A stretch of DNA of 64,000 bases from Altererythrobacter sp. BO-6. GTDB lineage: Bacteria > Pseudomonadota > Alphaproteobacteria > Sphingomonadales > Sphingomonadaceae. Below are positions 1 to 64,000 of the stretch, piece by piece. Position 1 is the first letter of the stretch; every line of letters starts with the position of its first letter. The translations under genes were made by a program, and so were the position numbers. The notes under the pieces are model-generated. The model did not search any database, was not told the origin of the DNA, and saw only the letters and a program-made list of their open reading frames with translations. Where the stretch lies: the NCBI RefSeq assembly GCF_011047315.1, contig NZ_CP049259.1, positions 1,178,001 to 1,242,000 of the forward strand, read 5' to 3'.

Positions 1-67
1 AGGCGATGGCGCTCACGTGTCTCGACTACGCTCGACACGAACGGAGGGTGTGGCTAATCCCGCCCGA

Positions 68-1984
68 ATGATCACCAAACTCCTGATCGCCAATCGCGGC
101 GAGATCGCCTGCCGCATCATCCGCACTGCCCGCGCGATGGGGATCGCCACCGTCGCGGTCTATTCCGATGCGGATGCCAAGGCGCTGCACGTGCGCTCAG
201 CTGACGAGGCGGTGCATATCGGTCCCTCGCCTGCTGCCGAGAGCTATCTTGTGGGCGCGAAGATCATTGCGGCGGCCAAAGAAACCGGCGCGGACGCCAT
301 CCATCCTGGCTACGGCTTCCTGTCCGAGAACGCGGGCTTCGCGCAGGCGGTGATCGATGCGGGGCTGATCTGGGTCGGCCCCAAGCCTGCCAGCATCCGC
401 GCGATGGGCCTGAAGGACGCGGCCAAGCAACTGATGCGCAGTGCGGGCGTTCCGGTAACGCCGGGCTATGACGGTTCGGACCAGTCGGTCGAACGCCTCA
501 CCGCCGAGGCCGAGGCAATCGGCTACCCCGTGCTCATCAAGGCGGTCGCAGGCGGCGGCGGCAAGGGGATGCGCAAGGTCGATGCCCCGGCCGACTTCGA
601 GGCGGCGCTGGAAAGCTGCAAGCGCGAGGCCAAGGCGAGCTTCAGCAATGACGAGGTGCTGCTCGAAAAGTGGATCACCAGCCCCCGCCATATCGAAGTG
701 CAGGTGTTCGGCGACAGCCACGGCAATGTCGTCCACCTGTTCGAGCGGGACTGCTCGCTCCAGCGCCGCCACCAGAAGGTGATCGAGGAAGCCCCCGCCC
801 CCGGCATGGACGAGGCTACCCGCGAAGCCATCTGCGCTGCCGCCGTGCGCGCCGCGAAGGCGGTCGATTACGAGGGCGCGGGCACGATCGAATTCATCGC
901 CGATGCCAGCGAGGGCCTGCGCGCGGACCGCATCTTTTTCATGGAGATGAACACCCGGCTTCAGGTCGAACATCCCGTCACCGAGGAGATCACCGGGGTC
1001 GATCTGGTAGAATGGCAATTACGCGTGGCGAGCGGCGAAGCGATCCCACTCAAACAGGAAGAGCTGAGCATCAACGGCCACGCTATCGAGGCCCGGCTCT
1101 ATGCGGAAGACCCGGCGAAGGGGTTTTTGCCGAGTACGGGGCGGTTGGAGCATCTTAAGTTTGGCGATCTCGAGCGAGTCGAAACCGGGGTCGAAGAGGG
1201 CGGGGTAATCTCTCCTTTCTACGACCCCATGATCGCCAAACTCGTCAGCCACGGCGATACTCGCGAGCAAGCTATTGATGATCTGAAATACGCGCTGGCA
1301 ACCACTGAGGTTTGGCCAGTGCGGACGAACGCAGGATTTGTTGTCCGCGCGATTGACGACGAAGATTTCCGCGACGCCGCGTTGGATACTGGCTTCATCG
1401 AACGGAAGGGCGACAAGCTAGTCCCTTTAACCGAGCCCGACGAGGCGGCATGGAAAGTCGCGGCAATGCTTTCCACCGACCGTTGCAACGAAGCTCCGCT
1501 CGCAGGATTTCGCCTGAACGCTCCGAAGCGCAACACAGTAGCGATCTCAAGTCTCGACGACATGCGGGTCATTGACCTTGATCAGGCTTGGTCAGACACG
1601 CTTCGCGTAGTTTTGGAAGACGGTGACCTGTATTCCACTGACTCGGGCGATGCCCCCGTGATGACCGGGGCGGTCATCGGCGAAACTGCAGTGGTATTTA
1701 ATGAAGGCTCTGCATTCGAGTTTGCGCTCACTGCGCGGGGAACAGGCCATCAGCACGCGCATGACGGCGACATCATCGCCCCCATGCCGGGCAAGGTCAT
1801 CGCGGTCGATGTCAGCGAAGGCCAGGCCGTCACCGCCGGTCAGCGGCTGATGGTGCTCGAAGCGATGAAGATGGAGCACGCCCTCACCGCGCCGTTCGAC
1901 GGCACCGTCACCGGGCTGTCGGTCAGCGCAGGTTCGCAGGTCCAGGTCGAAGCGCTGTTGTGCGTGGTGGAGCCAAGCGAATGA
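68..1984 (+). CDS. Acyl-CoA carboxylase, biotin carboxylase / biotin carrier subunit
   Basis: About 638 residues in the usual order of an acyl-CoA (propionyl-, acetyl- or methylcrotonyl-CoA) carboxylase alpha subunit. An N-terminal biotin carboxylase begins LIANRGEIACRI, followed by an ATP-grasp with the glycine-rich loop AGGGGKGMRK, and a C-terminal biotinyl domain carries EAMKMEH, whose first lysine is biotinylated. It should carboxylate its biotin with ATP and bicarbonate and pass the carboxyl group to the beta subunit 131 bases downstream. ATG at 68 is chosen because family members begin directly with this motif. A GGAGGG lies at about 42-47, nearer an in-frame GTG at 50, so the start may be slightly earlier. 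The acyl substrate cannot be read from sequence; propionyl-CoA would suit the valine genes downstream. Confidence 0.88.
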   Translation: MITKLLIANRGEIACRIIRTARAMGIATVAVYSDADAKALHVRSADEAVHIGPSPAAESYLVGAKIIAAAKETGADAIHPGYGFLSENAGFAQAVIDAGLIWVGPKPASIRAMGLKDAAKQLMRSAGVPVTPGYDGSDQSVERLTAEAEAIGYPVLIKAVAGGGGKGMRKVDAPADFEAALESCKREAKASFSNDEVLLEKWITSPRHIEVQVFGDSHGNVVHLFERDCSLQRRHQKVIEEAPAPGMDEATREAICAAAVRAAKAVDYEGAGTIEFIADASEGLRADRIFFMEMNTRLQVEHPVTEEITGVDLVEWQLRVASGEAIPLKQEELSINGHAIEARLYAEDPAKGFLPSTGRLEHLKFGDLERVETGVEEGGVISPFYDPMIAKLVSHGDTREQAIDDLKYALATTEVWPVRTNAGFVVRAIDDEDFRDAALDTGFIERKGDKLVPLTEPDEAAWKVAAMLSTDRCNEAPLAGFRLNAPKRNTVAISSLDDMRVIDLDQAWSDTLRVVLEDGDLYSTDSGDAPVMTGAVIGETAVVFNEGSAFEFALTARGTGHQHAHDGDIIAPMPGKVIAVDVSEGQAVTAGQRLMVLEAMKMEHALTAPFDGTVTGLSVSAGSQVQVEALLCVVEPSE

Positions 1985-2112
1985 TCCTCCCCGAAACGGG
2001 GAGGGGGACCACCCGCAGGGTGGTGGAGGGGCACCCGCCACTGACGACGCGCATTGGGCCTGTACCCCTCCACCATGCTTCGCATGCTCCCCCTCCCCCC
2101 GATGGGGGAGGA
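1985..2112. repeat. Palindromic intergenic repeat cluster between carboxylase subunits
   Basis: Three hairpins in a row: CCTCCCCG/CGGGGAGG (1986-2004), ACCACCC/GGGTGGT (2008-2024) and a C-rich/G-rich palindrome centred near 2100 ending GGGGGAGG. They look like the dispersed palindromic repeats common between genes in sphingomonad genomes (from memory, not searched). The last arm lies a few bases before the ATG at 2116, so it also supplies the only Shine-Dalgarno-like sequence for the beta subunit. Confidence 0.7.
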
Positions 2113-2115
2113 TTT

Positions 2116-3669
2116 ATGACCTGGGAACGCGAACTGGAAGAACTGCGCCACCGCGAGGCGCTCGCCGAGCAGATGGGCGGTGCGGACAAGGTCGCCCGCC
2201 AGCATGGGCGCGGGAAGATGGACGCGCGCGCACGGCTCGCGGCTTTGTGCGACCCCGGCTCCTTCCGCGAGATCGGCAAGATCGCCGGCAAGGGTCACTA
2301 TGACGAAAACGGCGACCTCACCGGCGTCACCCCCGCCCCCTTCCTGTTCGGCAAAGCCACGATCAACGGGCGGCCGGTGGTTGCCACGGCGGACGATTTC
2401 ACCATTCGCGGCGGCGCAGCCGATGCCGGGATCAGCCGCAAGATGGTGCAGGCGGAGAAGATGGCGCATGAGCTCAAGCTGCCGCTGATCCGCATGATTG
2501 ACGGCACCGGTGGCGGTGGCTCGGTCAAGACGCTGGAGCAGATCGGCGCGACCTATATTCCCGCCGTGCCCGGCTGGGGCGATGTAGTGCAGAACCTCGA
2601 CACCGTGCCGGTGGTGGCGCTGGCGCTCGGGCCGACCGCGGGCCTTGGCGCGGCACGCACGGTTGCCAGCCATTATTCGATCATGGTGCGCGGGTTGTCG
2701 CAGATCTTCGCTGCGGGACCGGCGGTGGTCGAAGGCCTCGGCGAGGCATATCGCGACGGCGCCACCAGCCATGAGCAAGCCAAGGAAAACCTCGGCGGAT
2801 CGGACATCCACACCCGCAATGGCGTGGTCGATGACGAGGTAGGATCCGAGGCCGAGGCCTTCGCCCGCGCGCGGCACTTCCTCAGCTTCATGCCCGAACA
2901 TGTCGGCCAGCTGGCGCGGCGTTCCAACTGCCTCGACCCGGTCCACCGGCGCGAAGAGGAATTGCTCAGCCTGGTGCCGCGCGATCCCAAGGCGGTCTAT
3001 TCAATGCGACGCTGCCTCGACATGGTGTTCGACACCGGGACCGTGTTCGAAATCGGCAAGATGTGGGGCCGCGCCGCGATCACCGCACTCGCGCGGCTCG
3101 ACGGCTGGCCGGTGGCGGTGGTGGCGAGCGACCCCAGCTTCCTGGGCGGATCGTGGGAGGCGAAGACCAGCGAGAAAGTTGAGCGCTTCGTGAAGCTGGC
3201 TGACCAGTTCCGCCTGCCCATCGTCCACCTCGTCGACAATCCCGGCTTCATGATCGGGCGCGAGGCGGAAATGGCGGGTACGATCCGCTATGGCGTCAAT
3301 GCGATGAACGCGATCTACAAGGCCACGGTGCCGCTCGCCAGCGTGGTGCTGCGCCGCGCCTATGGCATCGCGGGCAGCGCGATGAGCAATGCGGAAGCGT
3401 TTCAATACCGCTTCTGCTGGCCTTCGGGCGATTGGGGTTCGCTCCCCATCGCGGGCGGGCTGGAAGTGGCTTACAAGTCGGAGCTGGAGGCGGCCGAGGA
3501 TCACGCAGCGATGCTGGAGGAAATCCGCGAGAGGCTGGGCAAGGTCACTTCGCCCTTCCGCAGCGCGGAACGCTTTAATGTCGAGGACATCATCGACCCG
3601 CGCGACACCCGGCCCTTGCTGTGCGAATTCGCGGAGCTTGCCTGGAGGAAGCTGGAGAGCGAAGTCTAG
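2116..3669 (+). CDS. Acyl-CoA carboxylase, carboxyltransferase (beta) subunit
   Basis: About 517 residues with the two crotonase-like halves of a biotin-dependent carboxyltransferase. The N-terminal half holds TAGLGAARTVASHYSI and the C-terminal half PGFMIGREAEMAG and YGIAGSAMSNAEAF, which form the oxyanion-hole regions. It should transfer the carboxyl group from the biotinyl subunit encoded upstream to an acyl-CoA. The open frame reaches back to 1960, but that part only translates palindromic repeat sequence, so ATG 2116 (MTWERELEELRHREALAEQM) is the start. Substrate among propionyl-, acetyl-, methylcrotonyl- or another acyl-CoA is unresolved. Confidence 0.87.
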   Translation: MTWERELEELRHREALAEQMGGADKVARQHGRGKMDARARLAALCDPGSFREIGKIAGKGHYDENGDLTGVTPAPFLFGKATINGRPVVATADDFTIRGGAADAGISRKMVQAEKMAHELKLPLIRMIDGTGGGGSVKTLEQIGATYIPAVPGWGDVVQNLDTVPVVALALGPTAGLGAARTVASHYSIMVRGLSQIFAAGPAVVEGLGEAYRDGATSHEQAKENLGGSDIHTRNGVVDDEVGSEAEAFARARHFLSFMPEHVGQLARRSNCLDPVHRREEELLSLVPRDPKAVYSMRRCLDMVFDTGTVFEIGKMWGRAAITALARLDGWPVAVVASDPSFLGGSWEAKTSEKVERFVKLADQFRLPIVHLVDNPGFMIGREAEMAGTIRYGVNAMNAIYKATVPLASVVLRRAYGIAGSAMSNAEAFQYRFCWPSGDWGSLPIAGGLEVAYKSELEAAEDHAAMLEEIRERLGKVTSPFRSAERFNVEDIIDPRDTRPLLCEFAELAWRKLESEV

Positions 3670-3670
3670 A

Positions 3671-3752
3671 ACCCACCCCCAACCCCTCCCGCAAGCGGGA
3701 GGGGAGCGAGACTTGCCGAGCCTCAGGCGAGGCTAGTCGCAGTGGGGTGGGC
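3671..3752. repeat. Palindromic repeat, possible bidirectional terminator
   Basis: A perfect 10-bp stem CCCCTCCCGC/GCGGGAGGGG (3683-3704) lies inside an outer ACCCACCCC / GGGGTGGG pairing. It sits exactly between two convergent genes, where it could terminate both transcripts. It resembles the repeat at 1985 in style but not in exact sequence. Confidence 0.65.
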
Positions 3753-3759
3753 TCCCCGA

Positions 3760-5019
3760 TTAATGCCGCATGATATCGTGCAGTTCCATATAGCGCCGCG
3801 CCTGGTTGGGGCGGCGGAACAGCTTGCCCCGCTCGCTATAAAGTACCAGCGCCAGCGCCGAGATCGCGCATAGCGTCATCGCAATGCCCAGCGGCAGCGC
3901 GGTGCCATCGTAGGCCTGGCCGATCGCCGCGCCGAGCAGCGCGCCGGTGACCATCCGCACGCTGGTTTGCGCCGACGAGGCAGCGCCTGCGATCTGCTGG
4001 AACGGCTGCATCGCGATCGAAGAAAAGTTCGCGCCGACAAAGCCCAGCATGGTCATGTTGAGCGCAAGCAGCGGCACGAATTCCCACAGCGTCTGCCCTT
4101 CATGGCTGGCGGACAGAACTTGCAGCAGGCTGACGATCAGGAAGCCGATCAACGCGGTGTGGCTCACCCGGCGCGCGCCGAACCGTTCGACAATGCGCGA
4201 ATTGGTGAAGCTGGCGATGACCATGCCGATGATCGACGCGCCGAAGATCAGCGCGAAATAATTGCCCGCGCCGAAGCTCTCGGCGATCAGCTGTTGCGAA
4301 GAATTGAGGAAGCCGAACAGCGATCCGAACACCAACGCGCTGCCGATCACATAACCCACAGAGACACGGTTGGAGAGCGATTGGCCCATGTTCTTGAGGA
4401 TCGTGACGGGATCGATCTGCTGGATATTGTCCTCCGTCAGGCTTTCGGGCAGCCTTAGCCACACCCACAACCCGATGATCACACCCATCAGCGCCATCCC
4501 GTCAAAGATTGCGCGCCAGCTAAAGAACATCAGGATCAGCTGGCCAATCGCCGGCGCAACGATCGGCACGGCAAGGAAGATCATGATGATGAGGCTCATC
4601 ATCCGCGCCATCCGGTCGCCGCCCACACGGTCGCGCACGATCGCCGTGGGCACCACGCTCAAGCCAGCACAGGCAATCCCCTGGACCAGCCGCAGCACCA
4701 GCAGCGTCTCGAAATCCTCTACCCAGGAACAGGCCAGCGACAGCACGATGTAGGCAATCAGCCCGACAAACAGCACCGGCCGCCGCCCGAACCGGTCTGC
4801 AAAGGCGCCGGGGAAGAACGCGCCGATACCCGAACCCAGGAAATAGGCGCTGATGACATATTGCCGGTTGTTCCCGCCCGCACCAAGGTCATCCGCCATC
4901 ACCCCCAGCGCCGGCAGCATGGAATCGATGCCGAATGCCTGCAGGCTCATCAGCGAAGCCATCAGCACGATCAATTCGCGCTCGCCAAATTGGCGGGAAG
5001 AAGCGGAGCCGGATTGCAT
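3760..5019 (-). CDS. MFS exporter, Bcr/CflA-like
   Basis: About 419 residues, mostly hydrophobic, consistent with 12 membrane helices. The segment RLVQGIACAGLSVVPTAIVR followed by a long APAIGQLIL stretch resembles the motif-C region of Bcr/CflA drug:proton antiporters. The start at MQSGSASSRQ is chosen because AAGGA lies about eight bases upstream; the open frame continues much further but runs antisense through dinB. It diverges from dinB with a gap of about 117 bases and ends against the palindromic repeat. Substrate unknown; export of a toxic small molecule is the family role. Confidence 0.8.
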   Translation of the reverse strand: MQSGSASSRQFGERELIVLMASLMSLQAFGIDSMLPALGVMADDLGAGGNNRQYVISAYFLGSGIGAFFPGAFADRFGRRPVLFVGLIAYIVLSLACSWVEDFETLLVLRLVQGIACAGLSVVPTAIVRDRVGGDRMARMMSLIIMIFLAVPIVAPAIGQLILMFFSWRAIFDGMALMGVIIGLWVWLRLPESLTEDNIQQIDPVTILKNMGQSLSNRVSVGYVIGSALVFGSLFGFLNSSQQLIAESFGAGNYFALIFGASIIGMVIASFTNSRIVERFGARRVSHTALIGFLIVSLLQVLSASHEGQTLWEFVPLLALNMTMLGFVGANFSSIAMQPFQQIAGAASSAQTSVRMVTGALLGAAIGQAYDGTALPLGIAMTLCAISALALVLYSERGKLFRRPNQARRYMELHDIMRH

Positions 5020-5136
5020 ATTCAGGTCCTTGGGCGCTGGCGCCGCGGAATGGAAGCAGCTTTTTTGCGAGTGCGAAGAGAGTGCCATAGGACGACAAAG
5101 GTTCCGCACCGCCAGAATTGCGGCTAATTTGCTCGC

Positions 5137-6273
5137 ATGGCGGATGCGCAGGGCAGCGATGACATCGGAGCAATGGAGCCTGAGGAAGCCCGCGGCCTCA
5201 GGAAGATCATCCATGTCGACATGGACGCCTTCTTCGCCAGCGTGGAACAACGCGACAACCCGGAGCTGCGCGGCAAGCCGGTGGCGGTGGGCGGCGCGGG
5301 TGGGCGCGGCGTGGTCGCCGCCGCCAGCTATGAAGCGCGCACATTCGGCGTGCGCAGCGCCATGCCCTCGGTCACTGCCAAGCGGCTGTGCCCCGATTTG
5401 ATTTTCGTGCGCCACCGGTTCGATGCTTACAAGGAAGCGAGCCGCACGATCCGCCGGATCTTCGAACACTACACCCCGCATGTCGAACCGCTAAGCCTGG
5501 ACGAGGCCTATCTCGATGTGACCGAGGACCTGCTGGGGATCGGTTCCGCCACCCGCATCGCCGAGCTGATCCGCCAGGAGATCCGGGCCAAGACGCAGCT
5601 GACCGCCAGCGCCGGGGTGAGCTACAACAAGTTCCTTGCCAAGCTGGCGAGCGACCAGAACAAGCCCAACGGGATGTGCGTGATCCGCCCCGGCGAAGGC
5701 GCACAATTCGTCGCAGGCCTGCCGGTGCGGCGGTTCCACGGGGTCGGTCCCAAGGGCGCGGAAAAGATGGCGCGGCTGGGGATCGTGACCGGTGCGGACC
5801 TGGCGGCGAAAGACATCGCCTTCCTGCGCCAGCATTTCGGCAGCCAGGCGGACTATCTCTACCGCGCGGCGCGCGGGATCGACCTGAGGCCTGTGCGTGC
5901 GCACCGCATCCGCAAGTCCGTGGGCGGGGAACGCACCTTCAGCGAGGATATCTCGTCAGGCCCCGCGCTGCGCGAGGTGCTCGAAAACATCATCGACATC
6001 GTGTGGGACAGCATCGAGAAGACCGAGGCCAAGGGCCGCAGGGTCACGCTGAAGATGAAATACACCGATTTCCAGAACGTGACGCGGGCGAAGACGGTGG
6101 ATCACCCGGTGGCCGACAAGCGCGAATTCGCAGGGCTTGCGCGCGGCCTGCTTGACGAATTGCTGCCGCTGCCGATGCCGATCCGGCTGATGGGGCTGAC
6201 GCTTTCGAAGCTGGAGGGTGCGGAGGAACCAGAGGAACGCCCACGCGACGAGGCACAGCTTTCGCTGCTTTAG
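5137..6273 (+). CDS. dinB: DNA polymerase IV (Y-family translesion polymerase)
   Basis: 378 residues. The palm motif HVDMDAFFASVEQRDNPEL, the second acidic motif LSLDEAYLDVT and the fingers segment YEARTFGVRSAMP are all present and intact, as are the helix-hairpin-helix and little-finger regions. It should bypass lesions with low fidelity. No beta-clamp motif of the QLSLF type is evident, though the tail ends AQLSLL, which is close to it. The start could also be the ATG at 5173. It overlaps the convergent Nudix gene by four bases. No LexA box was recognised in the divergent promoter region. Confidence 0.92.
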   Translation: MADAQGSDDIGAMEPEEARGLRKIIHVDMDAFFASVEQRDNPELRGKPVAVGGAGGRGVVAAASYEARTFGVRSAMPSVTAKRLCPDLIFVRHRFDAYKEASRTIRRIFEHYTPHVEPLSLDEAYLDVTEDLLGIGSATRIAELIRQEIRAKTQLTASAGVSYNKFLAKLASDQNKPNGMCVIRPGEGAQFVAGLPVRRFHGVGPKGAEKMARLGIVTGADLAAKDIAFLRQHFGSQADYLYRAARGIDLRPVRAHRIRKSVGGERTFSEDISSGPALREVLENIIDIVWDSIEKTEAKGRRVTLKMKYTDFQNVTRAKTVDHPVADKREFAGLARGLLDELLPLPMPIRLMGLTLSKLEGAEEPEERPRDEAQLSLL

Positions 6274-6758
6274 CTGCCGTCGCGATTGTCGCGCCAATGC
6301 TCCAGCGCGCGGCGCGCCATGCCCGAGAGCGGTTCGGGCAGCGAATGCGGCGGAAAAAAGCGCGCCTCGGTAACCTCGCGTCCGTCCGGCTGCGGGTGCA
6401 GATCAATCGTCGCAGCGAACAGGTGCATGGTATGCGGCGAGCCGGAAATCACGCCATCGAACGTGCCAAGCGCGTTCAGCCGCACCAGTTCCAGCCCCAG
6501 TTCCTCGCGCACTTCTCGCACGGCCGCAGCCAGCGGATCCTCGCCTTTGCCGATACCGCCTCCGGGCAAATACCAGGCCGCCGGGCCATAGCTGTGCTGC
6601 AGCAGCAGGATCGAGCCATTCAAGTCGGTCAGGATCACATTGCAGCCCGCGAGCGGCACCTTGCGCCAGGTCCTCCAGCGATGCCGCACGCGGTAGGCAA
6701 CCGGCAACAGCGCGCGGTGCACCGCCGCGGGAATGATACGGATGATCAGGTGAAGCAT
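6270..6758 (-). CDS. Nudix hydrolase
   Basis: 162 residues with a complete Nudix box, G-x5-E-x7-REVREELGL, starting at GGIGKGEDPLAAAV, so metal binding and pyrophosphate hydrolysis should be intact. A hydrophobic, arginine-rich N-terminus of about 35 residues precedes the domain, which is unusual for small housekeeping Nudix enzymes and may attach it to membrane. Its start overlaps the end of pgl by 13 bases, so the two are probably cotranscribed and translationally coupled. Substrate not predictable. Confidence 0.82.
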   Translation of the reverse strand: MLHLIIRIIPAAVHRALLPVAYRVRHRWRTWRKVPLAGCNVILTDLNGSILLLQHSYGPAAWYLPGGGIGKGEDPLAAAVREVREELGLELVRLNALGTFDGVISGSPHTMHLFAATIDLHPQPDGREVTEARFFPPHSLPEPLSGMARRALEHWRDNRDGS

Positions 6759-7369
6759 GTAACCGGCTGGCGCGCGGCACCGAGCAGCCGCGCGATCGGC
6801 AAATCGTGTTCGCGCCGGATCGCCACGTCGAACACGTCGCGCTTGTCCGCAGCGCCGCCCAGCGTGAACAGCAATGAATCCGACGCGAGCAGCGCGGGAA
6901 TGGTCAGCGTGATCCGGTCAAACGGCGCATGCGCGGGCAGCGGATCGGGCGTGAGCCGCCGCACTGCCTGCGGGTCGTCAACCTTGGGATCGGTGTTGGG
7001 GAACAGCGAAGCGATATGCCCGTCGCCGCCCATGCCCAGCCAGGCGACAGCGAAATGCGGCGGCTGGCTGTCTTCGGATAGTGGATGAATGCGCGCGCCG
7101 ACCGGTTCGAACAGCGCGCGGATCTTCCCGGTGTTGGACGCCTCGTGATCCTCGGGCACGATCCGGTCATCGCCCGGCCACACCACCAGCCGCGACCAGT
7201 CAAGATCGCGGGTCACCAGTTCTGCCATGATCGGGAACGGGGTCGAACCGCCGGGAACGGCGATTGCGACATCGCCATTGGTCGCGTCGAGCGCGGCCGC
7301 GATCCGCGCATCCAGCCAGTCGGCAATCGCGCCAGTATCGGCGCCGTCCACTATCGTTACATCGGCCAT
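6746..7369 (-). CDS. pgl: 6-phosphogluconolactonase
   Basis: 207 residues of the NagB-like lactonase family. VAVPGGSTP-type phosphate loop (IAVPGGSTPFPIM) near residue 37, WPGDDRIVP in the middle and GMGGDGHIASLFP as the catalytic region are all present. It hydrolyses 6-phosphogluconolactone in the oxidative pentose phosphate / Entner-Doudoroff route. It is shorter than the typical 230-260 residues but retains all motifs. It stands alone, without zwf or edd nearby, and is followed by the overlapping Nudix gene. Confidence 0.86.
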   Translation of the reverse strand: MADVTIVDGADTGAIADWLDARIAAALDATNGDVAIAVPGGSTPFPIMAELVTRDLDWSRLVVWPGDDRIVPEDHEASNTGKIRALFEPVGARIHPLSEDSQPPHFAVAWLGMGGDGHIASLFPNTDPKVDDPQAVRRLTPDPLPAHAPFDRITLTIPALLASDSLLFTLGGAADKRDVFDVAIRREHDLPIARLLGAARQPVTCFT

Positions 7370-7383
7370 GCAGCCCTGATAGC

Positions 7384-7416
7384 AAAAGGGCCGCTCCCGG
7401 CTAGCGGAAACGGCCC
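7384..7416 (-). terminator. Rho-independent terminator of dps
   Basis: Read on the minus strand, a GGGCCG/CGGCCC stem encloses a further CCGCT/AGCGG pairing and is followed directly by TTTTGCT. It lies about 45 bases after the dps stop codon and just before pgl starts. Confidence 0.75.
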
Positions 7417-7459
7417 ATTCGCATATGTATTCGTCGTCACGCAGTGAGCCTGCGGTAAA

Positions 7460-7924
7460 TTAGTTCTCGAGCAGCGAGCTCAGGAACCAGACGCGCTCTT
7501 CGGCCATGTCGGTCCAGTCATCGATCAAGCCATCGGTGGCGTTATCGCCTGCATCTTCAGCGAGCTGCTTCATGCCCTTGAGGCGTTCGACCAGCTTGCG
7601 GTTATCATCGCGCAATCCCGCGATCATGTCCTCCGCGCTCAGCGTGGTGCTGTCCTGGTCCTTGATCTGGGTGTGCTTTGCGACCGCGCCGACCGAGGTC
7701 AGCGTGTCGCCGCCATTCTTCCGCACCCGCTCGCCGATCGCATCGATCTGGTCGCGAATCTCGATCGCCTGCTCGTCAAATAGCAGGTGCAGGTCGCGGA
7801 AGCGCGGGCCCTTCACGTGCCAGTGGAAGTTCTTCGTCTTCAGATAAAGCGCGAAGTGATCGGCCAGCAGGGCGTTGATTTCAACGTTGAGGGCGGTCAT
7901 CGAATTGTTGTTAGGGTCCAGCAT
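7460..7924 (-). CDS. dps: Dps family ferroxidase / DNA-protecting protein
   Basis: 154 residues, a single four-helix ferritin-like domain of normal Dps length. The inter-subunit ferroxidase signature KNFHWHVKGPRFRDLHLLFD is intact (its first His, then the downstream Asp/Glu of LLFDEQ). It oxidises ferrous iron with peroxide and stores iron as a dodecamer, protecting DNA. The N-terminus lacks the lysine-rich DNA-binding tail of E. coli Dps. The start could also be the methionine at residue 9 (MTALNVEI). Single gene with its own terminator. Confidence 0.93.
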   Translation of the reverse strand: MLDPNNNSMTALNVEINALLADHFALYLKTKNFHWHVKGPRFRDLHLLFDEQAIEIRDQIDAIGERVRKNGGDTLTSVGAVAKHTQIKDQDSTTLSAEDMIAGLRDDNRKLVERLKGMKQLAEDAGDNATDGLIDDWTDMAEERVWFLSSLLEN

Positions 7925-8080
7925 GTGCGGAGGCTCCTTTTCGGGGTTGCAGCCTGCGATCGACCCGCCGAATGCAGGGTTCGCGGCTTCGTGAATGTTC
8001 AGTTATATAATGCATCGAGGCCCGATTTTGTTCCGGGAATAGCTGGCCACTTTGATCGAACTAGTCGATCGAAATGCCAA

Positions 8081-8635
8081 TCATGGAGCAATCGAAGCGA
8101 TCAATAGCGCTGCCCCGAGCAATATTGCGGCGAGCACCATGCGTATGAAATAAAATAATTTTTGACGCTGCGAAAATTTTTCCAGCCAGAGCCATGCCAG
8201 AACTATCGCCGCCACGCTCGCCAGCCCGCCGCCAGCCAGTGCGGGCAGCGGATCGGCCAGCGCAGCGGCCGCAGCGAATACGCACAAACGCGGCGCGTCG
8301 AGCTGCTGCCGGGCGAACAGCACCAATGCCGCCGCGCCCAGCGAAAGCGTCGGCTCTTGCAGGTGCACTGGCCTGACCGGAATCGCCAGTTCCACCGCCG
8401 CCAGCAGCAGCCCCCCGGCCACGATCCAGCCGCGCGGCTGCCCGATCACGTGGCTCGCCAGTTCCGCCCCGAGCAGCGCCATCACCGCCGTGGCAGCAAG
8501 GCTGGATGCAATAGCTGTGACGAGCAAAGCGGGTGACCGGCCATGCGCCTGCACCAACGCGCCCAACGTCCGCGCGGCGCGACCACCGGTCGAGGTCGCA
8601 ATACAGGCGAGAAAGGCGATCAGCGCGGCGTCCAT
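8081..8635 (-). CDS. Small integral membrane protein of unknown function
   Basis: 184 residues with five to six predicted membrane helices and short polar loops. The repeated pattern of an N-terminal acidic helix (MDAALIAFLACIATSTGGR) and a later LADPLPALAGGG segment is vaguely like a two-repeat transporter such as the TMEM165/Gdt1 (UPF0016) group, but the diagnostic ExGDK/R motif is absent, so that link is only a guess. An overlapping longer frame is rejected as its arginine/glycine-rich translation is typical of antisense frames in this GC range. Confidence 0.55.
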   Translation of the reverse strand: MDAALIAFLACIATSTGGRAARTLGALVQAHGRSPALLVTAIASSLAATAVMALLGAELASHVIGQPRGWIVAGGLLLAAVELAIPVRPVHLQEPTLSLGAAALVLFARQQLDAPRLCVFAAAAALADPLPALAGGGLASVAAIVLAWLWLEKFSQRQKLFYFIRMVLAAILLGAALLIASIAP

Positions 8636-8763
8636 CGCCTGCGCCTAGCAAGCCGCTCGCCGCCCCGCCAGCGTTGGCGCCCGCATGCATCATTTGCGCA
8701 GGCGATCTTTGTCCCTAAACCGTCCTAAGCAGGACCAAATCGAGACGAGCAAGGGAGCAGGCA

Positions 8764-9558
8764 ATGAAACTCGAACCGGGCATGGCGGCGGTGGTCACGG
8801 GCGGCGCATCGGGGCTGGGCCGGGCGAGCGCGCAGGCGCTTTCTGAGGCGGGCCTGAAGGTTGCGATCTTCGACATCAACGATGCGGATGGCGAAGCCCA
8901 TGCCGCGGCGATCGGCGGCACCTTCCACCATGTCGACATCATGGACGAGCAATCGGTCGAAGCCGGCTTTGCCGCCGCGCGCGCCGCCAACGGGCAAGAA
9001 CGGGTTACCGTCCACTGCGCCATGGCCAGCCGCCGCGGCAAGACGCTGGGCTGGGACAAGGAAACGGGCGGCTACAAGCGCTTGCCGACCGAGGATTACG
9101 CGTTTGGCGCCGAAGGCATCCTCGTCGCCAGCTATCGCGTCGCCTCCATCTCGGCGCTGGGCATGGCGAACGCCGAACCGCTCAACGAAGATGGCGAGCG
9201 CGGCTGCATCACCCTCACCGCTTCGGTCGCGGCGCAGGACGGGCAGATCGGCCAGGTGATCTATGGCAGTTGCAAGGCCGGGGTGAACGGGCTGGTGCTG
9301 CCGATGGCGCGCGACCTGATGGACCTTGGCATTCGCGTCAATTCGGTGATGCCGGGAATCTTCGCCACCCCGCTGATGCTGGGGATGAAGGACCGCAATC
9401 CGGCGATGTGGGCACAATTGAACGCAAGCGTTCCCTTCCCCAAACGGCTTGGCCACCCGGAAGAATTCGCTTCGCTGATCTGCGAGATCGCGCGCAACAG
9501 CTATATCAACGGGCACCAGTTCCGGCTCGACGGCGCGATCCGCATGCCGCCGAAGTGA
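8764..9558 (+). CDS. SDR-family 3-hydroxyacyl-CoA dehydrogenase-like oxidoreductase
   Basis: 264 residues, classical short-chain dehydrogenase. The cofactor loop TGGASGLGRA (residues about 12-21) and a following acidic residue at the end of strand 2 (FDIND) point to NAD. The catalytic Ser and YGSCK (Tyr-x3-Lys) are present. The usual NNAG motif is replaced by HCAMAS. The insert pattern resembles type-10 17-beta-hydroxysteroid / 2-methyl-3-hydroxybutyryl-CoA dehydrogenases, which would suit branched-chain or fatty-acid breakdown; that assignment is inference. GGGAGCAGGC upstream supports the start. A zinc alcohol dehydrogenase follows on the same strand. Confidence 0.8.
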   Translation: MKLEPGMAAVVTGGASGLGRASAQALSEAGLKVAIFDINDADGEAHAAAIGGTFHHVDIMDEQSVEAGFAAARAANGQERVTVHCAMASRRGKTLGWDKETGGYKRLPTEDYAFGAEGILVASYRVASISALGMANAEPLNEDGERGCITLTASVAAQDGQIGQVIYGSCKAGVNGLVLPMARDLMDLGIRVNSVMPGIFATPLMLGMKDRNPAMWAQLNASVPFPKRLGHPEEFASLICEIARNSYINGHQFRLDGAIRMPPK

Positions 9559-9676
9559 TGAAGGATACTCCTGGTTGCGGTAGCCAAAGCGCGACTGCGC
9601 GTCGGCCGGTCAGGCCGCCCACCCGGAGGCGTGAGACCGAATGCAATGAGGACGAACTAGCCGCGAGGGAAATCAA

Positions 9677-10747
9677 ATGACCACCCAGACCAACGCCTAT
9701 CCCACCCGTGCCTATGGCGCGACCGCGCCCGATAGCGGCGTCGGCCCGATCGAGATTACCCGCCGGGGCCTGCGCGATGACGATGTGCTGATCGACATCA
9801 GCCATTGCGGCATCTGCCATTCGGACCTGCATTCCGCCCGTAACGACTGGGGCCGCACGACCTATCCGATCGTGCCCGGGCACGAGATCGTGGGAACGGT
9901 GGCGGCCGTGGGCGAGGCGGTGACGCGGCACAAGGTGGGTGACCGGGTGGCGATCGGCTGCATGGTCGACAGCTGCATGGAGTGCAAACATTGCGACCAG
10001 GACCTGGAGCAATATTGCCTGCAGGGCGGGATGACCGGCACCTATAACGGCACTGACCGGCGCGACGGTACTCCCACTTACGGCGGCTATTCCGAACGGA
10101 TCGTTTGCCGCGAGGAATTCGTGCTCAAAGTGCCCGATGGCCTGCCTATGGCCGAAGCCGCGCCGCTGCTGTGTGCCGGCATCACCACCTACAGCCCCTT
10201 GCGCACCTGGAAGGTCGGGCCGGGCAGCAAGGTCGCGGTCGCAGGCCTTGGCGGGCTTGGTCACATGGGTGTGAAGCTGGCGGCGGCGATGGGCGCGGAA
10301 GTGACCGTGCTGAGCCGCACGGAGGACAAGCGCGCGGACGCCGAAAAGCTGGGGGCGCATGCCTTCCTCAACACGTCGGACAAGGACGCGATGAAGGCCA
10401 AGGCCGGCTATTTCGACCTGGTGCTCAACACGATTCCCGTGCGGCACGACATCACGCCCTATCTGCAGCTGTTGCGGATTGACGGGGTTCAAGTGCTGGT
10501 GGGCGTGATCGACATGCTGCCGGAAATCCATTCGATGCTGCTGTTGGGCCGCAAGGTGCTGACGGGCAGCGGGATCGGCGGGCTCGCCGAAACGCAGGAG
10601 ATGCTCGATTTCTGCGCCGAGCACGGGATCCTGCCGGAGATCGAAACTATCCGCATCGAGGACGTGAACCACGCCTACGAACGAATGGAAGCGAGCGATG
10701 TGAAATACCGCTTCGTGATCGATATGGAAAGTTTGCGGCAGAGCTGA
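9677..10747 (+). CDS. Zinc-dependent NAD(P) alcohol dehydrogenase (YahK/CAD-like)
   Basis: 356 residues of the medium-chain dehydrogenase superfamily. Catalytic zinc ligands are in CGICHSD and GHEIVG; the structural-zinc cysteines appear as C-x2-C-x2-C-x7-C in the CMECKHCDQDLEQYC stretch. The cofactor loop GLGGLGHMG is present, followed by SRTEDKR, which fits NADP preference as in cinnamyl alcohol / aldehyde reductases. It probably reduces aldehydes. Located 118 bases after the SDR gene, with which it may be cotranscribed. Confidence 0.85.
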   Translation: MTTQTNAYPTRAYGATAPDSGVGPIEITRRGLRDDDVLIDISHCGICHSDLHSARNDWGRTTYPIVPGHEIVGTVAAVGEAVTRHKVGDRVAIGCMVDSCMECKHCDQDLEQYCLQGGMTGTYNGTDRRDGTPTYGGYSERIVCREEFVLKVPDGLPMAEAAPLLCAGITTYSPLRTWKVGPGSKVAVAGLGGLGHMGVKLAAAMGAEVTVLSRTEDKRADAEKLGAHAFLNTSDKDAMKAKAGYFDLVLNTIPVRHDITPYLQLLRIDGVQVLVGVIDMLPEIHSMLLLGRKVLTGSGIGGLAETQEMLDFCAEHGILPEIETIRIEDVNHAYERMEASDVKYRFVIDMESLRQS

Positions 10748-10981
10748 GCGATCCGGAGTGCAACGCCTGCTGCGGTGAAATCCGGCCAACAACCGGCAGG
10801 GCTTCCCATCCTGATGGCCGTTCGTCGCTCCCGTTTGAGGGCGGATTCCCGCCGATGGCGGGGCAAATTTGCCGATTTGCACCCGGCTGCGAAATTTCTT
10901 GCATCCAAATATGCCCGATGCCGCATCTAACCGGTCGAAATCAGTTCCAACCGCCATCTGGCCTCTATCGGGATTTCGACC

Positions 10982-12490
10982 ATGAAGCTTACTACCCGGC
11001 CCACTCTGTTCGCATCGACACTGCTGGCCCCGCTCCTCGCCTTCACCGCCACCATCGCCAGCACATCGGCAAGCGCCGGCGAGATCAGTACGACCATGCC
11101 GGAAACGCCCACGGGCGAGATTGGCGCGACGTTGATCGAGCATATCAACAGCGACAGCCCGGATAGCATCCGCGCATGGGCGCAAGGTGTGCTGTCCGAA
11201 TCGCTCGACCCCGAGATGCGTTCGACCTTTCTCCAGCAGCTCGCCGTTGCTGCCCGGGATAGCGGCGGGGTCGACTTTGTCGATGCGCGGACGCAAGGCC
11301 CGCCGGGAATGCTGGTCGTCACCATCAAGGGTCGCCACACCGGACAACTCGCGGCACTGGTGCTGCTGCCCGACCCGGATCAACCGGGAAAGCTGGCCAT
11401 GGTGGACATGGTGCCGATCGACGATCCTGCATTGTATGATGCCTGGCCGGAAACCGGCGCCTCGCAGGCGGAAATAGCCCATCTGGCAGGTGCTGCGCTG
11501 GACCAGCTGGCGCGCACAACGGACTTTTCGGGGTGCCTGAGCATTTCGAATGGTGCGACCACCTTCTTCGACGAGTGCCGCGGACTGGCTGACCGGACAT
11601 TCGGCGTGAAAGCAGACAATGCGACGAAATTTCACATCGGATCGATGAACAAGATGTTCACTTCGGTCGCGATTGCCCAGCTGGTCGAAGCGGGCAAGCT
11701 GCAATGGGAGACCTCGCTTGCCGAAGTGATGCCGGAATATCCCGATCAGGCCACTGCGTCGAAAATCACCGTGTGGCAGCTGTTGCGCCATACCGCTGGC
11801 CTGGGCGATTTCTTCGTTCCCGAGTTCTTCCAGAACCGCGAAAATTTCGTCAATCCGGCGGACTATCTCGATCTGATTGCCCGCCAGCCCGTGGTTTTCG
11901 AGCCGGGTGCAGACTGGAGTTACAGCAATGCCGGTTACGTATTACTGGGAAGGATTGTCGAGAATGTCTCGGGCGAGAGCTATTTCGATTACATCCAGCG
12001 CCATGTCTTCGCGCCTGCAGGGATGACCGCCAGCGGTTTCGATAGCCAGGAAGACATCACGGAGAAGCTGGCGACAGGTTATTTCAAGGAAGGGACGTTT
12101 GCTACCGCCTGGAAGGCCAACTGGATGACCCTGCCCTTCAAAGGCAGCCCGGCCGGCGGCGGTTATTCCACCAATGAGGACCTGTTGAAATTCGCCAGCG
12201 CGCTGCAAGGAGGGAAACTGGTCAGGCCTGCCACGTTGGATAAGATGTTCGACGATAGCATCCCGGTGGGTCCGGGCAAATATGCAGCCGGGTTCGGCGA
12301 TCGCCTGTCGAACGGCCGTCATATCCGCGGCCATGCCGGTGGCGCGCCCGGAATGAGCGCAAATCTTGCGATGGTCTGGGAAACCGGTGCTGCGGTGGCC
12401 GTGACCAGCAACCAAGGGGATACGCCGACGGCCATGCTGTTGAGCGAGCGCATCGCCGATCTGCTCGCCTCGCAGGGCCAGAAGCCCTAA
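10982..12490 (+). CDS. Secreted serine hydrolase, beta-lactamase (class C) family
   Basis: 502 residues. A signal peptide covers roughly residues 1-30 (ending ASTSASAG). An N-terminal extension of about 170 residues precedes the class C-like domain, which contains the nucleophile motif SMNK (S-x2-K, in HIGSMNKMF), YSN and HAG in the third motif position (GHAGGAPG). Such proteins are usually esterases or D-amino peptidases of the periplasm rather than true beta-lactamases. The 233 bases before it contain no gene. Followed by the small DUF6249-like/sigma operon. Confidence 0.8.
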   Translation: MKLTTRPTLFASTLLAPLLAFTATIASTSASAGEISTTMPETPTGEIGATLIEHINSDSPDSIRAWAQGVLSESLDPEMRSTFLQQLAVAARDSGGVDFVDARTQGPPGMLVVTIKGRHTGQLAALVLLPDPDQPGKLAMVDMVPIDDPALYDAWPETGASQAEIAHLAGAALDQLARTTDFSGCLSISNGATTFFDECRGLADRTFGVKADNATKFHIGSMNKMFTSVAIAQLVEAGKLQWETSLAEVMPEYPDQATASKITVWQLLRHTAGLGDFFVPEFFQNRENFVNPADYLDLIARQPVVFEPGADWSYSNAGYVLLGRIVENVSGESYFDYIQRHVFAPAGMTASGFDSQEDITEKLATGYFKEGTFATAWKANWMTLPFKGSPAGGGYSTNEDLLKFASALQGGKLVRPATLDKMFDDSIPVGPGKYAAGFGDRLSNGRHIRGHAGGAPGMSANLAMVWETGAAVAVTSNQGDTPTAMLLSERIADLLASQGQKP

Positions 12491-12542
12491 TCCTGTGTTA
12501 TAACCAACGAAAATCCGTACAATTTCTTCCGGAGTCACACTG

Positions 12543-12917
12543 ATGGACTTTGTCATGTTCTTTATTCCCGGCGTGGTCATGCTAACGCCGGTAGCGATCC
12601 TGCTGATCTTCCTGCGCTATCGCGCCGAACTGACGAAAGAGCGCTATCGCACGCTCCTGCAGCTTGCGGACAAGGGCATAGAATTGCCGCATGACCTGCT
12701 GGTCGAGCCGCATGCTTCCGACGCTGACCGGCGCCGGGCACTTGTCTTGATAGCGGGCGGCATTGGACTGATGGCGATGTTTGTGGCCCTGCCGTTCGAG
12801 TTTCACGACGGGCAGCGCCTTGCCAGCCTGTGGGGCCTTGGCCTGTTGCCGCTGATGACAGGCCTTGGCTATTTCGCGAGCTGGTGGCTCAACCGGCGCG
12901 ATAACATGCGTGGCTGA
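12543..12917 (+). CDS. Small membrane protein, DUF6249-like
   Basis: 124 residues: an N-terminal membrane helix (FFIPGVVMLTPVAILLIFL), a cytoplasmic segment with RYRAELTKERYRTLLQLADK, and two further helices. This layout resembles small proteins that precede ECF sigma factor genes in sphingomonads (DUF6249, from memory). Its last eight bases overlap the sigma-factor GTG start, so translation is probably coupled. Role unknown; a membrane component linked to the sigma factor is a reasonable inference. Confidence 0.65.
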   Translation: MDFVMFFIPGVVMLTPVAILLIFLRYRAELTKERYRTLLQLADKGIELPHDLLVEPHASDADRRRALVLIAGGIGLMAMFVALPFEFHDGQRLASLWGLGLLPLMTGLGYFASWWLNRRDNMRG

Positions 12918-13497
12918 GCCAGCTGGCTCTCCACTGGGCGCGGCTCAAGTCGATCATGCGTTGGTGGCGCGCGCGCTGCTGACGGATGATCGACGCGCGT
13001 TCGAACAACTGGTGCGGCGGCACCAGGGCATGGTGCGCGCCCAGTTGCGGCGCCTGCTTGATGGTGATGAGACCAAGGCCGATGATCTCGCGCAGGAAAC
13101 CTTCCTGCTGGCATGGCGCAAGCTGCACCAGTTTCGCGGCGAAGCGCGCTTTTCCACCTGGCTTTACCGCATCGCCTATTCCTGCTTTCTGCAGGCCCGT
13201 CGAAGCCTGCCCAAGACAGCCCGCGATACACAGGAAAACTCGCTCGACCAGCAGACATCGCCGCGCGCCACGGTCGAACTGCGGCTCGATATCGAGCGCG
13301 CCATGCGCCAGCTGTCCGATGCGGAGCAAGTCGTGCTGCTGCATGTCGTACAGCTAGGCCTGAGCCATGATGAAGCCGCCTATGTGCTGGCGATGCCGCT
13401 TGGCACCGTCAAATCTCACACGCAGCGCGGCAAGGCCAAGCTGCGCACGCTGCTGGCCGACTGGCAGGCGACACCACAGGAGGAACTTGGGTCATGA
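12910..13497 (+). CDS. ECF-type RNA polymerase sigma factor
   Basis: About 195 residues. Region 2 contains DDLAQETFLLAWRKLHQFRG and FSTWLYRIA; region 4 contains LSHDEAAYVLAMPLGTVKSH, a helix-turn-helix for the -35 element. GTG 12910 is chosen: it follows the upstream gene by an overlap, and the longer frame beginning at 12865 uses TTG and runs inside the previous gene. The stop overlaps the next start as ATGA. Family role is to direct transcription of a small stress or envelope regulon; its own anti-sigma factor is probably the next gene. Confidence 0.85.
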   Translation: MAEPAGSPLGAAQVDHALVARALLTDDRRAFEQLVRRHQGMVRAQLRRLLDGDETKADDLAQETFLLAWRKLHQFRGEARFSTWLYRIAYSCFLQARRSLPKTARDTQENSLDQQTSPRATVELRLDIERAMRQLSDAEQVVLLHVVQLGLSHDEAAYVLAMPLGTVKSHTQRGKAKLRTLLADWQATPQEELGS

Positions 13498-13847
13498 GTG
13501 ACGAAATCGAAGATGCTCTGGACGAACTTCTGCGCGAACAGTTCGCTGGGCCGGTAGCCGACGGCGGATTTAGCCTGTCGGTCATGGAACAGCTTCCCGC
13601 CCGGCGGCGACGCAAGGATTGGCCCTTGGCAATCGGGACGCTGGGCGGAGTGGCGACCTGTTGGCTCAGCCTTCGCTCATCCCCAATCGCCTATGCTGGC
13701 TGGCAGGACTGGCTTTCGGGCGATCTGTCAGCTTCTGCTGGGGCGCTATTGGTGGCGATCGCGAGCATGGCTGTTCTGGCAATGGCCTGGAGCATCGCCG
13801 AGACGGATGACCGGCGCAGCTCTTGGCCTCGACAGACCATTCGATAG
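13494..13847 (+). CDS. Small membrane protein, candidate anti-sigma factor
   Basis: 117 residues beginning MSDEIEDALDELLREQF, with a soluble acidic N-terminal third, an arginine cluster (PARRRRKDW), then two hydrophobic segments. The ATGA overlap with the sigma gene and the soluble-then-membrane architecture fit an anti-sigma factor or a coupled membrane partner. No HXXXCXXC zinc motif is present, so it would not be a ZAS-type anti-sigma factor. Function inferred from context only. Confidence 0.6.
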   Translation: MSDEIEDALDELLREQFAGPVADGGFSLSVMEQLPARRRRKDWPLAIGTLGGVATCWLSLRSSPIAYAGWQDWLSGDLSASAGALLVAIASMAVLAMAWSIAETDDRRSSWPRQTIR

Positions 13848-13909
13848 GACCAGGGAAACGCGCGATTGCAAGTCGTGCTGACGTTGCGTGCATAAGGTGT
13901 ACGCGGCGC

Positions 13910-13983
13910 TGGAGCGGGTGAAGGGAATCGAACCCTCGTCGTCAGCTTGGGAAGCTGCTGCTCTACCATTGAGCTACACCCGC
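13910..13983 (-). tRNA. tRNA-Gly, anticodon CCC
   Basis: Complete cloverleaf on the minus strand. The acceptor stem GCGGGTG pairs with CACCCGC. The D arm GCTC/GAGC, the anticodon loop TTCCCAA with anticodon CCC, the T arm AGGG-TTCGATT-CCCT and an encoded 3' TCCA are all visible. Reads the glycine codon GGG. Confidence 0.96.
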
Positions 13984-14148
13984 ATTGCGGCCGCGCGGCC
14001 CTTTGCCGCATTCGCTTGAGGTGGTCAATCAGATAGGTGAAGCCGGGCGGCAGGCGCAGTATGGCGGCGCTTGCAGCCATAGCCGTTGGTTTCGCGCAGA
14101 AGCACGGCTAAGGCACCGGGAAAGATTCGGGCAGTTGAGAGGAATAAA

Positions 14149-15645
14149 ATGCGCCAGATTGATCATTTCATTGTTGGCGGTTCGGGCGGAGCCGCTGCCC
14201 GCAAGCACCAGGTGTGGAACCCCTCGACCGGCGAAGTACAGGCGGAAGTTGCGCTGGGCGATGCCGCTCTGCTGCAAAAGGCCGTCGAGGCCGCCAAGGC
14301 GGCGCAACCGGCCTGGGCGGCGACCAATCCGCAAAAGCGCGCGCGGGTGATGTTCGAATTCAAGCGGCTGGTCGAAGCCAACAAGCAGACGCTGGCCGAG
14401 CTGCTCGCGAGCGAGCACGGCAAGGTGGTGGAAGACGCGCATGGCGATATCCAGCGCGGGCTGGAAGTTATCGAATATGCCTGCGGCATCCCGCAGGCGC
14501 TGAAGGGAGAATACACGCCAAGTGCTGGCCCCGGCATCGATGTCTATTCGATGCGCGTGCCGCTGGGCATTGGCGCGGGGATTACCCCGTTCAACTTCCC
14601 GGCGATGATCCCGATGTGGATGTTCGGCATGGCCTGCGCGGCGGGCAATGCCTTCATCCTCAAGCCGAGCGAGCGCGATCCCAGTGTGCCGGTGCGGCTG
14701 GCCGAACTGTTCCTGGAGGCGGGCGCGCCTGAAGGCGTGCTGCAGGTCGTCCATGGCGACAAGGAGATGGTCGATGCGATCCTCGACCATCCCGATATCG
14801 CGGCGATCAGCTTCGTCGGCTCATCCGACATTGCGCAGTACATTTACTCGCGCGGGACGGCGAACGCGAAGCGCGTGCAGGCCTTTGGCGGGGCGAAGAA
14901 CCACGGCATCGTGATGCCCGACGCCGATCTCGACCAGGTGGTCAACGATCTGGCGGGTGCGGCCTTCGGCTCTGCGGGCGAGCGCTGCATGGCGCTGCCG
15001 GTGGTGGTGCCGGTGGGCGAGGACACCGCCGACAAGCTGCGTGAAAAGCTGATCCCGGCGATCAACGCGCTGCGGGTGGGCGTGTCCACCGATGCGCAGG
15101 CCCATTACGGCCCGGTCGTCACGCCCGAGCACAAGGCCCGCGTCGAGCAGTGGATCACCACCGCCGAGGAAGAGGGCGGCGAGATCGTGATCGACGGGCG
15201 CGGCTTCAGCTTGCAGGGTTACGAGAAAGGTTTCTTCATCGGCCCCACGCTGATCGATCGCGTCACCCCGCAGATGAAAAGCTATCAGGAAGAAATCTTC
15301 GGCCCCGTGCTGCAGATTGTCCGCGCGAAGGACTTCGAAGACGCGCTGCGCCTTCCCAGCGAGCACCAGTACGGCAACGGTGTCGCGATCTTCACCCGCA
15401 ACGGCCATGCCGCGCGCGAGTTCGCATCCCGCGTCAATGTCGGCATGGTCGGCATCAACGTGCCGATCCCGGTGCCGGTGGCCTATCACAGCTTTGGCGG
15501 ATGGAAGCGCAGCGGCTTCGGCGACATCGACCAATACGGCATGGAAGGCCTCAGGTTCTGGACCAGGACCAAGAAGGTCACGCAGCGCTGGCCCGACGGC
15601 GGCGGCGACGGCAGCAACGCCTTCATCATCCCGACGATGGGCTAG
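14149..15645 (+). CDS. mmsA: Methylmalonate-semialdehyde dehydrogenase (CoA-acylating)
   Basis: 498 residues of the aldehyde dehydrogenase superfamily. The substrate/cofactor segment ITPFNFPAMIPMWMF and the catalytic cysteine in SAGERCMALPV are the hallmarks of MmsA rather than ordinary aldehyde dehydrogenases. It converts methylmalonate semialdehyde to propionyl-CoA, the last step of valine breakdown. GAGAGGAAT precedes ATG 14149. It lies some 1.8 kb before the other valine genes on the same strand, separated by a deacetylase, an I78-like lipoprotein and a RidA protein. Confidence 0.92.
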   Translation: MRQIDHFIVGGSGGAAARKHQVWNPSTGEVQAEVALGDAALLQKAVEAAKAAQPAWAATNPQKRARVMFEFKRLVEANKQTLAELLASEHGKVVEDAHGDIQRGLEVIEYACGIPQALKGEYTPSAGPGIDVYSMRVPLGIGAGITPFNFPAMIPMWMFGMACAAGNAFILKPSERDPSVPVRLAELFLEAGAPEGVLQVVHGDKEMVDAILDHPDIAAISFVGSSDIAQYIYSRGTANAKRVQAFGGAKNHGIVMPDADLDQVVNDLAGAAFGSAGERCMALPVVVPVGEDTADKLREKLIPAINALRVGVSTDAQAHYGPVVTPEHKARVEQWITTAEEEGGEIVIDGRGFSLQGYEKGFFIGPTLIDRVTPQMKSYQEEIFGPVLQIVRAKDFEDALRLPSEHQYGNGVAIFTRNGHAAREFASRVNVGMVGINVPIPVPVAYHSFGGWKRSGFGDIDQYGMEGLRFWTRTKKVTQRWPDGGGDGSNAFIIPTMG

Positions 15646-15720
15646 TATCTTCCGCCCGATTGCCGTTCGCTTCGGGCGCTCTAGACGGGGGCACAGACCT
15701 TCCGAGGAGCGAGCGCAGCG

Positions 15721-16701
15721 ATGATGTACGTCCGAACCCTTGCGGTTGCCCTGCTCGCCGCTGCCTTGGCAGTGGTGGCTGCCCCCCTGAGCGCTGCACC
15801 CCCAGCCCAGGCGGATGACAAGCGCATTGCGCTCACCTTTGACGATATCCCCCGGCAGGCGGGCGCCTTCTTCACGCCCGAAGAACGGACCGAACGCCTG
15901 ATCGCCGCTCTGCGTGAAGCGCAGGTCGAGCAGGCCGCCTTCTTCGTCAATCCGGGCCGGCTTGAAACGCCTGACGGCGCCAATGGCGAAGCTCACGTTG
16001 CCGCCTATGTCGCGGCGGGCCATGTGATCGCCAACCATTCGCACAGCCATAAGCATCTGAGCAAAAGCACGGCTCTTGAATACCTCGCCGATATCGACCG
16101 GGCGGAGCGCTGGCTGGCCGGGCGCGAGGGATACCGCCCGTGGTTCCGCTTTCCCTATCTCGACGAAGGCGCCGACGACAAAGCCAAGCGTGACGCAGTG
16201 CGCGCAGGGCTGGCCGCAAGGGGCCTGCGCAACGGTTATGTCACAGCAGACGGGTCCGACTGGCACCTTGAGGCGCTGACCGTCGAGGCCAAGAAGGCGG
16301 GGCGCGATATGGATATGAAGGCCCTGCGCAAACTGTACCTGCAATCGCAGCTGAGCGGGGTTGCCTATCACGATGCGCTCGCCCGCCGCACGCTGGGCCG
16401 TTCGCCCGCACATGTGCTGCTGCTTCACGAGACCGATCTCGCCGCGCTGTTCCTGGCCGACCTGGTGACCGAGTTGCGCCGCGACGGCTGGACCATCGTC
16501 ACCGCGGACGAGGCCTATCGCGACGCGATCGGCGAGGCGATGCCCGATGTGCCCTATAGCTGGGGAACCTTGACCGGGGCGATGGCCTGGGAGAAGGATA
16601 TCGATCCGCCATTGTCGCCTATCTGGATGGGGACATCGATGGTAAGCTGGCTGTTCGAAACGCGCGTGGTCAAGCAGGGTTCATCGCCGCCAGCGCAATA
16701 A
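15721..16701 (+). CDS. Secreted polysaccharide deacetylase family protein
   Basis: 326 residues with a signal peptide (residues 1-25, ending PLSAAPPAQA). Carbohydrate esterase 4 motifs are present: TFDD with the catalytic and metal Asp pair, the metal-binding HSHSHKH segment and RFPY. It likely deacetylates an N-acetylated sugar or related amide in the periplasm. The two in-frame ATGs at 15721 and 15724 are equivalent starts. Confidence 0.82.
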   Translation: MMYVRTLAVALLAAALAVVAAPLSAAPPAQADDKRIALTFDDIPRQAGAFFTPEERTERLIAALREAQVEQAAFFVNPGRLETPDGANGEAHVAAYVAAGHVIANHSHSHKHLSKSTALEYLADIDRAERWLAGREGYRPWFRFPYLDEGADDKAKRDAVRAGLAARGLRNGYVTADGSDWHLEALTVEAKKAGRDMDMKALRKLYLQSQLSGVAYHDALARRTLGRSPAHVLLLHETDLAALFLADLVTELRRDGWTIVTADEAYRDAIGEAMPDVPYSWGTLTGAMAWEKDIDPPLSPIWMGTSMVSWLFETRVVKQGSSPPAQ

Positions 16702-16725
16702 GAGATCTAATTTGGAAGGGCGAAC

Positions 16726-17034
16726 ATGAAAAGGCTTCTGGCACCACTGCTTGCGATTTCACTGGCTGCATGTGGCAGCTATGGCGCCGCCGAAAGCACG
16801 CCTGCGCCGCAAGCCCCGCCCGCTGCCGAGCGCGTTTGCGACGCAGCACCGGCGCAATACCACATCGGCCACGACGCTACGGAGCAGATGGGCGCAGCGA
16901 TCCTCAAGGAAAGCGGCGCACAGACCTTGCGCTGGGGCGCGCCCAATTCGGCCTGGACTATGGACTACCGCCCTGACCGGGTGAACGTGCGCTATGACGA
17001 CAAGCGCAAGATCATCGAGATCACCTGCGGCTGA
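16726..17034 (+). CDS. Lipoprotein with I78-type peptidase-inhibitor-like domain
   Basis: 102 residues. A signal peptide with lipobox LAAC places it as a lipoprotein; a proline/alanine linker follows, then a compact domain CDAAPAQYHIG...WTMDYRPDRVNVRYDD ending in a paired Cys-Gly. The core agrees with the I78 elastase-inhibitor family pattern (two cysteines, DYRPDRLNV). Inhibition of a periplasmic protease is the family inference. Its stop overlaps the RidA start by one base. Confidence 0.72.
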   Translation: MKRLLAPLLAISLAACGSYGAAESTPAPQAPPAAERVCDAAPAQYHIGHDATEQMGAAILKESGAQTLRWGAPNSAWTMDYRPDRVNVRYDDKRKIIEITCG

Positions 17035-17420
17035 TGGAGCGGAAGTACGCCACCTCAGGCTCGCCGTTCGAGGCGCAATTCGGCTTTTCGCGGGCCGTGC
17101 GGGTCGGCAACCGGATCGTGGTTGCGGGCACCGGCCCGGTCGAGCCGGACGGTTCGACAACGCCCGGGGGAGTGTCCGAACAGGCGGCGCGCTGCTGCGA
17201 CATCATTGTCGCTGCCATCGAGCAATTGGGCGGTTCGGCCAAGGACGTCGTGCGTACCCGCATGCTGCTGACCGATTCGGCCGATCAGGATGCGGTTGGG
17301 GCGGTCCATGCCCGCTATTTCGGCGAGGCCCGGCCCGCAGCAACAATGCTAGGCGTAGCATGGCTTTGTCGACCGGAATGGAAAGTCGAAATCGAGGCAG
17401 AAGCAATCCTGCCCGACTAG
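17034..17420 (+). CDS. RidA/YjgF-family protein
   Basis: 128 residues. The fold signature of strand GNRIVVAGTGPV, the EQAARCCDIIVAAIEQLGGSA helix and the conserved RTRMLLT and RPAATMLGV are present; the arginine binding the carboxylate of imines sits in RTRM. RidA proteins hydrolyse reactive enamine/imine intermediates. The last segment WLCRPEWKVEIEAEAI matches the subfamily often found near acyl-CoA genes. Start ATG overlaps the upstream stop. Confidence 0.82.
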   Translation: MERKYATSGSPFEAQFGFSRAVRVGNRIVVAGTGPVEPDGSTTPGGVSEQAARCCDIIVAAIEQLGGSAKDVVRTRMLLTDSADQDAVGAVHARYFGEARPAATMLGVAWLCRPEWKVEIEAEAILPD

Positions 17421-17468
17421 CGTTTCCGAGGCTTTTCTCTCGCCGCGCGCGAAGCTAGAGCGGGCGCC

Positions 17469-18615
17469 ATGATGAACCAGTTCCAGCTTACCGACGACCA
17501 GTTGGCCATCCAGGAGATGGCGCAGCGCTTCACTGCCGACAACATCACGCCTTACGCGGCCGAATGGGACGAAAAGCACCATTTCCCGCGCGACGTGATC
17601 CAGCAGACCGGCGAACTCGGCTTCGGCGCGATCTATGTGTCCGAGGAATCGGGCGGGATCAATCTGGGGCGGCTGGAAGCCGCGCTGATCATGGAAGCGA
17701 TGGCCTATGGCTGCCCCGCTACATCCGCCTATATCTCGATCCACAATATGGCTGCGTGGATGATCGACCGCTTTGGCGGGGCCGAGCTCAAAGCGCGCTA
17801 TCTGCCGAGGCTGGTGACGATGGAGCACATCGCCAGCTATGCATTGACTGAACCGGGCTCAGGCTCCGACGCGGCAGGGCTCAAGACCAGCGCAGTGCTC
17901 GACGGCGACCAATATGTCTTGAACGGCACCAAGCAGTTCATTTCGGGCAGTGGCTTCAACGACATCTATGTCGTGATGGTGCGCACCGGCGAGCACAAGT
18001 CAAAGGGCATTACCTGCCTTGTGATCGAGAAAGACACACCCGGCCTGAGCTTCGGCAAGCCGGAAAAGAAGCTTGGCTGGAATGCCTCGCCCACCGCGCA
18101 GCTGATCTTCGAGGATTGCCGCGTGCCAGTGGCGAACCGGGTCGGCGCGGAAGGCGAAGGCTTCGGCTTCGCCATGGCCGGGCTCGACGGCGGCCGCCTC
18201 AACATCGGCGCGTGCTCGCTGGGCGGGGCGCAGCGGTGCCTGGATGAAGCGATCAAATACACCAAGGAACGCAAGCAGTCTCGACCAGCCGGTGGCCGAT
18301 TTCCAGAACACGCAATTCATGCTGGCCGACATGGCGACCGAGCTCGAAGCGGCGCGCGCGCTGCTCTACCTCGCGGCGTGCAAGGTCACGGCCAACGCGC
18401 CGGACAAGTCGCGCTTTTCCGCAATGGCCAAGCGGCTGGCGACCGACAGCGGATCGAACGTCGTCAACAATGCGCTGCAGCTGTTCGGAGGCTACGGCTA
18501 CCTACGCGAATATCCGATTGAGCGCTTCTGGCGCGATTTGCGCGTGCATTCGATCCTCGAAGGCACCAATCAGGTCATGCGGATGATCGTGGGACGGGAC
18601 CTGTTGCGGCAATGA
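17469..18615 (+). pseudogene. Acyl-CoA dehydrogenase (isobutyryl-CoA dehydrogenase-like), frameshifted
   Basis: Two open frames cover one acyl-CoA dehydrogenase. The first (from ATG 17469) gives the N-terminal and middle domains with YALTEPGSGSDAAGL and the substrate region up to EAIKYTKERKQ. It then turns into arginine-rich nonsense, while the other frame continues with DQPVADFQNTQFMLADMATE and ends in a normal C-terminus with YGYLREYPIERFWRD and the catalytic-helix region. Dropping one base at about 18280 (CAGTCTCGAC to CAGTTCGAC) restores a 381-residue protein. The neighbours make the isobutyryl-CoA to methacrylyl-CoA step of valine breakdown the likely role. It is either a real 1-bp insertion or a consensus error. 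Four-base overlap with the next gene. Confidence 0.85.
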
Positions 18616-19664
18616 CAGACGAAGTGCTGATTTCAACCGACGGCGCGGCGGGCAAGCTCTCGCTCAATCGTCCCAAGGCGCTGCACGCGCTGACGCTCGA
18701 GATGTGCCATGCGATGAGCGCGGCATTGAGCGAGTGGGCCAATGACGACGCGGTAAAGGCTGTCATCCTCGACCATGCAGAGGGCCGCGGGTTCTGCGCA
18801 GGCGGCGACATCAACCTGCTGCGCGAAAGCGCGCTGAACGATGGCGGCGTGTCGGGCCGCAAGTTCTTTCACGACGAGTATCAGCTCAACCACCAGATGT
18901 TCAGCTATGGAAAGCCGATCGTGGCGTTCATGGACGGCATCACCATGGGCGGCGGCGTGGGCATTTCGCAGCCGTGCAAGTTCCGCGTCGCGACTGAGAA
19001 CACGCGCTTTGCCATGCCCGAAACCGGCATCGGCCTGTTCCCCGATGTCGGCGGCGGCTGGTACCTGTCGCGGCTGGTCGGTCGGCTGGGGCAGTTCCTG
19101 GCGCTCACCGGTGCGCGGCTCGACGGGGCGGAATGCCTCTGGGCCGGGATTGCGACGCATTACCTGCCCCATGACAAGCTTGAGGAAGCCAAGGCACGGA
19201 TCGCCGATCACCCGGATCGGATTTCCGGCATCCTGTCGGAGCTCTCCGTAACCCCGCCCCCGGCGCGGATCGAAGGCAATGCTGACAAGATCGCCAAGCA
19301 CTTCGCCTCTGACCGCTATGAAGATATCCTGTCCAGCCTTGAAGCAGCCGATACCGATTGGGCCGCGAAGGAACGTGACACGCTGGGCACCAAGTCGCCC
19401 CAGACCTGCAAGGTCGCGCTGCGCCAGCTGGCCGAAAGCGCGAAGCTCACCGATTTCGCTGACAATATGCGGATGGAATACCGCATCGCCAGCCGCGTGC
19501 TCACCCGCCCCGACTTCGCCGAGGGCGTTCGCGCAGTGATCGTCGACAAGACCGGCGATCCCAAATGGGATCCGCCCACCCCCGAAGGCGTGAGCGAGGA
19601 GCTGCTCGATCAGATATTTGCCCCTTTGCCTGAGGGGGAAGAGTGGGTGCCGCTATCAAGTTAG
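18612..19664 (+). CDS. 3-hydroxyisobutyryl-CoA hydrolase
   Basis: 350 residues of the crotonase superfamily, about 90 longer than ordinary enoyl-CoA hydratases, as expected for the hydrolase branch. The oxyanion motifs GFCAGGDI and DGITMGGGVGIS and the hydrolase signature MPETGIGLFPDVGGG are present. It hydrolyses 3-hydroxyisobutyryl-CoA to free 3-hydroxyisobutyrate. It starts within the stop region of the dehydrogenase gene (ATGA overlap), so it is probably translationally coupled to it. Confidence 0.9.
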   Translation: MTDEVLISTDGAAGKLSLNRPKALHALTLEMCHAMSAALSEWANDDAVKAVILDHAEGRGFCAGGDINLLRESALNDGGVSGRKFFHDEYQLNHQMFSYGKPIVAFMDGITMGGGVGISQPCKFRVATENTRFAMPETGIGLFPDVGGGWYLSRLVGRLGQFLALTGARLDGAECLWAGIATHYLPHDKLEEAKARIADHPDRISGILSELSVTPPPARIEGNADKIAKHFASDRYEDILSSLEAADTDWAAKERDTLGTKSPQTCKVALRQLAESAKLTDFADNMRMEYRIASRVLTRPDFAEGVRAVIVDKTGDPKWDPPTPEGVSEELLDQIFAPLPEGEEWVPLSS

Positions 19665-19671
19665 AGACTCA

Positions 19672-19747
19672 TCATTGCGAGCGTAGCGAAGCAATCCAGC
19701 TTGCTAACTATCTGGATCGCCACGTCGCCTGCGGCTCCTCGCGATGA
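19672..19747. repeat. Palindromic dispersed repeat (TCATTGCGAG type)
   Basis: Long imperfect inverted repeat: TCATTGCGAG pairs with CTCGCGATGA at the ends and AATCCAG with CTGGAT inside. The same element, with GTAGCGAAGCAATCCAG, is a familiar intergenic repeat in many bacteria (from memory). It ends just before the Shine-Dalgarno of the enoyl-CoA hydratase gene. Confidence 0.75.
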
Positions 19748-19764
19748 CGATGCAGGAGAAGAAT

Positions 19765-20559
19765 ATGAGTTACGAAACCATCACCGTCGAAAAAGATGCC
19801 CACGGCACGAAGGGCGTCACCCTGCTGACGATCAACCGCCCACAGGCATTGAATGCGCTCAACAGCCAGGTGCTGACCGATCTGATCGAGGCCTTTGCCG
19901 ACTATCAGGCCGATGCCAGCCAGCTGTGCGCGATCCTGACCGGCAGCGGCGACAAGGCCTTTGCCGCGGGCGCGGACATCAAGGAAATGAGCGAGAAGGC
20001 CGCGGCCGATTTCTACCTCGACGATTTCTTCGCGCCCTGGACCAGCGAAATCGTGAAGAAGACCCGCAAGCCGTGGATCGCCGCGGTCAATGGCTTTGCG
20101 CTGGGCGGCGGGTGCGAGCTCGCCATGATGGCGGACTTCATCATCGCATCGGACAAGGCGAAGTTCGGCCAGCCCGAGATCAAGCTGGGCGTTGCCCCCG
20201 GCATGGGCGGCTCGCAGCGGCTGACCCGCGCGATCGGCAAGTCGAAGAGCATGGAAATGTGCCTGACGGGGCGGATGATGGGTGCCGAGGAAGCCGAGCG
20301 AAGCAATCTGGTGGCGCGCGTGGTGCCGCATGACGAGCTGATCGCCGAGACGATCAAGACCGCCGCGACCATCGCTGCAATGCCGCCGATGGCGACCATC
20401 GCGAACAAGGAAATGGTCAATTCGGCCTTCGAGATGACGCTCGATCAGGGTCTGATCGTCGAACGCCGCATCTTCCAGATCCTGACCGCGAGCGAGGACA
20501 AGGCCGAGGGCATGGCGGCCTTTATCGAGAAGCGCGAAGGCCAGTGGAAGGGGCGGTAA
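19765..20559 (+). CDS. Enoyl-CoA hydratase
   Basis: 264 residues of normal crotonase length. The oxyanion motif [30 protein letters not shown] and the two catalytic glutamates (in GGGCELAMM and [14 protein letters not shown]) are present. In this cluster it would hydrate methacrylyl-CoA, and it may also act on short-chain enoyl-CoA. AGGAGAAGAAT precedes ATG 19765; an earlier in-frame ATG at 19744 lies within the repeat and is less likely. The stop overlaps the next start (TAATG). Confidence 0.9.
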
Positions 20560-20819
20560 TGAGCCCGGTCATCTACCCGCTTCTCGGCCTTCTTTTAGGG
20601 TTCGTTGGTGGGTGGAGATGGTCGAACGTCCTACCGGGTGCGTTGCTGAGTTTGATTGCCTCATCGGCGTTTGGAGCGACGTTCAGTCTGCCTCCGCAAG
20701 TACGGAGCGTCGATTGGCTAGTACTAGCGCTGGGTGTATTGCTGGCAACTTTGACATCATTTTTCGGCACCATTCTTGGGGTGCGTATACGCAGAGCGTG
20801 GGATAGGAAAGCCAAATGA
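20559..20819 (+). CDS. Small two- or three-helix membrane protein of unknown function
   Basis: 86 residues with three hydrophobic segments (PLLGLLLGFVGGW, ALLSLIASSAFGA, LVLALGVLLATLTSFFGTIL) and a basic C-terminus. It is clearly expressed with its neighbours: its ATG overlaps the hydratase stop and its stop overlaps the mmsB start (ATGA). Base composition is noticeably lower in GC and richer in TTG/TTT codons than the flanking genes, suggesting a later insertion into the operon. Function unknown. Confidence 0.6.
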   Translation: MSPVIYPLLGLLLGFVGGWRWSNVLPGALLSLIASSAFGATFSLPPQVRSVDWLVLALGVLLATLTSFFGTILGVRIRRAWDRKAK

Positions 20820-21682
20820 AAATCGCATTCATCGGCCTCGGCAATATGGGCGGCGGGATGGCCGCGAACCTGGTCAAAGCCGGGCACCATGTCCGCGCCT
20901 TCGACCTGTCCGAGGATGCGCTGGCCCGCGCCAAAGAGGCCGGGTGCGAGACCTTCTCCAACATCCGCGATGCGGTGCGAGACGTGGAAGCGGTCGTCAC
21001 CATGCTGCCCAATGGCGCGATCGTGAAGAGCGTCTACACCGATGACGTGATCGGCCACACGCCGCATGCCGCAACCCTGATCGATTGTTCGACCATTGAC
21101 GTCGCGACCGCGCGCGAAGTGGCCGATGCCGCGCACGCAGAAGGCTACAAGATGGTCGATGCGCCGGTTTCGGGCGGGATTGCCGCAGCCAATGCCGGCA
21201 CGCTGACCTTTATGGTTGGCGGAGAAATCCATGCTTTTGAGGCGGCGGAGCCGATCCTTCAGGCGATGGGCAAGGCGGTGATCCATGCGGGCGGGATCGG
21301 CAATGGCCAGGCCGCCAAGATCTGCAACAACATGCTGCTGGCGATCCACATGATCGGCACTTGCGAAGCCTTCCAGATGGCGCAGAAGCTGGGGCTTGAT
21401 CCGCAGACATTCTATGACATTTCCTCGGTCAGCTCGGGCCAGAACTGGTCGATGACCAGCTATTGCCCCGTGGCCGGGGTCGGGCCGACCACGCCGGCCG
21501 ACAACGGCTACCAAGGCGGATTTGCCACCGCGTTGATGTTGAAGGATCTGAAGCTGGCGATGGAAGCGGCGCAGGCATCCGGCGCTTCAACCCCGCTCGG
21601 GCGCCATGCGGAAGAGCTTTACGACGCCTTTGCCAAGGAAAACGGCGAGCTCGATTTCTCCGCGATCATCAAGACGCTGTGA
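20816..21682 (+). CDS. mmsB: 3-hydroxyisobutyrate dehydrogenase
   Basis: 288 residues of the beta-hydroxyacid dehydrogenase family. The N-terminal NAD-binding loop GLGNMGGGMA, the substrate-binding DAPVSGGIAAANAG, and the catalytic lysine in GNGQAAKICNNM are intact. It oxidises 3-hydroxyisobutyrate to methylmalonate semialdehyde, the substrate of MmsA. Translationally coupled to the small membrane gene. It overlaps the convergent Nmad3-like gene by 14 bases. Confidence 0.92.
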   Translation: MKIAFIGLGNMGGGMAANLVKAGHHVRAFDLSEDALARAKEAGCETFSNIRDAVRDVEAVVTMLPNGAIVKSVYTDDVIGHTPHAATLIDCSTIDVATAREVADAAHAEGYKMVDAPVSGGIAAANAGTLTFMVGGEIHAFEAAEPILQAMGKAVIHAGGIGNGQAAKICNNMLLAIHMIGTCEAFQMAQKLGLDPQTFYDISSVSSGQNWSMTSYCPVAGVGPTTPADNGYQGGFATALMLKDLKLAMEAAQASGASTPLGRHAEELYDAFAKENGELDFSAIIKTL

Positions 21683-22397
21683 TCTCGTCCAGTATGCGCG
21701 CGAGCCATTCGCGCGGAGCCTGACGCCGCCCGATATCGGCGACGAATTCCTGCCCGCGCGCGACACTGCGCAAGCGCCCGCCGCGCAGCCAGCGGGTCGG
21801 CACGTCGTGATAGCTCAGCCCGCCGCGTTTCAGCCATTCGGGCCTTTGCCACAACGTCACCGGTCCGCCGGGCACCGTCAGCCGCAATGCGTCCGATGCG
21901 CGCGCAGCGACCCGCCCCGGCCCGCGCCATATCACGTCATTCCCGTGGTGCATCGCCAGCGCATGCGGATGCGCGATTTCTAACAGCTCTTGCGGCGCGC
22001 CGCCCGCCAGCGGGATAATCTCTTCCACTTCGAGATAACCGAAAATCCGGTGGTGTGGCTCGCCGCCGCCGGCAAAATCCTGAAACAGGCCGAAGAACAG
22101 GAACACATCGCCCCGGCCCACGCCCTGCCGTTCAAGATGGGTCTGCGCCGCACCGCATTGGCCGAACAGGCATTCGCCCGCACCCGTGAACATCGGATCA
22201 TGGTGACACAAATCGTCCGGCCCCAGCCTGCCCCTGCTCGCCCGTGCGGCATGCTCGCCCAGCCCCAAGGCGCCATAAGTGGTGCGCGAGGCAGCGCCCG
22301 CGGGGATCGGCAGGCTCAGCGGGCGTTCATCGACGATCGGCGAAGGGCCGCCTCCCGCCGCACTATCGAACCCCTTTCGACTGAAAATGATGCGCAT
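21669..22397 (-). CDS. Nmad3-like protein (nucleotide modification associated domain)
   Basis: 242 residues. The N-terminus FSRKGFDSAAGGGPSPIVD, then SLPIPAG, a CHHDPMF segment, DVFLFFGLF, HRIFGYLEVEE and LTVPGGP reproduces, from memory, the pattern of the Nmad3 family, which was named from predicted DNA-base-modification neighbourhoods. No such partner genes are present here and no enzymatic activity is established. A much longer frame continues antisense through the next gene, so the ATG at 22397, preceded by a purine-rich AAGGGC, is taken as the start. Diverges from the nucleotidyltransferase gene 87 bases away. Confidence 0.6.
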   Translation of the reverse strand: MRIIFSRKGFDSAAGGGPSPIVDERPLSLPIPAGAASRTTYGALGLGEHAARASRGRLGPDDLCHHDPMFTGAGECLFGQCGAAQTHLERQGVGRGDVFLFFGLFQDFAGGGEPHHRIFGYLEVEEIIPLAGGAPQELLEIAHPHALAMHHGNDVIWRGPGRVAARASDALRLTVPGGPVTLWQRPEWLKRGGLSYHDVPTRWLRGGRLRSVARGQEFVADIGRRQAPREWLARILDEITAS

Positions 22398-22484
22398 GCC
22401 CTTGCCCTGCATGCCCCCTGATCCCAATACAAGCCCATTACAGCCCTTGCACAAAACGCATCGAAGCGTAGGGAACGCCCCGCG

Positions 22485-23279
22485 ATGAAAGTTACAGCCC
22501 TGATCATGGCCGGCAAGCGTTCCGGCATCCACGATCCGCTCGCCCAGCGTGCCGGAGTTTCCCAGAAATGCGTCGTGCCGGTGCGCGGCGTGCCGATGAT
22601 CGAGCGCGTTCTGCGCGAAGTCGCTGCGTGCGACCGGGTCGACGCGATTCACATCGTTGCTCATGACAGCGACGAGATCGAAACGCTGCCCACTGCCAAG
22701 GCGTTGCTGGCGGAAGGTCGCCTGCACTTCAAGGAAGGCAAGTTCAACATCGTCGACAGCGTTTTCTCGGGGGCCGAAGGCGCCACCTTCCCGCTGCTGA
22801 TCACCACTGCCGACAATTGCCTGGTTACCGCCGCGGGCTATGCCGAATTCATCGACAAGGCGCTGGCCGCCAATGCCGGCGGTGCCGCCGCGCTCGCCCG
22901 CAAGGAAGACGTGCAGGCAGCCGATCCCGAAGGCCAGAAGAAGTTCTACGAATTCACCGATGGCGGCTATTCCAACTGCAACACCTATTGGATCGGCTCC
23001 CGCGAAGCGCTTTCCGCGGCAGAGATCATGCGCGAAGGCGGGCAATTCGTGAAATTCCCGCGCCGCATCGCCAAGGCGTTTGGCTGGATGAACCTGATCC
23101 GCTTCTATTTCGGCTGGGGCAGCAAGGAAAAGATCTTCGCGCAGGTCTCGCGCCGCTTCGGCTTCAACATGGTACCGATCGTGATGTCGAACGGGGAATT
23201 CGCGATCGACGTCGACAACGAGCGCACCTTCGAAGTTACGGAACGCCTGCTGGCCAAGCGAGAGGCCGCTGCGGGCTAA
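22485..23279 (+). CDS. NTP transferase domain protein (MobA-like nucleotidyltransferase)
   Basis: 264 residues. The nucleotide-binding start LIMAGKRSGIHDPLAQRAG, VVPVRGVPMIERVL and the metal-binding TTADNCLVT agree with the GT-A nucleotidyltransferase fold that activates sugars, inositol phosphate or the molybdopterin cofactor. The following flippase gene, 15 bases downstream, suggests a role in making a polyprenyl- or lipid-linked glycan or an inositol lipid precursor. The precise substrate is not readable from sequence. Confidence 0.72.
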   Translation: MKVTALIMAGKRSGIHDPLAQRAGVSQKCVVPVRGVPMIERVLREVAACDRVDAIHIVAHDSDEIETLPTAKALLAEGRLHFKEGKFNIVDSVFSGAEGATFPLLITTADNCLVTAAGYAEFIDKALAANAGGAAALARKEDVQAADPEGQKKFYEFTDGGYSNCNTYWIGSREALSAAEIMREGGQFVKFPRRIAKAFGWMNLIRFYFGWGSKEKIFAQVSRRFGFNMVPIVMSNGEFAIDVDNERTFEVTERLLAKREAAAG

Positions 23280-23294
23280 GCCTGCCGCCGCGCC

Positions 23295-24596
23295 ATGAAA
23301 CGCCTGCTTCAGAATATCGGCTGGTTGCTTGGGGGCCGCGGCTTCAACGCCCTGCTGAGCCTGCTGTACCTGGCGCTGGCGACACGCACGCTGGGGCTTG
23401 ATGGCTTCGGTTATTTCGCGCTGATCGTGGCGTTGGGGCAGGCGGTGACTGGCCTCGCCAATTTCCAGACCTGGCAATTCGTGGTGCGCTGGGGTGCCAA
23501 TGGTGACGGTCCGGCCGATGCCACCGGCTTTGCGATCGCGCTCGACATGTTGTCCGTGGTGCTGGGGACGATCCTGGCTGCCGTGCTGGTGTGGACCGCG
23601 CCGCTGTGGCTGCCGCTGCCGCGCGACCTCTTGTGGCTGGCTTTCGGCTATTGCGTGGTCTCCGTCCTGTCGATCCGCAGCACGCCCACTGGCCTGCTGC
23701 GCTTGCGCTTCAAGTTCGGCACCTCAACCGCCGCCGAGGCTGTCCAGCCCGCGATCCGGGCGGCGGGAGCGGTGCTGGCTGTGCTGTTCATGCCCAGTGT
23801 AGCGGGCTTCATCATGGCATGGGCCGCCGCCGAAGTGGCGGTGGCGCTGGCGCTGTGGTTCGTGGCTGCGCGCAATGAGCGGATCGACCTCTCGCGCATC
23901 AGCCTGCGCCATATTCCGCGCGCGCATCCTGACGCCTGGCGGTTCGTGTGGTCGACCAACCTTTCCGGCAGCCTCAATGTCGCGGGCAAGCAGGTGATGA
24001 TCCTGATGGTTGGATCGCTCGGCGGTGAAGCGCTGGCAGGCGGTTTCCGGGTTGCAAGCCAGCTGGGGCAGGCGCTGGTGCAGCTGGCCCAGACCGTGTC
24101 CAAGGCGATCTATCCCGAGCTGGTCCATGCCCGTGACGAGGCGCTCGCCATGGCGCGGCGGATGGCCAATATCGCGCTGATTGGCGGCGCGCTGGCGGTG
24201 CTGGTGGCGCTGTTTGCGGGACGCTGGGGCCTCAATTTCGTCGCCGGGCCGGAATTCGAAGGCTTCTATTGGGCGATGGTGATCCTGGCGATCGCGGGTG
24301 CGGTCGAGCTGGTCGGGGCCAGCCTTGAATCCTTGCTGGTCGCCGCGGGCAAGGCGCACACCGCCTTTATCGTGCGGGCGCTGCCGACCGTACTGGCGCT
24401 GGTGCTACTCGACGCTGCGATCGACTGGAATGGTGCGAAGGGCGCAGCCTTTGCCGTGCTGGGCTCAAGCAGCCTGGCGGTGATCGGCTTTTACGTCGCG
24501 ATCCTCAACCTGCAGCAGATCCGGATCATGGTCGATCCGGCCGCACAGCCCGATCCTGTCAAGGACCCGGCAGAACCGGCCGTGCAGCGCGACTGA
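23295..24596 (+). CDS. Oligosaccharide flippase (MATE/Wzx superfamily) membrane protein
   Basis: 433 residues with about 12-14 hydrophobic helices. The N-terminal LLGGRGFNALLSLLYLALATRTLG and a following G-x-FGYFAL segment are typical of Wzx/polysaccharide-biosynthesis membrane proteins. It would flip a lipid-linked sugar across the inner membrane. It has a proline-rich C-terminal tail. It abuts the convergent gcvPB gene with no gap, so no terminator separates them. Confidence 0.78.
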   Translation: MKRLLQNIGWLLGGRGFNALLSLLYLALATRTLGLDGFGYFALIVALGQAVTGLANFQTWQFVVRWGANGDGPADATGFAIALDMLSVVLGTILAAVLVWTAPLWLPLPRDLLWLAFGYCVVSVLSIRSTPTGLLRLRFKFGTSTAAEAVQPAIRAAGAVLAVLFMPSVAGFIMAWAAAEVAVALALWFVAARNERIDLSRISLRHIPRAHPDAWRFVWSTNLSGSLNVAGKQVMILMVGSLGGEALAGGFRVASQLGQALVQLAQTVSKAIYPELVHARDEALAMARRMANIALIGGALAVLVALFAGRWGLNFVAGPEFEGFYWAMVILAIAGAVELVGASLESLLVAAGKAHTAFIVRALPTVLALVLLDAAIDWNGAKGAAFAVLGSSSLAVIGFYVAILNLQQIRIMVDPAAQPDPVKDPAEPAVQRD

Positions 24597-26165
24597 TCAA
24601 CTTTCCGGCGCGTCTTCCCACACCAGCTTAGGCTTGCGTGCCGCCAGCGTCTCGTCCAGCCTCCGGCGCGGCGCGTAATAGGGCGCCTGCTTCATGCTTG
24701 CATCGCCCGCCCGCGCCCGCTCCGCCAGCGAGCGGAAGGCAGCGATGAACTGGTCCAGCGCGGCCTTGCTCTCGGTCTCGGTCGGCTCGACCAGCATGGC
24801 GCCATGCACCACCAGTGGGAAATACATGGTCATCGGGTGATAGCCTTCGTCGATCAGCGACTTGGCCAGATCCAGCGTGGTCAGTTCGCCGCCAAAGCCT
24901 TTGTCGCCAAACAGCGCCTCATGCATGCACGGCCCGCTCGCGGCAAAGGGCGCATCGAGCAGGTCTTCCATGCTGCGCAGGATATAATTGGCGTTGAGCA
25001 CGGCATCTTCTGCCACCTGCTTCAACCCATCCGCACCGTGGCTGAGGATATAGGTCAGCGCGCGGGTGAACATGCCCATCTGGCCGTGGAACGCCGTCAT
25101 CCGGCCGAACGCCTGCGAATGGCCGAAGCTGTCCGCGCCCTCTTCCTCGACCAGGTGGACGACGCCGTCTTCGGTCCGCGCGGTAAAGGGTAGCGGGCCG
25201 AACGGGCTGAGCGCTTCGGACAGCACCACCGGGCCGGAACCCGGCCCGCCGCCGCCATGCGGGGTGGAGAAGGTCTTGTGCAGGTTGATATGCATCGCAT
25301 CGACGCCCAGGTCACCCGGGCGTACCTTGCCGACGATGGCGTTGAAGTTGGCACCGTCGCAATAGACGAAGCCGCCCGCTGCATGCACCGCGTCCGAGAT
25401 CACCTTCATGTCGCGTTCGAACAGCCCGCAAGTGTTGGGATTGGTGATCATCACGGCGGCGACATCGGGCCCAAGCCGTGCCTTGAGCGCCTCCAGGTCG
25501 ACCCGCCCATCGGCATTGGCGGGGATATTCTCGACCCGATAACCGGCAAAAGCGGCGGTGGCGGGATTGGTGCCATGCGCGCTTTCAGGCACCAGCACCA
25601 CCTCGCGCGCATCGCCGCGCGCCTCCAGCGCGGCGCGGATGCACAGGATGCCGCACAGTTCGCCATGCGCGCCCGCCTTGGGGCTCATCGCGACGCCATG
25701 CATGCCGGTGAGCTTGATCAACCATTCGGCCAGCTCGTTGATGACTTCCAACGCCCCGCGCACGGTCGATTGCGGCTGCAGCGGGTGAACATCGGCAAAG
25801 CCCGGCATCCGCGCGACTTTTTCGTTCAGTCGCGGATTGTGCTTCATCGTGCAGCTGCCGAGCGGGAAGAAGCCCAGGTCGATACCGTAATTCTGGCGGC
25901 TCAGCCGGGTGTAGTGGCGCACGGTTTCAGGCTCGGTCAGGCCGGGCAGGCCGATCGGTTCCGCCCGTCCCAGTCCGCCCAATCGGCCTGACGAATTCGC
26001 GCCTGGTTCCGGCAGGTCGACGCCGGTCACATCCTTGCGGCCGATCTCGAACAGCAACGGTTCTTCCAGCATCAGCGCGCGATTGCCGGTTACCGTTGCG
26101 GGGCCCGACTGCCCGCTGGCGGGAGTCATTTCCGGCTTCCAGCCTGATGAATTCGGCGCGTTCAT
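24597..26165 (-). CDS. gcvPB: Glycine dehydrogenase (decarboxylating) subunit 2
   Basis: 522 residues, the C-terminal half of the P-protein. It carries the PLP-lysine segment [18 protein letters not shown]. Together with GcvPA it decarboxylates glycine and passes the aminomethyl group to lipoyl-GcvH. Its N-terminus starts with an overlapping ATGA at the GcvPA stop (26162-26165). Last gene of the gcv operon. Confidence 0.95.
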
Positions 26166-27523
26166 GCCAACACCTCCGCTAGAGCGAGAGCAAAGGTCTC
26201 GATATCCTCCTCGCTAGCGGTCTCGGTCACTGCGACCAGCAGGCCTTCGCTCAGGCGCTCGACCCCGGGATAAAGCCGCCCGAGCGAGACCCCGCCCAGC
26301 ACGCCGCGTTCCGCCAGCCGGTGGACGACCGTGCGCGCGTCCTGGCCCAGCATCAGCGTGAATTCGTTAAAGAAAACGTCATTGAGCACGCGCACTTCCG
26401 GCACCTTTGCCAGTCGATCCGCCGCATGGCAGGCCAGCCGGTGGTTTTCCGCCGCCAGGGCGCGCAGGCCCTTCTCGCCCAGCAGCGTCATGTGCACATT
26501 GAACGCCAGCGCGCACAGGCCCGAATTGGTGCAGATATTGCTCGTCGCTTTCTCGCGGCGGATATGCTGTTCGCGGGTGGACAGCGTCAGCACGAAACCG
26601 CGCTTGCCCTCTGCGTCCACGGTTTCGCCGCACAGCCGCCCCGGCATCTGGCGGACATGCTTGGGATCGCGCACCGCGAACAGGCCGAGGTACGGCCCGC
26701 CGAATTGCAGCCCGACCCCGATCGACTGCCCTTCGCCCACAACGATATCCGCGCCCATTTCGCCCGGCGATTTGATCGCGCCCAGCGCCACCGGTTCGGT
26801 GTTTACCACCACCAGCAGCGCGCCTTTGGCATGCGCAGCTTCGGCGATTTCGGAAAGGTCCGTGATCCGGCCCAGGATATCGGGATATTGCACCACGACG
26901 CAGCTGGTTTCTTCGTCGATCCGCGCGATCAGCCCGGCATTGTCGGGCGCCGGCTGGATCGCCGGCTCGGCGTGGGCGATCTCGTCGTCGGTGAACTTTG
27001 CCATGGTGCGCACCACCTCGGCGTAATGAGGGTGGAGTGCGCCCGACAGGACCACGCGCTTGCGGCGGGTGACCCGGCCCGCCATCGCCACCGCTTCCCA
27101 GCACGCGGTCGAGCCATCGTACATCGAAGCATTGGCGACCGCGCAGCCATAGAGCCGCGCCACCTGCGTCTGGAATTCGAACAACATCTGCAGCGTGCCC
27201 TGCGCGATTTCGGGCTGGTACGGCGTGTAGGCGGTCAGGAATTCGCCGCGCTGGATGATGTGGTCGACGCTGGCGGGCACGTGGTGACGATAGGCGCCCG
27301 CCCCGATGAAGAAGGGTGCGTCACCTGCGCTGAGGTTCTTGTTCGACAGCGCGCGCATATGGCGCTCGACCGCCATCTCGCTGGCATGCAGCGGCAGGTC
27401 GCGGATCGGGCCATCGAGCCGCGCCTCAACCGGAACGTCGACAAACAAATCATCGATCGATTGCACGCCGATCCGGCTGAGCATTGCGCCTCGGTCGGTA
27501 TTGGTCAGGGGCAGGTAACGCAT
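26162..27523 (-). CDS. gcvPA: Glycine dehydrogenase (decarboxylating) subunit 1
   Basis: 453 residues, the N-terminal half of the P-protein, beginning [20 protein letters not shown]. It contains [18 protein letters not shown] and [20 protein letters not shown], highly conserved in split P-proteins. Works as a tetramer with GcvPB. Split subunits are the form usual in sphingomonads and Gram-positives rather than the single-chain P-protein of E. coli. Starts 22 bases after gcvH. Confidence 0.95.
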
Positions 27524-27545
27524 CTATTCAGTTCTCGCTTGCAGG

Positions 27546-27917
27546 TCAGAGGCTGTCGACAAACGCCTTGTAGGCTTTCTCGTCCATCAGCCCTTCCAGC
27601 TCGTCCTTGTCGCCGACGGTCATGCGGAAGAACCAGCCGTCGCCTTCGGGATCGGTGTTCACCAGCGCCGGGTCTTCTTCGAGGTTCTCGTTGGTTTCGA
27701 TCACCTTGCCGCTGATCGGCGCATAGACGTCGCTCGCGGCCTTGACGCTTTCGACCACTGCGGCGTCCCCGCCCTGGTCAACATTGGTGCCGACAGCGGG
27801 CAATTCCACGAACACAATGTCGCCCAGCTGTTCCTGCGCGTAATCGGTAATGCCGACCGTGGCGGTTTCGCCTTCGACATCGATCCATTCATGTTCATCG
27901 GTGAAGTAACGCGGCAT
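27546..27917 (-). CDS. gcvH: Glycine cleavage system H protein
   Basis: 123 residues, normal length for the lipoyl shuttle protein. The lipoylated lysine lies in [15 protein letters not shown] and the conserved [18 protein letters not shown] is present. It carries the aminomethyl group between GcvP and GcvT. ATG at 27917 ([11 protein letters not shown]) is used; the open frame extends further but only as antisense-like sequence within gcvT. Four bases separate it from the gcvT stop. Confidence 0.94.
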
Positions 27918-27921
27918 CAGA

Positions 27922-29106
27922 TCAGCTCCCTCGATAATAGCGGTGTGGAACAAAAGGCATGGGTGTGACGGTGGCGGCAAGGCGCTTGCCTCGAACCTCG
28001 ATTTCCAGCGCATTGCCCGCTTCGGCATGGGCTGCATCGACATAGGCCATGGCGATGGGGTGGCCCAGCGTGGGCGAGAAGCCGCCGCTGGTGACCGTGC
28101 CTACCTTGGCTGTGCCGGAATACACTTCCGCGCCTTCGCGTGCAGGCAAGCGGCCTTCAAGCGACAGCCCGACCCAGCGGCGCGCGGTGCCTTCGGCGAT
28201 CTCGCGCAGGATCCGCTCCGCACCCGGGAAACCGCCGTCGCTGCGGCGGCGCTTGTTGATGCCGAACACCAGCCCCGCTTCGATCGGCGAAGTTTCGGGC
28301 GAAAGGTCATGCCCATAGAGCGGCAAGCCAGCCTCCATCCGCAAGCTGTCGCGCGCACCGAGGCCGATCGGTTTCACTTCGGGCTCGCCGCACAGCAGCG
28401 TCGCGATTTCAGTGACGCCAGTTGCAGGCAGCGAGATTTCGAAACCATCCTCGCCGGTGTAGCCGGCGCGGGCGATGGTCACATCATGCCCGGCGATCTG
28501 GAACCGACCGAACCGCATGAAGGTCAGCGCCGAGAGCGGGTATTCGCCCGTCGCATGGCGGGCGAGCGCTTCGGCCGCCTTGGGCCCCTGCAAGGCCAGC
28601 AGCGCCTGTTCGTCGAGGTGATTGAGGGTAATTGCGTCGGGGAGGTATTCGCGCAAATGCCCGATATCGTCCCACTTGGTCGCGCCATTGACCACGAGGT
28701 AGAGCGCCTCGGGCCAGCGCGAGACCATGAGGTCGTCAAGCACCCCGCCCTCTTCATCGAGCAACAGGGAATAGCGCTGCTGGCCTACTTTCAGGGTGGC
28801 AAGATCGATCGGCAGGACAGCCTCGACTGCGGCATCCAGATCGGGGCCGGAGAGCAGCAGCTGGCCCATGTGGCTGACATCGAACAGGCCCGCACTGGTG
28901 CGCGTCCAATCGTGCTCGGCGACGATGCCCTCATATTGGATCGGCATTTCATAGCCGGCGAAAGGCACCATCCGGGCGCCGCGCGCGCGATGCCAACCGT
29001 CAAGCGGCAGCTTTTCCAGCGGCAATTCCTCGATGATGTCTTCGTCGCTCAAATCAGTCGTCCCCGCACAGAAGGCGCAAGGCTCCGCCACGAAGCCCTG
29101 ATCCAT
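27922..29106 (-). CDS. gcvT: Aminomethyltransferase (glycine cleavage T protein)
   Basis: 394 residues. It carries GCVT-fold motifs GMFDVSHMG-like ([15 protein letters not shown]), [17 protein letters not shown] and [20 protein letters not shown]. It transfers the methylene group to tetrahydrofolate and releases ammonia. The start at [12 protein letters not shown] is chosen because GAGGGGGT precedes it and the region upstream is a riboswitch. The N-terminus is about 20 residues longer than in most GcvT, with a CAFC pair of cysteines. First gene of the riboswitch-controlled operon gcvT-H-PA-PB. Confidence 0.93.
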
Positions 29107-29107
29107 A

Positions 29108-29300
29108 CCCCCTCTGTCGGGTTTACCTGAGAGCTTAGCCGGATCGATATCCAGCCTTCCCCTTCGGTGGTCCCTGCCAGCCGCAGAAACGCTTTCCAGA
29201 GTGCTGACACGCGCTGCGGTCCATTTGCCTGAGAGTTTCCGGGGCGGTTGCTCCTTCGGCGTCGTTTGGCCTTGTGAGCCGCACGAACTCTCCCGCTGGC
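29108..29300 (-). promoter_or_regulatory. Tandem glycine riboswitch
   Basis: Two aptamers lie in series on the minus strand just before gcvT. The first has GCGGGAGAGTTC, then GCCGAAGGAGCAA, then GGAAACTCTCAGGCAAA. The second has a matching ACCGAAGGGGAAGG core and GCTCTCAGGTAAA. These are the conserved core strings of glycine aptamers. The GAGGGGGT Shine-Dalgarno of gcvT lies at the 3' edge of the second aptamer, so control of translation start is likely (inference). The family usually turns gcv on when glycine is high. Confidence 0.93.
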
Positions 29301-29378
29301 GCGCCTGCAGAATCGCTTCCACAGCAGCCCCTTCGCCTTGCGCGATCCGGATTGCCCGGTCAATCGGCCAAGGCGCGG

Positions 29379-30295
29379 CTAGCCCCAGTTAAGCCACAGA
29401 AGGTAGATCGCCGAAAGCACGATCCAGCTCCCGTCGAGCGTCTTGAGGCGCCTGGCCCCCAGCCACAGCGCGATCGGCCGGGCCAGGAAACCGCCCAGCG
29501 CCGCCGCCGGACCGGCGAGCAGGACGACCTCCCACTGGATCGTCCCGGCCTCCAAATGCCAGATCACCCCGCTCAAGACGCTGATCGAGGAAATCAGGCA
29601 GGCCGCCCCGGTGCACAGCAGCACCGGATAGTGGCGGATGAACAGGTAGAGCGCGACCAGTTCGCCGATCCCGACCGAAAACAGCGCGGTGATCGCCCCG
29701 CCGGGAATGGCGATCAGCAAGAGCACGATCAGGTCGACCCGTTCGAGCCGCTCTTTCTCCGGCCGGGCAAGGTTGACCGTCCAGGTGCTGGCGATCAGCG
29801 CAATCCCCAGCATGATCGAGAAGCCCTTGTAGGCGAACAGCACGTCCTGCTGGTCGAACTGGGTGAATCGCTGGGTCCACAGCATGGCGGGGAGCGACAG
29901 CGCCAACACCGCGAAAGCGACGGTAAAGAAATCGCGCGGGCGGACCCGGGCGTGGAGCGGCTCGGGCGCGGGCTGGTGGTAGAGCCGGTCGGTCCAGCGC
30001 AGCGCGCCCATGGTCATGCCGAAGCTCTGGATCGCCATCGACACGCCGACCACCTCCAGCGGCGACAGCGTCATCACCCCGTGTTCGCGCAGGGCGTTGA
30101 ACACCGGCACGAACACCACCCCGCCACCAGTGCCCGAGGTGTTGGCGATGATCGCCCCAATCACCCCGACGCCGGGCAGGAACCAGAGCTGGCGCAGCAA
30201 GTCGGCATCGACCGCCACAGTGGCCCACAGCACAGCGTAGGCGGCCAGCAGCGCCGCGCCGCCCCACCATACCAGCCGCCCCGGGGGCAGCGCGC

Positions 30296-30320
<25 letters not shown>
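29379..30320 (-). CDS. TauE/SafE-family membrane transporter
   Basis: 313 residues with about eight membrane helices in two similar halves. The segment GAIIANTSGTGGGVVFVPVF near residue 55 and a matching SVGIGELVALYLF stretch in the second half are typical of the TauE/SafE (UPF0721) permeases that export sulfite or organic anions. It starts inside the end of the metH C-terminal gene (overlap of 25 bases) and may share its transcript. The hairpin between this gene and the glycine riboswitch (about 29330-29375) might terminate it. Substrate unknown. Confidence 0.75.
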
Positions 30321-32923
<2,603 letters not shown>

Positions 32924-32924
<1 letters not shown>

Positions 32925-33973
32925 CAGGCGGCAATCGTGAAGGGTTCAAGTCCGGCGAGGCGCATGTCGGGGGCGAGGGTTGGCACAGGGCGCGGCGCGC
33001 AGCCTTCGACCGCCTTTGCCACCGCGGCGATGTGTTGAGGCGTCGAACCGCAGCACCCACCCAGAATGTTGACCTTGCCGCCTTCGGCCCATTGCTTGAC
33101 CAGAGCTGCGGTGGTTTCGGGCAACTCATCATATTCGCCGAGCTCGTTGGGCAGGCCGGCGTTGGGGTAGGCCATCAGCAGCGCGTCGGCGATCCCGCTG
33201 AGCAATTGCACATGCGGGCGCAGCTGGTCCGCGCCGAAGCTGCAGTTGAGCCCGATCGTCACCGGCTTCGCGTGGCGCACCGCATACCAGAAGGCCTCAA
33301 CCGTGTGGCCGGACAGGTTCCGGCCCGACAGGTCTGTCAGCGTGAGCGAGATCATCAGCGGGATTGCCTCGCCTTGCTCGGCCTCCAGCTCCTTCACCGC
33401 CATGATCGCGGCCTTGCAATTGAGCGTGTCGAACACCGTTTCGATCAGGATGAAGTCCGCCCCGCCTTCGATCAGTGCAGCAGCCTGCTCGCGATAGACC
33501 TCTTTCACTTCGTCGAAAGTGACTTCGCGATAGCCCGGGTCTTCGACATTGGGCGAGAGTGACAGCGTCTTGTTGGTCGGCCCCATCGCGCCACACACGA
33601 AGCGCGGCTTGCCATCTTTCGCCGTCGCATCGGCGCATGCCTCGCGGATGATCTTCGCGGCTGAGACATTGATCTCGCGGACCAGGTGCTCGGCGCCGTA
33701 ATCGGCCTGGCTGATGCGGTTGGCGTTGAAGGTGTTAGTGGCCAGCACCGTGGCGCCCGCCGCAATATAGCTGTCGCAGATCGCCCGGATCACCTGCGGC
33801 TGAGTCAGGTTCACAAGGTCATTATTGCCCTTCTGGTCCTGCGCCAGCCCGGTCTCTCCGGCATAATCCGCCGCGCCGAGCTTCGCATTCTGGATCGCCG
33901 TGCCATAGGGCCCATCCTTGATCAGGATAGCCTTCGCAGCGGCCTCAATCAGTCTTTCACGTGCGCTCCCCAT
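32924..33973 (-). CDS. metH: Methionine synthase MetH, N-terminal homocysteine methyltransferase protein
   Basis: 349 residues. The homocysteine-binding zinc barrel ends in the signature [11 protein letters not shown], with the third zinc cysteine upstream in GLNCSFGAD. It binds homocysteine for methylation by the cobalamin half encoded next. The start is the ATG of [14 protein letters not shown] at 33973; the longer frame runs antisense through metF. One-base overlaps (TGATG) join it to metF and to the C-terminal metH gene, so all three are translated together. Splitting MetH into two proteins is common in sphingomonads. Confidence 0.92.
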
Positions 33974-34899
33974 CACAGACCTGCCTTCGGGCGCATGCCC
34001 AGCATATGGCAGATCGCGTAACTCAGTTCGGCCCGGTTGAGCGTATAGAAATGGAACTGGCGCACACCGCCCGCATAGAGCCGGCGGCACAGTTCGGCCG
34101 CGATGGTCGCACTCACCAGCTGGCGCGCTTCCGGGCGCTCGTCGAGCCCTTCGAACAGCCCCTCCATCCAGGCCGGGATAGCGGTGCCGCACAGCCCGCT
34201 CATGCGTTGGACCGCCGCGAAGCTCAGCACTGGCATTACGCCGGGCACGATCTCGCCGTTGATCCCGGCGGCTGCGGCCTTGTCGCGGAATTCGAAGAAA
34301 CAGCGCGTGTTGAAGAAGAACTGGGTGATCGCGCGGGTCGCCCCGGCGTCGAACTTGGCCTTCAGATTGTCGAGATCGGCCTGCGCGTCGGGGCTGTCCG
34401 GGTGAACTTCGGGATAGGCCGCTACCGAAATCTCGAAGTCGGCCACTTCTTTTAGGCCCGCGATCAGTTCCACCGCATTGGCATAGCCGCCCGGATGCGG
34501 GGTGAACTTGCCGCTGCCATCGGGCGGATCGCCGCGTAGCGCGACGATGTGGCGAATGCCCTCTTCCCAATAACGCCGCGCGACTTCGTTGACCTCTTCC
34601 TTGGTCGCCGCAACGCAGGTGAGGTGCGCCGCAGCGGGAATGCCCGCTTCGTTCTGGATGCGTACGACCTGCTGGTGCGTCCGTTCACGCGTGGAGCCGC
34701 CAGCTCCATAAGTGACGGAGACGAAACGCGGGTCGAGCGGCTTCAGGGTCTCGACACTCTGCCACAGTGTCTCGCCCATCTTCTCGGTCTTGGGCGGGAA
34801 GAATTCGAACGATACCTCGATATCGCCCGGCAGCCCCTTGAACAGCGGGCTGTCGAGCGCGGTGCGCGCTTCCTGCATCTGGTCGAGGGTGGGGCTCAT
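33973..34899 (-). CDS. metF: Methylenetetrahydrofolate reductase
   Basis: 308 residues, typical bacterial MTHFR length. Conserved segments are EFFPPKTE (the catalytic Glu is the first E), SVTYGAGGSTRERT, HLTCVAATKEE, ALRGDPP and YPEVHPDSP. It makes 5-methyltetrahydrofolate for MetH. It starts with an ATGA overlap at the end of the regulator gene. Confidence 0.94.
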   Translation of the reverse strand: MSPTLDQMQEARTALDSPLFKGLPGDIEVSFEFFPPKTEKMGETLWQSVETLKPLDPRFVSVTYGAGGSTRERTHQQVVRIQNEAGIPAAAHLTCVAATKEEVNEVARRYWEEGIRHIVALRGDPPDGSGKFTPHPGGYANAVELIAGLKEVADFEISVAAYPEVHPDSPDAQADLDNLKAKFDAGATRAITQFFFNTRCFFEFRDKAAAAGINGEIVPGVMPVLSFAAVQRMSGLCGTAIPAWMEGLFEGLDERPEARQLVSATIAAELCRRLYAGGVRQFHFYTLNRAELSYAICHMLGMRPKAGL

Positions 34900-35882
34900 G
34901 CCCGTTGCTCCTTAAGCGTGGTTGCGGGGGCCTTGTCGCGGCGCTGGCCAAGCCAGATCTTCACCACCAGCTCACCCCCTTCGAGCGCGATCGGAGCAGC
35001 GGCGCTGAAGCCAGCCTCGCGCAGCAGGTCGCGCATTTGCCGGTCCGAAAAGCCGAGCCGTGCGTGGGCGTGGCGTTCGCGCAACTCCTCGCGGCCATGC
35101 GCGGCGAAATCGACGATCGCGATGCGCCCGCCAGGGCGGGTGACGCGGGCAGCCTCCTGCAGCGCCACCTCGGGCAACTGCGCGAAATGGAGTACCTGGT
35201 GCAGCACCACCGTATCGAAAAGGGCTTCGGCAAAGGGCAGGTCGGTGAAGTCGCCTTGCACCAGTTCGATCTTGCCCGCGGGCAAATGCTGCAGCCTGGC
35301 GCGCGCCAGCTTCAGCATCTCAAGGCTCTTGTCGAGCGCGACGATGCTGGCCGCGTCATCCGCGAGCAGTTCCGCAATCCGGCCGGTGCCAGTGCCGATA
35401 TCGAGCACATGGCCCAGCCCGCCATGGCCAAGCGCATCCAGGAGTTCCTGCTCGACCTGCTCGTCGGCGCTGTGCAAGCGCCGCAACTCGTCCCATTCGC
35501 CGGCATGGCGCTGGAACCAGGCCTGCGCCGCCTCTTCGCGCGCGGCCCGTATGGCGGAAAGCTTGCGCCGGTCTTCAAGGCATTGCCGGGCGAAACCTTC
35601 GTCTTCGCGCTCAGCCGTGGCGAGCAGATGAATCACAGCGCCGATCAATGGCACTTCGCCATCGGCCTGGCTGGCGGCATGCAGGAACACCCAGCTGCCT
35701 TCGCGGCGGCGTTCGGCAAGGCCTGCGTCGCACAGGATACCGACATGGCGCGAAACGCGCGGCTGGCTTTGCCCAAGCACCTGCGCTAACTCCCCCACAG
35801 CCAGCTCCATCGCCGCCAGCAAGCGCATGATGCGCAGGCGTGTTGGATCGGCCAAGGCCTTGAGGATCGTTTCGACGTTCAT
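34896..35882 (-). CDS. ArsR-type regulator fused to an SAM-dependent methyltransferase
   Basis: 328 residues. Residues about 1-95 are an ArsR-like winged helix (LADPTRLRIMRLLAAMELAV, LGQSQPRVSRHVGIL). There is no obvious ArsR metal-binding cysteine box. Residues about 150-300 are a class I methyltransferase with VLDIGTGTGRIAELL (SAM motif I) and a following acidic residue. It heads the operon with metF and metH through an ATGA overlap. A palindrome 12-34 bases upstream of its start suggests self-regulation. It probably senses SAM or S-adenosylhomocysteine through the methyltransferase domain and represses methionine synthesis genes (inference; similar to the SahR group known to use ArsR-type regulators). 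Confidence 0.88.
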   Translation of the reverse strand: MNVETILKALADPTRLRIMRLLAAMELAVGELAQVLGQSQPRVSRHVGILCDAGLAERRREGSWVFLHAASQADGEVPLIGAVIHLLATAEREDEGFARQCLEDRRKLSAIRAAREEAAQAWFQRHAGEWDELRRLHSADEQVEQELLDALGHGGLGHVLDIGTGTGRIAELLADDAASIVALDKSLEMLKLARARLQHLPAGKIELVQGDFTDLPFAEALFDTVVLHQVLHFAQLPEVALQEAARVTRPGGRIAIVDFAAHGREELRERHAHARLGFSDRQMRDLLREAGFSAAAPIALEGGELVVKIWLGQRRDKAPATTLKEQRA

Positions 35883-35893
35883 TGCGAAAGGAG

Positions 35894-35916
35894 GATATAA
35901 AGATATTTTTATATCT
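35894..35916. promoter_or_regulatory. Palindromic operator candidate for the ArsR-methyltransferase/met operon
   Basis: An AT-rich double palindrome, AGATAT-TTTT-ATATCT (35901-35916) nested in GATATA..TATATC (35894-35915). It lies 12-34 bases upstream of the regulator start codon and overlaps the likely transcription start. AT-rich palindromes of this kind are bound by ArsR-type regulators. The AGGAG Shine-Dalgarno lies between it and the start codon. Confidence 0.6.
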
Positions 35917-36000
35917 GTAAATCGCTAGCGAGCACGAACTGTCTATCGGCGCACCGCAGGTGCTCCCGGTCGTCGGCCGATTTCACAAGTTTTGCCGGCG

Positions 36001-36048
36001 AGGTGGTGCCGCTTACGTGACTCGAACACGTGACCCCATCATTACGAA
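36001..36048 (-). repeat. tRNA-Thr(CGT) 3' fragment, left attachment-site copy of a genomic island
   Basis: On the minus strand the 48 bases read from the anticodon loop TTCGTAA (anticodon CGT) through GGGTC variable region, ACGTG-TTCGAGT-CACGT T arm and AAGCGGC acceptor strand to ACCA. The 5' half of the tRNA is absent to the right (the next bases read TTTAGCGCATT on the plus strand). An identical 48-bp copy lies at 57471-57518 in the same orientation. Confidence 0.85.
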
Positions 36049-36425
36049 TTTAGCGCATTACGCGCAGATTACCTATAAATCTCATTATGTTAACTGCACT
36101 CAAAGCCTCCGCCTTCGCACCGACCCACGAACAACCCAAAGTGCGTTAGCGCTGCCCTGGGAGCGTTGGCTGCTGAAGGCGCATAACTTCAGTGCGGCTT
36201 CGTAGGGCGACCTCAGCCAGACCTCAGCGAGCGGCTGGTTTTGGGAGGCGCAGAGGCGATCTCTCGCGACCGCAGCTGGGTGGGAAGCGGACACCATAAA
36301 GTCGATCGAAATCTGTGGTAATTTGCCGTTCGGGCCCCATATCCAGACTATCGCAAGAATGTGCCAGTAAGCTCTTGCGCCTGAGAGACCTCGCGCTCCC
36401 GCTTACGAGACGAGGATACCCCCTG
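36049..36425. other. Non-coding stretch at the left island edge
   Basis: 377 bases without a convincing gene. Short frames here have no family-like sequence; one of them only translates the tRNA fragment (AAYVTRTRDPIIT). A GCAGCTGGGTGGGAAGCGGA at about 36271-36290 matches the right end of the dispersed ~120-bp repeat of this island. Confidence 0.5.
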
Positions 36426-36668
36426 ATGACACAAGACACATTCCTGCCCCGCTGCCACTCCCACATGCTCGGCGAAGGGGGCCGGGTCGATCTGGCGCAG
36501 TGCGAGGCGCTGGCTGCGGACATGGCGGACTTGCGGGAATTGGGCGTCATCCTGACGCTTGTGGCGAGCTATACCGTAGGTGCCTATCGCTACACCAACC
36601 TTGGCGATGCCTTGGCCCAAGCGCGCAACCAGCGGGCGGGCACCACCAAGAAAGCCCCCGCCAGCTAG
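36426..36668 (+). CDS. Short conserved-looking hypothetical protein
   Basis: 80 residues (MTQDTFLPRCHSHMLGEGGR...). It is rich in leucine and alanine with a predicted helix DLAQCEALAADMADLREL. Codon use matches the chromosome and the next frame in phase has no stops. GAGG lies about 12 bases before the ATG. The open frame upstream of 36426 is not preferred because its composition is random. No family recognised; no neighbour gives a role. Confidence 0.5.
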   Translation: MTQDTFLPRCHSHMLGEGGRVDLAQCEALAADMADLRELGVILTLVASYTVGAYRYTNLGDALAQARNQRAGTTKKAPAS

Positions 36669-36801
36669 TGGCGAGGGCTCTAGTTGGAGATGCAGGAGCA
36701 AGTGCTCCTAAATCTCTCGGGTCGCATGGGTGCAGATGCGACCTGCATTCGTTTGGAAAGGTTCGCGAACCGAGGGCAAAGGCCCCCGGCTCAGACCTGC
36801 A

Positions 36802-37056
36802 TCAGCCGGCCTGATTGCGAGCCTGTTCCTTGACCGTATTGGCTGTTTCGGCCTGCAGATGGACATTGACCGCATAACGCTTGCCATTGTCAGCGTCCTT
36901 CACGTCATAGCCATAGCGCTGGTCCAGCTGCGGAGCGCTGTCCTCATCCTTGAGATCGGACTTGCGGAAGGCCAAAATATCGCCACCGTTTTCAGGGGTG
37001 ATGCGGCCTTTGCCAATGCTGCTGTCGTAGTTTTTGATCTTGCCGTAATAGGTCAT
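36802..37056 (-). CDS. Small cold-shock-domain-like protein
   Basis: 84 residues. The start MTYYGKIKNYDSSIGKGRIT PENGGDILAF and later YGYDVKD...YAVNVHLQ follow the KxFnxxKGfGFI / DVFvHxs / eGpkAxNV layout of cold-shock domains, though the aromatic RNP residues are largely replaced. It may bind nucleic acid weakly or not at all. Expression would run left; no partner gene is close. Confidence 0.55.
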   Translation of the reverse strand: MTYYGKIKNYDSSIGKGRITPENGGDILAFRKSDLKDEDSAPQLDQRYGYDVKDADNGKRYAVNVHLQAETANTVKEQARNQAG

Positions 37057-37310
37057 TGATCATTCCTTCAGGTAAGCGTGCAGCGCGCCAGAATTGACCC
37101 GGCTGCGACTAAGAGGCGGAACTGAAGGGGGCAGCTTCACAAGTAGGAAGCCGGTGACCGTCGATTGCGACTGGTAGCTGACCTTAAGATGGCGATGGCA
37201 AGGGTCGTTTACAACCCCTACAGCCGAATGGATTTGTCGAGCACGTCTCACAGGCTGTCAGTCGAAGGCAGAGTCGCCAAAGCCACTTGGCACATTTCAA
37301 GCGGCCAGTC

Positions 37311-37529
37311 CTATCCTGGCTGACGAATTGCCAGGTAGAAACCTTCGCGTTCAATCGAAGCAATAATCTCAGCTGGTTCAACACCAAATCTGCATCGCCC
37401 GCCGATAATTACTTCTGTAAGGCCATCGGCTTTCCAAGACGAATTTGGCTTCGGCAGTTTTGTGCCAGAAATACCATCAGTAATCGCTACCGCGGAGCCG
37501 TCTTCTTCATGGAATCGGTAGTATGTCAA
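37311..37529 (-). CDS. Hypothetical protein, 72 residues
   Basis: A compact acidic protein (MTYYRFHEEDGSAVAITDG..., ending EIIASIEREGFYLAIRQ) with a plausible two-strand then helix pattern and codon use like a real gene. Its start MTYY resembles that of the cold-shock-like gene 250 bases to the left, but the sequences otherwise differ. No family recognised. The frame on the other strand has no such regular composition. Confidence 0.45.
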   Translation of the reverse strand: MTYYRFHEEDGSAVAITDGISGTKLPKPNSSWKADGLTEVIIGGRCRFGVEPAEIIASIEREGFYLAIRQPG

Positions 37530-37601
37530 CGAATGACCTCACTCTCAGAATATAGATAGGGACTGTCAGCAGCGTTACAATGAGCAAGCTCTGCGTCCAA
37601 T

Positions 37602-37721
37602 GTCCGCGATTGGGTCGTTAGCGGCTGATCCGCTTTCGGGTATCGCGCGGGATTAGCCGACAGTCTGCTCTTGGCGTGCCCTGGGCGGTCCAAATTAGTC
37701 TGCTCATGGGTGGAAAGCGGA
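37602..37721. repeat. Dispersed ~120-bp island repeat, copy A
   Basis: Begins TCCGCGATTGGGTCGTTA and ends GGGTGGAAAGCGGA, with GACAGTCTGCT in the middle. The ends form a short inverted repeat (TCCGC / GCGGA). Same layout as copies at 39547, 40306 and 40802. Confidence 0.7.
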
Positions 37722-37760
37722 ACCTCGTATGCCTTCACACCTAGAGTGTTGCATCCAGGT

Positions 37761-38813
37761 TCAGCCTCTCTCGCTGAGCCTGTTCTTTTCCTGGGCTCCC
37801 GTCGGAGCGCGACAACGATGGCGCACGGCGAGAAGGGCTGACCCGATCGCCAGGACAAAAATCAGGCTTTCGATAACCAGCGTGAGCCCCAATGCCATCC
37901 TCGTCAGGCCCTGCTCGCCAAGCGCGTAGCCGACTGACACCATGTCTAGCCGGGTTCCGGGGACACCTTCCTCAAGCGCCAGCAAAGATCCGGCCAGCAA
38001 CGTCCCTCCGGAGAAGAAGATGAGGGCAGATGCGGCAGCCCCTGCAAAAACGCCGGTCACGATGACCGTGCCATGCCGCCATCCCGCCAGCGCAGCCCAG
38101 GCGGCGAAACCTGTCGCGGTGCCGAGCACCAGGCCCTCGAAAGGCCCGGTCACGCTTGCGATGGACACCCCAGAAAGCAACCCTATGCCCTCACGGCCCA
38201 AGAGATTCCCCAAGGCTCCCACAAGAAGGCCACCCGTCGCTGCCCCGGCGATCAATGACGATCCGGCACGCCCGCGCCATGTCAGGGCAGCTGCCATTCC
38301 TCCACCGAGGCCCGCGCCGGCAAGCAGGCCCAATGCGCCGACCATCGCGGACAGGATCAGGATCTGCGCGCCACCTCCTGTCCCCGCGATGATACCGTAA
38401 ATCAGGCCAGCGATCGCGCCTGCGGCGAGCCCCGCCGCCGCGCAGGCCCCGGCAACGGGCGAAACCCGCAGGCGTCCCACCGCATCAGGCAGCGAGGACA
38501 GGTCGGCAGCGAAGCGGTAGCCATGCTTCGGCACCGTGTGGATGAAGCGCGGGTTGCTCGCATCGTCCCCAAGCGCCCTGCGTACGGTCCGGATGCATTG
38601 GGTAAGCGCCTCGTCTGTCACGGGGATGCCGTGCCAGACCCCTTCCATGAACGCCTCCTTGGTGACGAGCTCTCCGCGCCGGGCAACTAGTAGCGCCAGC
38701 GCGTCGAAGTAACGGCTGCCGAGCTCGATCGGCTGCCCGTCCCGGCTCAGTTGCCGGTTGTCGCAATCGAGCTCGAACGCGTCGAAACGCAGGATGCCTG
38801 ATCGGGTGTCCAT
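37761..38813 (-). CDS. CadC-like winged-helix regulator with membrane domain
   Basis: 350 residues. Residues 1-110 form an OmpR/CadC winged helix: LDCDNRQLSRDGQPIELG, LTQCIRTVRRALGDD and the signature HTVPKHGYRF. The rest is about eight hydrophobic, glycine/alanine-rich helices, an unusual number for a CadC-type protein, which normally has one. It therefore may sense an event in the membrane and act directly on DNA. It is divergent from a membrane protein gene (38950) with 136 bases between them, the likely target. Confidence 0.75.
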   Translation of the reverse strand: MDTRSGILRFDAFELDCDNRQLSRDGQPIELGSRYFDALALLVARRGELVTKEAFMEGVWHGIPVTDEALTQCIRTVRRALGDDASNPRFIHTVPKHGYRFAADLSSLPDAVGRLRVSPVAGACAAAGLAAGAIAGLIYGIIAGTGGGAQILILSAMVGALGLLAGAGLGGGMAAALTWRGRAGSSLIAGAATGGLLVGALGNLLGREGIGLLSGVSIASVTGPFEGLVLGTATGFAAWAALAGWRHGTVIVTGVFAGAAASALIFFSGGTLLAGSLLALEEGVPGTRLDMVSVGYALGEQGLTRMALGLTLVIESLIFVLAIGSALLAVRHRCRAPTGAQEKNRLSERG

Positions 38814-38949
38814 CGGTTATCGGTCTGGTGCCATCGTGGCGCGCTGGCAAGTATCTAGCGCTTTTTCAGCCATTGCTCATGAATTCCTCATGCCTTTCAC
38901 AAGTGTCTGAAGGAGGGACTGCGGCGTAAGAAAGATTGGAGACACCGAT

Positions 38950-39498
38950 ATGAACGACAAGTCCACGCCCTTCACCCGGCTACTCAATGGATGGCGGATA
39001 GCCGGCTGGGGCAGCTTGCTGGCCCTGCTCTTGATCCCGGCTCTTGGGATGCAACTGACAAGCGAGGTGAAATGGACTGCAAGCGACTTCGTATTCGCCG
39101 CGATCCTGCTCGGCTTCTTAGGAACCGTGGTCGAGCTGGCAGCACGATTCGCCCAGCCCGGAGCGGCGCGCATCGGTTACATTGTCGCCGGATTGACAGC
39201 CTTTCTGACCTTCTGGTCAAATGCCGCAGTCGGGATCATCGGCGATGAGGATTCCGTGAACGTCTTTTTCTTCCTTATGGTTGTCGCCGCGATGTTCGTT
39301 GGATCGGTCGCCCGCTTTCGGCCGGGGGCTGTCAGCTGGATCGCGGCATTGCTGGCGCTCGGTCAATATGCCGTCGGCATCGCGGCGCTCGGCATGATGC
39401 CGGGCCACGCGGTCGAATGGGGCGTTCTAACCTTCTTCGCGGTGCTGTGGCTAGCGGTCGCCTGGTGTTTCAACCGCGCCGCTAACATGGGGAAGTGA
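38950..39498 (+). CDS. Five-helix membrane protein of unknown function
   Basis: 182 residues with about five hydrophobic segments and short loops (start MNDKSTPFTRLLNGWRI, end CFNRAANMGK). No family recognised with certainty. Divergent pairing with the membrane-bound CadC-like regulator suggests that this gene is its regulated partner. Preceded by GGAGACACCGAT with a modest Shine-Dalgarno. Confidence 0.55.
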   Translation: MNDKSTPFTRLLNGWRIAGWGSLLALLLIPALGMQLTSEVKWTASDFVFAAILLGFLGTVVELAARFAQPGAARIGYIVAGLTAFLTFWSNAAVGIIGDEDSVNVFFFLMVVAAMFVGSVARFRPGAVSWIAALLALGQYAVGIAALGMMPGHAVEWGVLTFFAVLWLAVAWCFNRAANMGK

Positions 39499-39546
39499 TA
39501 GGCTGCCGGCGTAGCCCGAAAGAGCTCGCTCCAGTTTCTGGGACGG

Positions 39547-39664
39547 CTGCAATTGGGTCGTTACCAGCCGGTCCGCTTTTGACGGATCAAGTGGCAAAGC
39601 GGCCAGTCGGCTTTCAGGATGACGCGCTAGTTCCCGCAAGGGCTGCATTTGGGTGGAAAGCTGC
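39547..39664. repeat. Dispersed ~120-bp island repeat, copy B
   Basis: Starts TGCAATTGGGTCGTTA, has CCAGTCGGCTTTCAGGA in the middle and ends GCATTTGGGTGGAAAGCTGCC. Matches copies A, C and D in the two conserved ends and the middle. Confidence 0.7.
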
Positions 39665-39807
39665 CGCTAGCATATTCTCAACCCCAGCGACTGGAATCGA
39701 GTCCATGGCAGGCATATGCTATTGATTGTAGCGATTGACGCCCGAGCGGCAAAATTGGAGTCTTTCAATGGGTCGGTCTGAAGTGATTGCAAGGGTAGGA
39801 GGTGTCG

Positions 39808-40284
39808 ATGAAAATCAGGGATTTCGCCATCGTTTCCGTGGCTGCAGCATGTTTGATCTCGTGTGGGAATGAAGTTGCCGAAGTAGCAACAGAAAAAGAT
39901 GGCGCTGAAAATGAGGCTGCTACCGCAAACACGATCCAGACGACGGCCGCGATGGAAGCTGGAAGCGGCGTTTATGGGCTCGATTGCGAAGCTGAGACTG
40001 GCAGGTACGAAATCATCCTGAACAAAAGCGAAGATGGATTTGTTTCGGCGCAGGTGACCGACGATTCCGGTCGCTTCGAAGATCTACTGACCTCGTACTC
40101 CTATATGGGTGACGCCACGCCCGCTGATTTCCTCATCGCCATCATGTTCGATCCAACAAATGCACCTGTTCCCGATGCCGAGGATCCAAGGATCGAGATC
40201 TGGAAGGGCGAAAACGCCTACTATGGTCTCGTAAATGGGAATAGGGATGAGAGATTAGACTACTGCGCGGACGTTTCCGGCTAA
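39808..40284 (+). CDS. Putative lipoprotein
   Basis: 158 residues with a type II signal peptide (lipobox LISC), then an acidic, threonine-rich linker and a soluble domain containing YGLDCEAETGRYEI and a C-terminal cysteine (LDYCADVSG) that could pair with the first. TAGGAGG ends about five bases before ATG 39808, an excellent ribosome site, so the earlier GTG is rejected. No family recognised. Outer-membrane or periplasmic location is inferred. Confidence 0.65.
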   Translation: MKIRDFAIVSVAAACLISCGNEVAEVATEKDGAENEAATANTIQTTAAMEAGSGVYGLDCEAETGRYEIILNKSEDGFVSAQVTDDSGRFEDLLTSYSYMGDATPADFLIAIMFDPTNAPVPDAEDPRIEIWKGENAYYGLVNGNRDERLDYCADVSG

Positions 40285-40305
40285 CGCGCCCATTCTCGAT
40301 CACAC

Positions 40306-40425
40306 GTCCGCAATTGGGTCGTTACGCGACCAACTGCTATCTGCTGACGGCGCAACAAAGCAGACTGTCGGCTTTCAGGAAGCCGCCTGGAGCTAATTGC
40401 CGGCAGCTAATGGGTGGCAAGCGGA
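40306..40425. repeat. Dispersed ~120-bp island repeat, copy C
   Basis: Begins GTCCGCAATTGGGTCGTTA, contains GCAGACTGTCGGCTTTCAGGA and ends TAATGGGTGGCAAGCGGA. Confidence 0.72.
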
Positions 40426-40493
40426 CTTACATAGACACGCAAGTGCTGGGTCGATAACCGTCCTTGGCAACGCGTGTGCAGGAGGGTCATGCT

Positions 40494-40796
40494 ATGCCCA
40501 TCATTAGGCTCTTCAGAGTTAGTATCCACACTGAGATGCGACGAGAGTTCGAAAAGAAGTTTGCTTCAATCTCGGTCGCTGCTGTGAACCAGGCATTGGG
40601 TTCCTTGGGCGTCGAAATCTACAAACCCAGCCAGTGGGCTCCTAATGAGTATCTGATGATTTCGCGCTGGCAGGACGAGGCTGCACTGAAATCCTTCGCA
40701 GGGGATAGCTGGAATAGTCCGTTCATTCCCCCTGGAATGGAAAAGTTCGTTTCTGATTGTCGGGTCGATCACTACACCTCTTGGGATGATCGCTGA
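40494..40796 (+). CDS. Small dimeric alpha/beta-barrel protein, antibiotic-biosynthesis-monooxygenase-like
   Basis: 100 residues from ATG 40494, with GGAGGG eight bases before it. The pattern MPIIRLFRVSIHTEMRREF..., a central ALGSLGVEIYKP and EYLMISRWQDEAALKSFAG follows ABM/Dabb ferredoxin-like domains (helix, strand with YLMIxxW, helix DEAALKSF). These fold as dimers and act as monooxygenases or bind haem/quinone; the function here is unknown. The longer frame starting 40464 is less likely. Confidence 0.6.
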   Translation: MPIIRLFRVSIHTEMRREFEKKFASISVAAVNQALGSLGVEIYKPSQWAPNEYLMISRWQDEAALKSFAGDSWNSPFIPPGMEKFVSDCRVDHYTSWDDR

Positions 40797-40801
40797 CACA
40801 G

Positions 40802-40921
40802 GTCCGCAATTGGGTCGTTAGCAGCCTGACCTCTACTGGCTGAAAGCTAAGCACAGCAGTCTGTCTGCTATCAGGACGCCTCTAAAAGCTGAGATGCGGC
40901 TGCTGTTGGGTGGAAAGCCGA
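40802..40921. repeat. Dispersed ~120-bp island repeat, copy D
   Basis: Begins GTCCGCAATTGGGTCGTTAG, contains GCAGTCTGTCTGCTATCAGGA and ends TGTTGGGTGGAAAGCCGA. It starts six bases after the stop codon of the preceding gene. Confidence 0.72.
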
Positions 40922-41035
40922 TAGTCTGGAATGCGACGTGGTTGTTCAAATGCGCCGTGTCGCCGCCGACCAAATTTTCCGAATTCGTTCTATTCTTGGT
41001 CTATTCATCGCGTGATATTTGACTAGGCTTAGCGC

Positions 41036-42754
41036 ATGGAGAGCCAAGTCCACGTCCCCTACATCCGTGAAGTTCTAGTATTCCTTTTTGTCGCAGGCCT
41101 TATCGTTCCCCTGCTTCAGCGCAAAGTGAGCCCTATCATAGCCTACTTCATTGTGGGCAGCGTGATTGGCCCATATGGGCTTGGCTTGTTGCAGGCCACT
41201 TTTGAACCGGTCTCGTGGCTTGTCATTACCGATCTGGACGGGGTCGCGTTGCTGGCAGAACTGGGTGTAATCTTCTTACTTTTTGTCATCGGCTTGGAGC
41301 TCTCATTTCAGAGACTCTGGGGAATGCGCCGCCTGGTCTTTGGCCTCGGAAGTGCGCAGATCGCCGTAACAGGCGCTGCGATTGCAACCATCGCTTCTTT
41401 TTGGGGCAATCCTCTCTCTACCTCGGTCATTCTTGGCGCCTGCCTTGCATTGTCTTCTACGGCGATAGTCACACAACTGCTTATTGAAGGCGGGCGTCTC
41501 GGTTCACCAGCTGGCCGGACGACCTTCTCGATCCTGTTAATGCAAGACCTTGCAGTTGTCCCGATACTGTTCGCTGTGAGCGTCCTCGGCACAATGGCCG
41601 TCGGTAATGTGGCTGTCGGGTTTGGGCTGGCGCTTGCCGAAGCGATCATAACGATAGCTGTGATCTATGGTGTTGGACGTATCGCCATTCGTCCCGTTCT
41701 TCAAATTGTCGCAAGTACTAACAGCCGCGAAGCTTTTGTGGCGATCATTTTGCTGCTGGTCCTGGGTACTGCCGCGCTTACTGGCTTTGCTGGACTATCC
41801 ATGGCTCTGGGCGCCTTTCTTGCCGGGTTGCTCGTTGCTGAGACTGAGTTCCGTCATCAGGTCAAAATCGATATTGAGCCATTCAAGGGGCTCATGATGG
41901 GGCTGTTCTTCCTGTCAGTCGGGATGGGGGTCGACTGGCGCATAGTACTGGATAATCCGTTCTGGATTGTCGCATCTGCCTTCGGGCTTGTAGGGCTGAA
42001 GATCGCCATCATTTTCGGCCTTTGCTTGCTTTGGAGCCTTCCGCGAGGCCGTGCCGCAGAGGTTGCCATTGTGCTCGGACAGGCCGGAGAGTTTGGTTTT
42101 CTGGTAGTCGGGCTGTCCGTGACAGTTGGGCTCCTCCCAGCTGAAATCGGCCAATTCATGTTGATCGTGGTTGGTCTGACAATGCTTGCTACGCCAGTCA
42201 TGGACAAGATGGCGAGGCGCGCTGCTATTGCGTTGCAACATTCAGACGACAGTCGAGGAGGCTGGTATCATGTCGACGACGAGATCGAAGGGCACGTCAT
42301 TATTGCGGGCTATGGAAGAGTCGGCGAAACCATTGCGGGTGTTCTCGACCGGGAAGACTTTCGCTACATCGCAATTGAGCGGGACCCTACTGTAGTTAAA
42401 GCGGCGCTGGCTGAAGGACGTCCTGTCAGACTGGGAGACGCCTCTCTTTTGCCCATATTGCGCGATTCGGGGCTGAATCGAGCGTCTGCGATAGTTGTGA
42501 CAATTGCGGACGAGGAAGCGACCGAACATCTTACTGCTGAAGTGAAGCGGATTGCTCCGCGTGTGCCGATCTTTGCGCGAGCGCGGAACCAAAGTCACGC
42601 GAAGCGCCTTCTAGATCATGGCGCGACAAGGGCCGTACCTGAAACCACTGAAGGGAGTTTGCGCCTAGCCGAGCTTCTCTTGATCGAATCTGGCACAGAT
42701 GAAGATACGGCAAGCCGTCGGATTGAGCTAGAACGGGCCCTCGGAGACGTTTGA
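41036..42754 (+). CDS. CPA2 cation:proton antiporter with RCK (TrkA-N) domain
   Basis: 572 residues. About 13 membrane helices with the conserved LELSFQRLWG and the double-glycine helix of the CPA2 family (residues 1-390), followed by a cytoplasmic NAD-binding regulator domain with GYGRVGETIAG (G-x-G-x2-G). The layout matches KefB/KefC and related potassium efflux systems. It likely exchanges K+ or Na+ for H+ under stress. It is followed, after a strong palindrome, by a universal stress gene, a common pairing. Confidence 0.87.
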   Translation: MESQVHVPYIREVLVFLFVAGLIVPLLQRKVSPIIAYFIVGSVIGPYGLGLLQATFEPVSWLVITDLDGVALLAELGVIFLLFVIGLELSFQRLWGMRRLVFGLGSAQIAVTGAAIATIASFWGNPLSTSVILGACLALSSTAIVTQLLIEGGRLGSPAGRTTFSILLMQDLAVVPILFAVSVLGTMAVGNVAVGFGLALAEAIITIAVIYGVGRIAIRPVLQIVASTNSREAFVAIILLLVLGTAALTGFAGLSMALGAFLAGLLVAETEFRHQVKIDIEPFKGLMMGLFFLSVGMGVDWRIVLDNPFWIVASAFGLVGLKIAIIFGLCLLWSLPRGRAAEVAIVLGQAGEFGFLVVGLSVTVGLLPAEIGQFMLIVVGLTMLATPVMDKMARRAAIALQHSDDSRGGWYHVDDEIEGHVIIAGYGRVGETIAGVLDREDFRYIAIERDPTVVKAALAEGRPVRLGDASLLPILRDSGLNRASAIVVTIADEEATEHLTAEVKRIAPRVPIFARARNQSHAKRLLDHGATRAVPETTEGSLRLAELLLIESGTDEDTASRRIELERALGDV

Positions 42755-42808
42755 ACTCAAACTAAGGCACTCAAGACCACTGGAAACTTGAACACCACCC
42801 ATTGATGA

Positions 42809-42847
42809 CCAACCGCTATATGATATAGAATATCATATAGCGGTTGG
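42809..42847. promoter_or_regulatory. 39-bp near-perfect palindrome between antiporter and usp
   Basis: Two 18-base arms, CCAACCGCTATATGATAT and its exact complement, separated by AGA. It ends 15 bases before the usp start codon, right at the ribosome-binding region (AGGAG follows). No U-tract follows, so it is not a simple terminator. It could be an operator or a structure on the mRNA controlling translation of usp. Confidence 0.6.
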
Positions 42848-42862
42848 AATAGGAGCATCAGT

Positions 42863-43705
42863 ATGGTGAGTGCGCCAATTGTTGTGGCGACTGATTTCAG
42901 TGCGCGGGCTGATCGAGCCCTCGATCGGGCTCTGCTCCTTGGGAAAGAGCGACACTGCACGGTACGCGTCATTCATGCTCTGGATTTCATGGATGCGGAC
43001 AATGCGGATTGGGCTAGTCTCGAAAACCGAATGGCGCAAACGATCGGTGAGGCGCCATGCCCTATTGAAACTGCTTTTCCGGAAGGTTCCCCTCCCCATG
43101 CGATAGCGACTGAAGCCCGGGCATCGGGTGTTGAGTTGCTCGTGCTTGGGCCAGCACGCTACAATTCCCTCGGAGACTACTTCCTTGGCACAGCTGTCGA
43201 TTACGTGCTGCGGAACACAGATCGTCCGACATTGGTGGTGAAGAATAGAGCTCGGATGCCATATGGCCACATTGTGGCGGGCACTGATTTTTCACCTGCT
43301 TCAGCTCACGCAATAATCGAAGGCGCTCGGCTTTTTCCCGACGCCCAGTTGCACGTCGTCCATGCATGGCATGTCCCGTTCGAAGGACTTCAGCGCGACC
43401 AATATGTGGCTGAGGAGATCGAAGCGGATGAAAGCAAACGGCTCGCGAAGTTCATGGACGATCTTAAGTCACAAGCCCCAAACCTGAAGGATGCGACGTT
43501 TCGCTTAGTTCGCGGAGCAGTCCATCAAGCGCTTACGACTGAAATTCGTTCGCATGACTATGATCCAGCTGCAACATTGGTTGTCTTAGGAAGCCACGGC
43601 ACCAGCGGTTTTCGCCAGGCAGCTTTAGGAAGCGTTACAAGTGACCTTCTGACAACCCTCGCCTCCGACATTTTGGTTATCAATACGAAAAACGTCGAGC
43701 CATAG
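42863..43705 (+). CDS. Universal stress protein with two Usp domains
   Basis: 280 residues, two tandem UspA folds. Domain 2 has the nucleotide loop GSHGTSGFRQAALGSVTSDLL pattern (G-x2-G-x9-G-S), while domain 1 has a degenerate GPARYNSLGDYFLG, so only the second may bind ATP. Typical role is in stress tolerance and, beside antiporters, modulation of ion fluxes. The start follows AGGAGCATCAGT. Expression probably affected by the palindrome just upstream. Confidence 0.85.
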   Translation: MVSAPIVVATDFSARADRALDRALLLGKERHCTVRVIHALDFMDADNADWASLENRMAQTIGEAPCPIETAFPEGSPPHAIATEARASGVELLVLGPARYNSLGDYFLGTAVDYVLRNTDRPTLVVKNRARMPYGHIVAGTDFSPASAHAIIEGARLFPDAQLHVVHAWHVPFEGLQRDQYVAEEIEADESKRLAKFMDDLKSQAPNLKDATFRLVRGAVHQALTTEIRSHDYDPAATLVVLGSHGTSGFRQAALGSVTSDLLTTLASDILVINTKNVEP

Positions 43706-43720
43706 CTGCAAAGAGCCTTA

Positions 43721-43750
43721 GTCCGCTTTTGGGTCGAATGCTGCCGCTAG
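43721..43750. repeat. Partial dispersed repeat (left end)
   Basis: GTCCGCTTTTGGGTCGAATG matches the left end of the ~120-bp repeat with a TTTT in place of AATT; the right end is absent, and it abuts the next gene. Confidence 0.5.
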
Positions 43751-43965
43751 TCAGTCTTGGGCGGCGTCCTGTTTTCAGGTGCGACAGCGCGCGAGATAAA
43801 GATGGTTGAAAGACCAGCAAGCATCGCTCCGATTCCAAGTGGAATCGCCGCATTTTCCATCTCGTTCACAAGCATGCAAAGGCCATAGCCAATATTGGCA
43901 CACGAAACCGCAAGGAGTACCAGGCCGCCGGATAAGCTTGGACTAGAGGTAGTTTGCTTAGGCAT
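43747..43965 (-). CDS. Small two-helix membrane protein
   Basis: 72 residues with two hydrophobic segments (GGLVLLAVSCANIGYGLCML and IPLGIGAMLAGLSTIFIS) and hydrophilic ends. No family recognised. A membrane protein of this size is often part of stress regulons, but nothing in the sequence proves function; it is near the usp gene in the opposite direction. Confidence 0.45.
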   Translation of the reverse strand: MPKQTTSSPSLSGGLVLLAVSCANIGYGLCMLVNEMENAAIPLGIGAMLAGLSTIFISRAVAPENRTPPKTD

Positions 43966-44107
43966 CTGTTGTCCCCCAGAAGATCGAAAATTGTCCCCAA
44001 AACGTAGTCAGTTGTAAATTCCTACGGCTTTTTCGCGATAAAGTTCCACCGGTTTTCCATTCAAAAGAGTTACTTCGAACCATAAGTCTGAATGGAGGAT
44101 TCCGAAC

Positions 44108-44145
44108 GTCCGCAATTGGGTCGTTTGCCGACATTCGGCTTCTGG
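44108..44145. repeat. Partial dispersed repeat (left end)
   Basis: GTCCGCAATTGGGTCGTTTG is the left end of the ~120-bp repeat, followed by GACATTCGGCTTCTGG instead of the full middle. It lies between the small membrane gene and the terminator of the integrase operon, near where the satellite block begins. Confidence 0.55.
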
Positions 44146-44162
44146 CAAAAAATGATAGAAAG

Positions 44163-44198
44163 ATGCCCCCGCATAGCGCTGTGGCTACACGGGGGCAT
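44163..44198 (-). terminator. Terminator after the integrase operon
   Basis: A perfect nine-base stem ATGCCCCCG/CGGGGGCAT with an 18-base loop, followed on the minus strand by CTTTCTATCATTTTTT. It lies nine bases after the last stop of the integrase operon (44207). Confidence 0.7.
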
Positions 44199-44206
44199 TG
44201 AAGGCA

Positions 44207-44479
44207 TCAGGTTGGGTCAGGGACGTAGTAACGGCCATCGTCCCGGCGGCCCCAGTTTGGCCATACGGGGACCTGCTGAATGCCTTTGTTCAAGGTCAGG
44301 CCAACGTGCCTCCGGTCGAAGCCCAAGCGCGCCAGTACTTCAACAATGGACGGCCCCTGATCGACGCCTTCAGTGATGCAGGCACTGATGAGTGCAAGAA
44401 CGCGGTCATTGGTGTTCACCTTGTTATCCTGAAGCGACAGATCGAGTGCGCCAAGGCGCGTGATGAGGGCCTCGTTCAT
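44207..44479 (-). CDS. Hypothetical protein downstream of the integrase
   Basis: 90 residues, start overlapping the integrase stop (ATGA), so cotranscribed and coupled. The sequence MNEALITRLGALDLSLQDN, then ALISACITEGVDQGPSIVEVLARLGFDRRHV, looks like a small helical protein with a possible helix-turn-helix (PSIVEVLARLGFDRRHVG). It may be a small DNA-binding or excisionase-like accessory, but that is a guess from size and position. Confidence 0.5.
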   Translation of the reverse strand: MNEALITRLGALDLSLQDNKVNTNDRVLALISACITEGVDQGPSIVEVLARLGFDRRHVGLTLNKGIQQVPVWPNWGRRDDGRYYVPDPT

Positions 44480-45636
44480 TCTGCCACCTCCGATAGACCA
44501 AGGCTGCTGGCGCCTGCCTCAACAGCAGCAGCGAGGGTCTTGTCGGCAAGGTGAGCGTACCGGGCTGTGCTTTCCGGCCTTAGGTGCCCGGCGATCTTCC
44601 CGGCAACGAGAAGCGAAACGTTCTGCGAGACCAAGGCGCCGATTGCGGCATGCCGGAGTGAATGCGGGACTAGATTCGGAAGCCCGGCCTCCTTGCACGC
44701 AGTAGCCCAAGCCCTTTTGAAGTTGTCGAAGGGCTTAAGGGTTTTGGGGTTGGGCAACAGCCAAGGGCAACCATCATAACGAGGCAGTTCGTTGATAACC
44801 GCCATGGCTGCTTTGCTAAGGGGCACATAACGTGATCGGCCATTCTTGGTCATGGGAATTTGCCAAACAGAACGCTCGAAATCGATATGCTCGACCCGGG
44901 CATTCAGCAGTTCGCGCTTTCTTGCCGCTGTGGCCAGAAGCAACTGTACTATAGGCTTCAGCAGAGGGTTCGCTGATTTCGCACAGGCTTCGAGTAACCT
45001 CTCGACCTCGGCAGGCGATAGCAGACAGGTGCGTTTGTTATCGTACCGAGGCCGTGCAACGGCTGCGACCGGATTGCTTTCGGCGCCGGGCACCTTCCAG
45101 GACCGCCCCAGGGTATAAGCGCGGTTCATGACCAGCCGGGTTCGATCGACCGAGGCTGGAGCATGGGTCTTGCCCAGTTCGGCAAGAAAACGCTCGATCT
45201 CCTGCGGGGTGATCTGATCGAGAGGCAGCTTTCCAAAGCGCGGCTTCAAATAGAGCCGGTGAGTCATTTCCACACATGCATGAGAACGAAGCGTGTTTTG
45301 GGCATGCTCAACATGCATGTCGGACAGGTCGGCGAAGGTCAGCATGGCCTTGCGGCTAGCCTTATCGGCAGCAGGATTGCCGCCCAGCACCAGCCGCGAA
45401 CGCAGTTCCTTCGACCGACGCCTCGCATCGTCGAAGGTGATATCACCGACACCACCGATTTTGAGTTGCGCAGCCTTGCCATTGGGCTTGGTGTAATAAT
45501 GATAATAGGTTTTGCCGGATTGCCGAACCTCAATACCGAAGCCGGTGAACTCAGTGCAGCGATAGACGAATTTCCGTTTGTTCGGTGGGCAAGTGACGTC
45601 GCGACAGAACGCGGATGTAAGTTTAACTTTGGCCAT
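44476..45636 (-). CDS. Tyrosine recombinase (phage-type integrase)
   Basis: 386 residues with the catalytic set intact: R239 in TAARKREL, H325 and R328 in PHSLRHA, H351 in AGHLRPE and nucleophile Y360 in TARYAHL. The N-terminal region resembles the DUF4102/SAM-like arm-binding part of P4-type integrases. It most likely inserts the element at a tRNA 3' end. It lies about 8.4 kb inside the left repeat, not at its edge. Upstream 268 bases contain no gene. Confidence 0.92.
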   Translation of the reverse strand: MAKVKLTSAFCRDVTCPPNKRKFVYRCTEFTGFGIEVRQSGKTYYHYYTKPNGKAAQLKIGGVGDITFDDARRRSKELRSRLVLGGNPAADKASRKAMLTFADLSDMHVEHAQNTLRSHACVEMTHRLYLKPRFGKLPLDQITPQEIERFLAELGKTHAPASVDRTRLVMNRAYTLGRSWKVPGAESNPVAAVARPRYDNKRTCLLSPAEVERLLEACAKSANPLLKPIVQLLLATAARKRELLNARVEHIDFERSVWQIPMTKNGRSRYVPLSKAAMAVINELPRYDGCPWLLPNPKTLKPFDNFKRAWATACKEAGLPNLVPHSLRHAAIGALVSQNVSLLVAGKIAGHLRPESTARYAHLADKTLAAAVEAGASSLGLSEVAE

Positions 45637-45904
45637 GGGCCGTTCCTTTCGTGAGATTGTGTTGAGAGCCAGCCGCTCTGGCCGTCGCAGGGCGCGGCAT
45701 GGGGGTAGCCATGGCGATGGGCGTTTTCGTGCCCAAACGGGCTGAGAGCGGGCTCCAGCGCACCGTTTGGGCTCAAGGTGAGACCCTGGCGGCTGGGACC
45801 ACGCTGGTGCTTCAGGCTGGCTTTGTGAGAGTTTGCCGCCCCCCTCCCCCTCGCCAGCCTGGAGGTGCGAGACCGGTGGGGGGGTGGGGGCAGCAGGTTA
45901 GCGA

Positions 45905-47257
45905 TCAATACAGATCGTCATCTTCGTCGTCGTCATCCTCGACGTCGACTTGCTGGTGCGCAGGGCGGTGCTGCTTGCGGTCCTTCCAAAGAACGAACCA
46001 CCTGTTCTGGCCTCGCACCCGTTTGGGTTCGCCGAGCAAGGCACGAAGCGCCACGTTGGCTTCCTTGGACTGCGCATTGGTGGGTTTGTCGTAGCCGAGC
46101 TGCGCGAGCACCTCGTTGGCCGTGAGACGATCTCCTTCCCAGGAGGCCTCGCGGCTGGGATCGATCGCATCGATAATCAAGGTCTCGATCGTACCCTTCA
46201 CCCGGTGGGTTTGGTTGACCTGCTCGAGTTGAGCGTCTTCCTCGCGGTTGAGCCACCACTCTTCGCCGTCCTCGAACAGCACCTTCGCCTCAGCGAAGAG
46301 CTGCTGCATGTCGATGCTGTGCTGGTAGTCGATCTGCTTCAGCGCAATTGTCCAGAACCGGCTGTTGCCCGTCGTGTCCTGGAGAAACTGCGCATCATTG
46401 ACGGAAGCAGCGAAGATTGTCGTGCGCGGATATTCCGCTTCGACCCGGCCATAAGGGGGCCTGATCTTATCTTCGGTTTCGGTAATGAAGGCCTTCAAGG
46501 CGGGCATCTGCGATTTGAAGGAGCCTTCGAGCTCACCGAGTTCGACGATCCGGTGCCGGATGGCAGAAAGCTTCGCATCCTTCTGCCCCCGATCCCAGCT
46601 GTGCCCCAGCTTGACCACCTGCTCGCGTAGCTTGAGCGGGGTGACCAGCCGGGCGATCCAGGTGGTCTTACCCAGACCTTGTGCGCCCTGCAGGGTCAGA
46701 ACACCGCGGCACCTGAACCCTCGCTTCTTGAAGGTCGCCGCCACGATGCTGAGCAGCCACTTGCGCATGAGCACGTCGCGCAGCTCAAGCGAGTAGTCCT
46801 CCACCGGCACCAGGGTTTCGTAGAACTCCGGCAAGCGGCTGGTGCCATCCCAGGGCTTGCTGTCGACCCACTCCGCAAACGGATCGTACGGATGTTGGTC
46901 AGCGAGCAGCAGCAGGTAACTGCGGATCGAGCCGGTCGACATCTCGTGCCGGTGCAAGAGACTTTCGAGGCTAGCCAGAACTACTTCGTCGCGGTTCTGA
47001 CGCCCGGTCTTGAGCCCCGGTATCGTGACATCGACCCGCTTCTTCACCAGGTTGAAGCGAACCTTGATGCCGAAGCCGTCCAGCAGATGACGGAAGTTCT
47101 CATAGGTGGCTGGAAGAGCTTTGCCAGGAGACCGGGGTTGGTCCGGGAAGCTTGCTCTTTCCAGTTTGCCCTCTTGGGTCGTAGACTTACTCGTAGACAG
47201 GGGGTCATGGGCCGAGGGATCCTGCGATCCCCCGGCACCGTCAGCCCCCGCGCTCAT
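45905..47257 (-). CDS. VapE-family P-loop ATPase (phage/plasmid replication-type)
   Basis: 450 residues. LTLQGAQGLGKTTWIARL is a Walker A. A preceding YDPFAEWVDSKPWDGTSRL and the YPRTTIFAASVND segment match the virulence-associated E family. The C-terminus is strongly acidic (EDDDDEDDDLY). VapE-like proteins are helicase/primase-associated ATPases of phages, satellites and islands. The ATG overlaps the stop of the upstream gene by ATGA, so start 47257 is preferred over an earlier TTG. Some 270 bases separate it from the integrase. Confidence 0.85.
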   Translation of the reverse strand: MSAGADGAGGSQDPSAHDPLSTSKSTTQEGKLERASFPDQPRSPGKALPATYENFRHLLDGFGIKVRFNLVKKRVDVTIPGLKTGRQNRDEVVLASLESLLHRHEMSTGSIRSYLLLLADQHPYDPFAEWVDSKPWDGTSRLPEFYETLVPVEDYSLELRDVLMRKWLLSIVAATFKKRGFRCRGVLTLQGAQGLGKTTWIARLVTPLKLREQVVKLGHSWDRGQKDAKLSAIRHRIVELGELEGSFKSQMPALKAFITETEDKIRPPYGRVEAEYPRTTIFAASVNDAQFLQDTTGNSRFWTIALKQIDYQHSIDMQQLFAEAKVLFEDGEEWWLNREEDAQLEQVNQTHRVKGTIETLIIDAIDPSREASWEGDRLTANEVLAQLGYDKPTNAQSKEANVALRALLGEPKRVRGQNRWFVLWKDRKQHRPAHQQVDVEDDDDEDDDLY

Positions 47258-47532
47258 GTAATAGTCACCAGCGCCAGCCGCCCGCAGCTGGTTTTGCGCC
47301 AATGAATGTTCTCGCCCTCCATAAGGATGGTGTCGAGTGTGGCGGCTAAGTGGCCGCCGGTGATTGCACGGGCTTCAGCGATGATCTCGTCGGGCTCATT
47401 GATACCCGACCAGATGCATGCCTTTGCGAAGCTGATCAGGCCAGCGGGGCCTGCCCGATCGAAGCGCAGTTTGAGTTCGGCTGCATCGCGCAGGATGTCG
47501 AAGCCATGGTCACTAGTTATTGTACGGGACAT
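47254..47532 (-). CDS. Hypothetical protein coupled to VapE
   Basis: 92 residues. MSRTITSDHGFDILRDAAEL, then FDRAGPAGLISFAKACIWSG and a C-terminal segment with GRLALVTIT. Coupled to the VapE-like gene by an overlapping ATGA. No family recognised. As the first gene of the VapE operon it may be a primase-associated or regulatory partner. The stop at 47254 fits with the downstream start. Confidence 0.5.
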   Translation of the reverse strand: MSRTITSDHGFDILRDAAELKLRFDRAGPAGLISFAKACIWSGINEPDEIIAEARAITGGHLAATLDTILMEGENIHWRKTSCGRLALVTIT

Positions 47533-48033
47533 TGCTGTCCTCCTATTTTGGCCACAGCAAGGTGGCGATTGTGGGATTGGCGCTCAGCAGAGCTGAGCAT
47601 GCTTATGGGTCCTCGCTTTGAGGTAGGCAGGGTCGTCCTTCCGTCCGGGATGGACGTTGCTTCTTTGGTATTCACAATTTCAAAGAGCCTGACACCTTCG
47701 CGTCAGCGACCTGTTCGTCTGGTCGATACGGCCGCTTCTCCTTTGATCCGCGGCATCGACGGAGATAGCGATCAGGCGCCTCGTGGCAAGGGCCTGATCT
47801 TCGCCAAACTGCTGTATTTACGCGTTTTTCCTGCTGAACGTGCGTTCGCTAGGCAGACTTTATTTTTACTGCTGAAAGCGCATAAAGCTTAGTACTGAGC
47901 GACTATCCTAAGTTGCGCTATGTTCAGCAGCATTGGGGGCGGCTGGTCACCTGGGCCGACCGTATACGCCGCAGCCCAGACTGGTCGTTTGCTGCCCCCA
48001 CCCCCACCCTTTTTGGTCGAGCGATTCGCTGGA
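47533..48033. other. Non-coding stretch upstream of the VapE operon
   Basis: 501 bases with no convincing gene. The frames here lack family-like sequence. AT-rich runs (GTATTTACGCGTTTTTCCTG, TTTATTTTTACTGC) between 47810 and 47890 and a poly-C tract near 47996 are visible. A replication or regulatory region for the VapE block is possible, but no iterons were recognised. Confidence 0.4.
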
Positions 48034-48282
48034 TCATTTGTCCGATCGGGGCACCAAAGCACCTGCGAAGATGATCGCCGCACACAGCAGTAGGCCCGCA
48101 AGCGGGTAGGATGCGATGGCGCCGATCAGCACGAGGCCGGCGAAAATTTTCAAGGTTTCGACCGGATTGCGAATGAGGCATACAACGACCATCACGAGAA
48201 TAAGAACAAGGCCAGCCTGTGCAGCGACCCTCAGGAGCGTGATCGCCAGAATGCCGGCCCCGAGCCAAGCAAGCGCTTTCAT
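48034..48282 (-). CDS. Small membrane protein
   Basis: 82 residues, mostly hydrophobic (AGILAITLLRVAAQAGLVLILVM and ETLKIFAGLVLIGAIASY), three helices. Its ATG overlaps the stop of the gene upstream (ATGA), so it is cotranslated with that gene. No family recognised; similar gene pairs occur on sphingomonad plasmids, from memory. Confidence 0.5.
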   Translation of the reverse strand: MKALAWLGAGILAITLLRVAAQAGLVLILVMVVVCLIRNPVETLKIFAGLVLIGAIASYPLAGLLLCAAIIFAGALVPRSDK

Positions 48283-48605
48283 CGATCTGTACCTTCGCAG
48301 CTCTGCTGTCCAAAGGCGGGCTCTTCGGCAAAGACGATAAAGGCGAACTCATCGCTGGCGAGGTACATCAGCTCCCACCAGTGTCCGTGCTGTTCGCGCC
48401 AGTCCCAGTCGCGCGGCTCGCGGCCGAGGCATGCACGAAGCTCTGCTTCGGCGTCTCCCGGTTCCATCACCAGGACGTGCGTGAGGTCCTGCAGTTCGCA
48501 GGTTAGGATATCTGCCAGTCGATCGGTCAGGAGCCGTTTGAGGGTCGGGCAGGTTACGGTCTGAATGGCTGCGTCGATTGCAGCCGCGTTGGTCAGGTTC
48601 AACAT
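48279..48605 (-). CDS. Unknown protein A of a paralogous pair
   Basis: 108 residues from the ATG at 48605, preceded by GAAAGGAAAG. The tract LTCELQDLTHVLVMEPGDAE and the C-terminal DEFAFIVFAEE parallel the gene at 48717 (LEELALFVIVQPGDHLE and DDGFGVVLFVP): both have an aliphatic strand, then PGD and a conserved WxxL region (WWELMYLAS / WLELLFVIS). They are probable paralogs. The function is unknown. It is translationally coupled to a small membrane gene, and a hairpin with a T-run lies just before it. Confidence 0.6.
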   Translation of the reverse strand: MLNLTNAAAIDAAIQTVTCPTLKRLLTDRLADILTCELQDLTHVLVMEPGDAEAELRACLGREPRDWDWREQHGHWWELMYLASDEFAFIVFAEEPAFGQQSCEGTDR

Positions 48606-48626
48606 AGGAACTTTCCTTTCGAGCAT

Positions 48627-48650
48627 AAAAAATGGCGCCCTGTGGACGCC
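48627..48650 (-). terminator. Hairpin and T-run before unknown protein A
   Basis: On the minus strand GGCGTCC-ACA-GGGCGCC is followed by ATTTTTT. It lies 22 bases upstream of the gene start and after the upstream paralog's stop at 48717, so it is either that gene's terminator or a leader attenuator. Confidence 0.6.
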
Positions 48651-48716
48651 GTTTGGTTTGGTTGGGTTTTGGAATTCGAGTGACCGGCAAGAACCAGTCA
48701 GCTCGCTAGTTTGTGC

Positions 48717-49127
48717 TCACGTACCTGGGCGGCTGGGCACGATTTCCAGGTGCGGGGTCTGGTCTTGGCAGGCAGCGAGAATGGCGGGATCGATGTCCCC
48801 GGTAAGCGGCACGAACAGGACCACGCCGAAACCATCGTCGCTGATCACGAAGAGGAGCTCGAGCCAGTCGTCGTATCGATTTGCGGTCTCGACTTCGAAC
48901 GCGAAGGTGCCGCCGTCCCGTACCAGCCGCACACTGCTAGTTGCATTGAGGTCTTCCAGGTGATCGCCCGGCTGGACAATTACGAACAGCGCTAGCTCCT
49001 CTAACGCGTAGTCGTGAAGGTAGTCGGCTAGATAGGCGCGCTGCGCCTCCAGGCGTTCGCGCAAGGTACATTCAAGCGGGGAAGCCAGCGTGCGCGCCAA
49101 CTCCTCCGCGGTGCGGATAATGAGCAT
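48717..49127 (-). CDS. Unknown protein B of a paralogous pair
   Basis: 136 residues. MLIIRTAEELARTLASPLEC, a long helical start, ALFVIVQPGD, and a DWLELLFVISDDG region shared with protein A. A longer copy than A, ending CQDQTPHLEIVPSRPGT. Preceded by GAAAGGATACCCCA. The function is unknown; there are no catalytic motifs I recognise. It is the first gene of the leftward group and has its own hairpin leader. Confidence 0.6.
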   Translation of the reverse strand: MLIIRTAEELARTLASPLECTLRERLEAQRAYLADYLHDYALEELALFVIVQPGDHLEDLNATSSVRLVRDGGTFAFEVETANRYDDWLELLFVISDDGFGVVLFVPLTGDIDPAILAACQDQTPHLEIVPSRPGT

Positions 49128-49149
49128 TGGGGTATCCTTTCAGGCAAAG

Positions 49150-49177
49150 AAAAAGCCCCCGGAAATCATCCGAGGGC
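49150..49177 (-). terminator. Hairpin and T-run before unknown protein B
   Basis: On the minus strand GCCCTCGG-ATGATTT-CCGGGGGC runs into TTTTTC. It lies 23 bases before the start of protein B and more than 350 bases after the nearest upstream stop, as expected for a leader attenuator or a left-over terminator. Confidence 0.65.
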
Positions 49178-49529
49178 CCGGTGGGGGGAGGGGGCGGCAG
49201 ATTTGCCGTCTCCAGATAAGATACCCCGTTTTGCGCGGTTGGACTTGCCTGATGCGGTCGGAAAGCGGCTGGTCAGCTTACGACCCAACAACGGCGATAT
49301 CGTGAATCGCTTGTTCGGCTTGAACTACGCAATAATGTCGGCGGGCCAGGAGACCTCCAACCCGCCGACAACGATTTGCAACCCGAACGAGAGTTCCTCG
49401 CTTTCGGTATGGCCCGAGTAAGGTGCGGCTCATAGCATTGCTAGAAAAATAGATTCCGATATGGGAGGTTTGTGTTGATGCGAAGAGGGCGCCACTGCCG
49501 AACGTGGTCATCACTAGTCCGACTTGATA
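49178..49529. other. Non-coding region between the satellite block and the signalling block
   Basis: 352 bases without a convincing gene. 49258-49298 reads, on the minus strand, GTTGGGTCGTAAGC followed by CCAGCCGCTTTCCG, an inverted and shortened copy of the left part of the dispersed repeat. The remainder shows no other structure. Confidence 0.5.
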
Positions 49530-50363
49530 TCAGCCTTTAATCGACGTGAGATATTGCAGCATTGCCGCATGGGTATCATCTTCCAGCTCAACCATGACGC
49601 GGCGATTGTCGCTTGCATCTTTCCACCGCCTGACGAGGCCTGATGCAACTAAATTGCCGACATGGCGGAAAGCCGTCGAGAAAGGCACCTGCGTGGCAGC
49701 GCAAGCACTTGACATCGGAATCGGAGTATTCTCCAGCTTTGCCAAGGTAAGTTCCAGCAAGATGTCCCATGCCGGATCTGAAAAAAGCTCGGGGTCCAGG
49801 AAGTCCATCCTTTTTCGCCGCAATAAGATGATGTTGCGCACGAAATCCTTAAGGCCACCCCCGCTTATTTCGCGAATGAGGTCGCTAGGTTGAGCGCCTT
49901 TTGCTGCTGCGGTTTGAAGTGCGGAGAGCTTCCAGAGGCCCAGCAATTGCGCACGGCGGGCTGATGCACGGCGAAGGGCTGACACCATTTCATCACGCTC
50001 AATCGGTTTTGCCAGAAAATCGACCGCGTTCTGGCGCATTGCGTCAACGGCTGTTTGCAAGGAGCCGAACCCGGTGACCATCAATGTTACAATTGGGCGA
50101 GCTGTCGTGTAACGCGCGTCTATCTCAGCCAGAAGGGCCATGCCGTCCATGCCCGGCATTTGCAAATCCGTCACAACGATCCCAATTGTCTTGTCCTCGG
50201 TCAAGGCCCTTAAGGCCTCCGCGGCGCCCGAAGCCGATCGATGAGCATAGCCCAAGGAGTCGATTATCTCACAATACTCGCGCAGGCACGCCTCATCATC
50301 ATCGATGACAAGCACGGTGCATGAGGTGATCATGCCATCTTCCGCGTCAATTAAATTGCTCAT
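49530..50363 (-). CDS. Response regulator: receiver plus winged helix
   Basis: 277 residues. The receiver (about 15-135) has the acidic pair in VIDDDEA, phosphoacceptor D66 in TDLQMPGMDG, T in LMVTGFG and the conserved lysine in FLAKP. A C-terminal region (about 180-275) has AATQVPFSTAFRHVGNLVASG and a VxRWKDASDNRR wing, a MarR-like winged helix. It likely binds DNA and regulates the neighbouring sensory genes. It is divergent from the mini-hairpin and H-NOX genes with about 218 bases between. Start could also be the methionine at residue 11. Confidence 0.82.
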   Translation of the reverse strand: MSNLIDAEDGMITSCTVLVIDDDEACLREYCEIIDSLGYAHRSASGAAEALRALTEDKTIGIVVTDLQMPGMDGMALLAEIDARYTTARPIVTLMVTGFGSLQTAVDAMRQNAVDFLAKPIERDEMVSALRRASARRAQLLGLWKLSALQTAAAKGAQPSDLIREISGGGLKDFVRNIILLRRKRMDFLDPELFSDPAWDILLELTLAKLENTPIPMSSACAATQVPFSTAFRHVGNLVASGLVRRWKDASDNRRVMVELEDDTHAAMLQYLTSIKG

Positions 50364-50581
50364 CTTAATCCGCCGTCGCGCTCGCCATGTTACGTTCTTG
50401 GACCCTCGCGCGCCATATCAATGCGCAACCTACTAGATAGGTGAAATGCTCTCACTTTGAGAACATTCGTACTTTTTGTTGGCAAACACATCATCAAGCA
50501 ATCAAAGGCATAGGAAAGGGCGAGATGCGGCAGGCCTGACCTCGGAACACCCTGTGCATAGGAAGCTAAGGATTGAAGTAA

Positions 50582-50770
50582 ATGAAACTCAATCGAGACG
50601 ACTTACATTTATTAAGGCAACCACTCAATGTTATTCGCTTAGCAAAAGGTAATATGCTCAGGAAAATTGAGAATGATAAAAACATAGATAACAAGGCGTA
50701 CTATATTTCTAAATTAGAAATAATAGAAGATCAGATAGATAGATTATATAGTTTGATGATAAAAATTTAG
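50582..50770 (+). CDS. 62-residue protein resembling an isolated histidine-kinase dimerisation hairpin
   Basis: Sequence start MKLNRDDLHLLRQPLNVIRL. HLLRQPLNVI agrees with the kinase H-box pattern H-x-L-R-x-P-L, with His at residue 9, followed by a turn and a second helix (YYISKLEIIEDQIDRLYSLM). The protein ends there, with no ATPase domain. It is AT-rich in contrast to the rest of the window, but its frame is clean and it directly precedes H-NOX (51 bases). It could pair with or compete with a kinase's dimerisation domain. That function is inference; chance similarity is possible. Confidence 0.6.
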   Translation: MKLNRDDLHLLRQPLNVIRLAKGNMLRKIENDKNIDNKAYYISKLEIIEDQIDRLYSLMIKI

Positions 50771-50820
50771 CTTTATTTTATTATGTTATCTAATTCTAAA
50801 TAAATTCCGGATTCTATAAT

Positions 50821-51363
50821 ATGTATGGAATGATCCACTGTGCTGTTCGCGAAATGGTAATCAATCAACTAGGGGTTGACGAATGGGCATCGCTTGAGCG
50901 TGAAGCAAGAATTACAGCAGCAGATCAGATCAGTTTAAAGGTCTACGATGACGCGTTGACCATGCAAATAATCAAGGCGGCTTCCGAGCGCCTTGGCCTG
51001 ACGATGCCGGATTGTTTAATGGCATTCGGCAGATACTGGATTGGTTTCGCCGCCAATGGCTCGTTTAAGTCAATCATGGAATTCACTGGCGATGACATCG
51101 TCACCTTCGTAGGCAATTTGGACCAGATGCACCGAGCAGTGGTGAGAACGCTACCGAGCGCACGGATGCCATCTTTTATGGTCATTGAAAGTGGGCTTGA
51201 GAGCTTCAGAGTCCAATACCGATCGGAACGCGATGGCCTCGAACGGTTCGTTGCCGGTCTCTTTGAAGGTCTCTTGGAGCACTTCGGGCTAGTGGGTGAT
51301 GTCACGCTTACGAAGCAAGACAGAGAAGGGCTGGAGTTTGTCGTTAATTTTCGTGAGCGGTAA
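50821..51363 (+). CDS. H-NOX (haem nitric-oxide/oxygen binding) sensor protein
   Basis: 180 residues, standard H-NOX length. Proximal haem ligand H104 lies in NLDQMHRAVVRTLPSARMP, and the propionate-binding Y133-x-S-x-R137 (VQYRSERDG) is intact. The distal pocket Tyr needed for stable oxygen binding is not evident, so nitric-oxide selectivity is likely. It has the usual soluble helical N-domain MYGMIHCAVREMVINQLG. It is followed by the kinase gene after a few bases, the canonical H-NOX/kinase pairing. ATG 50821 is the start. Confidence 0.92.
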   Translation: MYGMIHCAVREMVINQLGVDEWASLEREARITAADQISLKVYDDALTMQIIKAASERLGLTMPDCLMAFGRYWIGFAANGSFKSIMEFTGDDIVTFVGNLDQMHRAVVRTLPSARMPSFMVIESGLESFRVQYRSERDGLERFVAGLFEGLLEHFGLVGDVTLTKQDREGLEFVVNFRER

Positions 51364-51370
51364 TTGAGTG

Positions 51371-52978
51371 ATGTCAGTTACCTTCAGCCAGAACGATATC
51401 GCCTTTCTGTATCCAGCCTATCTCTTGATCGATCGGCATTGGATCATCCGGTCATTCGGGCCAACCATCTCTCGCCAAGTTCCAGATGTGAGATCCGGTG
51501 ATCCATTTGATGCTCATTTTAGAGTTTCTAACTCAACACAATATCATGCGGCGCGACCTGACCTTCCTCGAAGATCAACTATCGAGTTGCGATCGCTCGT
51601 GAGCCGTTTGAAACTGACCGGCAGCATCATTGATATAGATGACGCCTACCTCCTAGCCTTAAATATCTCATCACTGCCCGAATCTGGGGACCTAACAGGC
51701 CTCAGTATATCTGACTTCGCACCAAACGATCCGTTTATTGATACCGTGCTGCTTCTCAGCATGCAGAATGCCATGCTTAAAGAAGCCAAAGAATTGTCCG
51801 CGAACCTGGCTCTTGAACGCCAGAAAAGTGATGCCCTATCAGCCCAGATAAGCAGAGTAGCAAGTTGCCTGGCGCACGATTTAAACAATTATCTTTCTGT
51901 CATAAAATTGAATTGTAATTTACTAAAAATTCATAAATATGATAATTTTCAGATCGATAGCATCATAAATATAATAGAGGAAACTTCCGAAAAGAGCTCC
52001 GGAATGGCACTTTCTCTTTTATCTCTGTCTTCATCAGCAAGTGCGCGTGCGAATATATTCTCAATTGATGATTTTTTATATGATTCATTACCATATTTTG
52101 AGGCCATTTCAGGAGGATGCGCAAGCATCAAGCTGAAACTTCAAGCCCCCGGAGTGCTGATAAACGCAGATCTTAGCGGATTTATGAACTGCCTGACAAA
52201 TCTAGTTCTCAACGCACGTGACGCGATTGTCGAAGCAGGGGATGTGACAATCTCGACCCAAACAGAACCCGTTGACCGGTCTCATAAGGAGCACTTCACC
52301 CAGCCATCGCATTTGCTTCTAACAATCTCAGATTCTGGTGCGGGTATGAACGAAGACGTCCTATCGAAGGCCTTCGACCCATATTTTTCGACGAAGGAAA
52401 AGGGCACAGGGATCGGCTTGACTTCCGTACAAGGATTCTTGGAGGCTCACGGTGGAACCATTGAGTTGCAGTCGTCCCCCGGCCTAGGGACTCAGGCGAT
52501 TTTGCGCTTTCCAATTGCCAAAGAGGAAGGGGCGGCAAGCATCGATGAAATAAATCGACGATCGACGCCCCCAGGGCCAGCTGCAGAACGGCCCCGCATT
52601 ATTGTTGTTGATGATGAACGGTATGCAATGGAGGCCTTGTCGGAACTTCTCGAGACTGAAGGTTTTTACGTGCTCGGAGCAACTAATCCCAATGAAGCAT
52701 TGGCTTTGATTGGGCGCCACCTTTCAGAGGGAAGGCCTTTTGATATTCTGTTGACCGACATAGTCATGCCCCAAGGCAATGGGATTGCTCTAGGGCGGGC
52801 AGCACAAGAAGCATGTCGCGGTTTGAAAGTTATTTTGATGAGCGGGCTATGCAATGAGCCGATGTCCCTTGGAAATAACTTTCCGTTGCTTGCCAAGCCC
52901 TTAAAGATTGAGGAAATTCTGGCGACCATCCGACGTCTTTTAGGCGCCGACTTCAACGCTAACGAAGGACCTAATTAG
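51371..52978 (+). CDS. Hybrid histidine kinase with HNOBA domain and receiver
   Basis: About 535 residues. N-terminal HNOBA domain (1-160): a segment LTGLSISDFAPNDPFIDTVL and the following coiled coil pair with H-NOX in known systems. Then H-box LAHDLNNYLSVI (H170, counting from GTG 51368), N-box NLVLNARDAI, G1 DSGAGM, G2 GTGIGL, and a C-terminal receiver with VVDDE and phosphoacceptor D464 in LLTDIVMPQ. It should receive the NO state of H-NOX and act as kinase/phosphatase in a phosphorelay. Four-base convergent overlap with the FixJ-like gene. The ATG at 51371 (preceded by GTG 51368) is taken as the start. Confidence 0.92.
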   Translation: MSVTFSQNDIAFLYPAYLLIDRHWIIRSFGPTISRQVPDVRSGDPFDAHFRVSNSTQYHAARPDLPRRSTIELRSLVSRLKLTGSIIDIDDAYLLALNISSLPESGDLTGLSISDFAPNDPFIDTVLLLSMQNAMLKEAKELSANLALERQKSDALSAQISRVASCLAHDLNNYLSVIKLNCNLLKIHKYDNFQIDSIINIIEETSEKSSGMALSLLSLSSSASARANIFSIDDFLYDSLPYFEAISGGCASIKLKLQAPGVLINADLSGFMNCLTNLVLNARDAIVEAGDVTISTQTEPVDRSHKEHFTQPSHLLLTISDSGAGMNEDVLSKAFDPYFSTKEKGTGIGLTSVQGFLEAHGGTIELQSSPGLGTQAILRFPIAKEEGAASIDEINRRSTPPGPAAERPRIIVVDDERYAMEALSELLETEGFYVLGATNPNEALALIGRHLSEGRPFDILLTDIVMPQGNGIALGRAAQEACRGLKVILMSGLCNEPMSLGNNFPLLAKPLKIEEILATIRRLLGADFNANEGPN

Positions 52979-53577
52979 AGGGCTATCCCTGCAGAGACTG
53001 CTATCTTCACGGCTTCCGGTGAATTGGCCGCGCCCAACTTCGCGATCATCTTTGCGCGATGTATCTCAACAGTTCGTGGACTTATCTTATATTTCGCGGC
53101 AATTGCGCGATTGGACATCCCTAGGGATACGCATTTCAAAACCTGCCGCTCCCTGGCAGTTAGTCCTCGCAAAAGGTTTTTGGCGTGAGACAAATTCCTT
53201 CTGTGTTGGCTCGTATCGGTGAGCGAGTCTCTAAGCCTAGTCAACCGTTCTGGCACTACCACCTCCTCCGACGGTAGGCTAAAGTAGTCCATGGCTCCAT
53301 TGCGTACGGCCTTCACAACCTGCTGAGTATCAAGATCTCGCGTAAAGCATGCGAAAGGCCAGTGCTCCTCCATGCCCTCCAAACGTTCGGCAAGATCCAT
53401 AACCACATTTTTGATGTCATGAACCAAAGTGAGGCGCGGCGACAAACGATGGATAAATAAATCATTTAAGGATTCGAATGGCTCAACATGGAAACCATTG
53501 TCAAACAACAAATCGTACATTGACTTGCGACTGGAAAAATCTGAGTCGATCAAAAATATGGCAGGTTTAAATTTCAT
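52975..53577 (-). CDS. FixJ/NarL-like response regulator with atypical receiver
   Basis: 200 residues. C-terminal LuxR-type helix-turn-helix: LTARERQVLKCVSLGMSNRA and KISPRTVEIHRAKM. The N-terminal receiver has D54 (LVHDIKN) in the phospho-acceptor position and an acidic DSD near residue 11-13, but the K-P motif is replaced by S-L-P (YFSLPSEE), so phosphorylation signalling may be altered. It would bind DNA. Convergent to the kinase gene, so an expected output of that kinase or of the regulator at 49530. Confidence 0.8.
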   Translation of the reverse strand: MKFKPAIFLIDSDFSSRKSMYDLLFDNGFHVEPFESLNDLFIHRLSPRLTLVHDIKNVVMDLAERLEGMEEHWPFACFTRDLDTQQVVKAVRNGAMDYFSLPSEEVVVPERLTRLRDSLTDTSQHRRNLSHAKNLLRGLTARERQVLKCVSLGMSNRAIAAKYKISPRTVEIHRAKMIAKLGAANSPEAVKIAVSAGIAL

Positions 53578-53816
53578 AAGGCCTTGATAACCGATTGAGA
53601 GGTTCAGCTGAAAGTTGAATCGTTCTCAAAATGGAATCTACCGTATTGGCTCATAAGCTGCCGATTTTTGGTCCTTTTATCATTTGGATACTGACCGCTT
53701 ATTGGTAAGTGAGCGGCAATCAGCTCGCCCGCCTCTTCAATGCATTCAATTCGAAAATGATTTGGGGTGGTAGGGTCCTAATGCCCTCGTATCGATACTG
53801 GCGTGGGGAGGTCAGT

Positions 53817-54058
53817 ATGAGATTCTTTTTCGCGACGAGGAGGGTTCGGCCTCTGCTGAGTATGCCTTAATCTTAGGGCTGATGGGGAGCGCGTTGGTAA
53901 TCGCTACCCTCAAACTGGGTAGCACTGTCAGCCATCAGATGACCAACGCAGCTCATGAAATCCTCTCTCATAACGCCACATCAGCGGCGCCCAGCGGCGA
54001 GGCTGAGCCTAGAGGCAAAAGCAAGGCTAAAGGCAAGGGAAAGGGTCAGTTCAAATGA
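53817..54058 (+). pseudogene. Flp-type (type IVb) pilin with apparent frameshift
   Basis: The downstream frame reads RDEEGSASAEYALILGLMGS with the Flp processing signature G|SASAEY (Glu +5, Tyr +6). It lacks a start codon. ATG 53817, preceded by GGGAGGTCAGT, opens one frame away and gives MRFF. One extra T in the five-T run (53826-53830), or two fewer, would join them into an ~80-residue pilin MRFFFRDEEG... The C-terminus is an unusual Lys/Gly tail (GKSKAKGKGKGQFK). It is probably a real pilin gene with a sequencing or biological frameshift. No pilus assembly genes are near. Confidence 0.65.
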
Positions 54059-54124
54059 CCGGTTCTCAGATGAGTTTATGCAGTCCAGACAAGTGGCGCC
54101 CCAGACATTCTGACGCGCGATAAT

Positions 54125-55699
54125 TTAGGATCGTTCGTTTGCACGTCTAATTTGCTCGTTAGCAATAGACATTTTGGTGCGAGTGCCATTCAAGAGCCCT
54201 GACCCGGTTGCCTTTAGGGCCAAGGATCCAAAATCGCGAAGAAACATAACTGCATTATCCGGTCTCCCATAGAGGGAACCTTGCAAATAGTCGCACCCTG
54301 CCTGAAGCGCCATAACTTCATCCTCAAGGCTGTTCACTCCTTTACAGGTCACTTCCATACCGAGCGTTTTCGCCAATTTCACGCTAGCTTGCAGTAAAGC
54401 AATGCTGCTCGTTTGACCCGAGGCAGTGAGGAAGCTTTGGTCGAACTTGACCGCAGTGACGCCGAAAGATTTTAGTTCCTTGAGAGATGACGAGCCTACT
54501 CCAAAATTATCGACGGCGATTGTAAAGCCAACATCTGCCAATCCGCGCAAGACTGGGCCGCATTTTGGACCATGAGCGGTCCACTCTGCTTCGTCTATTT
54601 CGAGTTGAAAATTAGATGTATCCTGTCGACTGCTTATGACCAACTGCTTCAAAGCTTCTGCAAAGCGCGTGTCCAAGACCTGCATGGCTTCTATATTTAT
54701 GCATATCGACAGCCCAGGTCTCGCCTGAAGTAAACTGAACGACCTTGAAATTGCAAAAAAACTCAAGTTATCAATTTGCTGGGTGAGTCTCCCAATATGA
54801 TTGGTTTCGTATGGTGAAATGAAACCAAAATGTTGATCGCGCCAGCAAACGAAAACTTCCAATGCCTCGATCTCTCCATCTCTTGAGATGATCGGCTGGT
54901 ACTTGAGTGTAATTGCCTTCTCATTTTCGAAGGCCTCCGGAAGCCGCTTGCAAAGTTCCGCAGTTCGGACAAGTTCGTCACGCATCGTCAGATCAAAAGC
55001 TTCCACGATTGATCGCGATTTCTTGGCCTTGTACATCGCAAGGTCCGCTCGACGCATCAGGTCTGAGCTTGTCAATCCCACTTCGACTTCGGCCAAGCCG
55101 ATACTGCAACCTATTGCGACGTAAGTTCCAACTAGATCGTAGGAGCGTGCAACATTCTGATAAAGCCGACGACAGATGTCCTCGGCATCAGACTTGGTTA
55201 GATTACGAAATACGACTGCGAATTCATCTCCGCCTAATCTGAAGGCCTCGTTTGCAGGCACAATCTCGAGTAGCCGTTTGGCCACGTGCATAAGAAGCTC
55301 GTCGCCTTTCTCGTGGCCGAGCGAGTCGTTGACGTTCTTGAAGTTGTTAAGGTCGATTAATCCGAGCCAGCCCGATCCAGCCAAAGTTTGGCTCTGAAGT
55401 ACCAGTTGGTTGAGCTCTTCGTTGAGGGCTTTTCGATTCTGGAGGCCAGTTAGTGCGTCAGTACGAGCCTCTACTGACGCATGCCGTTCTCTCGCCTTCA
55501 GCTCAGAGTAGGTATGGCTCAGAACGAAGACTGTGGCAGAACTTGAGCAGGCTACCATCAGGAAGAAGTTGCCAAGAGAAGTGTAGCCATTTGTCTGAAG
55601 CCCGGCTGTCAAAATTACAGTCGCCACACTTGTGATCGCCACCATGGCAACGCCAGCTGCGACCAGAATTGACGTCAACGATTTGTCCGAAGCTACCAT
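54125..55699 (-). CDS. GGDEF-EAL protein with intact cyclase and degenerate phosphodiesterase site
   Basis: 524 residues. Two N-terminal membrane helices (about 8-30 and 42-62) then a GGDEF domain (FRLGGDEFAV, residues 154-162), which is intact. In the EAL-type domain the catalytic motifs are altered: EVFVCW for EALLRW, DNFG for DDFG, KGVN for EGVE, so c-di-GMP hydrolysis is not expected. No RxxD inhibition site precedes GGDEF. Predicted membrane-bound diguanylate cyclase with a non-catalytic c-di-GMP-binding or regulatory EAL domain. Same strand as the GAF-EAL gene. Confidence 0.85.
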   Translation of the reverse strand: MVASDKSLTSILVAAGVAMVAITSVATVILTAGLQTNGYTSLGNFFLMVACSSSATVFVLSHTYSELKARERHASVEARTDALTGLQNRKALNEELNQLVLQSQTLAGSGWLGLIDLNNFKNVNDSLGHEKGDELLMHVAKRLLEIVPANEAFRLGGDEFAVVFRNLTKSDAEDICRRLYQNVARSYDLVGTYVAIGCSIGLAEVEVGLTSSDLMRRADLAMYKAKKSRSIVEAFDLTMRDELVRTAELCKRLPEAFENEKAITLKYQPIISRDGEIEALEVFVCWRDQHFGFISPYETNHIGRLTQQIDNLSFFAISRSFSLLQARPGLSICINIEAMQVLDTRFAEALKQLVISSRQDTSNFQLEIDEAEWTAHGPKCGPVLRGLADVGFTIAVDNFGVGSSSLKELKSFGVTAVKFDQSFLTASGQTSSIALLQASVKLAKTLGMEVTCKGVNSLEDEVMALQAGCDYLQGSLYGRPDNAVMFLRDFGSLALKATGSGLLNGTRTKMSIANEQIRRANERS

Positions 55700-55871
55700 G
55701 AGCCGGGGATAGCGTTGTTCGATTAAGTTGTGCGGGAATGACGCCTAGGCAGTTATGCCTATCCTACTCACGAAAATTCTTAAGAACTCCGGCGAGTTTT
55801 TTGATGCTCGAGACACGAGGGAGCTGGCGATTACCTTCAGAACCTAGGGAGATTTTGGCGCTCTCGTTTCT

Positions 55872-57086
55872 TCACAGGCCTCTCTTTTGGAGTGACAACG
55901 CCTGCTCTTTACTTGCGGGTCTTGCAAAATGGTATCCTTGACCAAATTCGACTCCAAGGCGCTGGAGTTCTTCGGCCTCCTGGTAATTTTCGATGCCTTC
56001 GGCAATGAGCAACGTACCCGATGCCTTCGCGAAAGTGACAATTGCTTTTACAAGCGCGGCGCGAGACGGTCGCCGATCGATATTCCTCACAAAGGTCATG
56101 TCCAATTTCATGATGTCTGGTCCAACATCGAGAATATGACGCAGGCTCGAATAACCTGCGCCCACATCGTCTACTGCCAGCCGCCAATTACCCTTAAGCT
56201 TGCGTAGGTTCTCGTTCAGCGCTCCGTAATCTTTGACAGCATCGTGCTCGGAGAGTTCGATCACTAGTTTGTCCAGTTCAGCCCCAGACAGCTCTTCGGT
56301 GAGTTTGCCTGAAAGCGCCGTGCTGGCGTTGACATTTATGCTGAGGTAAATACCTTCATCAAGCCGAGGCAAGATAGCAACGGCGCGGTTGATCAGCGCA
56401 AGATCTAGATCAATCGCAAGCCCAGCTTCGAAAGCTTCTTCAAACCATCTGGTTGGCGAAACGTCATCTGCGTCAGGGAAACGGGCCAGGGCCTCAAAAC
56501 CCCACAAGCTGCGATCTGCCAGACTGACGATAGGCTGATAGACAACCTCGAAGTCACCGCGTTCGATAGTTCGGCTGATGCGAGCTCGCGCCTGCATGTC
56601 ACTCGCCTGGCGCTCAAGATGCTGCTCCATGAGCTCTGCGACCAACTTGGCAGCGATCTGCACTAGATTGAGGTTCCGTTCATTAAGATCGAAAGCCGGT
56701 TCGTGCGAGAAACAGCAGATCGATCCAAAAGTCGTACCGTTACTAAAGACAAGCGGGACACCTAGATGCCCACCGACAGGCAAGCTTCGTGTTGCTGAAA
56801 GATCACAGACAATCGGAGTAGATGCCGCATCTTTGATGATTTCCGGCAAAGTCCCTTGGGCGATATAGTGACAATAGCTCTCATCTAAAGGATCTGACGA
56901 ACCGACAGTCACTCCGGACATATCATCGTCGGCGCTTACAAAAAGGAACTCTCTCGCATCATTCGTGAACCGCGACACAAAAGCAACATCCATTGCTAAA
57001 TATTTTCGGATTCCATCTAGAATGGATTGAATCGTAGACTCTATGCTTTGGCCATTAGATTCTGATTTTTTCGACAAGTTAATCAT
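55872..57086 (-). CDS. GAF-EAL c-di-GMP phosphodiesterase
   Basis: 404 residues. The N-terminal GAF domain (about 5-160) has no heme-ligand pattern I recognise but has DESYCHYIAQ and LGVPLVF, typical of the GAF group in EAL proteins. The EAL domain (about 170-400) has the full catalytic set: EALAR, INVNAST, VIELSE, VDDVGAGYSSL, MKLDMTFV, AEGIE, and GQGYHFARP. It should degrade c-di-GMP, opposite to the cyclase beside it. Its start codon is in an AT-rich region. Likely output of the NO module through second-messenger levels (inference). Confidence 0.88.
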   Translation of the reverse strand: MINLSKKSESNGQSIESTIQSILDGIRKYLAMDVAFVSRFTNDAREFLFVSADDDMSGVTVGSSDPLDESYCHYIAQGTLPEIIKDAASTPIVCDLSATRSLPVGGHLGVPLVFSNGTTFGSICCFSHEPAFDLNERNLNLVQIAAKLVAELMEQHLERQASDMQARARISRTIERGDFEVVYQPIVSLADRSLWGFEALARFPDADDVSPTRWFEEAFEAGLAIDLDLALINRAVAILPRLDEGIYLSINVNASTALSGKLTEELSGAELDKLVIELSEHDAVKDYGALNENLRKLKGNWRLAVDDVGAGYSSLRHILDVGPDIMKLDMTFVRNIDRRPSRAALVKAIVTFAKASGTLLIAEGIENYQEAEELQRLGVEFGQGYHFARPASKEQALSLQKRGL

Positions 57087-57470
57087 ACTTCGAAGACTTT
57101 GATAATTAATATATTAGATATGAATAGATATTTTCACAATACGGAAAAATACATATATGAATATGCCTAAATCTTTACTAATAATTAACTTTATAATCCG
57201 TTGAAAATGGCGTCGAACTATTATCGGCGGATTGTGCGTCAAAATGGATGTGTCGTCCTGCTGGCACAGAAGGTAGCTCGATCAGGTGACTGTCCCGCAG
57301 CGACACGCAAGTTTGAACCAGTCATCAGCAGTCATGATGGGGTCGCCCATTAGCAACCAAAAGCCACCCTTCCCTGCCCAAGGCGACCCATGCAGGTCCC
57401 AAACTGCGGACCAGCCGAACAACCGTTCGCCAGCAAGTTTCGATTTATCCTTGGGGAAGTGCCATAAAGC
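57087..57470. other. AT-rich non-coding end of the first island
   Basis: 384 bases, very AT-rich from 57090 to 57200 (promoter region of GAF-EAL), then mixed composition. A frame running through the tRNA fragment gives only AAYVTRTRDPIIT and is not a gene. Nothing else recognised. Confidence 0.5.
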
Positions 57471-57518
57471 AGGTGGTGCCGCTTACGTGACTCGAACACG
57501 TGACCCCATCATTACGAA
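57471..57518 (-). repeat. tRNA-Thr(CGT) 3' fragment, second attachment-site copy
   Basis: Exactly the same 48 bases as at 36001-36048 (anticodon loop to ACCA plus two bases). Right after it the 5' half of the tRNA is again missing (AGTAGGGGCAGG follows), so it is a junction between two tandem elements rather than the outer edge. Confidence 0.85.
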
Positions 57519-57959
57519 AGTAGGGGCAGGCCGAGATAAACAGCTTATATTACCGCTATTTACGTACGCCCGAACTGGCAGTTCCCTTGCTGACCCAGGC
57601 GGGACCCAAGTTGTGCAAACGACGTCTTGGGGCAGTTTCCTAGTGAAAGTGCTTTCATAGGATCAATTCCAAAAATCCGACCCGTGCTGTACCCGTTGCG
57701 ACAACCGCAATGGCGGCTTCTATCTATCCGGCTGGTCTCGCCCAATGTCTGCCACTTGGCGGAAAGTGGGCGTGCCGCTTTGGCCGCAGACTAGAATTCA
57801 CTCCTGAAGTTCCAGGCCGAAAAGAAGCCGTCGTCCGGTTTCGTTTCACCACAACTTCTAGGGCTGCGCAAAAATCGAACATGTAGCTTCTTCGCCCATG
57901 ACCATCTTTGCGATGGTGGCTGCGCACCGCCCTCTGCGTTTCCCTTGTTGTTTGGAGGT
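57519..57959. other. Non-coding left edge of the second island
   Basis: 441 bases with no convincing gene; small frames here have random composition. TCTGCCACTTGGCGGAAAG at about 57748-57766 recalls part of the dispersed repeat (GGGTGGAAAGC) without a clear match. Confidence 0.45.
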
Positions 57960-58649
57960 TCATTCAATTGCCAACACCCTTTGCGTACATCCGCGTGCAT
58001 TGCTCGAATTGTGGGATAGGCGCAGCGAAACCCCAGTGAGGTGGCAAAGATCGTCCAAACTCAAACCGTCGACCGCTTCAACAACTCGAGCACCTTCCGC
58101 ACCTGTCTCGAACACAGCAAGATCGGTGTAGACGCGCGACACGCAGCCCAGCCCCGTCAGCGGATAAGTGCAGCGTTCGACGAGCTTGCTTGTCCCCTGC
58201 TTGGTGAGCAGTTCCATCATCACAAAGGTCTGTTTGGCGCCGATAGCGAGGTCCATGGCGCCACCAACAGCGGGGATCGCGTCTAGTTCTCCAGTATGCC
58301 AATTAGCGAGGTCGCCAGTCGTTGACACCTGGAATGCACCCAAGACGCAAATGTCGATGTGCCCTCCCCGCATCATGGCAAAGCTGTCTGCATGGTGGAA
58401 GAAGCAGCCGCCCGTCAGCAAGGTTACCGCTTGTTTGCCAGCGTTGATCAACTCCCAATCCTCCTCGCCAGAAGCGGGGGCGGGACCCATGCCAAGCAAA
58501 CCGTTCTCACTTTGCAGAAAAACTTCGCGGTCAACCGGTAGGTAATTCGCCACCTTAGTTGGAAGGCCGATACCAAGATTGACATACGCGCCCTCCGGAA
58601 TGTCCTGGGCGACACGGGCGGCCATTTGCTCGCGGGTAAGGCGCTTCAT
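57960..58649 (-). CDS. pcaJ: 3-oxoadipate CoA-transferase subunit B
   Basis: 229 residues. The catalytic glutamate lies in QSENGLLGMGP, as in SCOT-type subunit B. GGIDICVLGAFQV-like HIDICVLGAFQV and VYTDLAVFETG are family hallmarks. It transfers CoA from succinyl-CoA to 3-oxoadipate or acetoacetate; the divergent maleylacetate reductase favours 3-oxoadipate. The last ~20 residues (SHNSSNARGCTQRVLAIE) extend beyond the normal end near LTGVSL and look random, as if the original stop was lost. GGGAGAGGT precedes ATG 58649. Confidence 0.86.
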   Translation of the reverse strand: MKRLTREQMAARVAQDIPEGAYVNLGIGLPTKVANYLPVDREVFLQSENGLLGMGPAPASGEEDWELINAGKQAVTLLTGGCFFHHADSFAMMRGGHIDICVLGAFQVSTTGDLANWHTGELDAIPAVGGAMDLAIGAKQTFVMMELLTKQGTSKLVERCTYPLTGLGCVSRVYTDLAVFETGAEGARVVEAVDGLSLDDLCHLTGVSLRLSHNSSNARGCTQRVLAIE

Positions 58650-58663
58650 AATACCTCTCCCGG

Positions 58664-59353
58664 TCAGGCAGCCGCTTGGGTTGCTGCGGTGGGCGCTACT
58701 TCCACCACACGCTGGACAAAGATACCAGGCGTTACGATGGCTTCAGGATCGAGTGCACCGAGCGGCACGATCTCATTAACTTGAGCGACGGTGACCTCAG
58801 CCGCCATCGCCATAATTGGCCCAAAGTTGCGCGCGGTCTTCCGATAAACCAAGTTGCCCCATCGATCTCCTTGATGCGCTTTGATCAGCGCGAAGTCAGC
58901 GTGGATGGGGTATTCGAGGACATAGTTGCGACCACCAATGTCCTGCGTCTGCTTACCTTCGGCGAGTAGAGTGCCATAGCCGGTGGGCGTGAAAATCGCA
59001 CCAAGTCCAGAGCCCGCCGCATGTATTCGCGCCGCCAAATTACCTTGCGGCACAAGCTCCAATTCGATCTTTCCGGCACGATAAGCCGCGTCGAAGTAGT
59101 GCGAGTCAGACTGGCGCGGGAAGGAACAAATGATTTTTCGCACCCTTCCATCACGGATCAGTGCTGCCACTCCCCGCTCACCGTTGCCCGCATTGTTATT
59201 GATGATCGTGAGGTCGCTTACGTCACGAGCGATTAGGGCATCAATCAACTCGTCTGGCATGCCTGCAGTACCGAAGCCGCCTATCATTACCGACGCACCA
59301 TCGAAAATGTCGGCTACAGCAGCCTCAGCATTGGGTGTGGCCTTGTCGATCAC
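58664..59353 (-). CDS. pcaI: 3-oxoadipate CoA-transferase subunit A
   Basis: 229 residues from GTG 59353, chosen because GGAGAGGTCAA lies just before it and family members start with a similar VIDK segment; the open frame extends nine residues further. VMIGGFGTAGMPDELI and the NNNAGNGERGVAAL segment fit subunit A of SCOT-type transferases. It is fifteen bases upstream of pcaJ, with which it forms the enzyme. Ends in an alanine-rich tail. Confidence 0.86.
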   Translation of the reverse strand: MIDKATPNAEAAVADIFDGASVMIGGFGTAGMPDELIDALIARDVSDLTIINNNAGNGERGVAALIRDGRVRKIICSFPRQSDSHYFDAAYRAGKIELELVPQGNLAARIHAAGSGLGAIFTPTGYGTLLAEGKQTQDIGGRNYVLEYPIHADFALIKAHQGDRWGNLVYRKTARNFGPIMAMAAEVTVAQVNEIVPLGALDPEAIVTPGIFVQRVVEVAPTAATQAAA

Positions 59354-59452
59354 TTGACCTCTCCCTGGCTTCGTCGCCACTCCAGCCTTTCTTCGCGGTC
59401 ACTTCTGATAAGAAGTGGAAGCATGAAGACGACCCAGTGCACTATTTGGCGG

Positions 59453-60667
59453 TCAGGAAACGACGCTCTTTGCGCTTTCGTCTGCCCATCGCTCAATTAC
59501 GAATGGGGCAGCATCGATCATGCTCATGTCATTCACGATGTAGTGCTGGGCAGCGACTGCAGCATCCATGACGTTCTTAGCCAGAATACTGGGCAAGCGG
59601 AGAGATGAGGATACCGATCCGTAAGCATAGACGCCCACGTCGCGACAGACTTGGTGGACCCATGTCGTCATCTGACGGATCCGTTGCTGCTCGGTTTCAT
59701 CGAGCTTTCCACCCGCCGCAATCTTCGCGTCAGCAGCTTCTAACAGTTGATATGCCAGGGCACGAGCTGCTTCATAAAGGGCTTCATGGCGCACGAAGTC
59801 GATCTTGAAGGTTGGGGTGTCAGACAATGCGTTGGTCGCATAGAGTCGTTTCTTGGCATTCGCCGCCCGGGCAGCCTCATGGAGGGATCGGCGGGCAATT
59901 CCCAGCGCTACAGCAACATGGCCCGCACAAACAGCCATTAAAGTGCCGACCGACGCAGCGCGTGAGGTTTGGGTAGGCTCCGTCCAATATTGGTTGAAAG
60001 TCCAGCTCTCGTGAATGACCGTTTCGGGCAATTCATAGTCATAGCTGCCTGTCGCTTGCATGCCAGGTACATTCCAGTTCCCGGTTACGTTGACCTTTTC
60101 ACGTGGCAAGAACGCACCCACAATCTTGGGCTTGCCATCCTCTTGCAGCATGGGCTTGTCCCCATCCATGACCACGAGCGCTGATGACACCCAGTCTGCA
60201 TGGTCAATGCCTGAGCCGAAGCTGTAGGTGCCGGATCCACGGTAAGTTCCGTCTTCATATGTCGCTCGACCGCTCGGCGCATAAGTTGCGGTCATGATCG
60301 GCATTTTCGCACCACTGAACATTCGTTCGGTATGTTCTTCGCTACAGAAATTGCCGGCGACCATGGTTCCAATACTTTGGGCAGCGATCGTCCAGCCAAC
60401 CGACGAATCCGCGCTAGACAATTCTTCCATTGCCTTGGCAAAGTTGACCAAACTGGCATCCGAGCCGCCAAATTTTTCTGGCACGAGAAGCCAGAAAAGC
60501 CCTTCATCACGGGCAGCCTCGACCACGGCCGTAGGGGTGCACTTTGCATTGGCAGGATTTGCCGTTTCTTGCTCGATAAGATCACGCAAAGCAGCAGCCC
60601 TCTGCGCGAAATCGATCGGTGTAGCGCTCTTAGCTTCCATTGTGGTGCTGACGAATGGCTTGTTCAT
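59453..60667 (-). CDS. Acyl-CoA-dehydrogenase-fold flavin enzyme, possible reduced-flavin monooxygenase
   Basis: 404 residues. N-terminal helical domain VPEKFGGSDASLVNFAKAME, GWTIAAQSIGTM, then a beta domain with GSGTYSFGSGIDHADWVSSA and a helical C-terminus, as in the group-D monooxygenases (HsaA, DszC, indole-acetate and hydroxyphenylacetate types). The catalytic glutamate of true acyl-CoA dehydrogenases is not evident, which supports the monooxygenase reading. It would need a flavin reductase, which is not in the window. Substrate unknown; likely the hydroxylation that feeds the lower pathway. Confidence 0.7.
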   Translation of the reverse strand: MNKPFVSTTMEAKSATPIDFAQRAAALRDLIEQETANPANAKCTPTAVVEAARDEGLFWLLVPEKFGGSDASLVNFAKAMEELSSADSSVGWTIAAQSIGTMVAGNFCSEEHTERMFSGAKMPIMTATYAPSGRATYEDGTYRGSGTYSFGSGIDHADWVSSALVVMDGDKPMLQEDGKPKIVGAFLPREKVNVTGNWNVPGMQATGSYDYELPETVIHESWTFNQYWTEPTQTSRAASVGTLMAVCAGHVAVALGIARRSLHEAARAANAKKRLYATNALSDTPTFKIDFVRHEALYEAARALAYQLLEAADAKIAAGGKLDETEQQRIRQMTTWVHQVCRDVGVYAYGSVSSSLRLPSILAKNVMDAAVAAQHYIVNDMSMIDAAPFVIERWADESAKSVVS

Positions 60668-60690
60668 GATAAGCTCCTGTGCGGAAAAGG

Positions 60691-61119
60691 TCAGGAAAGT
60701 GCAGCCAGCGCGGCCTCAGCTACGGCTAGGTCGAGATCCGCCGATGCACCGCTAACGCCAAGTGCACCCAGGCGCTCGCCGTCGATCACAATCGGAAGGC
60801 CCCCGGCAACAACCGTAAACTGGTCAACGTGAGGCATCGACAAATGGGAACCAGGATCACCCGAGATGAAATGAATAACGTCTCCAGAGGGCGCGCCTGT
60901 TTGAGCGGCCGTCCACGCCTTCTTGCTGGCAACGTCGACCGCAAGCATCGGCGCCCCATCCATGCGGACAGAAGCCAATGCAAGGCCGGACGGGTCAACG
61001 ACGCAAATGGCCATGGGCGCACCATGTTGCTCGGCCGCCGACATGCCCGCTTCGATAACGTCTAATGCGCCCTTTAAGCTAAGCCGACTACTTTGAAGTT
61101 TGATTTGATTCTTCGACAT
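60691..61119 (-). CDS. GlcG/HbpS family protein
   Basis: 142 residues with the family pattern LSLKGALDVIEAGMSAAEQH, ICVVDPSGLALA, ASKKAWTAAQTG, GGLPIVIDGERLGALGVSGA. The family binds haem or cofactors and occurs in many catabolic operons, as an accessory protein of unclear function. GAGGGGAGTGACAA precedes the ATG. Its promoter region contains the ATACGGTATCG operator. Confidence 0.85.
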   Translation of the reverse strand: MSKNQIKLQSSRLSLKGALDVIEAGMSAAEQHGAPMAICVVDPSGLALASVRMDGAPMLAVDVASKKAWTAAQTGAPSGDVIHFISGDPGSHLSMPHVDQFTVVAGGLPIVIDGERLGALGVSGASADLDLAVAEAALAALS

Positions 61120-61469
61120 TTGTCACTCCCCTCGATCACGAAACGTCCAGACCAATTTCGCTATCCGCGCCTTGCGAGGCCCCCGGATGGCAGCCATCGC
61201 GACTCGCTCCCGCATTGATCATCCATAAGATGATACTATACGGTATCGGATTATAATGGCAAGCGACAATTCAACGAGCGTCAGGAACTGCAGCATGCCG
61301 CAAATGCCTCAACGACAATCAGCAAGGGATCACGAAGAGTTCACATCAGCCCGCATCGGTTGCATTGCAAAAAGGCAAGTAGCGGGGTGCCTGTTGGTGC
61401 AAGCAATGCTGATCAAGCGATGACCGTCTTTTCTCTTTGCCAGGTCGAAGGTCCCTTAAGAGGGACTGG
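61120..61469. other. Promoter region of the leftward catabolic operon
   Basis: 350 bases between the HbpS gene and the hydrolase. It contains the operator at 61238-61248. No convincing gene; the 61346 frame is antisense noise inside the hydrolase's end. Confidence 0.6.
61238..61248. promoter_or_regulatory. Operator candidate ATACGGTATCG, copy 1
   Basis: GATACTATACGGTATCGGAT lies 119 bases upstream of the HbpS start codon. The 11-base core equals that at 63405-63415 and is half of an imperfect palindrome. Confidence 0.6.
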
Positions 61470-63221
61470 CTACCAGCGATCCCAGCCGCGCTTTCCTTGA
61501 TCGCCGCCACTTGCCTTGCGGCGTGCTCCTCCCCCGGAAATATAGGTTCCAATCCGATTGCCGCTGATGATCGGCAGTTCAATGGCTGAAGGGTGGTCGG
61601 CATCATGATGGATTGATATCCATGAGGGCCGCTGTCGAACCAGGTGCCCTTGCGCCAATAAATCAAGGAAGCTCTCCGGAACTTCGTCGTCCGACGCGCT
61701 AATCCTCAAGCGTATCCGATGCCCCTCCGGGAAACGGTTGGCCGTCGGAATTATGTTAATCTCATAACGTTTCGGTACGTTCGGTTCGATTGGTGTCTTG
61801 CCCGCAAGCCTGTGGTGGGTTTGCCAATCGGACGATTTACTCGGGTCGACGCCTGACAGAGTGCCCCGCAACCAACCTCTGGTCAAAATGCGCGATGTTC
61901 CGTCTTCAGCGACATCCCACAGGCTAGCAAAGAGCAAGATCTCCTCGTCAGTCGTCGAGGCGTAGACTGTAAGCTTAGCGGGGCCAACGATTTCGGTTTC
62001 CTCAACAAGTGGCGGCGTAGTGAATTCAATCGCACCCCTTTTATTGAAGTTATTGTCTTCGAAGCTGGTCGCACCTTCGTTGGGCCAGAATTCATGTTCA
62101 CTCAACAGGCCATCCCGATGGAGAAAGAAATTGTGCCAGCGCGTCTCGGGAAGTGGCCATTCCTGACTATCAATCCACCGTCCGCCACTGTTCATCATAA
62201 AGAGCTGAATGGCTGGCTCTTCCATGATCCCGGTATCATTGCCCTTGAGCCAATGGTCGAACCAGCGAAGCGATGCTTCCGCATATTGGTAGACCGGCCG
62301 GTCAAGATAAATGGGTGGGCCGACGATCATTTTCTTAGGAGCCGTGATCTTCTCCCAAGCCCTGAACTCGCCGGGCAGGTGTAGTCCGTACATCCCCCAA
62401 CATGCGCCCAACATGATCGGCACTTTGATCGCTTCGAGATCAGGAGCACGCTCATGCCAATAGGGACCGTCTTCCGGGTTGAGGAGGACGTCCAAGATAA
62501 TTGGATTGGGACCGTCTTCCGAATTGCGCACAGCAGCAGCCAATTCGGGGACCGCCATGATATCCTTATCTGCGCGAAGAGCTGCTAGCCTACGCTCATA
62601 TTCCTCGTCGCCGAGGTTGCGACGTGACCAGGGGTCCACGCGGACGCCCGCCAAGTGCTTTGCCCAGGAAGTGAGGAACGTGTGGGCTAGAATGCCTCCA
62701 TGATAGAACTTATCGCGGTAGAAGTCCGTATAGCCATATTGCCCCCAAATTGCTTTCAAAGCGGGCGGATTGGTGGCCGCCACCTGCTTTGAGGCAACCG
62801 AGAAGTAGGAAACGCCAAACATGCCTACGTTTCCATCGCACCATGGCTGCTCCGCTAGCCAAGCAATGATCTCGCGGATGTCTTCTACGTCCCGCGGGCC
62901 ATAGTGGCTGTAAAGGCCCTCGGACCGCCCGGTTCCGCGCGCATTGGCGATGAGATGAACATATCCGCGACGCACATAAAAATGGGGATCCCCCGCTTCA
63001 GCCTGAGCGTTCTTGCCCTGCATTGCCTGGGGCATAGTCGGGACACTTTGCATCGCATTGTCATAGGCATGAACGCCAAGGATAGCCGGGAAAGCTCCTT
63101 GCGACGCGGGCCTGAAAAGATCGCCGTCAAGGTAGACACCATCAGACATGCGAATTCGAACATTCCGCTCAATGATGACGTCATGCTCACGCGGTGATGT
63201 TGCCCACTTCGTCGAAAACAT
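61470..63221 (-). CDS. CocE/NonD-family alpha/beta hydrolase
   Basis: 583 residues from ATG 63221, which has AGGAGGG six bases upstream, so the longer frame is rejected. The alpha/beta-hydrolase domain has VRIRMSDGVYLDGDLFRP and the nucleophile GVSYFS (G-x-S-Y), with ARGTGRSEG before it; the C-terminal jelly-roll domain with VPKRYEINIIPTANRFPEGH is typical of X-prolyl dipeptidyl peptidase/cocaine esterase types. It would hydrolyse an ester or amide of the incoming substrate. Divergent from the maleylacetate reductase. Confidence 0.86.
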   Translation of the reverse strand: MFSTKWATSPREHDVIIERNVRIRMSDGVYLDGDLFRPASQGAFPAILGVHAYDNAMQSVPTMPQAMQGKNAQAEAGDPHFYVRRGYVHLIANARGTGRSEGLYSHYGPRDVEDIREIIAWLAEQPWCDGNVGMFGVSYFSVASKQVAATNPPALKAIWGQYGYTDFYRDKFYHGGILAHTFLTSWAKHLAGVRVDPWSRRNLGDEEYERRLAALRADKDIMAVPELAAAVRNSEDGPNPIILDVLLNPEDGPYWHERAPDLEAIKVPIMLGACWGMYGLHLPGEFRAWEKITAPKKMIVGPPIYLDRPVYQYAEASLRWFDHWLKGNDTGIMEEPAIQLFMMNSGGRWIDSQEWPLPETRWHNFFLHRDGLLSEHEFWPNEGATSFEDNNFNKRGAIEFTTPPLVEETEIVGPAKLTVYASTTDEEILLFASLWDVAEDGTSRILTRGWLRGTLSGVDPSKSSDWQTHHRLAGKTPIEPNVPKRYEINIIPTANRFPEGHRIRLRISASDDEVPESFLDLLAQGHLVRQRPSWISIHHDADHPSAIELPIISGNRIGTYISGGGARRKASGGDQGKRGWDRW

Positions 63222-63402
63222 AGGTACCCTCCTAGGCCGTTCCCCAAAAAACATGAGCAACGACATTTGCGATTTGCGCCAGCCGAAGCGAACTGATCGA
63301 GAGCAACGAACGCAATCTTTGCCGATCCTGGCGACATCCTGAATCGGGCGTGCCCACGTCCCTTCTGCAAAACTCTCTTGCTTCTGCAGTCTTCATTATA
63401 TA

Positions 63403-63415
63403 CGATACGGTATCG
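63403..63415. promoter_or_regulatory. Operator candidate ATACGGTATCG, copy 2
   Basis: Perfect palindrome CGATACGGTATCG with a one-base centre, in the 285-base divergent promoter between the hydrolase (left) and maleylacetate reductase (right). Same core as at 61238-61248. Confidence 0.65.
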
Positions 63416-63506
63416 ACTCAAGAGATTTTTGCGAGAGGGCAATTTGGGGGCAATCAAGGATCATGTTCAAACCCGCGCCCACTTCGTCAGTCGCTGACAT
63501 AAGTTC

Positions 63507-64000
63507 ATGATGGACTTCGTCTTCACGGCCAATCCTGCCCGCGTCATTTTTCGTCCGGGCGCCGTACAAGCCCTAGCGGAAGAGGCAGATAATCTTGGAT
63601 GCAGGCGTCTGCTGCTGCTTTCGACAGCAGGTCGCGCAGACGATGCCAGGGCAGCGGCGCATTCACTTGGAAACCGCATGGCCGCGGTATTTACCGGCGC
63701 TCGAATGCACACGCCGATCGATGTAACGCTCGAAGCGATTGAGATCGCCAAGACAGCCCAGGTCGACGGAATTGTATCCTACGGAGGCGGGTCAACGATC
63801 GGCCTGGGAAAAGCCATCGCCTTTAGAACCGACCTCCCCCAGATCGTTCTCCCTACGACCTATGCTGGCTCCGAAATGACGCCAATTCTGGGCGAAACCG
63901 AACATGGGGTTAAAACCACAAAGGCGAGCCCGAAGATCCTTCCCGAAGTTGTGATCTACGACGTCGATCTGACGATGTCCCTTCCGGCAGCAACATCTGG
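63507..64000 (+). CDS. Maleylacetate reductase, N-terminal part (cut by window end)
   Basis: 164 residues visible from ATG 63507 (a second ATG at 63510 also fits). The iron-alcohol-dehydrogenase family hallmark YGGGSTIGLGKAIAF and the maleylacetate-reductase signature PTTYAGSEMTPILGETE are present. It reduces maleylacetate to 3-oxoadipate with NAD(P)H. The metal ligands lie beyond the edge. The partner pcaIJ genes in the leftward operon activate the product, so together they form the lower pathway of hydroxyquinol or resorcinol-type compounds. Confidence 0.9.
   Translation, partial: MMDFVFTANPARVIFRPGAVQALAEEADNLGCRRLLLLSTAGRADDARAAAHSLGNRMAAVFTGARMHTPIDVTLEAIEIAKTAQVDGIVSYGGGSTIGLGKAIAFRTDLPQIVLPTTYAGSEMTPILGETEHGVKTTKASPKILPEVVIYDVDLTMSLPAATS

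What the first reader, a model, noticed from the sequence alone, without database searches (positions are those of the whole stretch)
49530..57086. Island-borne nitric-oxide sensing module joined to c-di-GMP enzymes
H-NOX and an HNOBA hybrid kinase are adjacent, with two response regulators, a cyclase with a dead EAL domain and an active EAL phosphodiesterase close by. H-NOX/kinase pairs controlling c-di-GMP are known (for example in Shewanella), but this arrangement with a receiver fused to the kinase, a winged-helix regulator, a FixJ-like regulator, a pilin and a kinase mini-hairpin on one mobile island appears new to me. It suggests that NO-dependent surface behaviour is a horizontally acquired trait here.
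Basis: partly seen in the sequence, partly recalled or inferred. Interest (0 to 1): 0.85.

Follow-up and report, generated by a model that had tools for sequence, protein, structure and literature searches.

The report
Bare kinase hairpin in NO relay
A bacterial nitric-oxide sensing gene set carries a tiny conserved protein that is nothing but the two-helix phosphate-accepting hairpin of a sensor kinase, and it probably hands the signal from the gas-sensor kinase to a gene regulator.

Summary
The genes are there as described: response regulator with winged helix (RR-wHTH), 62-aa "mini-hairpin", H-NOX, HNOBA-type hybrid kinase (HnoK), FixJ-like regulator, then GGDEF-EAL and GAF-EAL proteins, on a tRNA-Thr island. 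The core is a conserved sphingomonad module, and the mini-hairpin is its key novelty. It is a stand-alone DHp (HisKA) hairpin, directly upstream of H-NOX in 21 of 21 Sphingomonadales loci of one scan (15 of them genomes not used before) and 0 of 21 other H-NOX loci. Its profile matches 258 proteins; the histidine is kept in 127 of 129 aligned rows; selection is purifying. HnoK and RR-wHTH keep their phosphorylation residues. In four genomes where no stand-alone hairpin was found, RR-wHTH lies beside a full-length kinase whose DHp matches the hairpin profile. I therefore propose a relay, HnoK-His > HnoK-Asp > hairpin-His > RR-wHTH-Asp, in which a partner kinase was stripped to its hairpin and reused as a phosphotransferase. 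Phosphotransfer is inferred, not shown. The c-di-GMP link is not supported: no GGDEF/EAL gene was found within 5 kb in 23 other module loci.

The parts
49530..50363 (-). RR-wHTH: receiver plus MarR-like winged helix (winged helix by weak Pfam match only); predicted terminal phospho-acceptor and output
   Evidence: Pfam REC 1.4e-22; MarR_2 0.005, below cut-off; acceptor Asp, Thr and Lys kept in 22 of 22 sequences, the window included
50364..50581 (.). divergent intergenic region with a 15-base element (one mismatch) shared with the same-genus locus L210 at a similar distance from the RR-wHTH start; possible promoter or operator
   Evidence: alignment of 2 loci; one exact copy of its 14-base core in the genome; function untested
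50582..50770 (+). mini-DHp: 62-aa stand-alone DHp/HisKA two-helix hairpin with phospho-acceptor His9; predicted histidine phosphotransferase
   Evidence: homologues, His conservation, synteny, dN/dS, Pfam HisKA in 38 of 41 aligned members at E<=1, AlphaFold hairpin pLDDT 93
50821..51363 (+). H-NOX haem NO sensor; proximal His104, Pro117 and YxSxR motif present (motif roles recalled)
   Evidence: Pfam HNOB 5.3e-36; these residues invariant in the 7-row alignment; only H-NOX match in the genome at E<=0.001
51368..52978 (+). HnoK hybrid kinase: HNOBA-like N-terminus, DHp (HDLNN), CA, C-terminal receiver
   Evidence: Pfam; catalytic residues 23 of 23; NCBIfam best match PRK13557 histidine kinase (2e-50), next CckA (4.8e-44, residues 144-525), both far below their whole-protein cut-offs
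52975..53577 (-). FixJ-like LuxR regulator with atypical receiver
   Evidence: GerE 7.9e-18; REC only at 0.046; the Lys before the Pro after strand 5 is absent in 8 of 8 sequences (alignment printed, read by eye)
36004..36048 (+). left copy of the tRNA-Thr 3' repeat (island boundary)
57474..57518 (+). right copy of the tRNA-Thr 3' repeat (island boundary)
44476..45636 (-). tyrosine integrase of this island segment
   Evidence: Pfam Phage_integrase 4e-26
54125..55699 (-). GGDEF-EAL protein, EAL degenerate by eye: neighbour, not part of the conserved core
   Evidence: not found near the module in 23 other loci
55872..57086 (-). GAF-EAL protein, EAL motifs intact by eye: neighbour, not part of the conserved core
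   Evidence: not found near the module in 23 other loci

Best explanation
The core is a five-gene NO-responsive phosphorelay. H-NOX binds NO and modulates HnoK through HnoK's HNOBA-like domain (inferred from known H-NOX/kinase pairs). HnoK autophosphorylates its His and passes the phosphoryl group to the Asp of its own C-terminal receiver (residues present; reaction inferred). The mini-DHp dimerises into a four-helix bundle, takes the phosphoryl group on His9 and donates it to RR-wHTH, which regulates transcription (inferred). It may also drain RR-wHTH~P back. The hairpin derives from the DHp of a former full-length partner kinase of RR-wHTH, stripped of sensor and ATPase domains, so that NO sensing by HnoK could be plugged into an existing regulator. 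The FixJ-like protein probably acts without phosphorylation. The neighbouring c-di-GMP genes are not part of the module.
For: Real conserved gene: pN<pS in 71 of 71 kept pairs, median dN/dS 0.146 over the 35 with usable dS; 258 proteins match the 9-row profile at E<=0.01. Acceptor His in 127 of 129 rows, 112 of 114 distinct ones and 19 of 19 representatives at 80% identity; Gln at H+4 in 129 of 129. G1001, found by H-NOX alone, also has it. In 397 family genomes the hairpin adjoins 8 H-NOX loci, those most like the window's, and none of the 53 other H-NOX loci fetched has a stand-alone hit at E<0.01. Hairpin to H-NOX gap 9-63 nt in 25 loci. HnoK kinase and receiver residues 23 of 23, RR-wHTH 22 of 22. 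HnoK's receiver reads Ser-Gly in 23 of 23 and Ser-Gly-aromatic in 21 of 23, partly matching the FxSGY motif of CckA's intermediary receiver (PMC9981736, sections read), whose acceptor ChpT has a DHp hairpin (PMC3433190 passages). Partner evidence: in G022, G118, G035 and G345 RR-wHTH lies beside a full kinase whose DHp matches the hairpin profile, E 5e-6 to 3e-14. The genome's only Hpt match is in a CheA-like frame.
Against: No phosphotransfer has been measured. His is Gln in 2 of 129 rows, one in a locus (L120) whose HnoK and RR-wHTH keep their residues. The genome also has a ChpT match that could serve HnoK. The window hairpin alone scores E=0.05 to Pfam HisKA, below cut-off; its profile finds no kinase among PDB sequences; fold matches of a helical hairpin are weak. 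HPK4-like DHps in full kinases are common (44 of 384 other genomes of the class match at E<=1e-5), so part of the partner evidence could be chance; in G022 a single-receiver gene lies between kinase and RR-wHTH. The tree split of hairpin- and kinase-partnered RR-wHTH has weak support, 49/72, and no formal clade test ran. A different hybrid HnoK type in Caulobacterales and Hyphomonadaceae has no hairpin. The H-NOX profile was built from 7 of the 8 loci it then scored highest.
Confidence: 0.57

Rival explanations
1. The mini-DHp is mainly a phosphatase or phosphate sink for RR-wHTH~P: a bare DHp that keeps the regulator off, while HnoK or another kinase phosphorylates RR-wHTH.
For: Isolated DHp domains of EnvZ and NtrB suffice for phosphatase activity (PMC3510030, passages). 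The amide residue at H+4, the phosphatase position in HisKA kinases by that paper, is invariant here (Gln, 129 of 129), whereas His is lost in 2 of 129.
Against: His kept in 127 of 129 is more than a phosphatase needs. A hybrid kinase with a C-terminal receiver normally needs a His acceptor, and no other one is encoded in the module.
Confidence: 0.22
2. HnoK hands its phosphoryl group to the housekeeping ChpT, tying NO to CtrA control, and the hairpin tunes HnoK by binding or heterodimerising with it.
For: HnoK's DHp-CA-REC part is among the matches of CckA models; the genome holds one ChpT match.
Against: DHps like the hairpin's are found in kinases beside RR-wHTH; hairpin and RR-wHTH also lie about 8 kb apart, without H-NOX, in G361.
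Confidence: 0.12
3. One reading: the module controls c-di-GMP through the adjacent GGDEF-EAL and GAF-EAL proteins, as H-NOX systems in Shewanella do.
For: The two genes lie within about 4 kb of HnoK on the same island; other H-NOX genes in this family sit directly beside GGDEF-EAL genes (L055-L063); the hairpin of G361, which has no H-NOX nearby, adjoins an EAL protein; L211 has an HD-domain frame about 6 kb away (by eye).
Against: No GGDEF/EAL frame found within 5 kb of 23 other module loci; neither window enzyme has a receiver domain in Pfam.
Confidence: 0.08

Closest known systems
ChpT of the CckA-ChpT-CtrA relay
   Same: dimeric histidine phosphotransferase with a DHp hairpin, serving a hybrid kinase (PMC3433190 passages)
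   Different: ChpT has a C-terminal ATPase-like domain and serves the cell cycle; the mini-DHp is only the hairpin, gene-linked to H-NOX
Spo0B
   Same: phosphotransferase whose four-helix bundle is built from the hairpins of two subunits (cited in PMC3433190)
   Different: Spo0B has a C-terminal domain and works in sporulation (recalled); no sequence relation was tested
H-NOX hybrid-kinase relays through LuxU or SypF in Vibrio
   Same: NO-H-NOX controls a kinase that feeds a histidine phosphotransfer protein or domain and then a regulator (PMC8738867 passages)
   Different: those use canonical phosphotransfer parts shared with other kinases; here a dedicated kinase-like hairpin
Shewanella-type HnoK/HnoB/HnoD c-di-GMP circuit
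   Same: H-NOX with adjacent kinase and further response regulators (PMC8738867 passages, and recalled)
   Different: outputs there are c-di-GMP enzymes; here a winged-helix regulator
Stand-alone HisKA class of P2CS-based surveys
   Same: a survey counts HisKA-only proteins as phosphotransfer proteins (PMC4618731 passages)
   Different: in the passages seen, a count without family, context or mechanism

Membership tests
H-NOX/HnoK NO-sensing pair | HNOB domain with proximal His and YxSxR motif | tested here: met
   (motif roles recalled)
H-NOX/HnoK NO-sensing pair | adjacent kinase with HNOBA-like N-terminus | tested here: met
   adjacent in the window; HNOBA detected in 4 of 16 aligned HnoK proteins, not in the window protein itself
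H-NOX/HnoK NO-sensing pair | NO binding changes kinase activity | not testable with these tools
   needs purified proteins
DHp-type histidine phosphotransferase (ChpT/Spo0B kind) | DHp hairpin with conserved acceptor His | tested here: met
   His 127 of 129; HisKA in 38 of 41 at E<=1; hairpin model
DHp-type histidine phosphotransferase (ChpT/Spo0B kind) | C-terminal ATPase-like domain | tested here: not met
   the window frame is 62 aa; hairpin frames in the other H-NOX loci are 71-102 aa
DHp-type histidine phosphotransferase (ChpT/Spo0B kind) | accepts phosphoryl from a receiver and passes it to another | not testable with these tools
   inferred from residues and synteny only
H-NOX c-di-GMP circuit (Shewanella type) | GGDEF/EAL effectors as conserved members of the locus | tested here: not met
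   none found within 5 kb in 23 other module loci (some contigs end sooner)
tRNA-site integrative island | direct repeats of a tRNA 3' end flanking an integrase | tested here: met

The most novel reading that the evidence does not exclude
A histidine kinase has been naturally reduced to its bare DHp hairpin (62 aa) and turned into a dedicated phosphotransferase that lets a gas-sensing hybrid kinase take over the reduced kinase's own response regulator: a minimal kinase-derived phosphotransferase family, spread over sphingomonads and here carried on an island.
Probability: 0.48. Interest if true: 0.82.

Novelty: new variant of a known kind. Interest (0 to 1): 0.71.

Why it matters
If true, it shows how four-step relays can arise: keep the part of a kinase that recognises its regulator, discard the rest, and let a hybrid kinase feed it. 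The best known DHp-type phosphotransferase, ChpT, keeps an ATPase-like domain that does not make it a kinase; a functional bare hairpin would show that such a domain is dispensable. It would also give sphingomonad H-NOX a transcriptional output instead of the usual c-di-GMP one, and the 62-aa protein is small enough for direct structural and phosphotransfer work.
Full report
What is there. The window lies at 1,178,001-1,242,000 of a 3.04-Mb single-contig genome. From left to right: RR-wHTH 49530-50363(-), a 62-aa frame 50582-50770(+), H-NOX 50821-51363(+), HnoK 51368-52978(+) with HATPase_c and a C-terminal receiver, a FixJ-like regulator 52975-53577(-), then GGDEF-EAL 54125-55699(-) and GAF-EAL 55872-57086(-). 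A pilin-like frame (about 53819-54058, +) has no start codon ahead of its signature. The genome has one H-NOX match at E<=0.001.

Island. A 45-bp sequence with the 3' end of a tRNA-Thr occurs at 36004 and 57474 and at two places to the right of the window, the last being an intact tRNA-Thr(CGT). One tyrosine-recombinase match lies in each of the three segments so marked. This looks like a tandem array of islands at one tRNA gene; the module sits in the first (36004-57518). GC is 0.48 for the module, 0.54 for this segment and 0.64 for window 1-36000.

The hairpin. The 62-aa protein reads HLLRQPLNVIRL near its start, the H-box pattern of HisKA kinases (pattern recalled). Its closest homologues are 62 aa long (95, 66, 65%). 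Searching six frames of 397 family genomes with that alignment found short frames (85-163 aa) in eight further genomes, and a nine-row profile found 258 proteins at E<=0.01 (candidates limited to about the query's length). Over 129 rows (nine alignment members plus the 120 proteins listed) His is kept in 127, Gln at H+4 and Asn at H+7 in 129; the acid after His, which HisKA autokinases need (PMC3510030 passages), is E 71, D 50, A 6, L 2. The window protein carries L there. The rows are redundant: 114 are distinct and form 19 groups at 80% identity; His is kept in 112 of 114 and in all 19 representatives. Pfam HisKA matches 38 of 41 aligned members at E<=1, best 6.9e-8, but the window protein only at 0.05. 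dN/dS is low (median 0.146). AlphaFold gives a two-helix hairpin, pLDDT 93.4. Foldseek's two top-ranked chains are histidine kinases, though with weak E-values, and helical hairpins match many folds.

Linkage to H-NOX. In 397 family genomes, 59 have H-NOX. Eight H-NOX loci have a hairpin directly upstream and are the ones most like the window's (above 280 bits to a profile built from seven of them); none of the 53 other H-NOX loci fetched (L055-L107; best 185 bits, the rest below 50) has a stand-alone hairpin at E<0.01. A scan of the collection of one genome per species with two peptide patterns of this H-NOX type gave 42 loci: hairpin in 21 of 21 Sphingomonadales loci (L109-L129), in 0 of 21 others, Caulobacterales and Hyphomonadaceae included. 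G1001, found by H-NOX search alone, has it too. Hairpin and H-NOX are 9-63 nt apart in 25 loci; H-NOX and HnoK lie within 10 nt or overlap in 22 of 23, the exception being L114 with a broken H-NOX frame. In 385 genomes of the class, every hit at E<=1e-5 outside this one lies in a frame of 381 aa or more; in 396 genomes of the order, frames under 170 aa occur in nine, all in this family. In these samples the stand-alone form was thus seen only in this family.

Gene order. L111, L115, L126, L128 and the same-genus locus L210 (genome G1001) have RR-wHTH(-), hairpin(+), H-NOX(+), HnoK(+), FixJ-like(-) exactly as the window; L112 and L211 have the same genes with the FixJ-like one placed differently; Sphingorhabdus-type loci put RR-wHTH downstream and often add a receiver-less winged-helix paralogue upstream. 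In L210 the module sits among flagellar genes (by eye). No GGDEF or EAL frame was found within 5 kb in L109-L129, L210 or L211 (23 loci; some contigs end sooner). So the c-di-GMP genes and pilin look like local neighbours. Against this, the hairpin of G361, without H-NOX nearby, adjoins an EAL protein.

Residues. HnoK: acceptor His, Asp after it, N-box, G-boxes, receiver Asp and Lys in 23 of 23. RR-wHTH: Asp, Thr, Lys in 22 of 22. Hairpin His in 24 of 25 loci (Gln in L120). FixJ-like: the receiver Lys is missing in 8 of 8, so it probably does not use normal phosphorylation. HnoK's receiver carries Ser-Gly-aromatic in 21 of 23 (Leu in the window, Met in L210), and its Ser-to-Lys stretch is 18 residues in 21 of 23, against 22 in 22 of 22 RR-wHTH receivers. 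PMC9981736 (abstract and three sections read) describes an FxSGY motif and an unstructured helix-4 region as marks of CckA's intermediary receiver, which hands phosphoryl to ChpT. The likeness is partial: HnoK has Leu or Val, not Phe, two residues before the Ser in 23 of 23, and CckA's own Ser-to-Lys distance is 22 by the paper's numbering. HnoK's DHp-CA-REC part matches CckA models (second to PRK13557), far below their whole-protein cut-offs.

Where the hairpin may come from. Searching 149 family genomes for RR-wHTH at E<=1e-25 gave five: two with the module and three (G022, G118, G035) where RR-wHTH lies beside a full-length kinase (in G022 with a single-receiver gene between). In those and in G345 the kinase's DHp matches the hairpin profile (E 5e-6 to 3e-14). 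DHps of this type are common in full kinases (44 of 384 other class genomes at E<=1e-5), so this is suggestive, not proof. G345 is telling: RR-wHTH, full kinase, H-NOX and HnoK side by side. In G361 a hairpin and RR-wHTH lie about 8 kb apart without H-NOX, with two single receivers and two kinases among the genes between. The simplest reading is that the hairpin is the DHp of a partner kinase of RR-wHTH, kept after the rest was lost. The RR-wHTH tree agrees with one such change but weakly (49/72).

Mechanism. Shown: genes, conservation, synteny, intact residues, hairpin fold prediction. Inferred: NO control of HnoK, relay through the hairpin, RR-wHTH output. No stand-alone Hpt protein was found in the genome; its one Hpt match is in a CheA-like frame, and one ChpT match exists, which leaves ChpT as a rival acceptor. 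A phosphatase role is the strongest rival, since isolated DHp domains of EnvZ and NtrB dephosphorylate their regulators (PMC3510030 passages), and both roles may coexist.

Known background. H-NOX acting through a hybrid kinase, a phosphotransfer protein and a regulator is known in Vibrio (PMC8738867 passages). Caulobacter H-NOX has an adjacent HnoK whose targets were still open (PMC10746521 passages). One survey counts stand-alone HisKA proteins as phosphotransfer proteins (PMC4618731 passages). Within the held library no search listing showed a bare DHp protein in an H-NOX relay. Hence: a new variant of a known kind, with a bolder reading (a kinase reduced to a phosphotransferase) that the evidence does not exclude.

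Noticed in passing
window 36004 and 57474, genome 1272469 and 1282092: Apparent tandem array of three islands at one tRNA-Thr gene, each segment with one tyrosine-recombinase match.
   Followed up: partly
L070, L076, L077, L079, L081-L087, L091-L093, L097, L099, L104: In 17 other sphingomonad loci H-NOX is followed at once by a receiver-bearing protein of about 460-540 aa; the one read (L077:7052-8470) looks like an NtrC-type regulator, with no kinase between.
   Followed up: no
L018, L019, L020, L024, L110, L113, L114, L117, L118, L120, L122, L127: A receiver-less winged-helix paralogue of RR-wHTH lies upstream of the hairpin in Sphingorhabdus-type loci.
   Followed up: no
L022 (genome G361) 5705-6178: A hairpin without H-NOX nearby, next to two single-domain receivers and an EAL protein, with RR-wHTH about 8 kb away.
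   Followed up: partly
L067 (genome G345): RR-wHTH, a 790-aa full kinase with hairpin-like DHp, H-NOX and a shorter HnoK without detected HNOBA: possible intermediate stage.
   Followed up: partly
L120 / L024 (genome G299) and protein P0160: Two distinct hairpins with Gln in place of the acceptor His; in L120 HnoK and RR-wHTH keep their residues.
   Followed up: partly
L216 (genome G1006) 6005-8210: Winged-helix protein, H-NOX and an HNOBA-GGDEF frame in a same-genus genome: another H-NOX type beside a related DNA-binding domain.
   Followed up: no
L119 HnoK receiver: The stretch between receiver Ser and Lys appears duplicated in tandem (38 instead of 18 residues).
   Followed up: no
window 53819-54058: Flp-pilin-like frame (signature recalled) without a start codon ahead of its signature; may not be an intact gene.
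   Followed up: partly
window 41036-43705: Sodium/proton antiporter with TrkA-N domain next to a universal stress protein on the same island segment.
   Followed up: no
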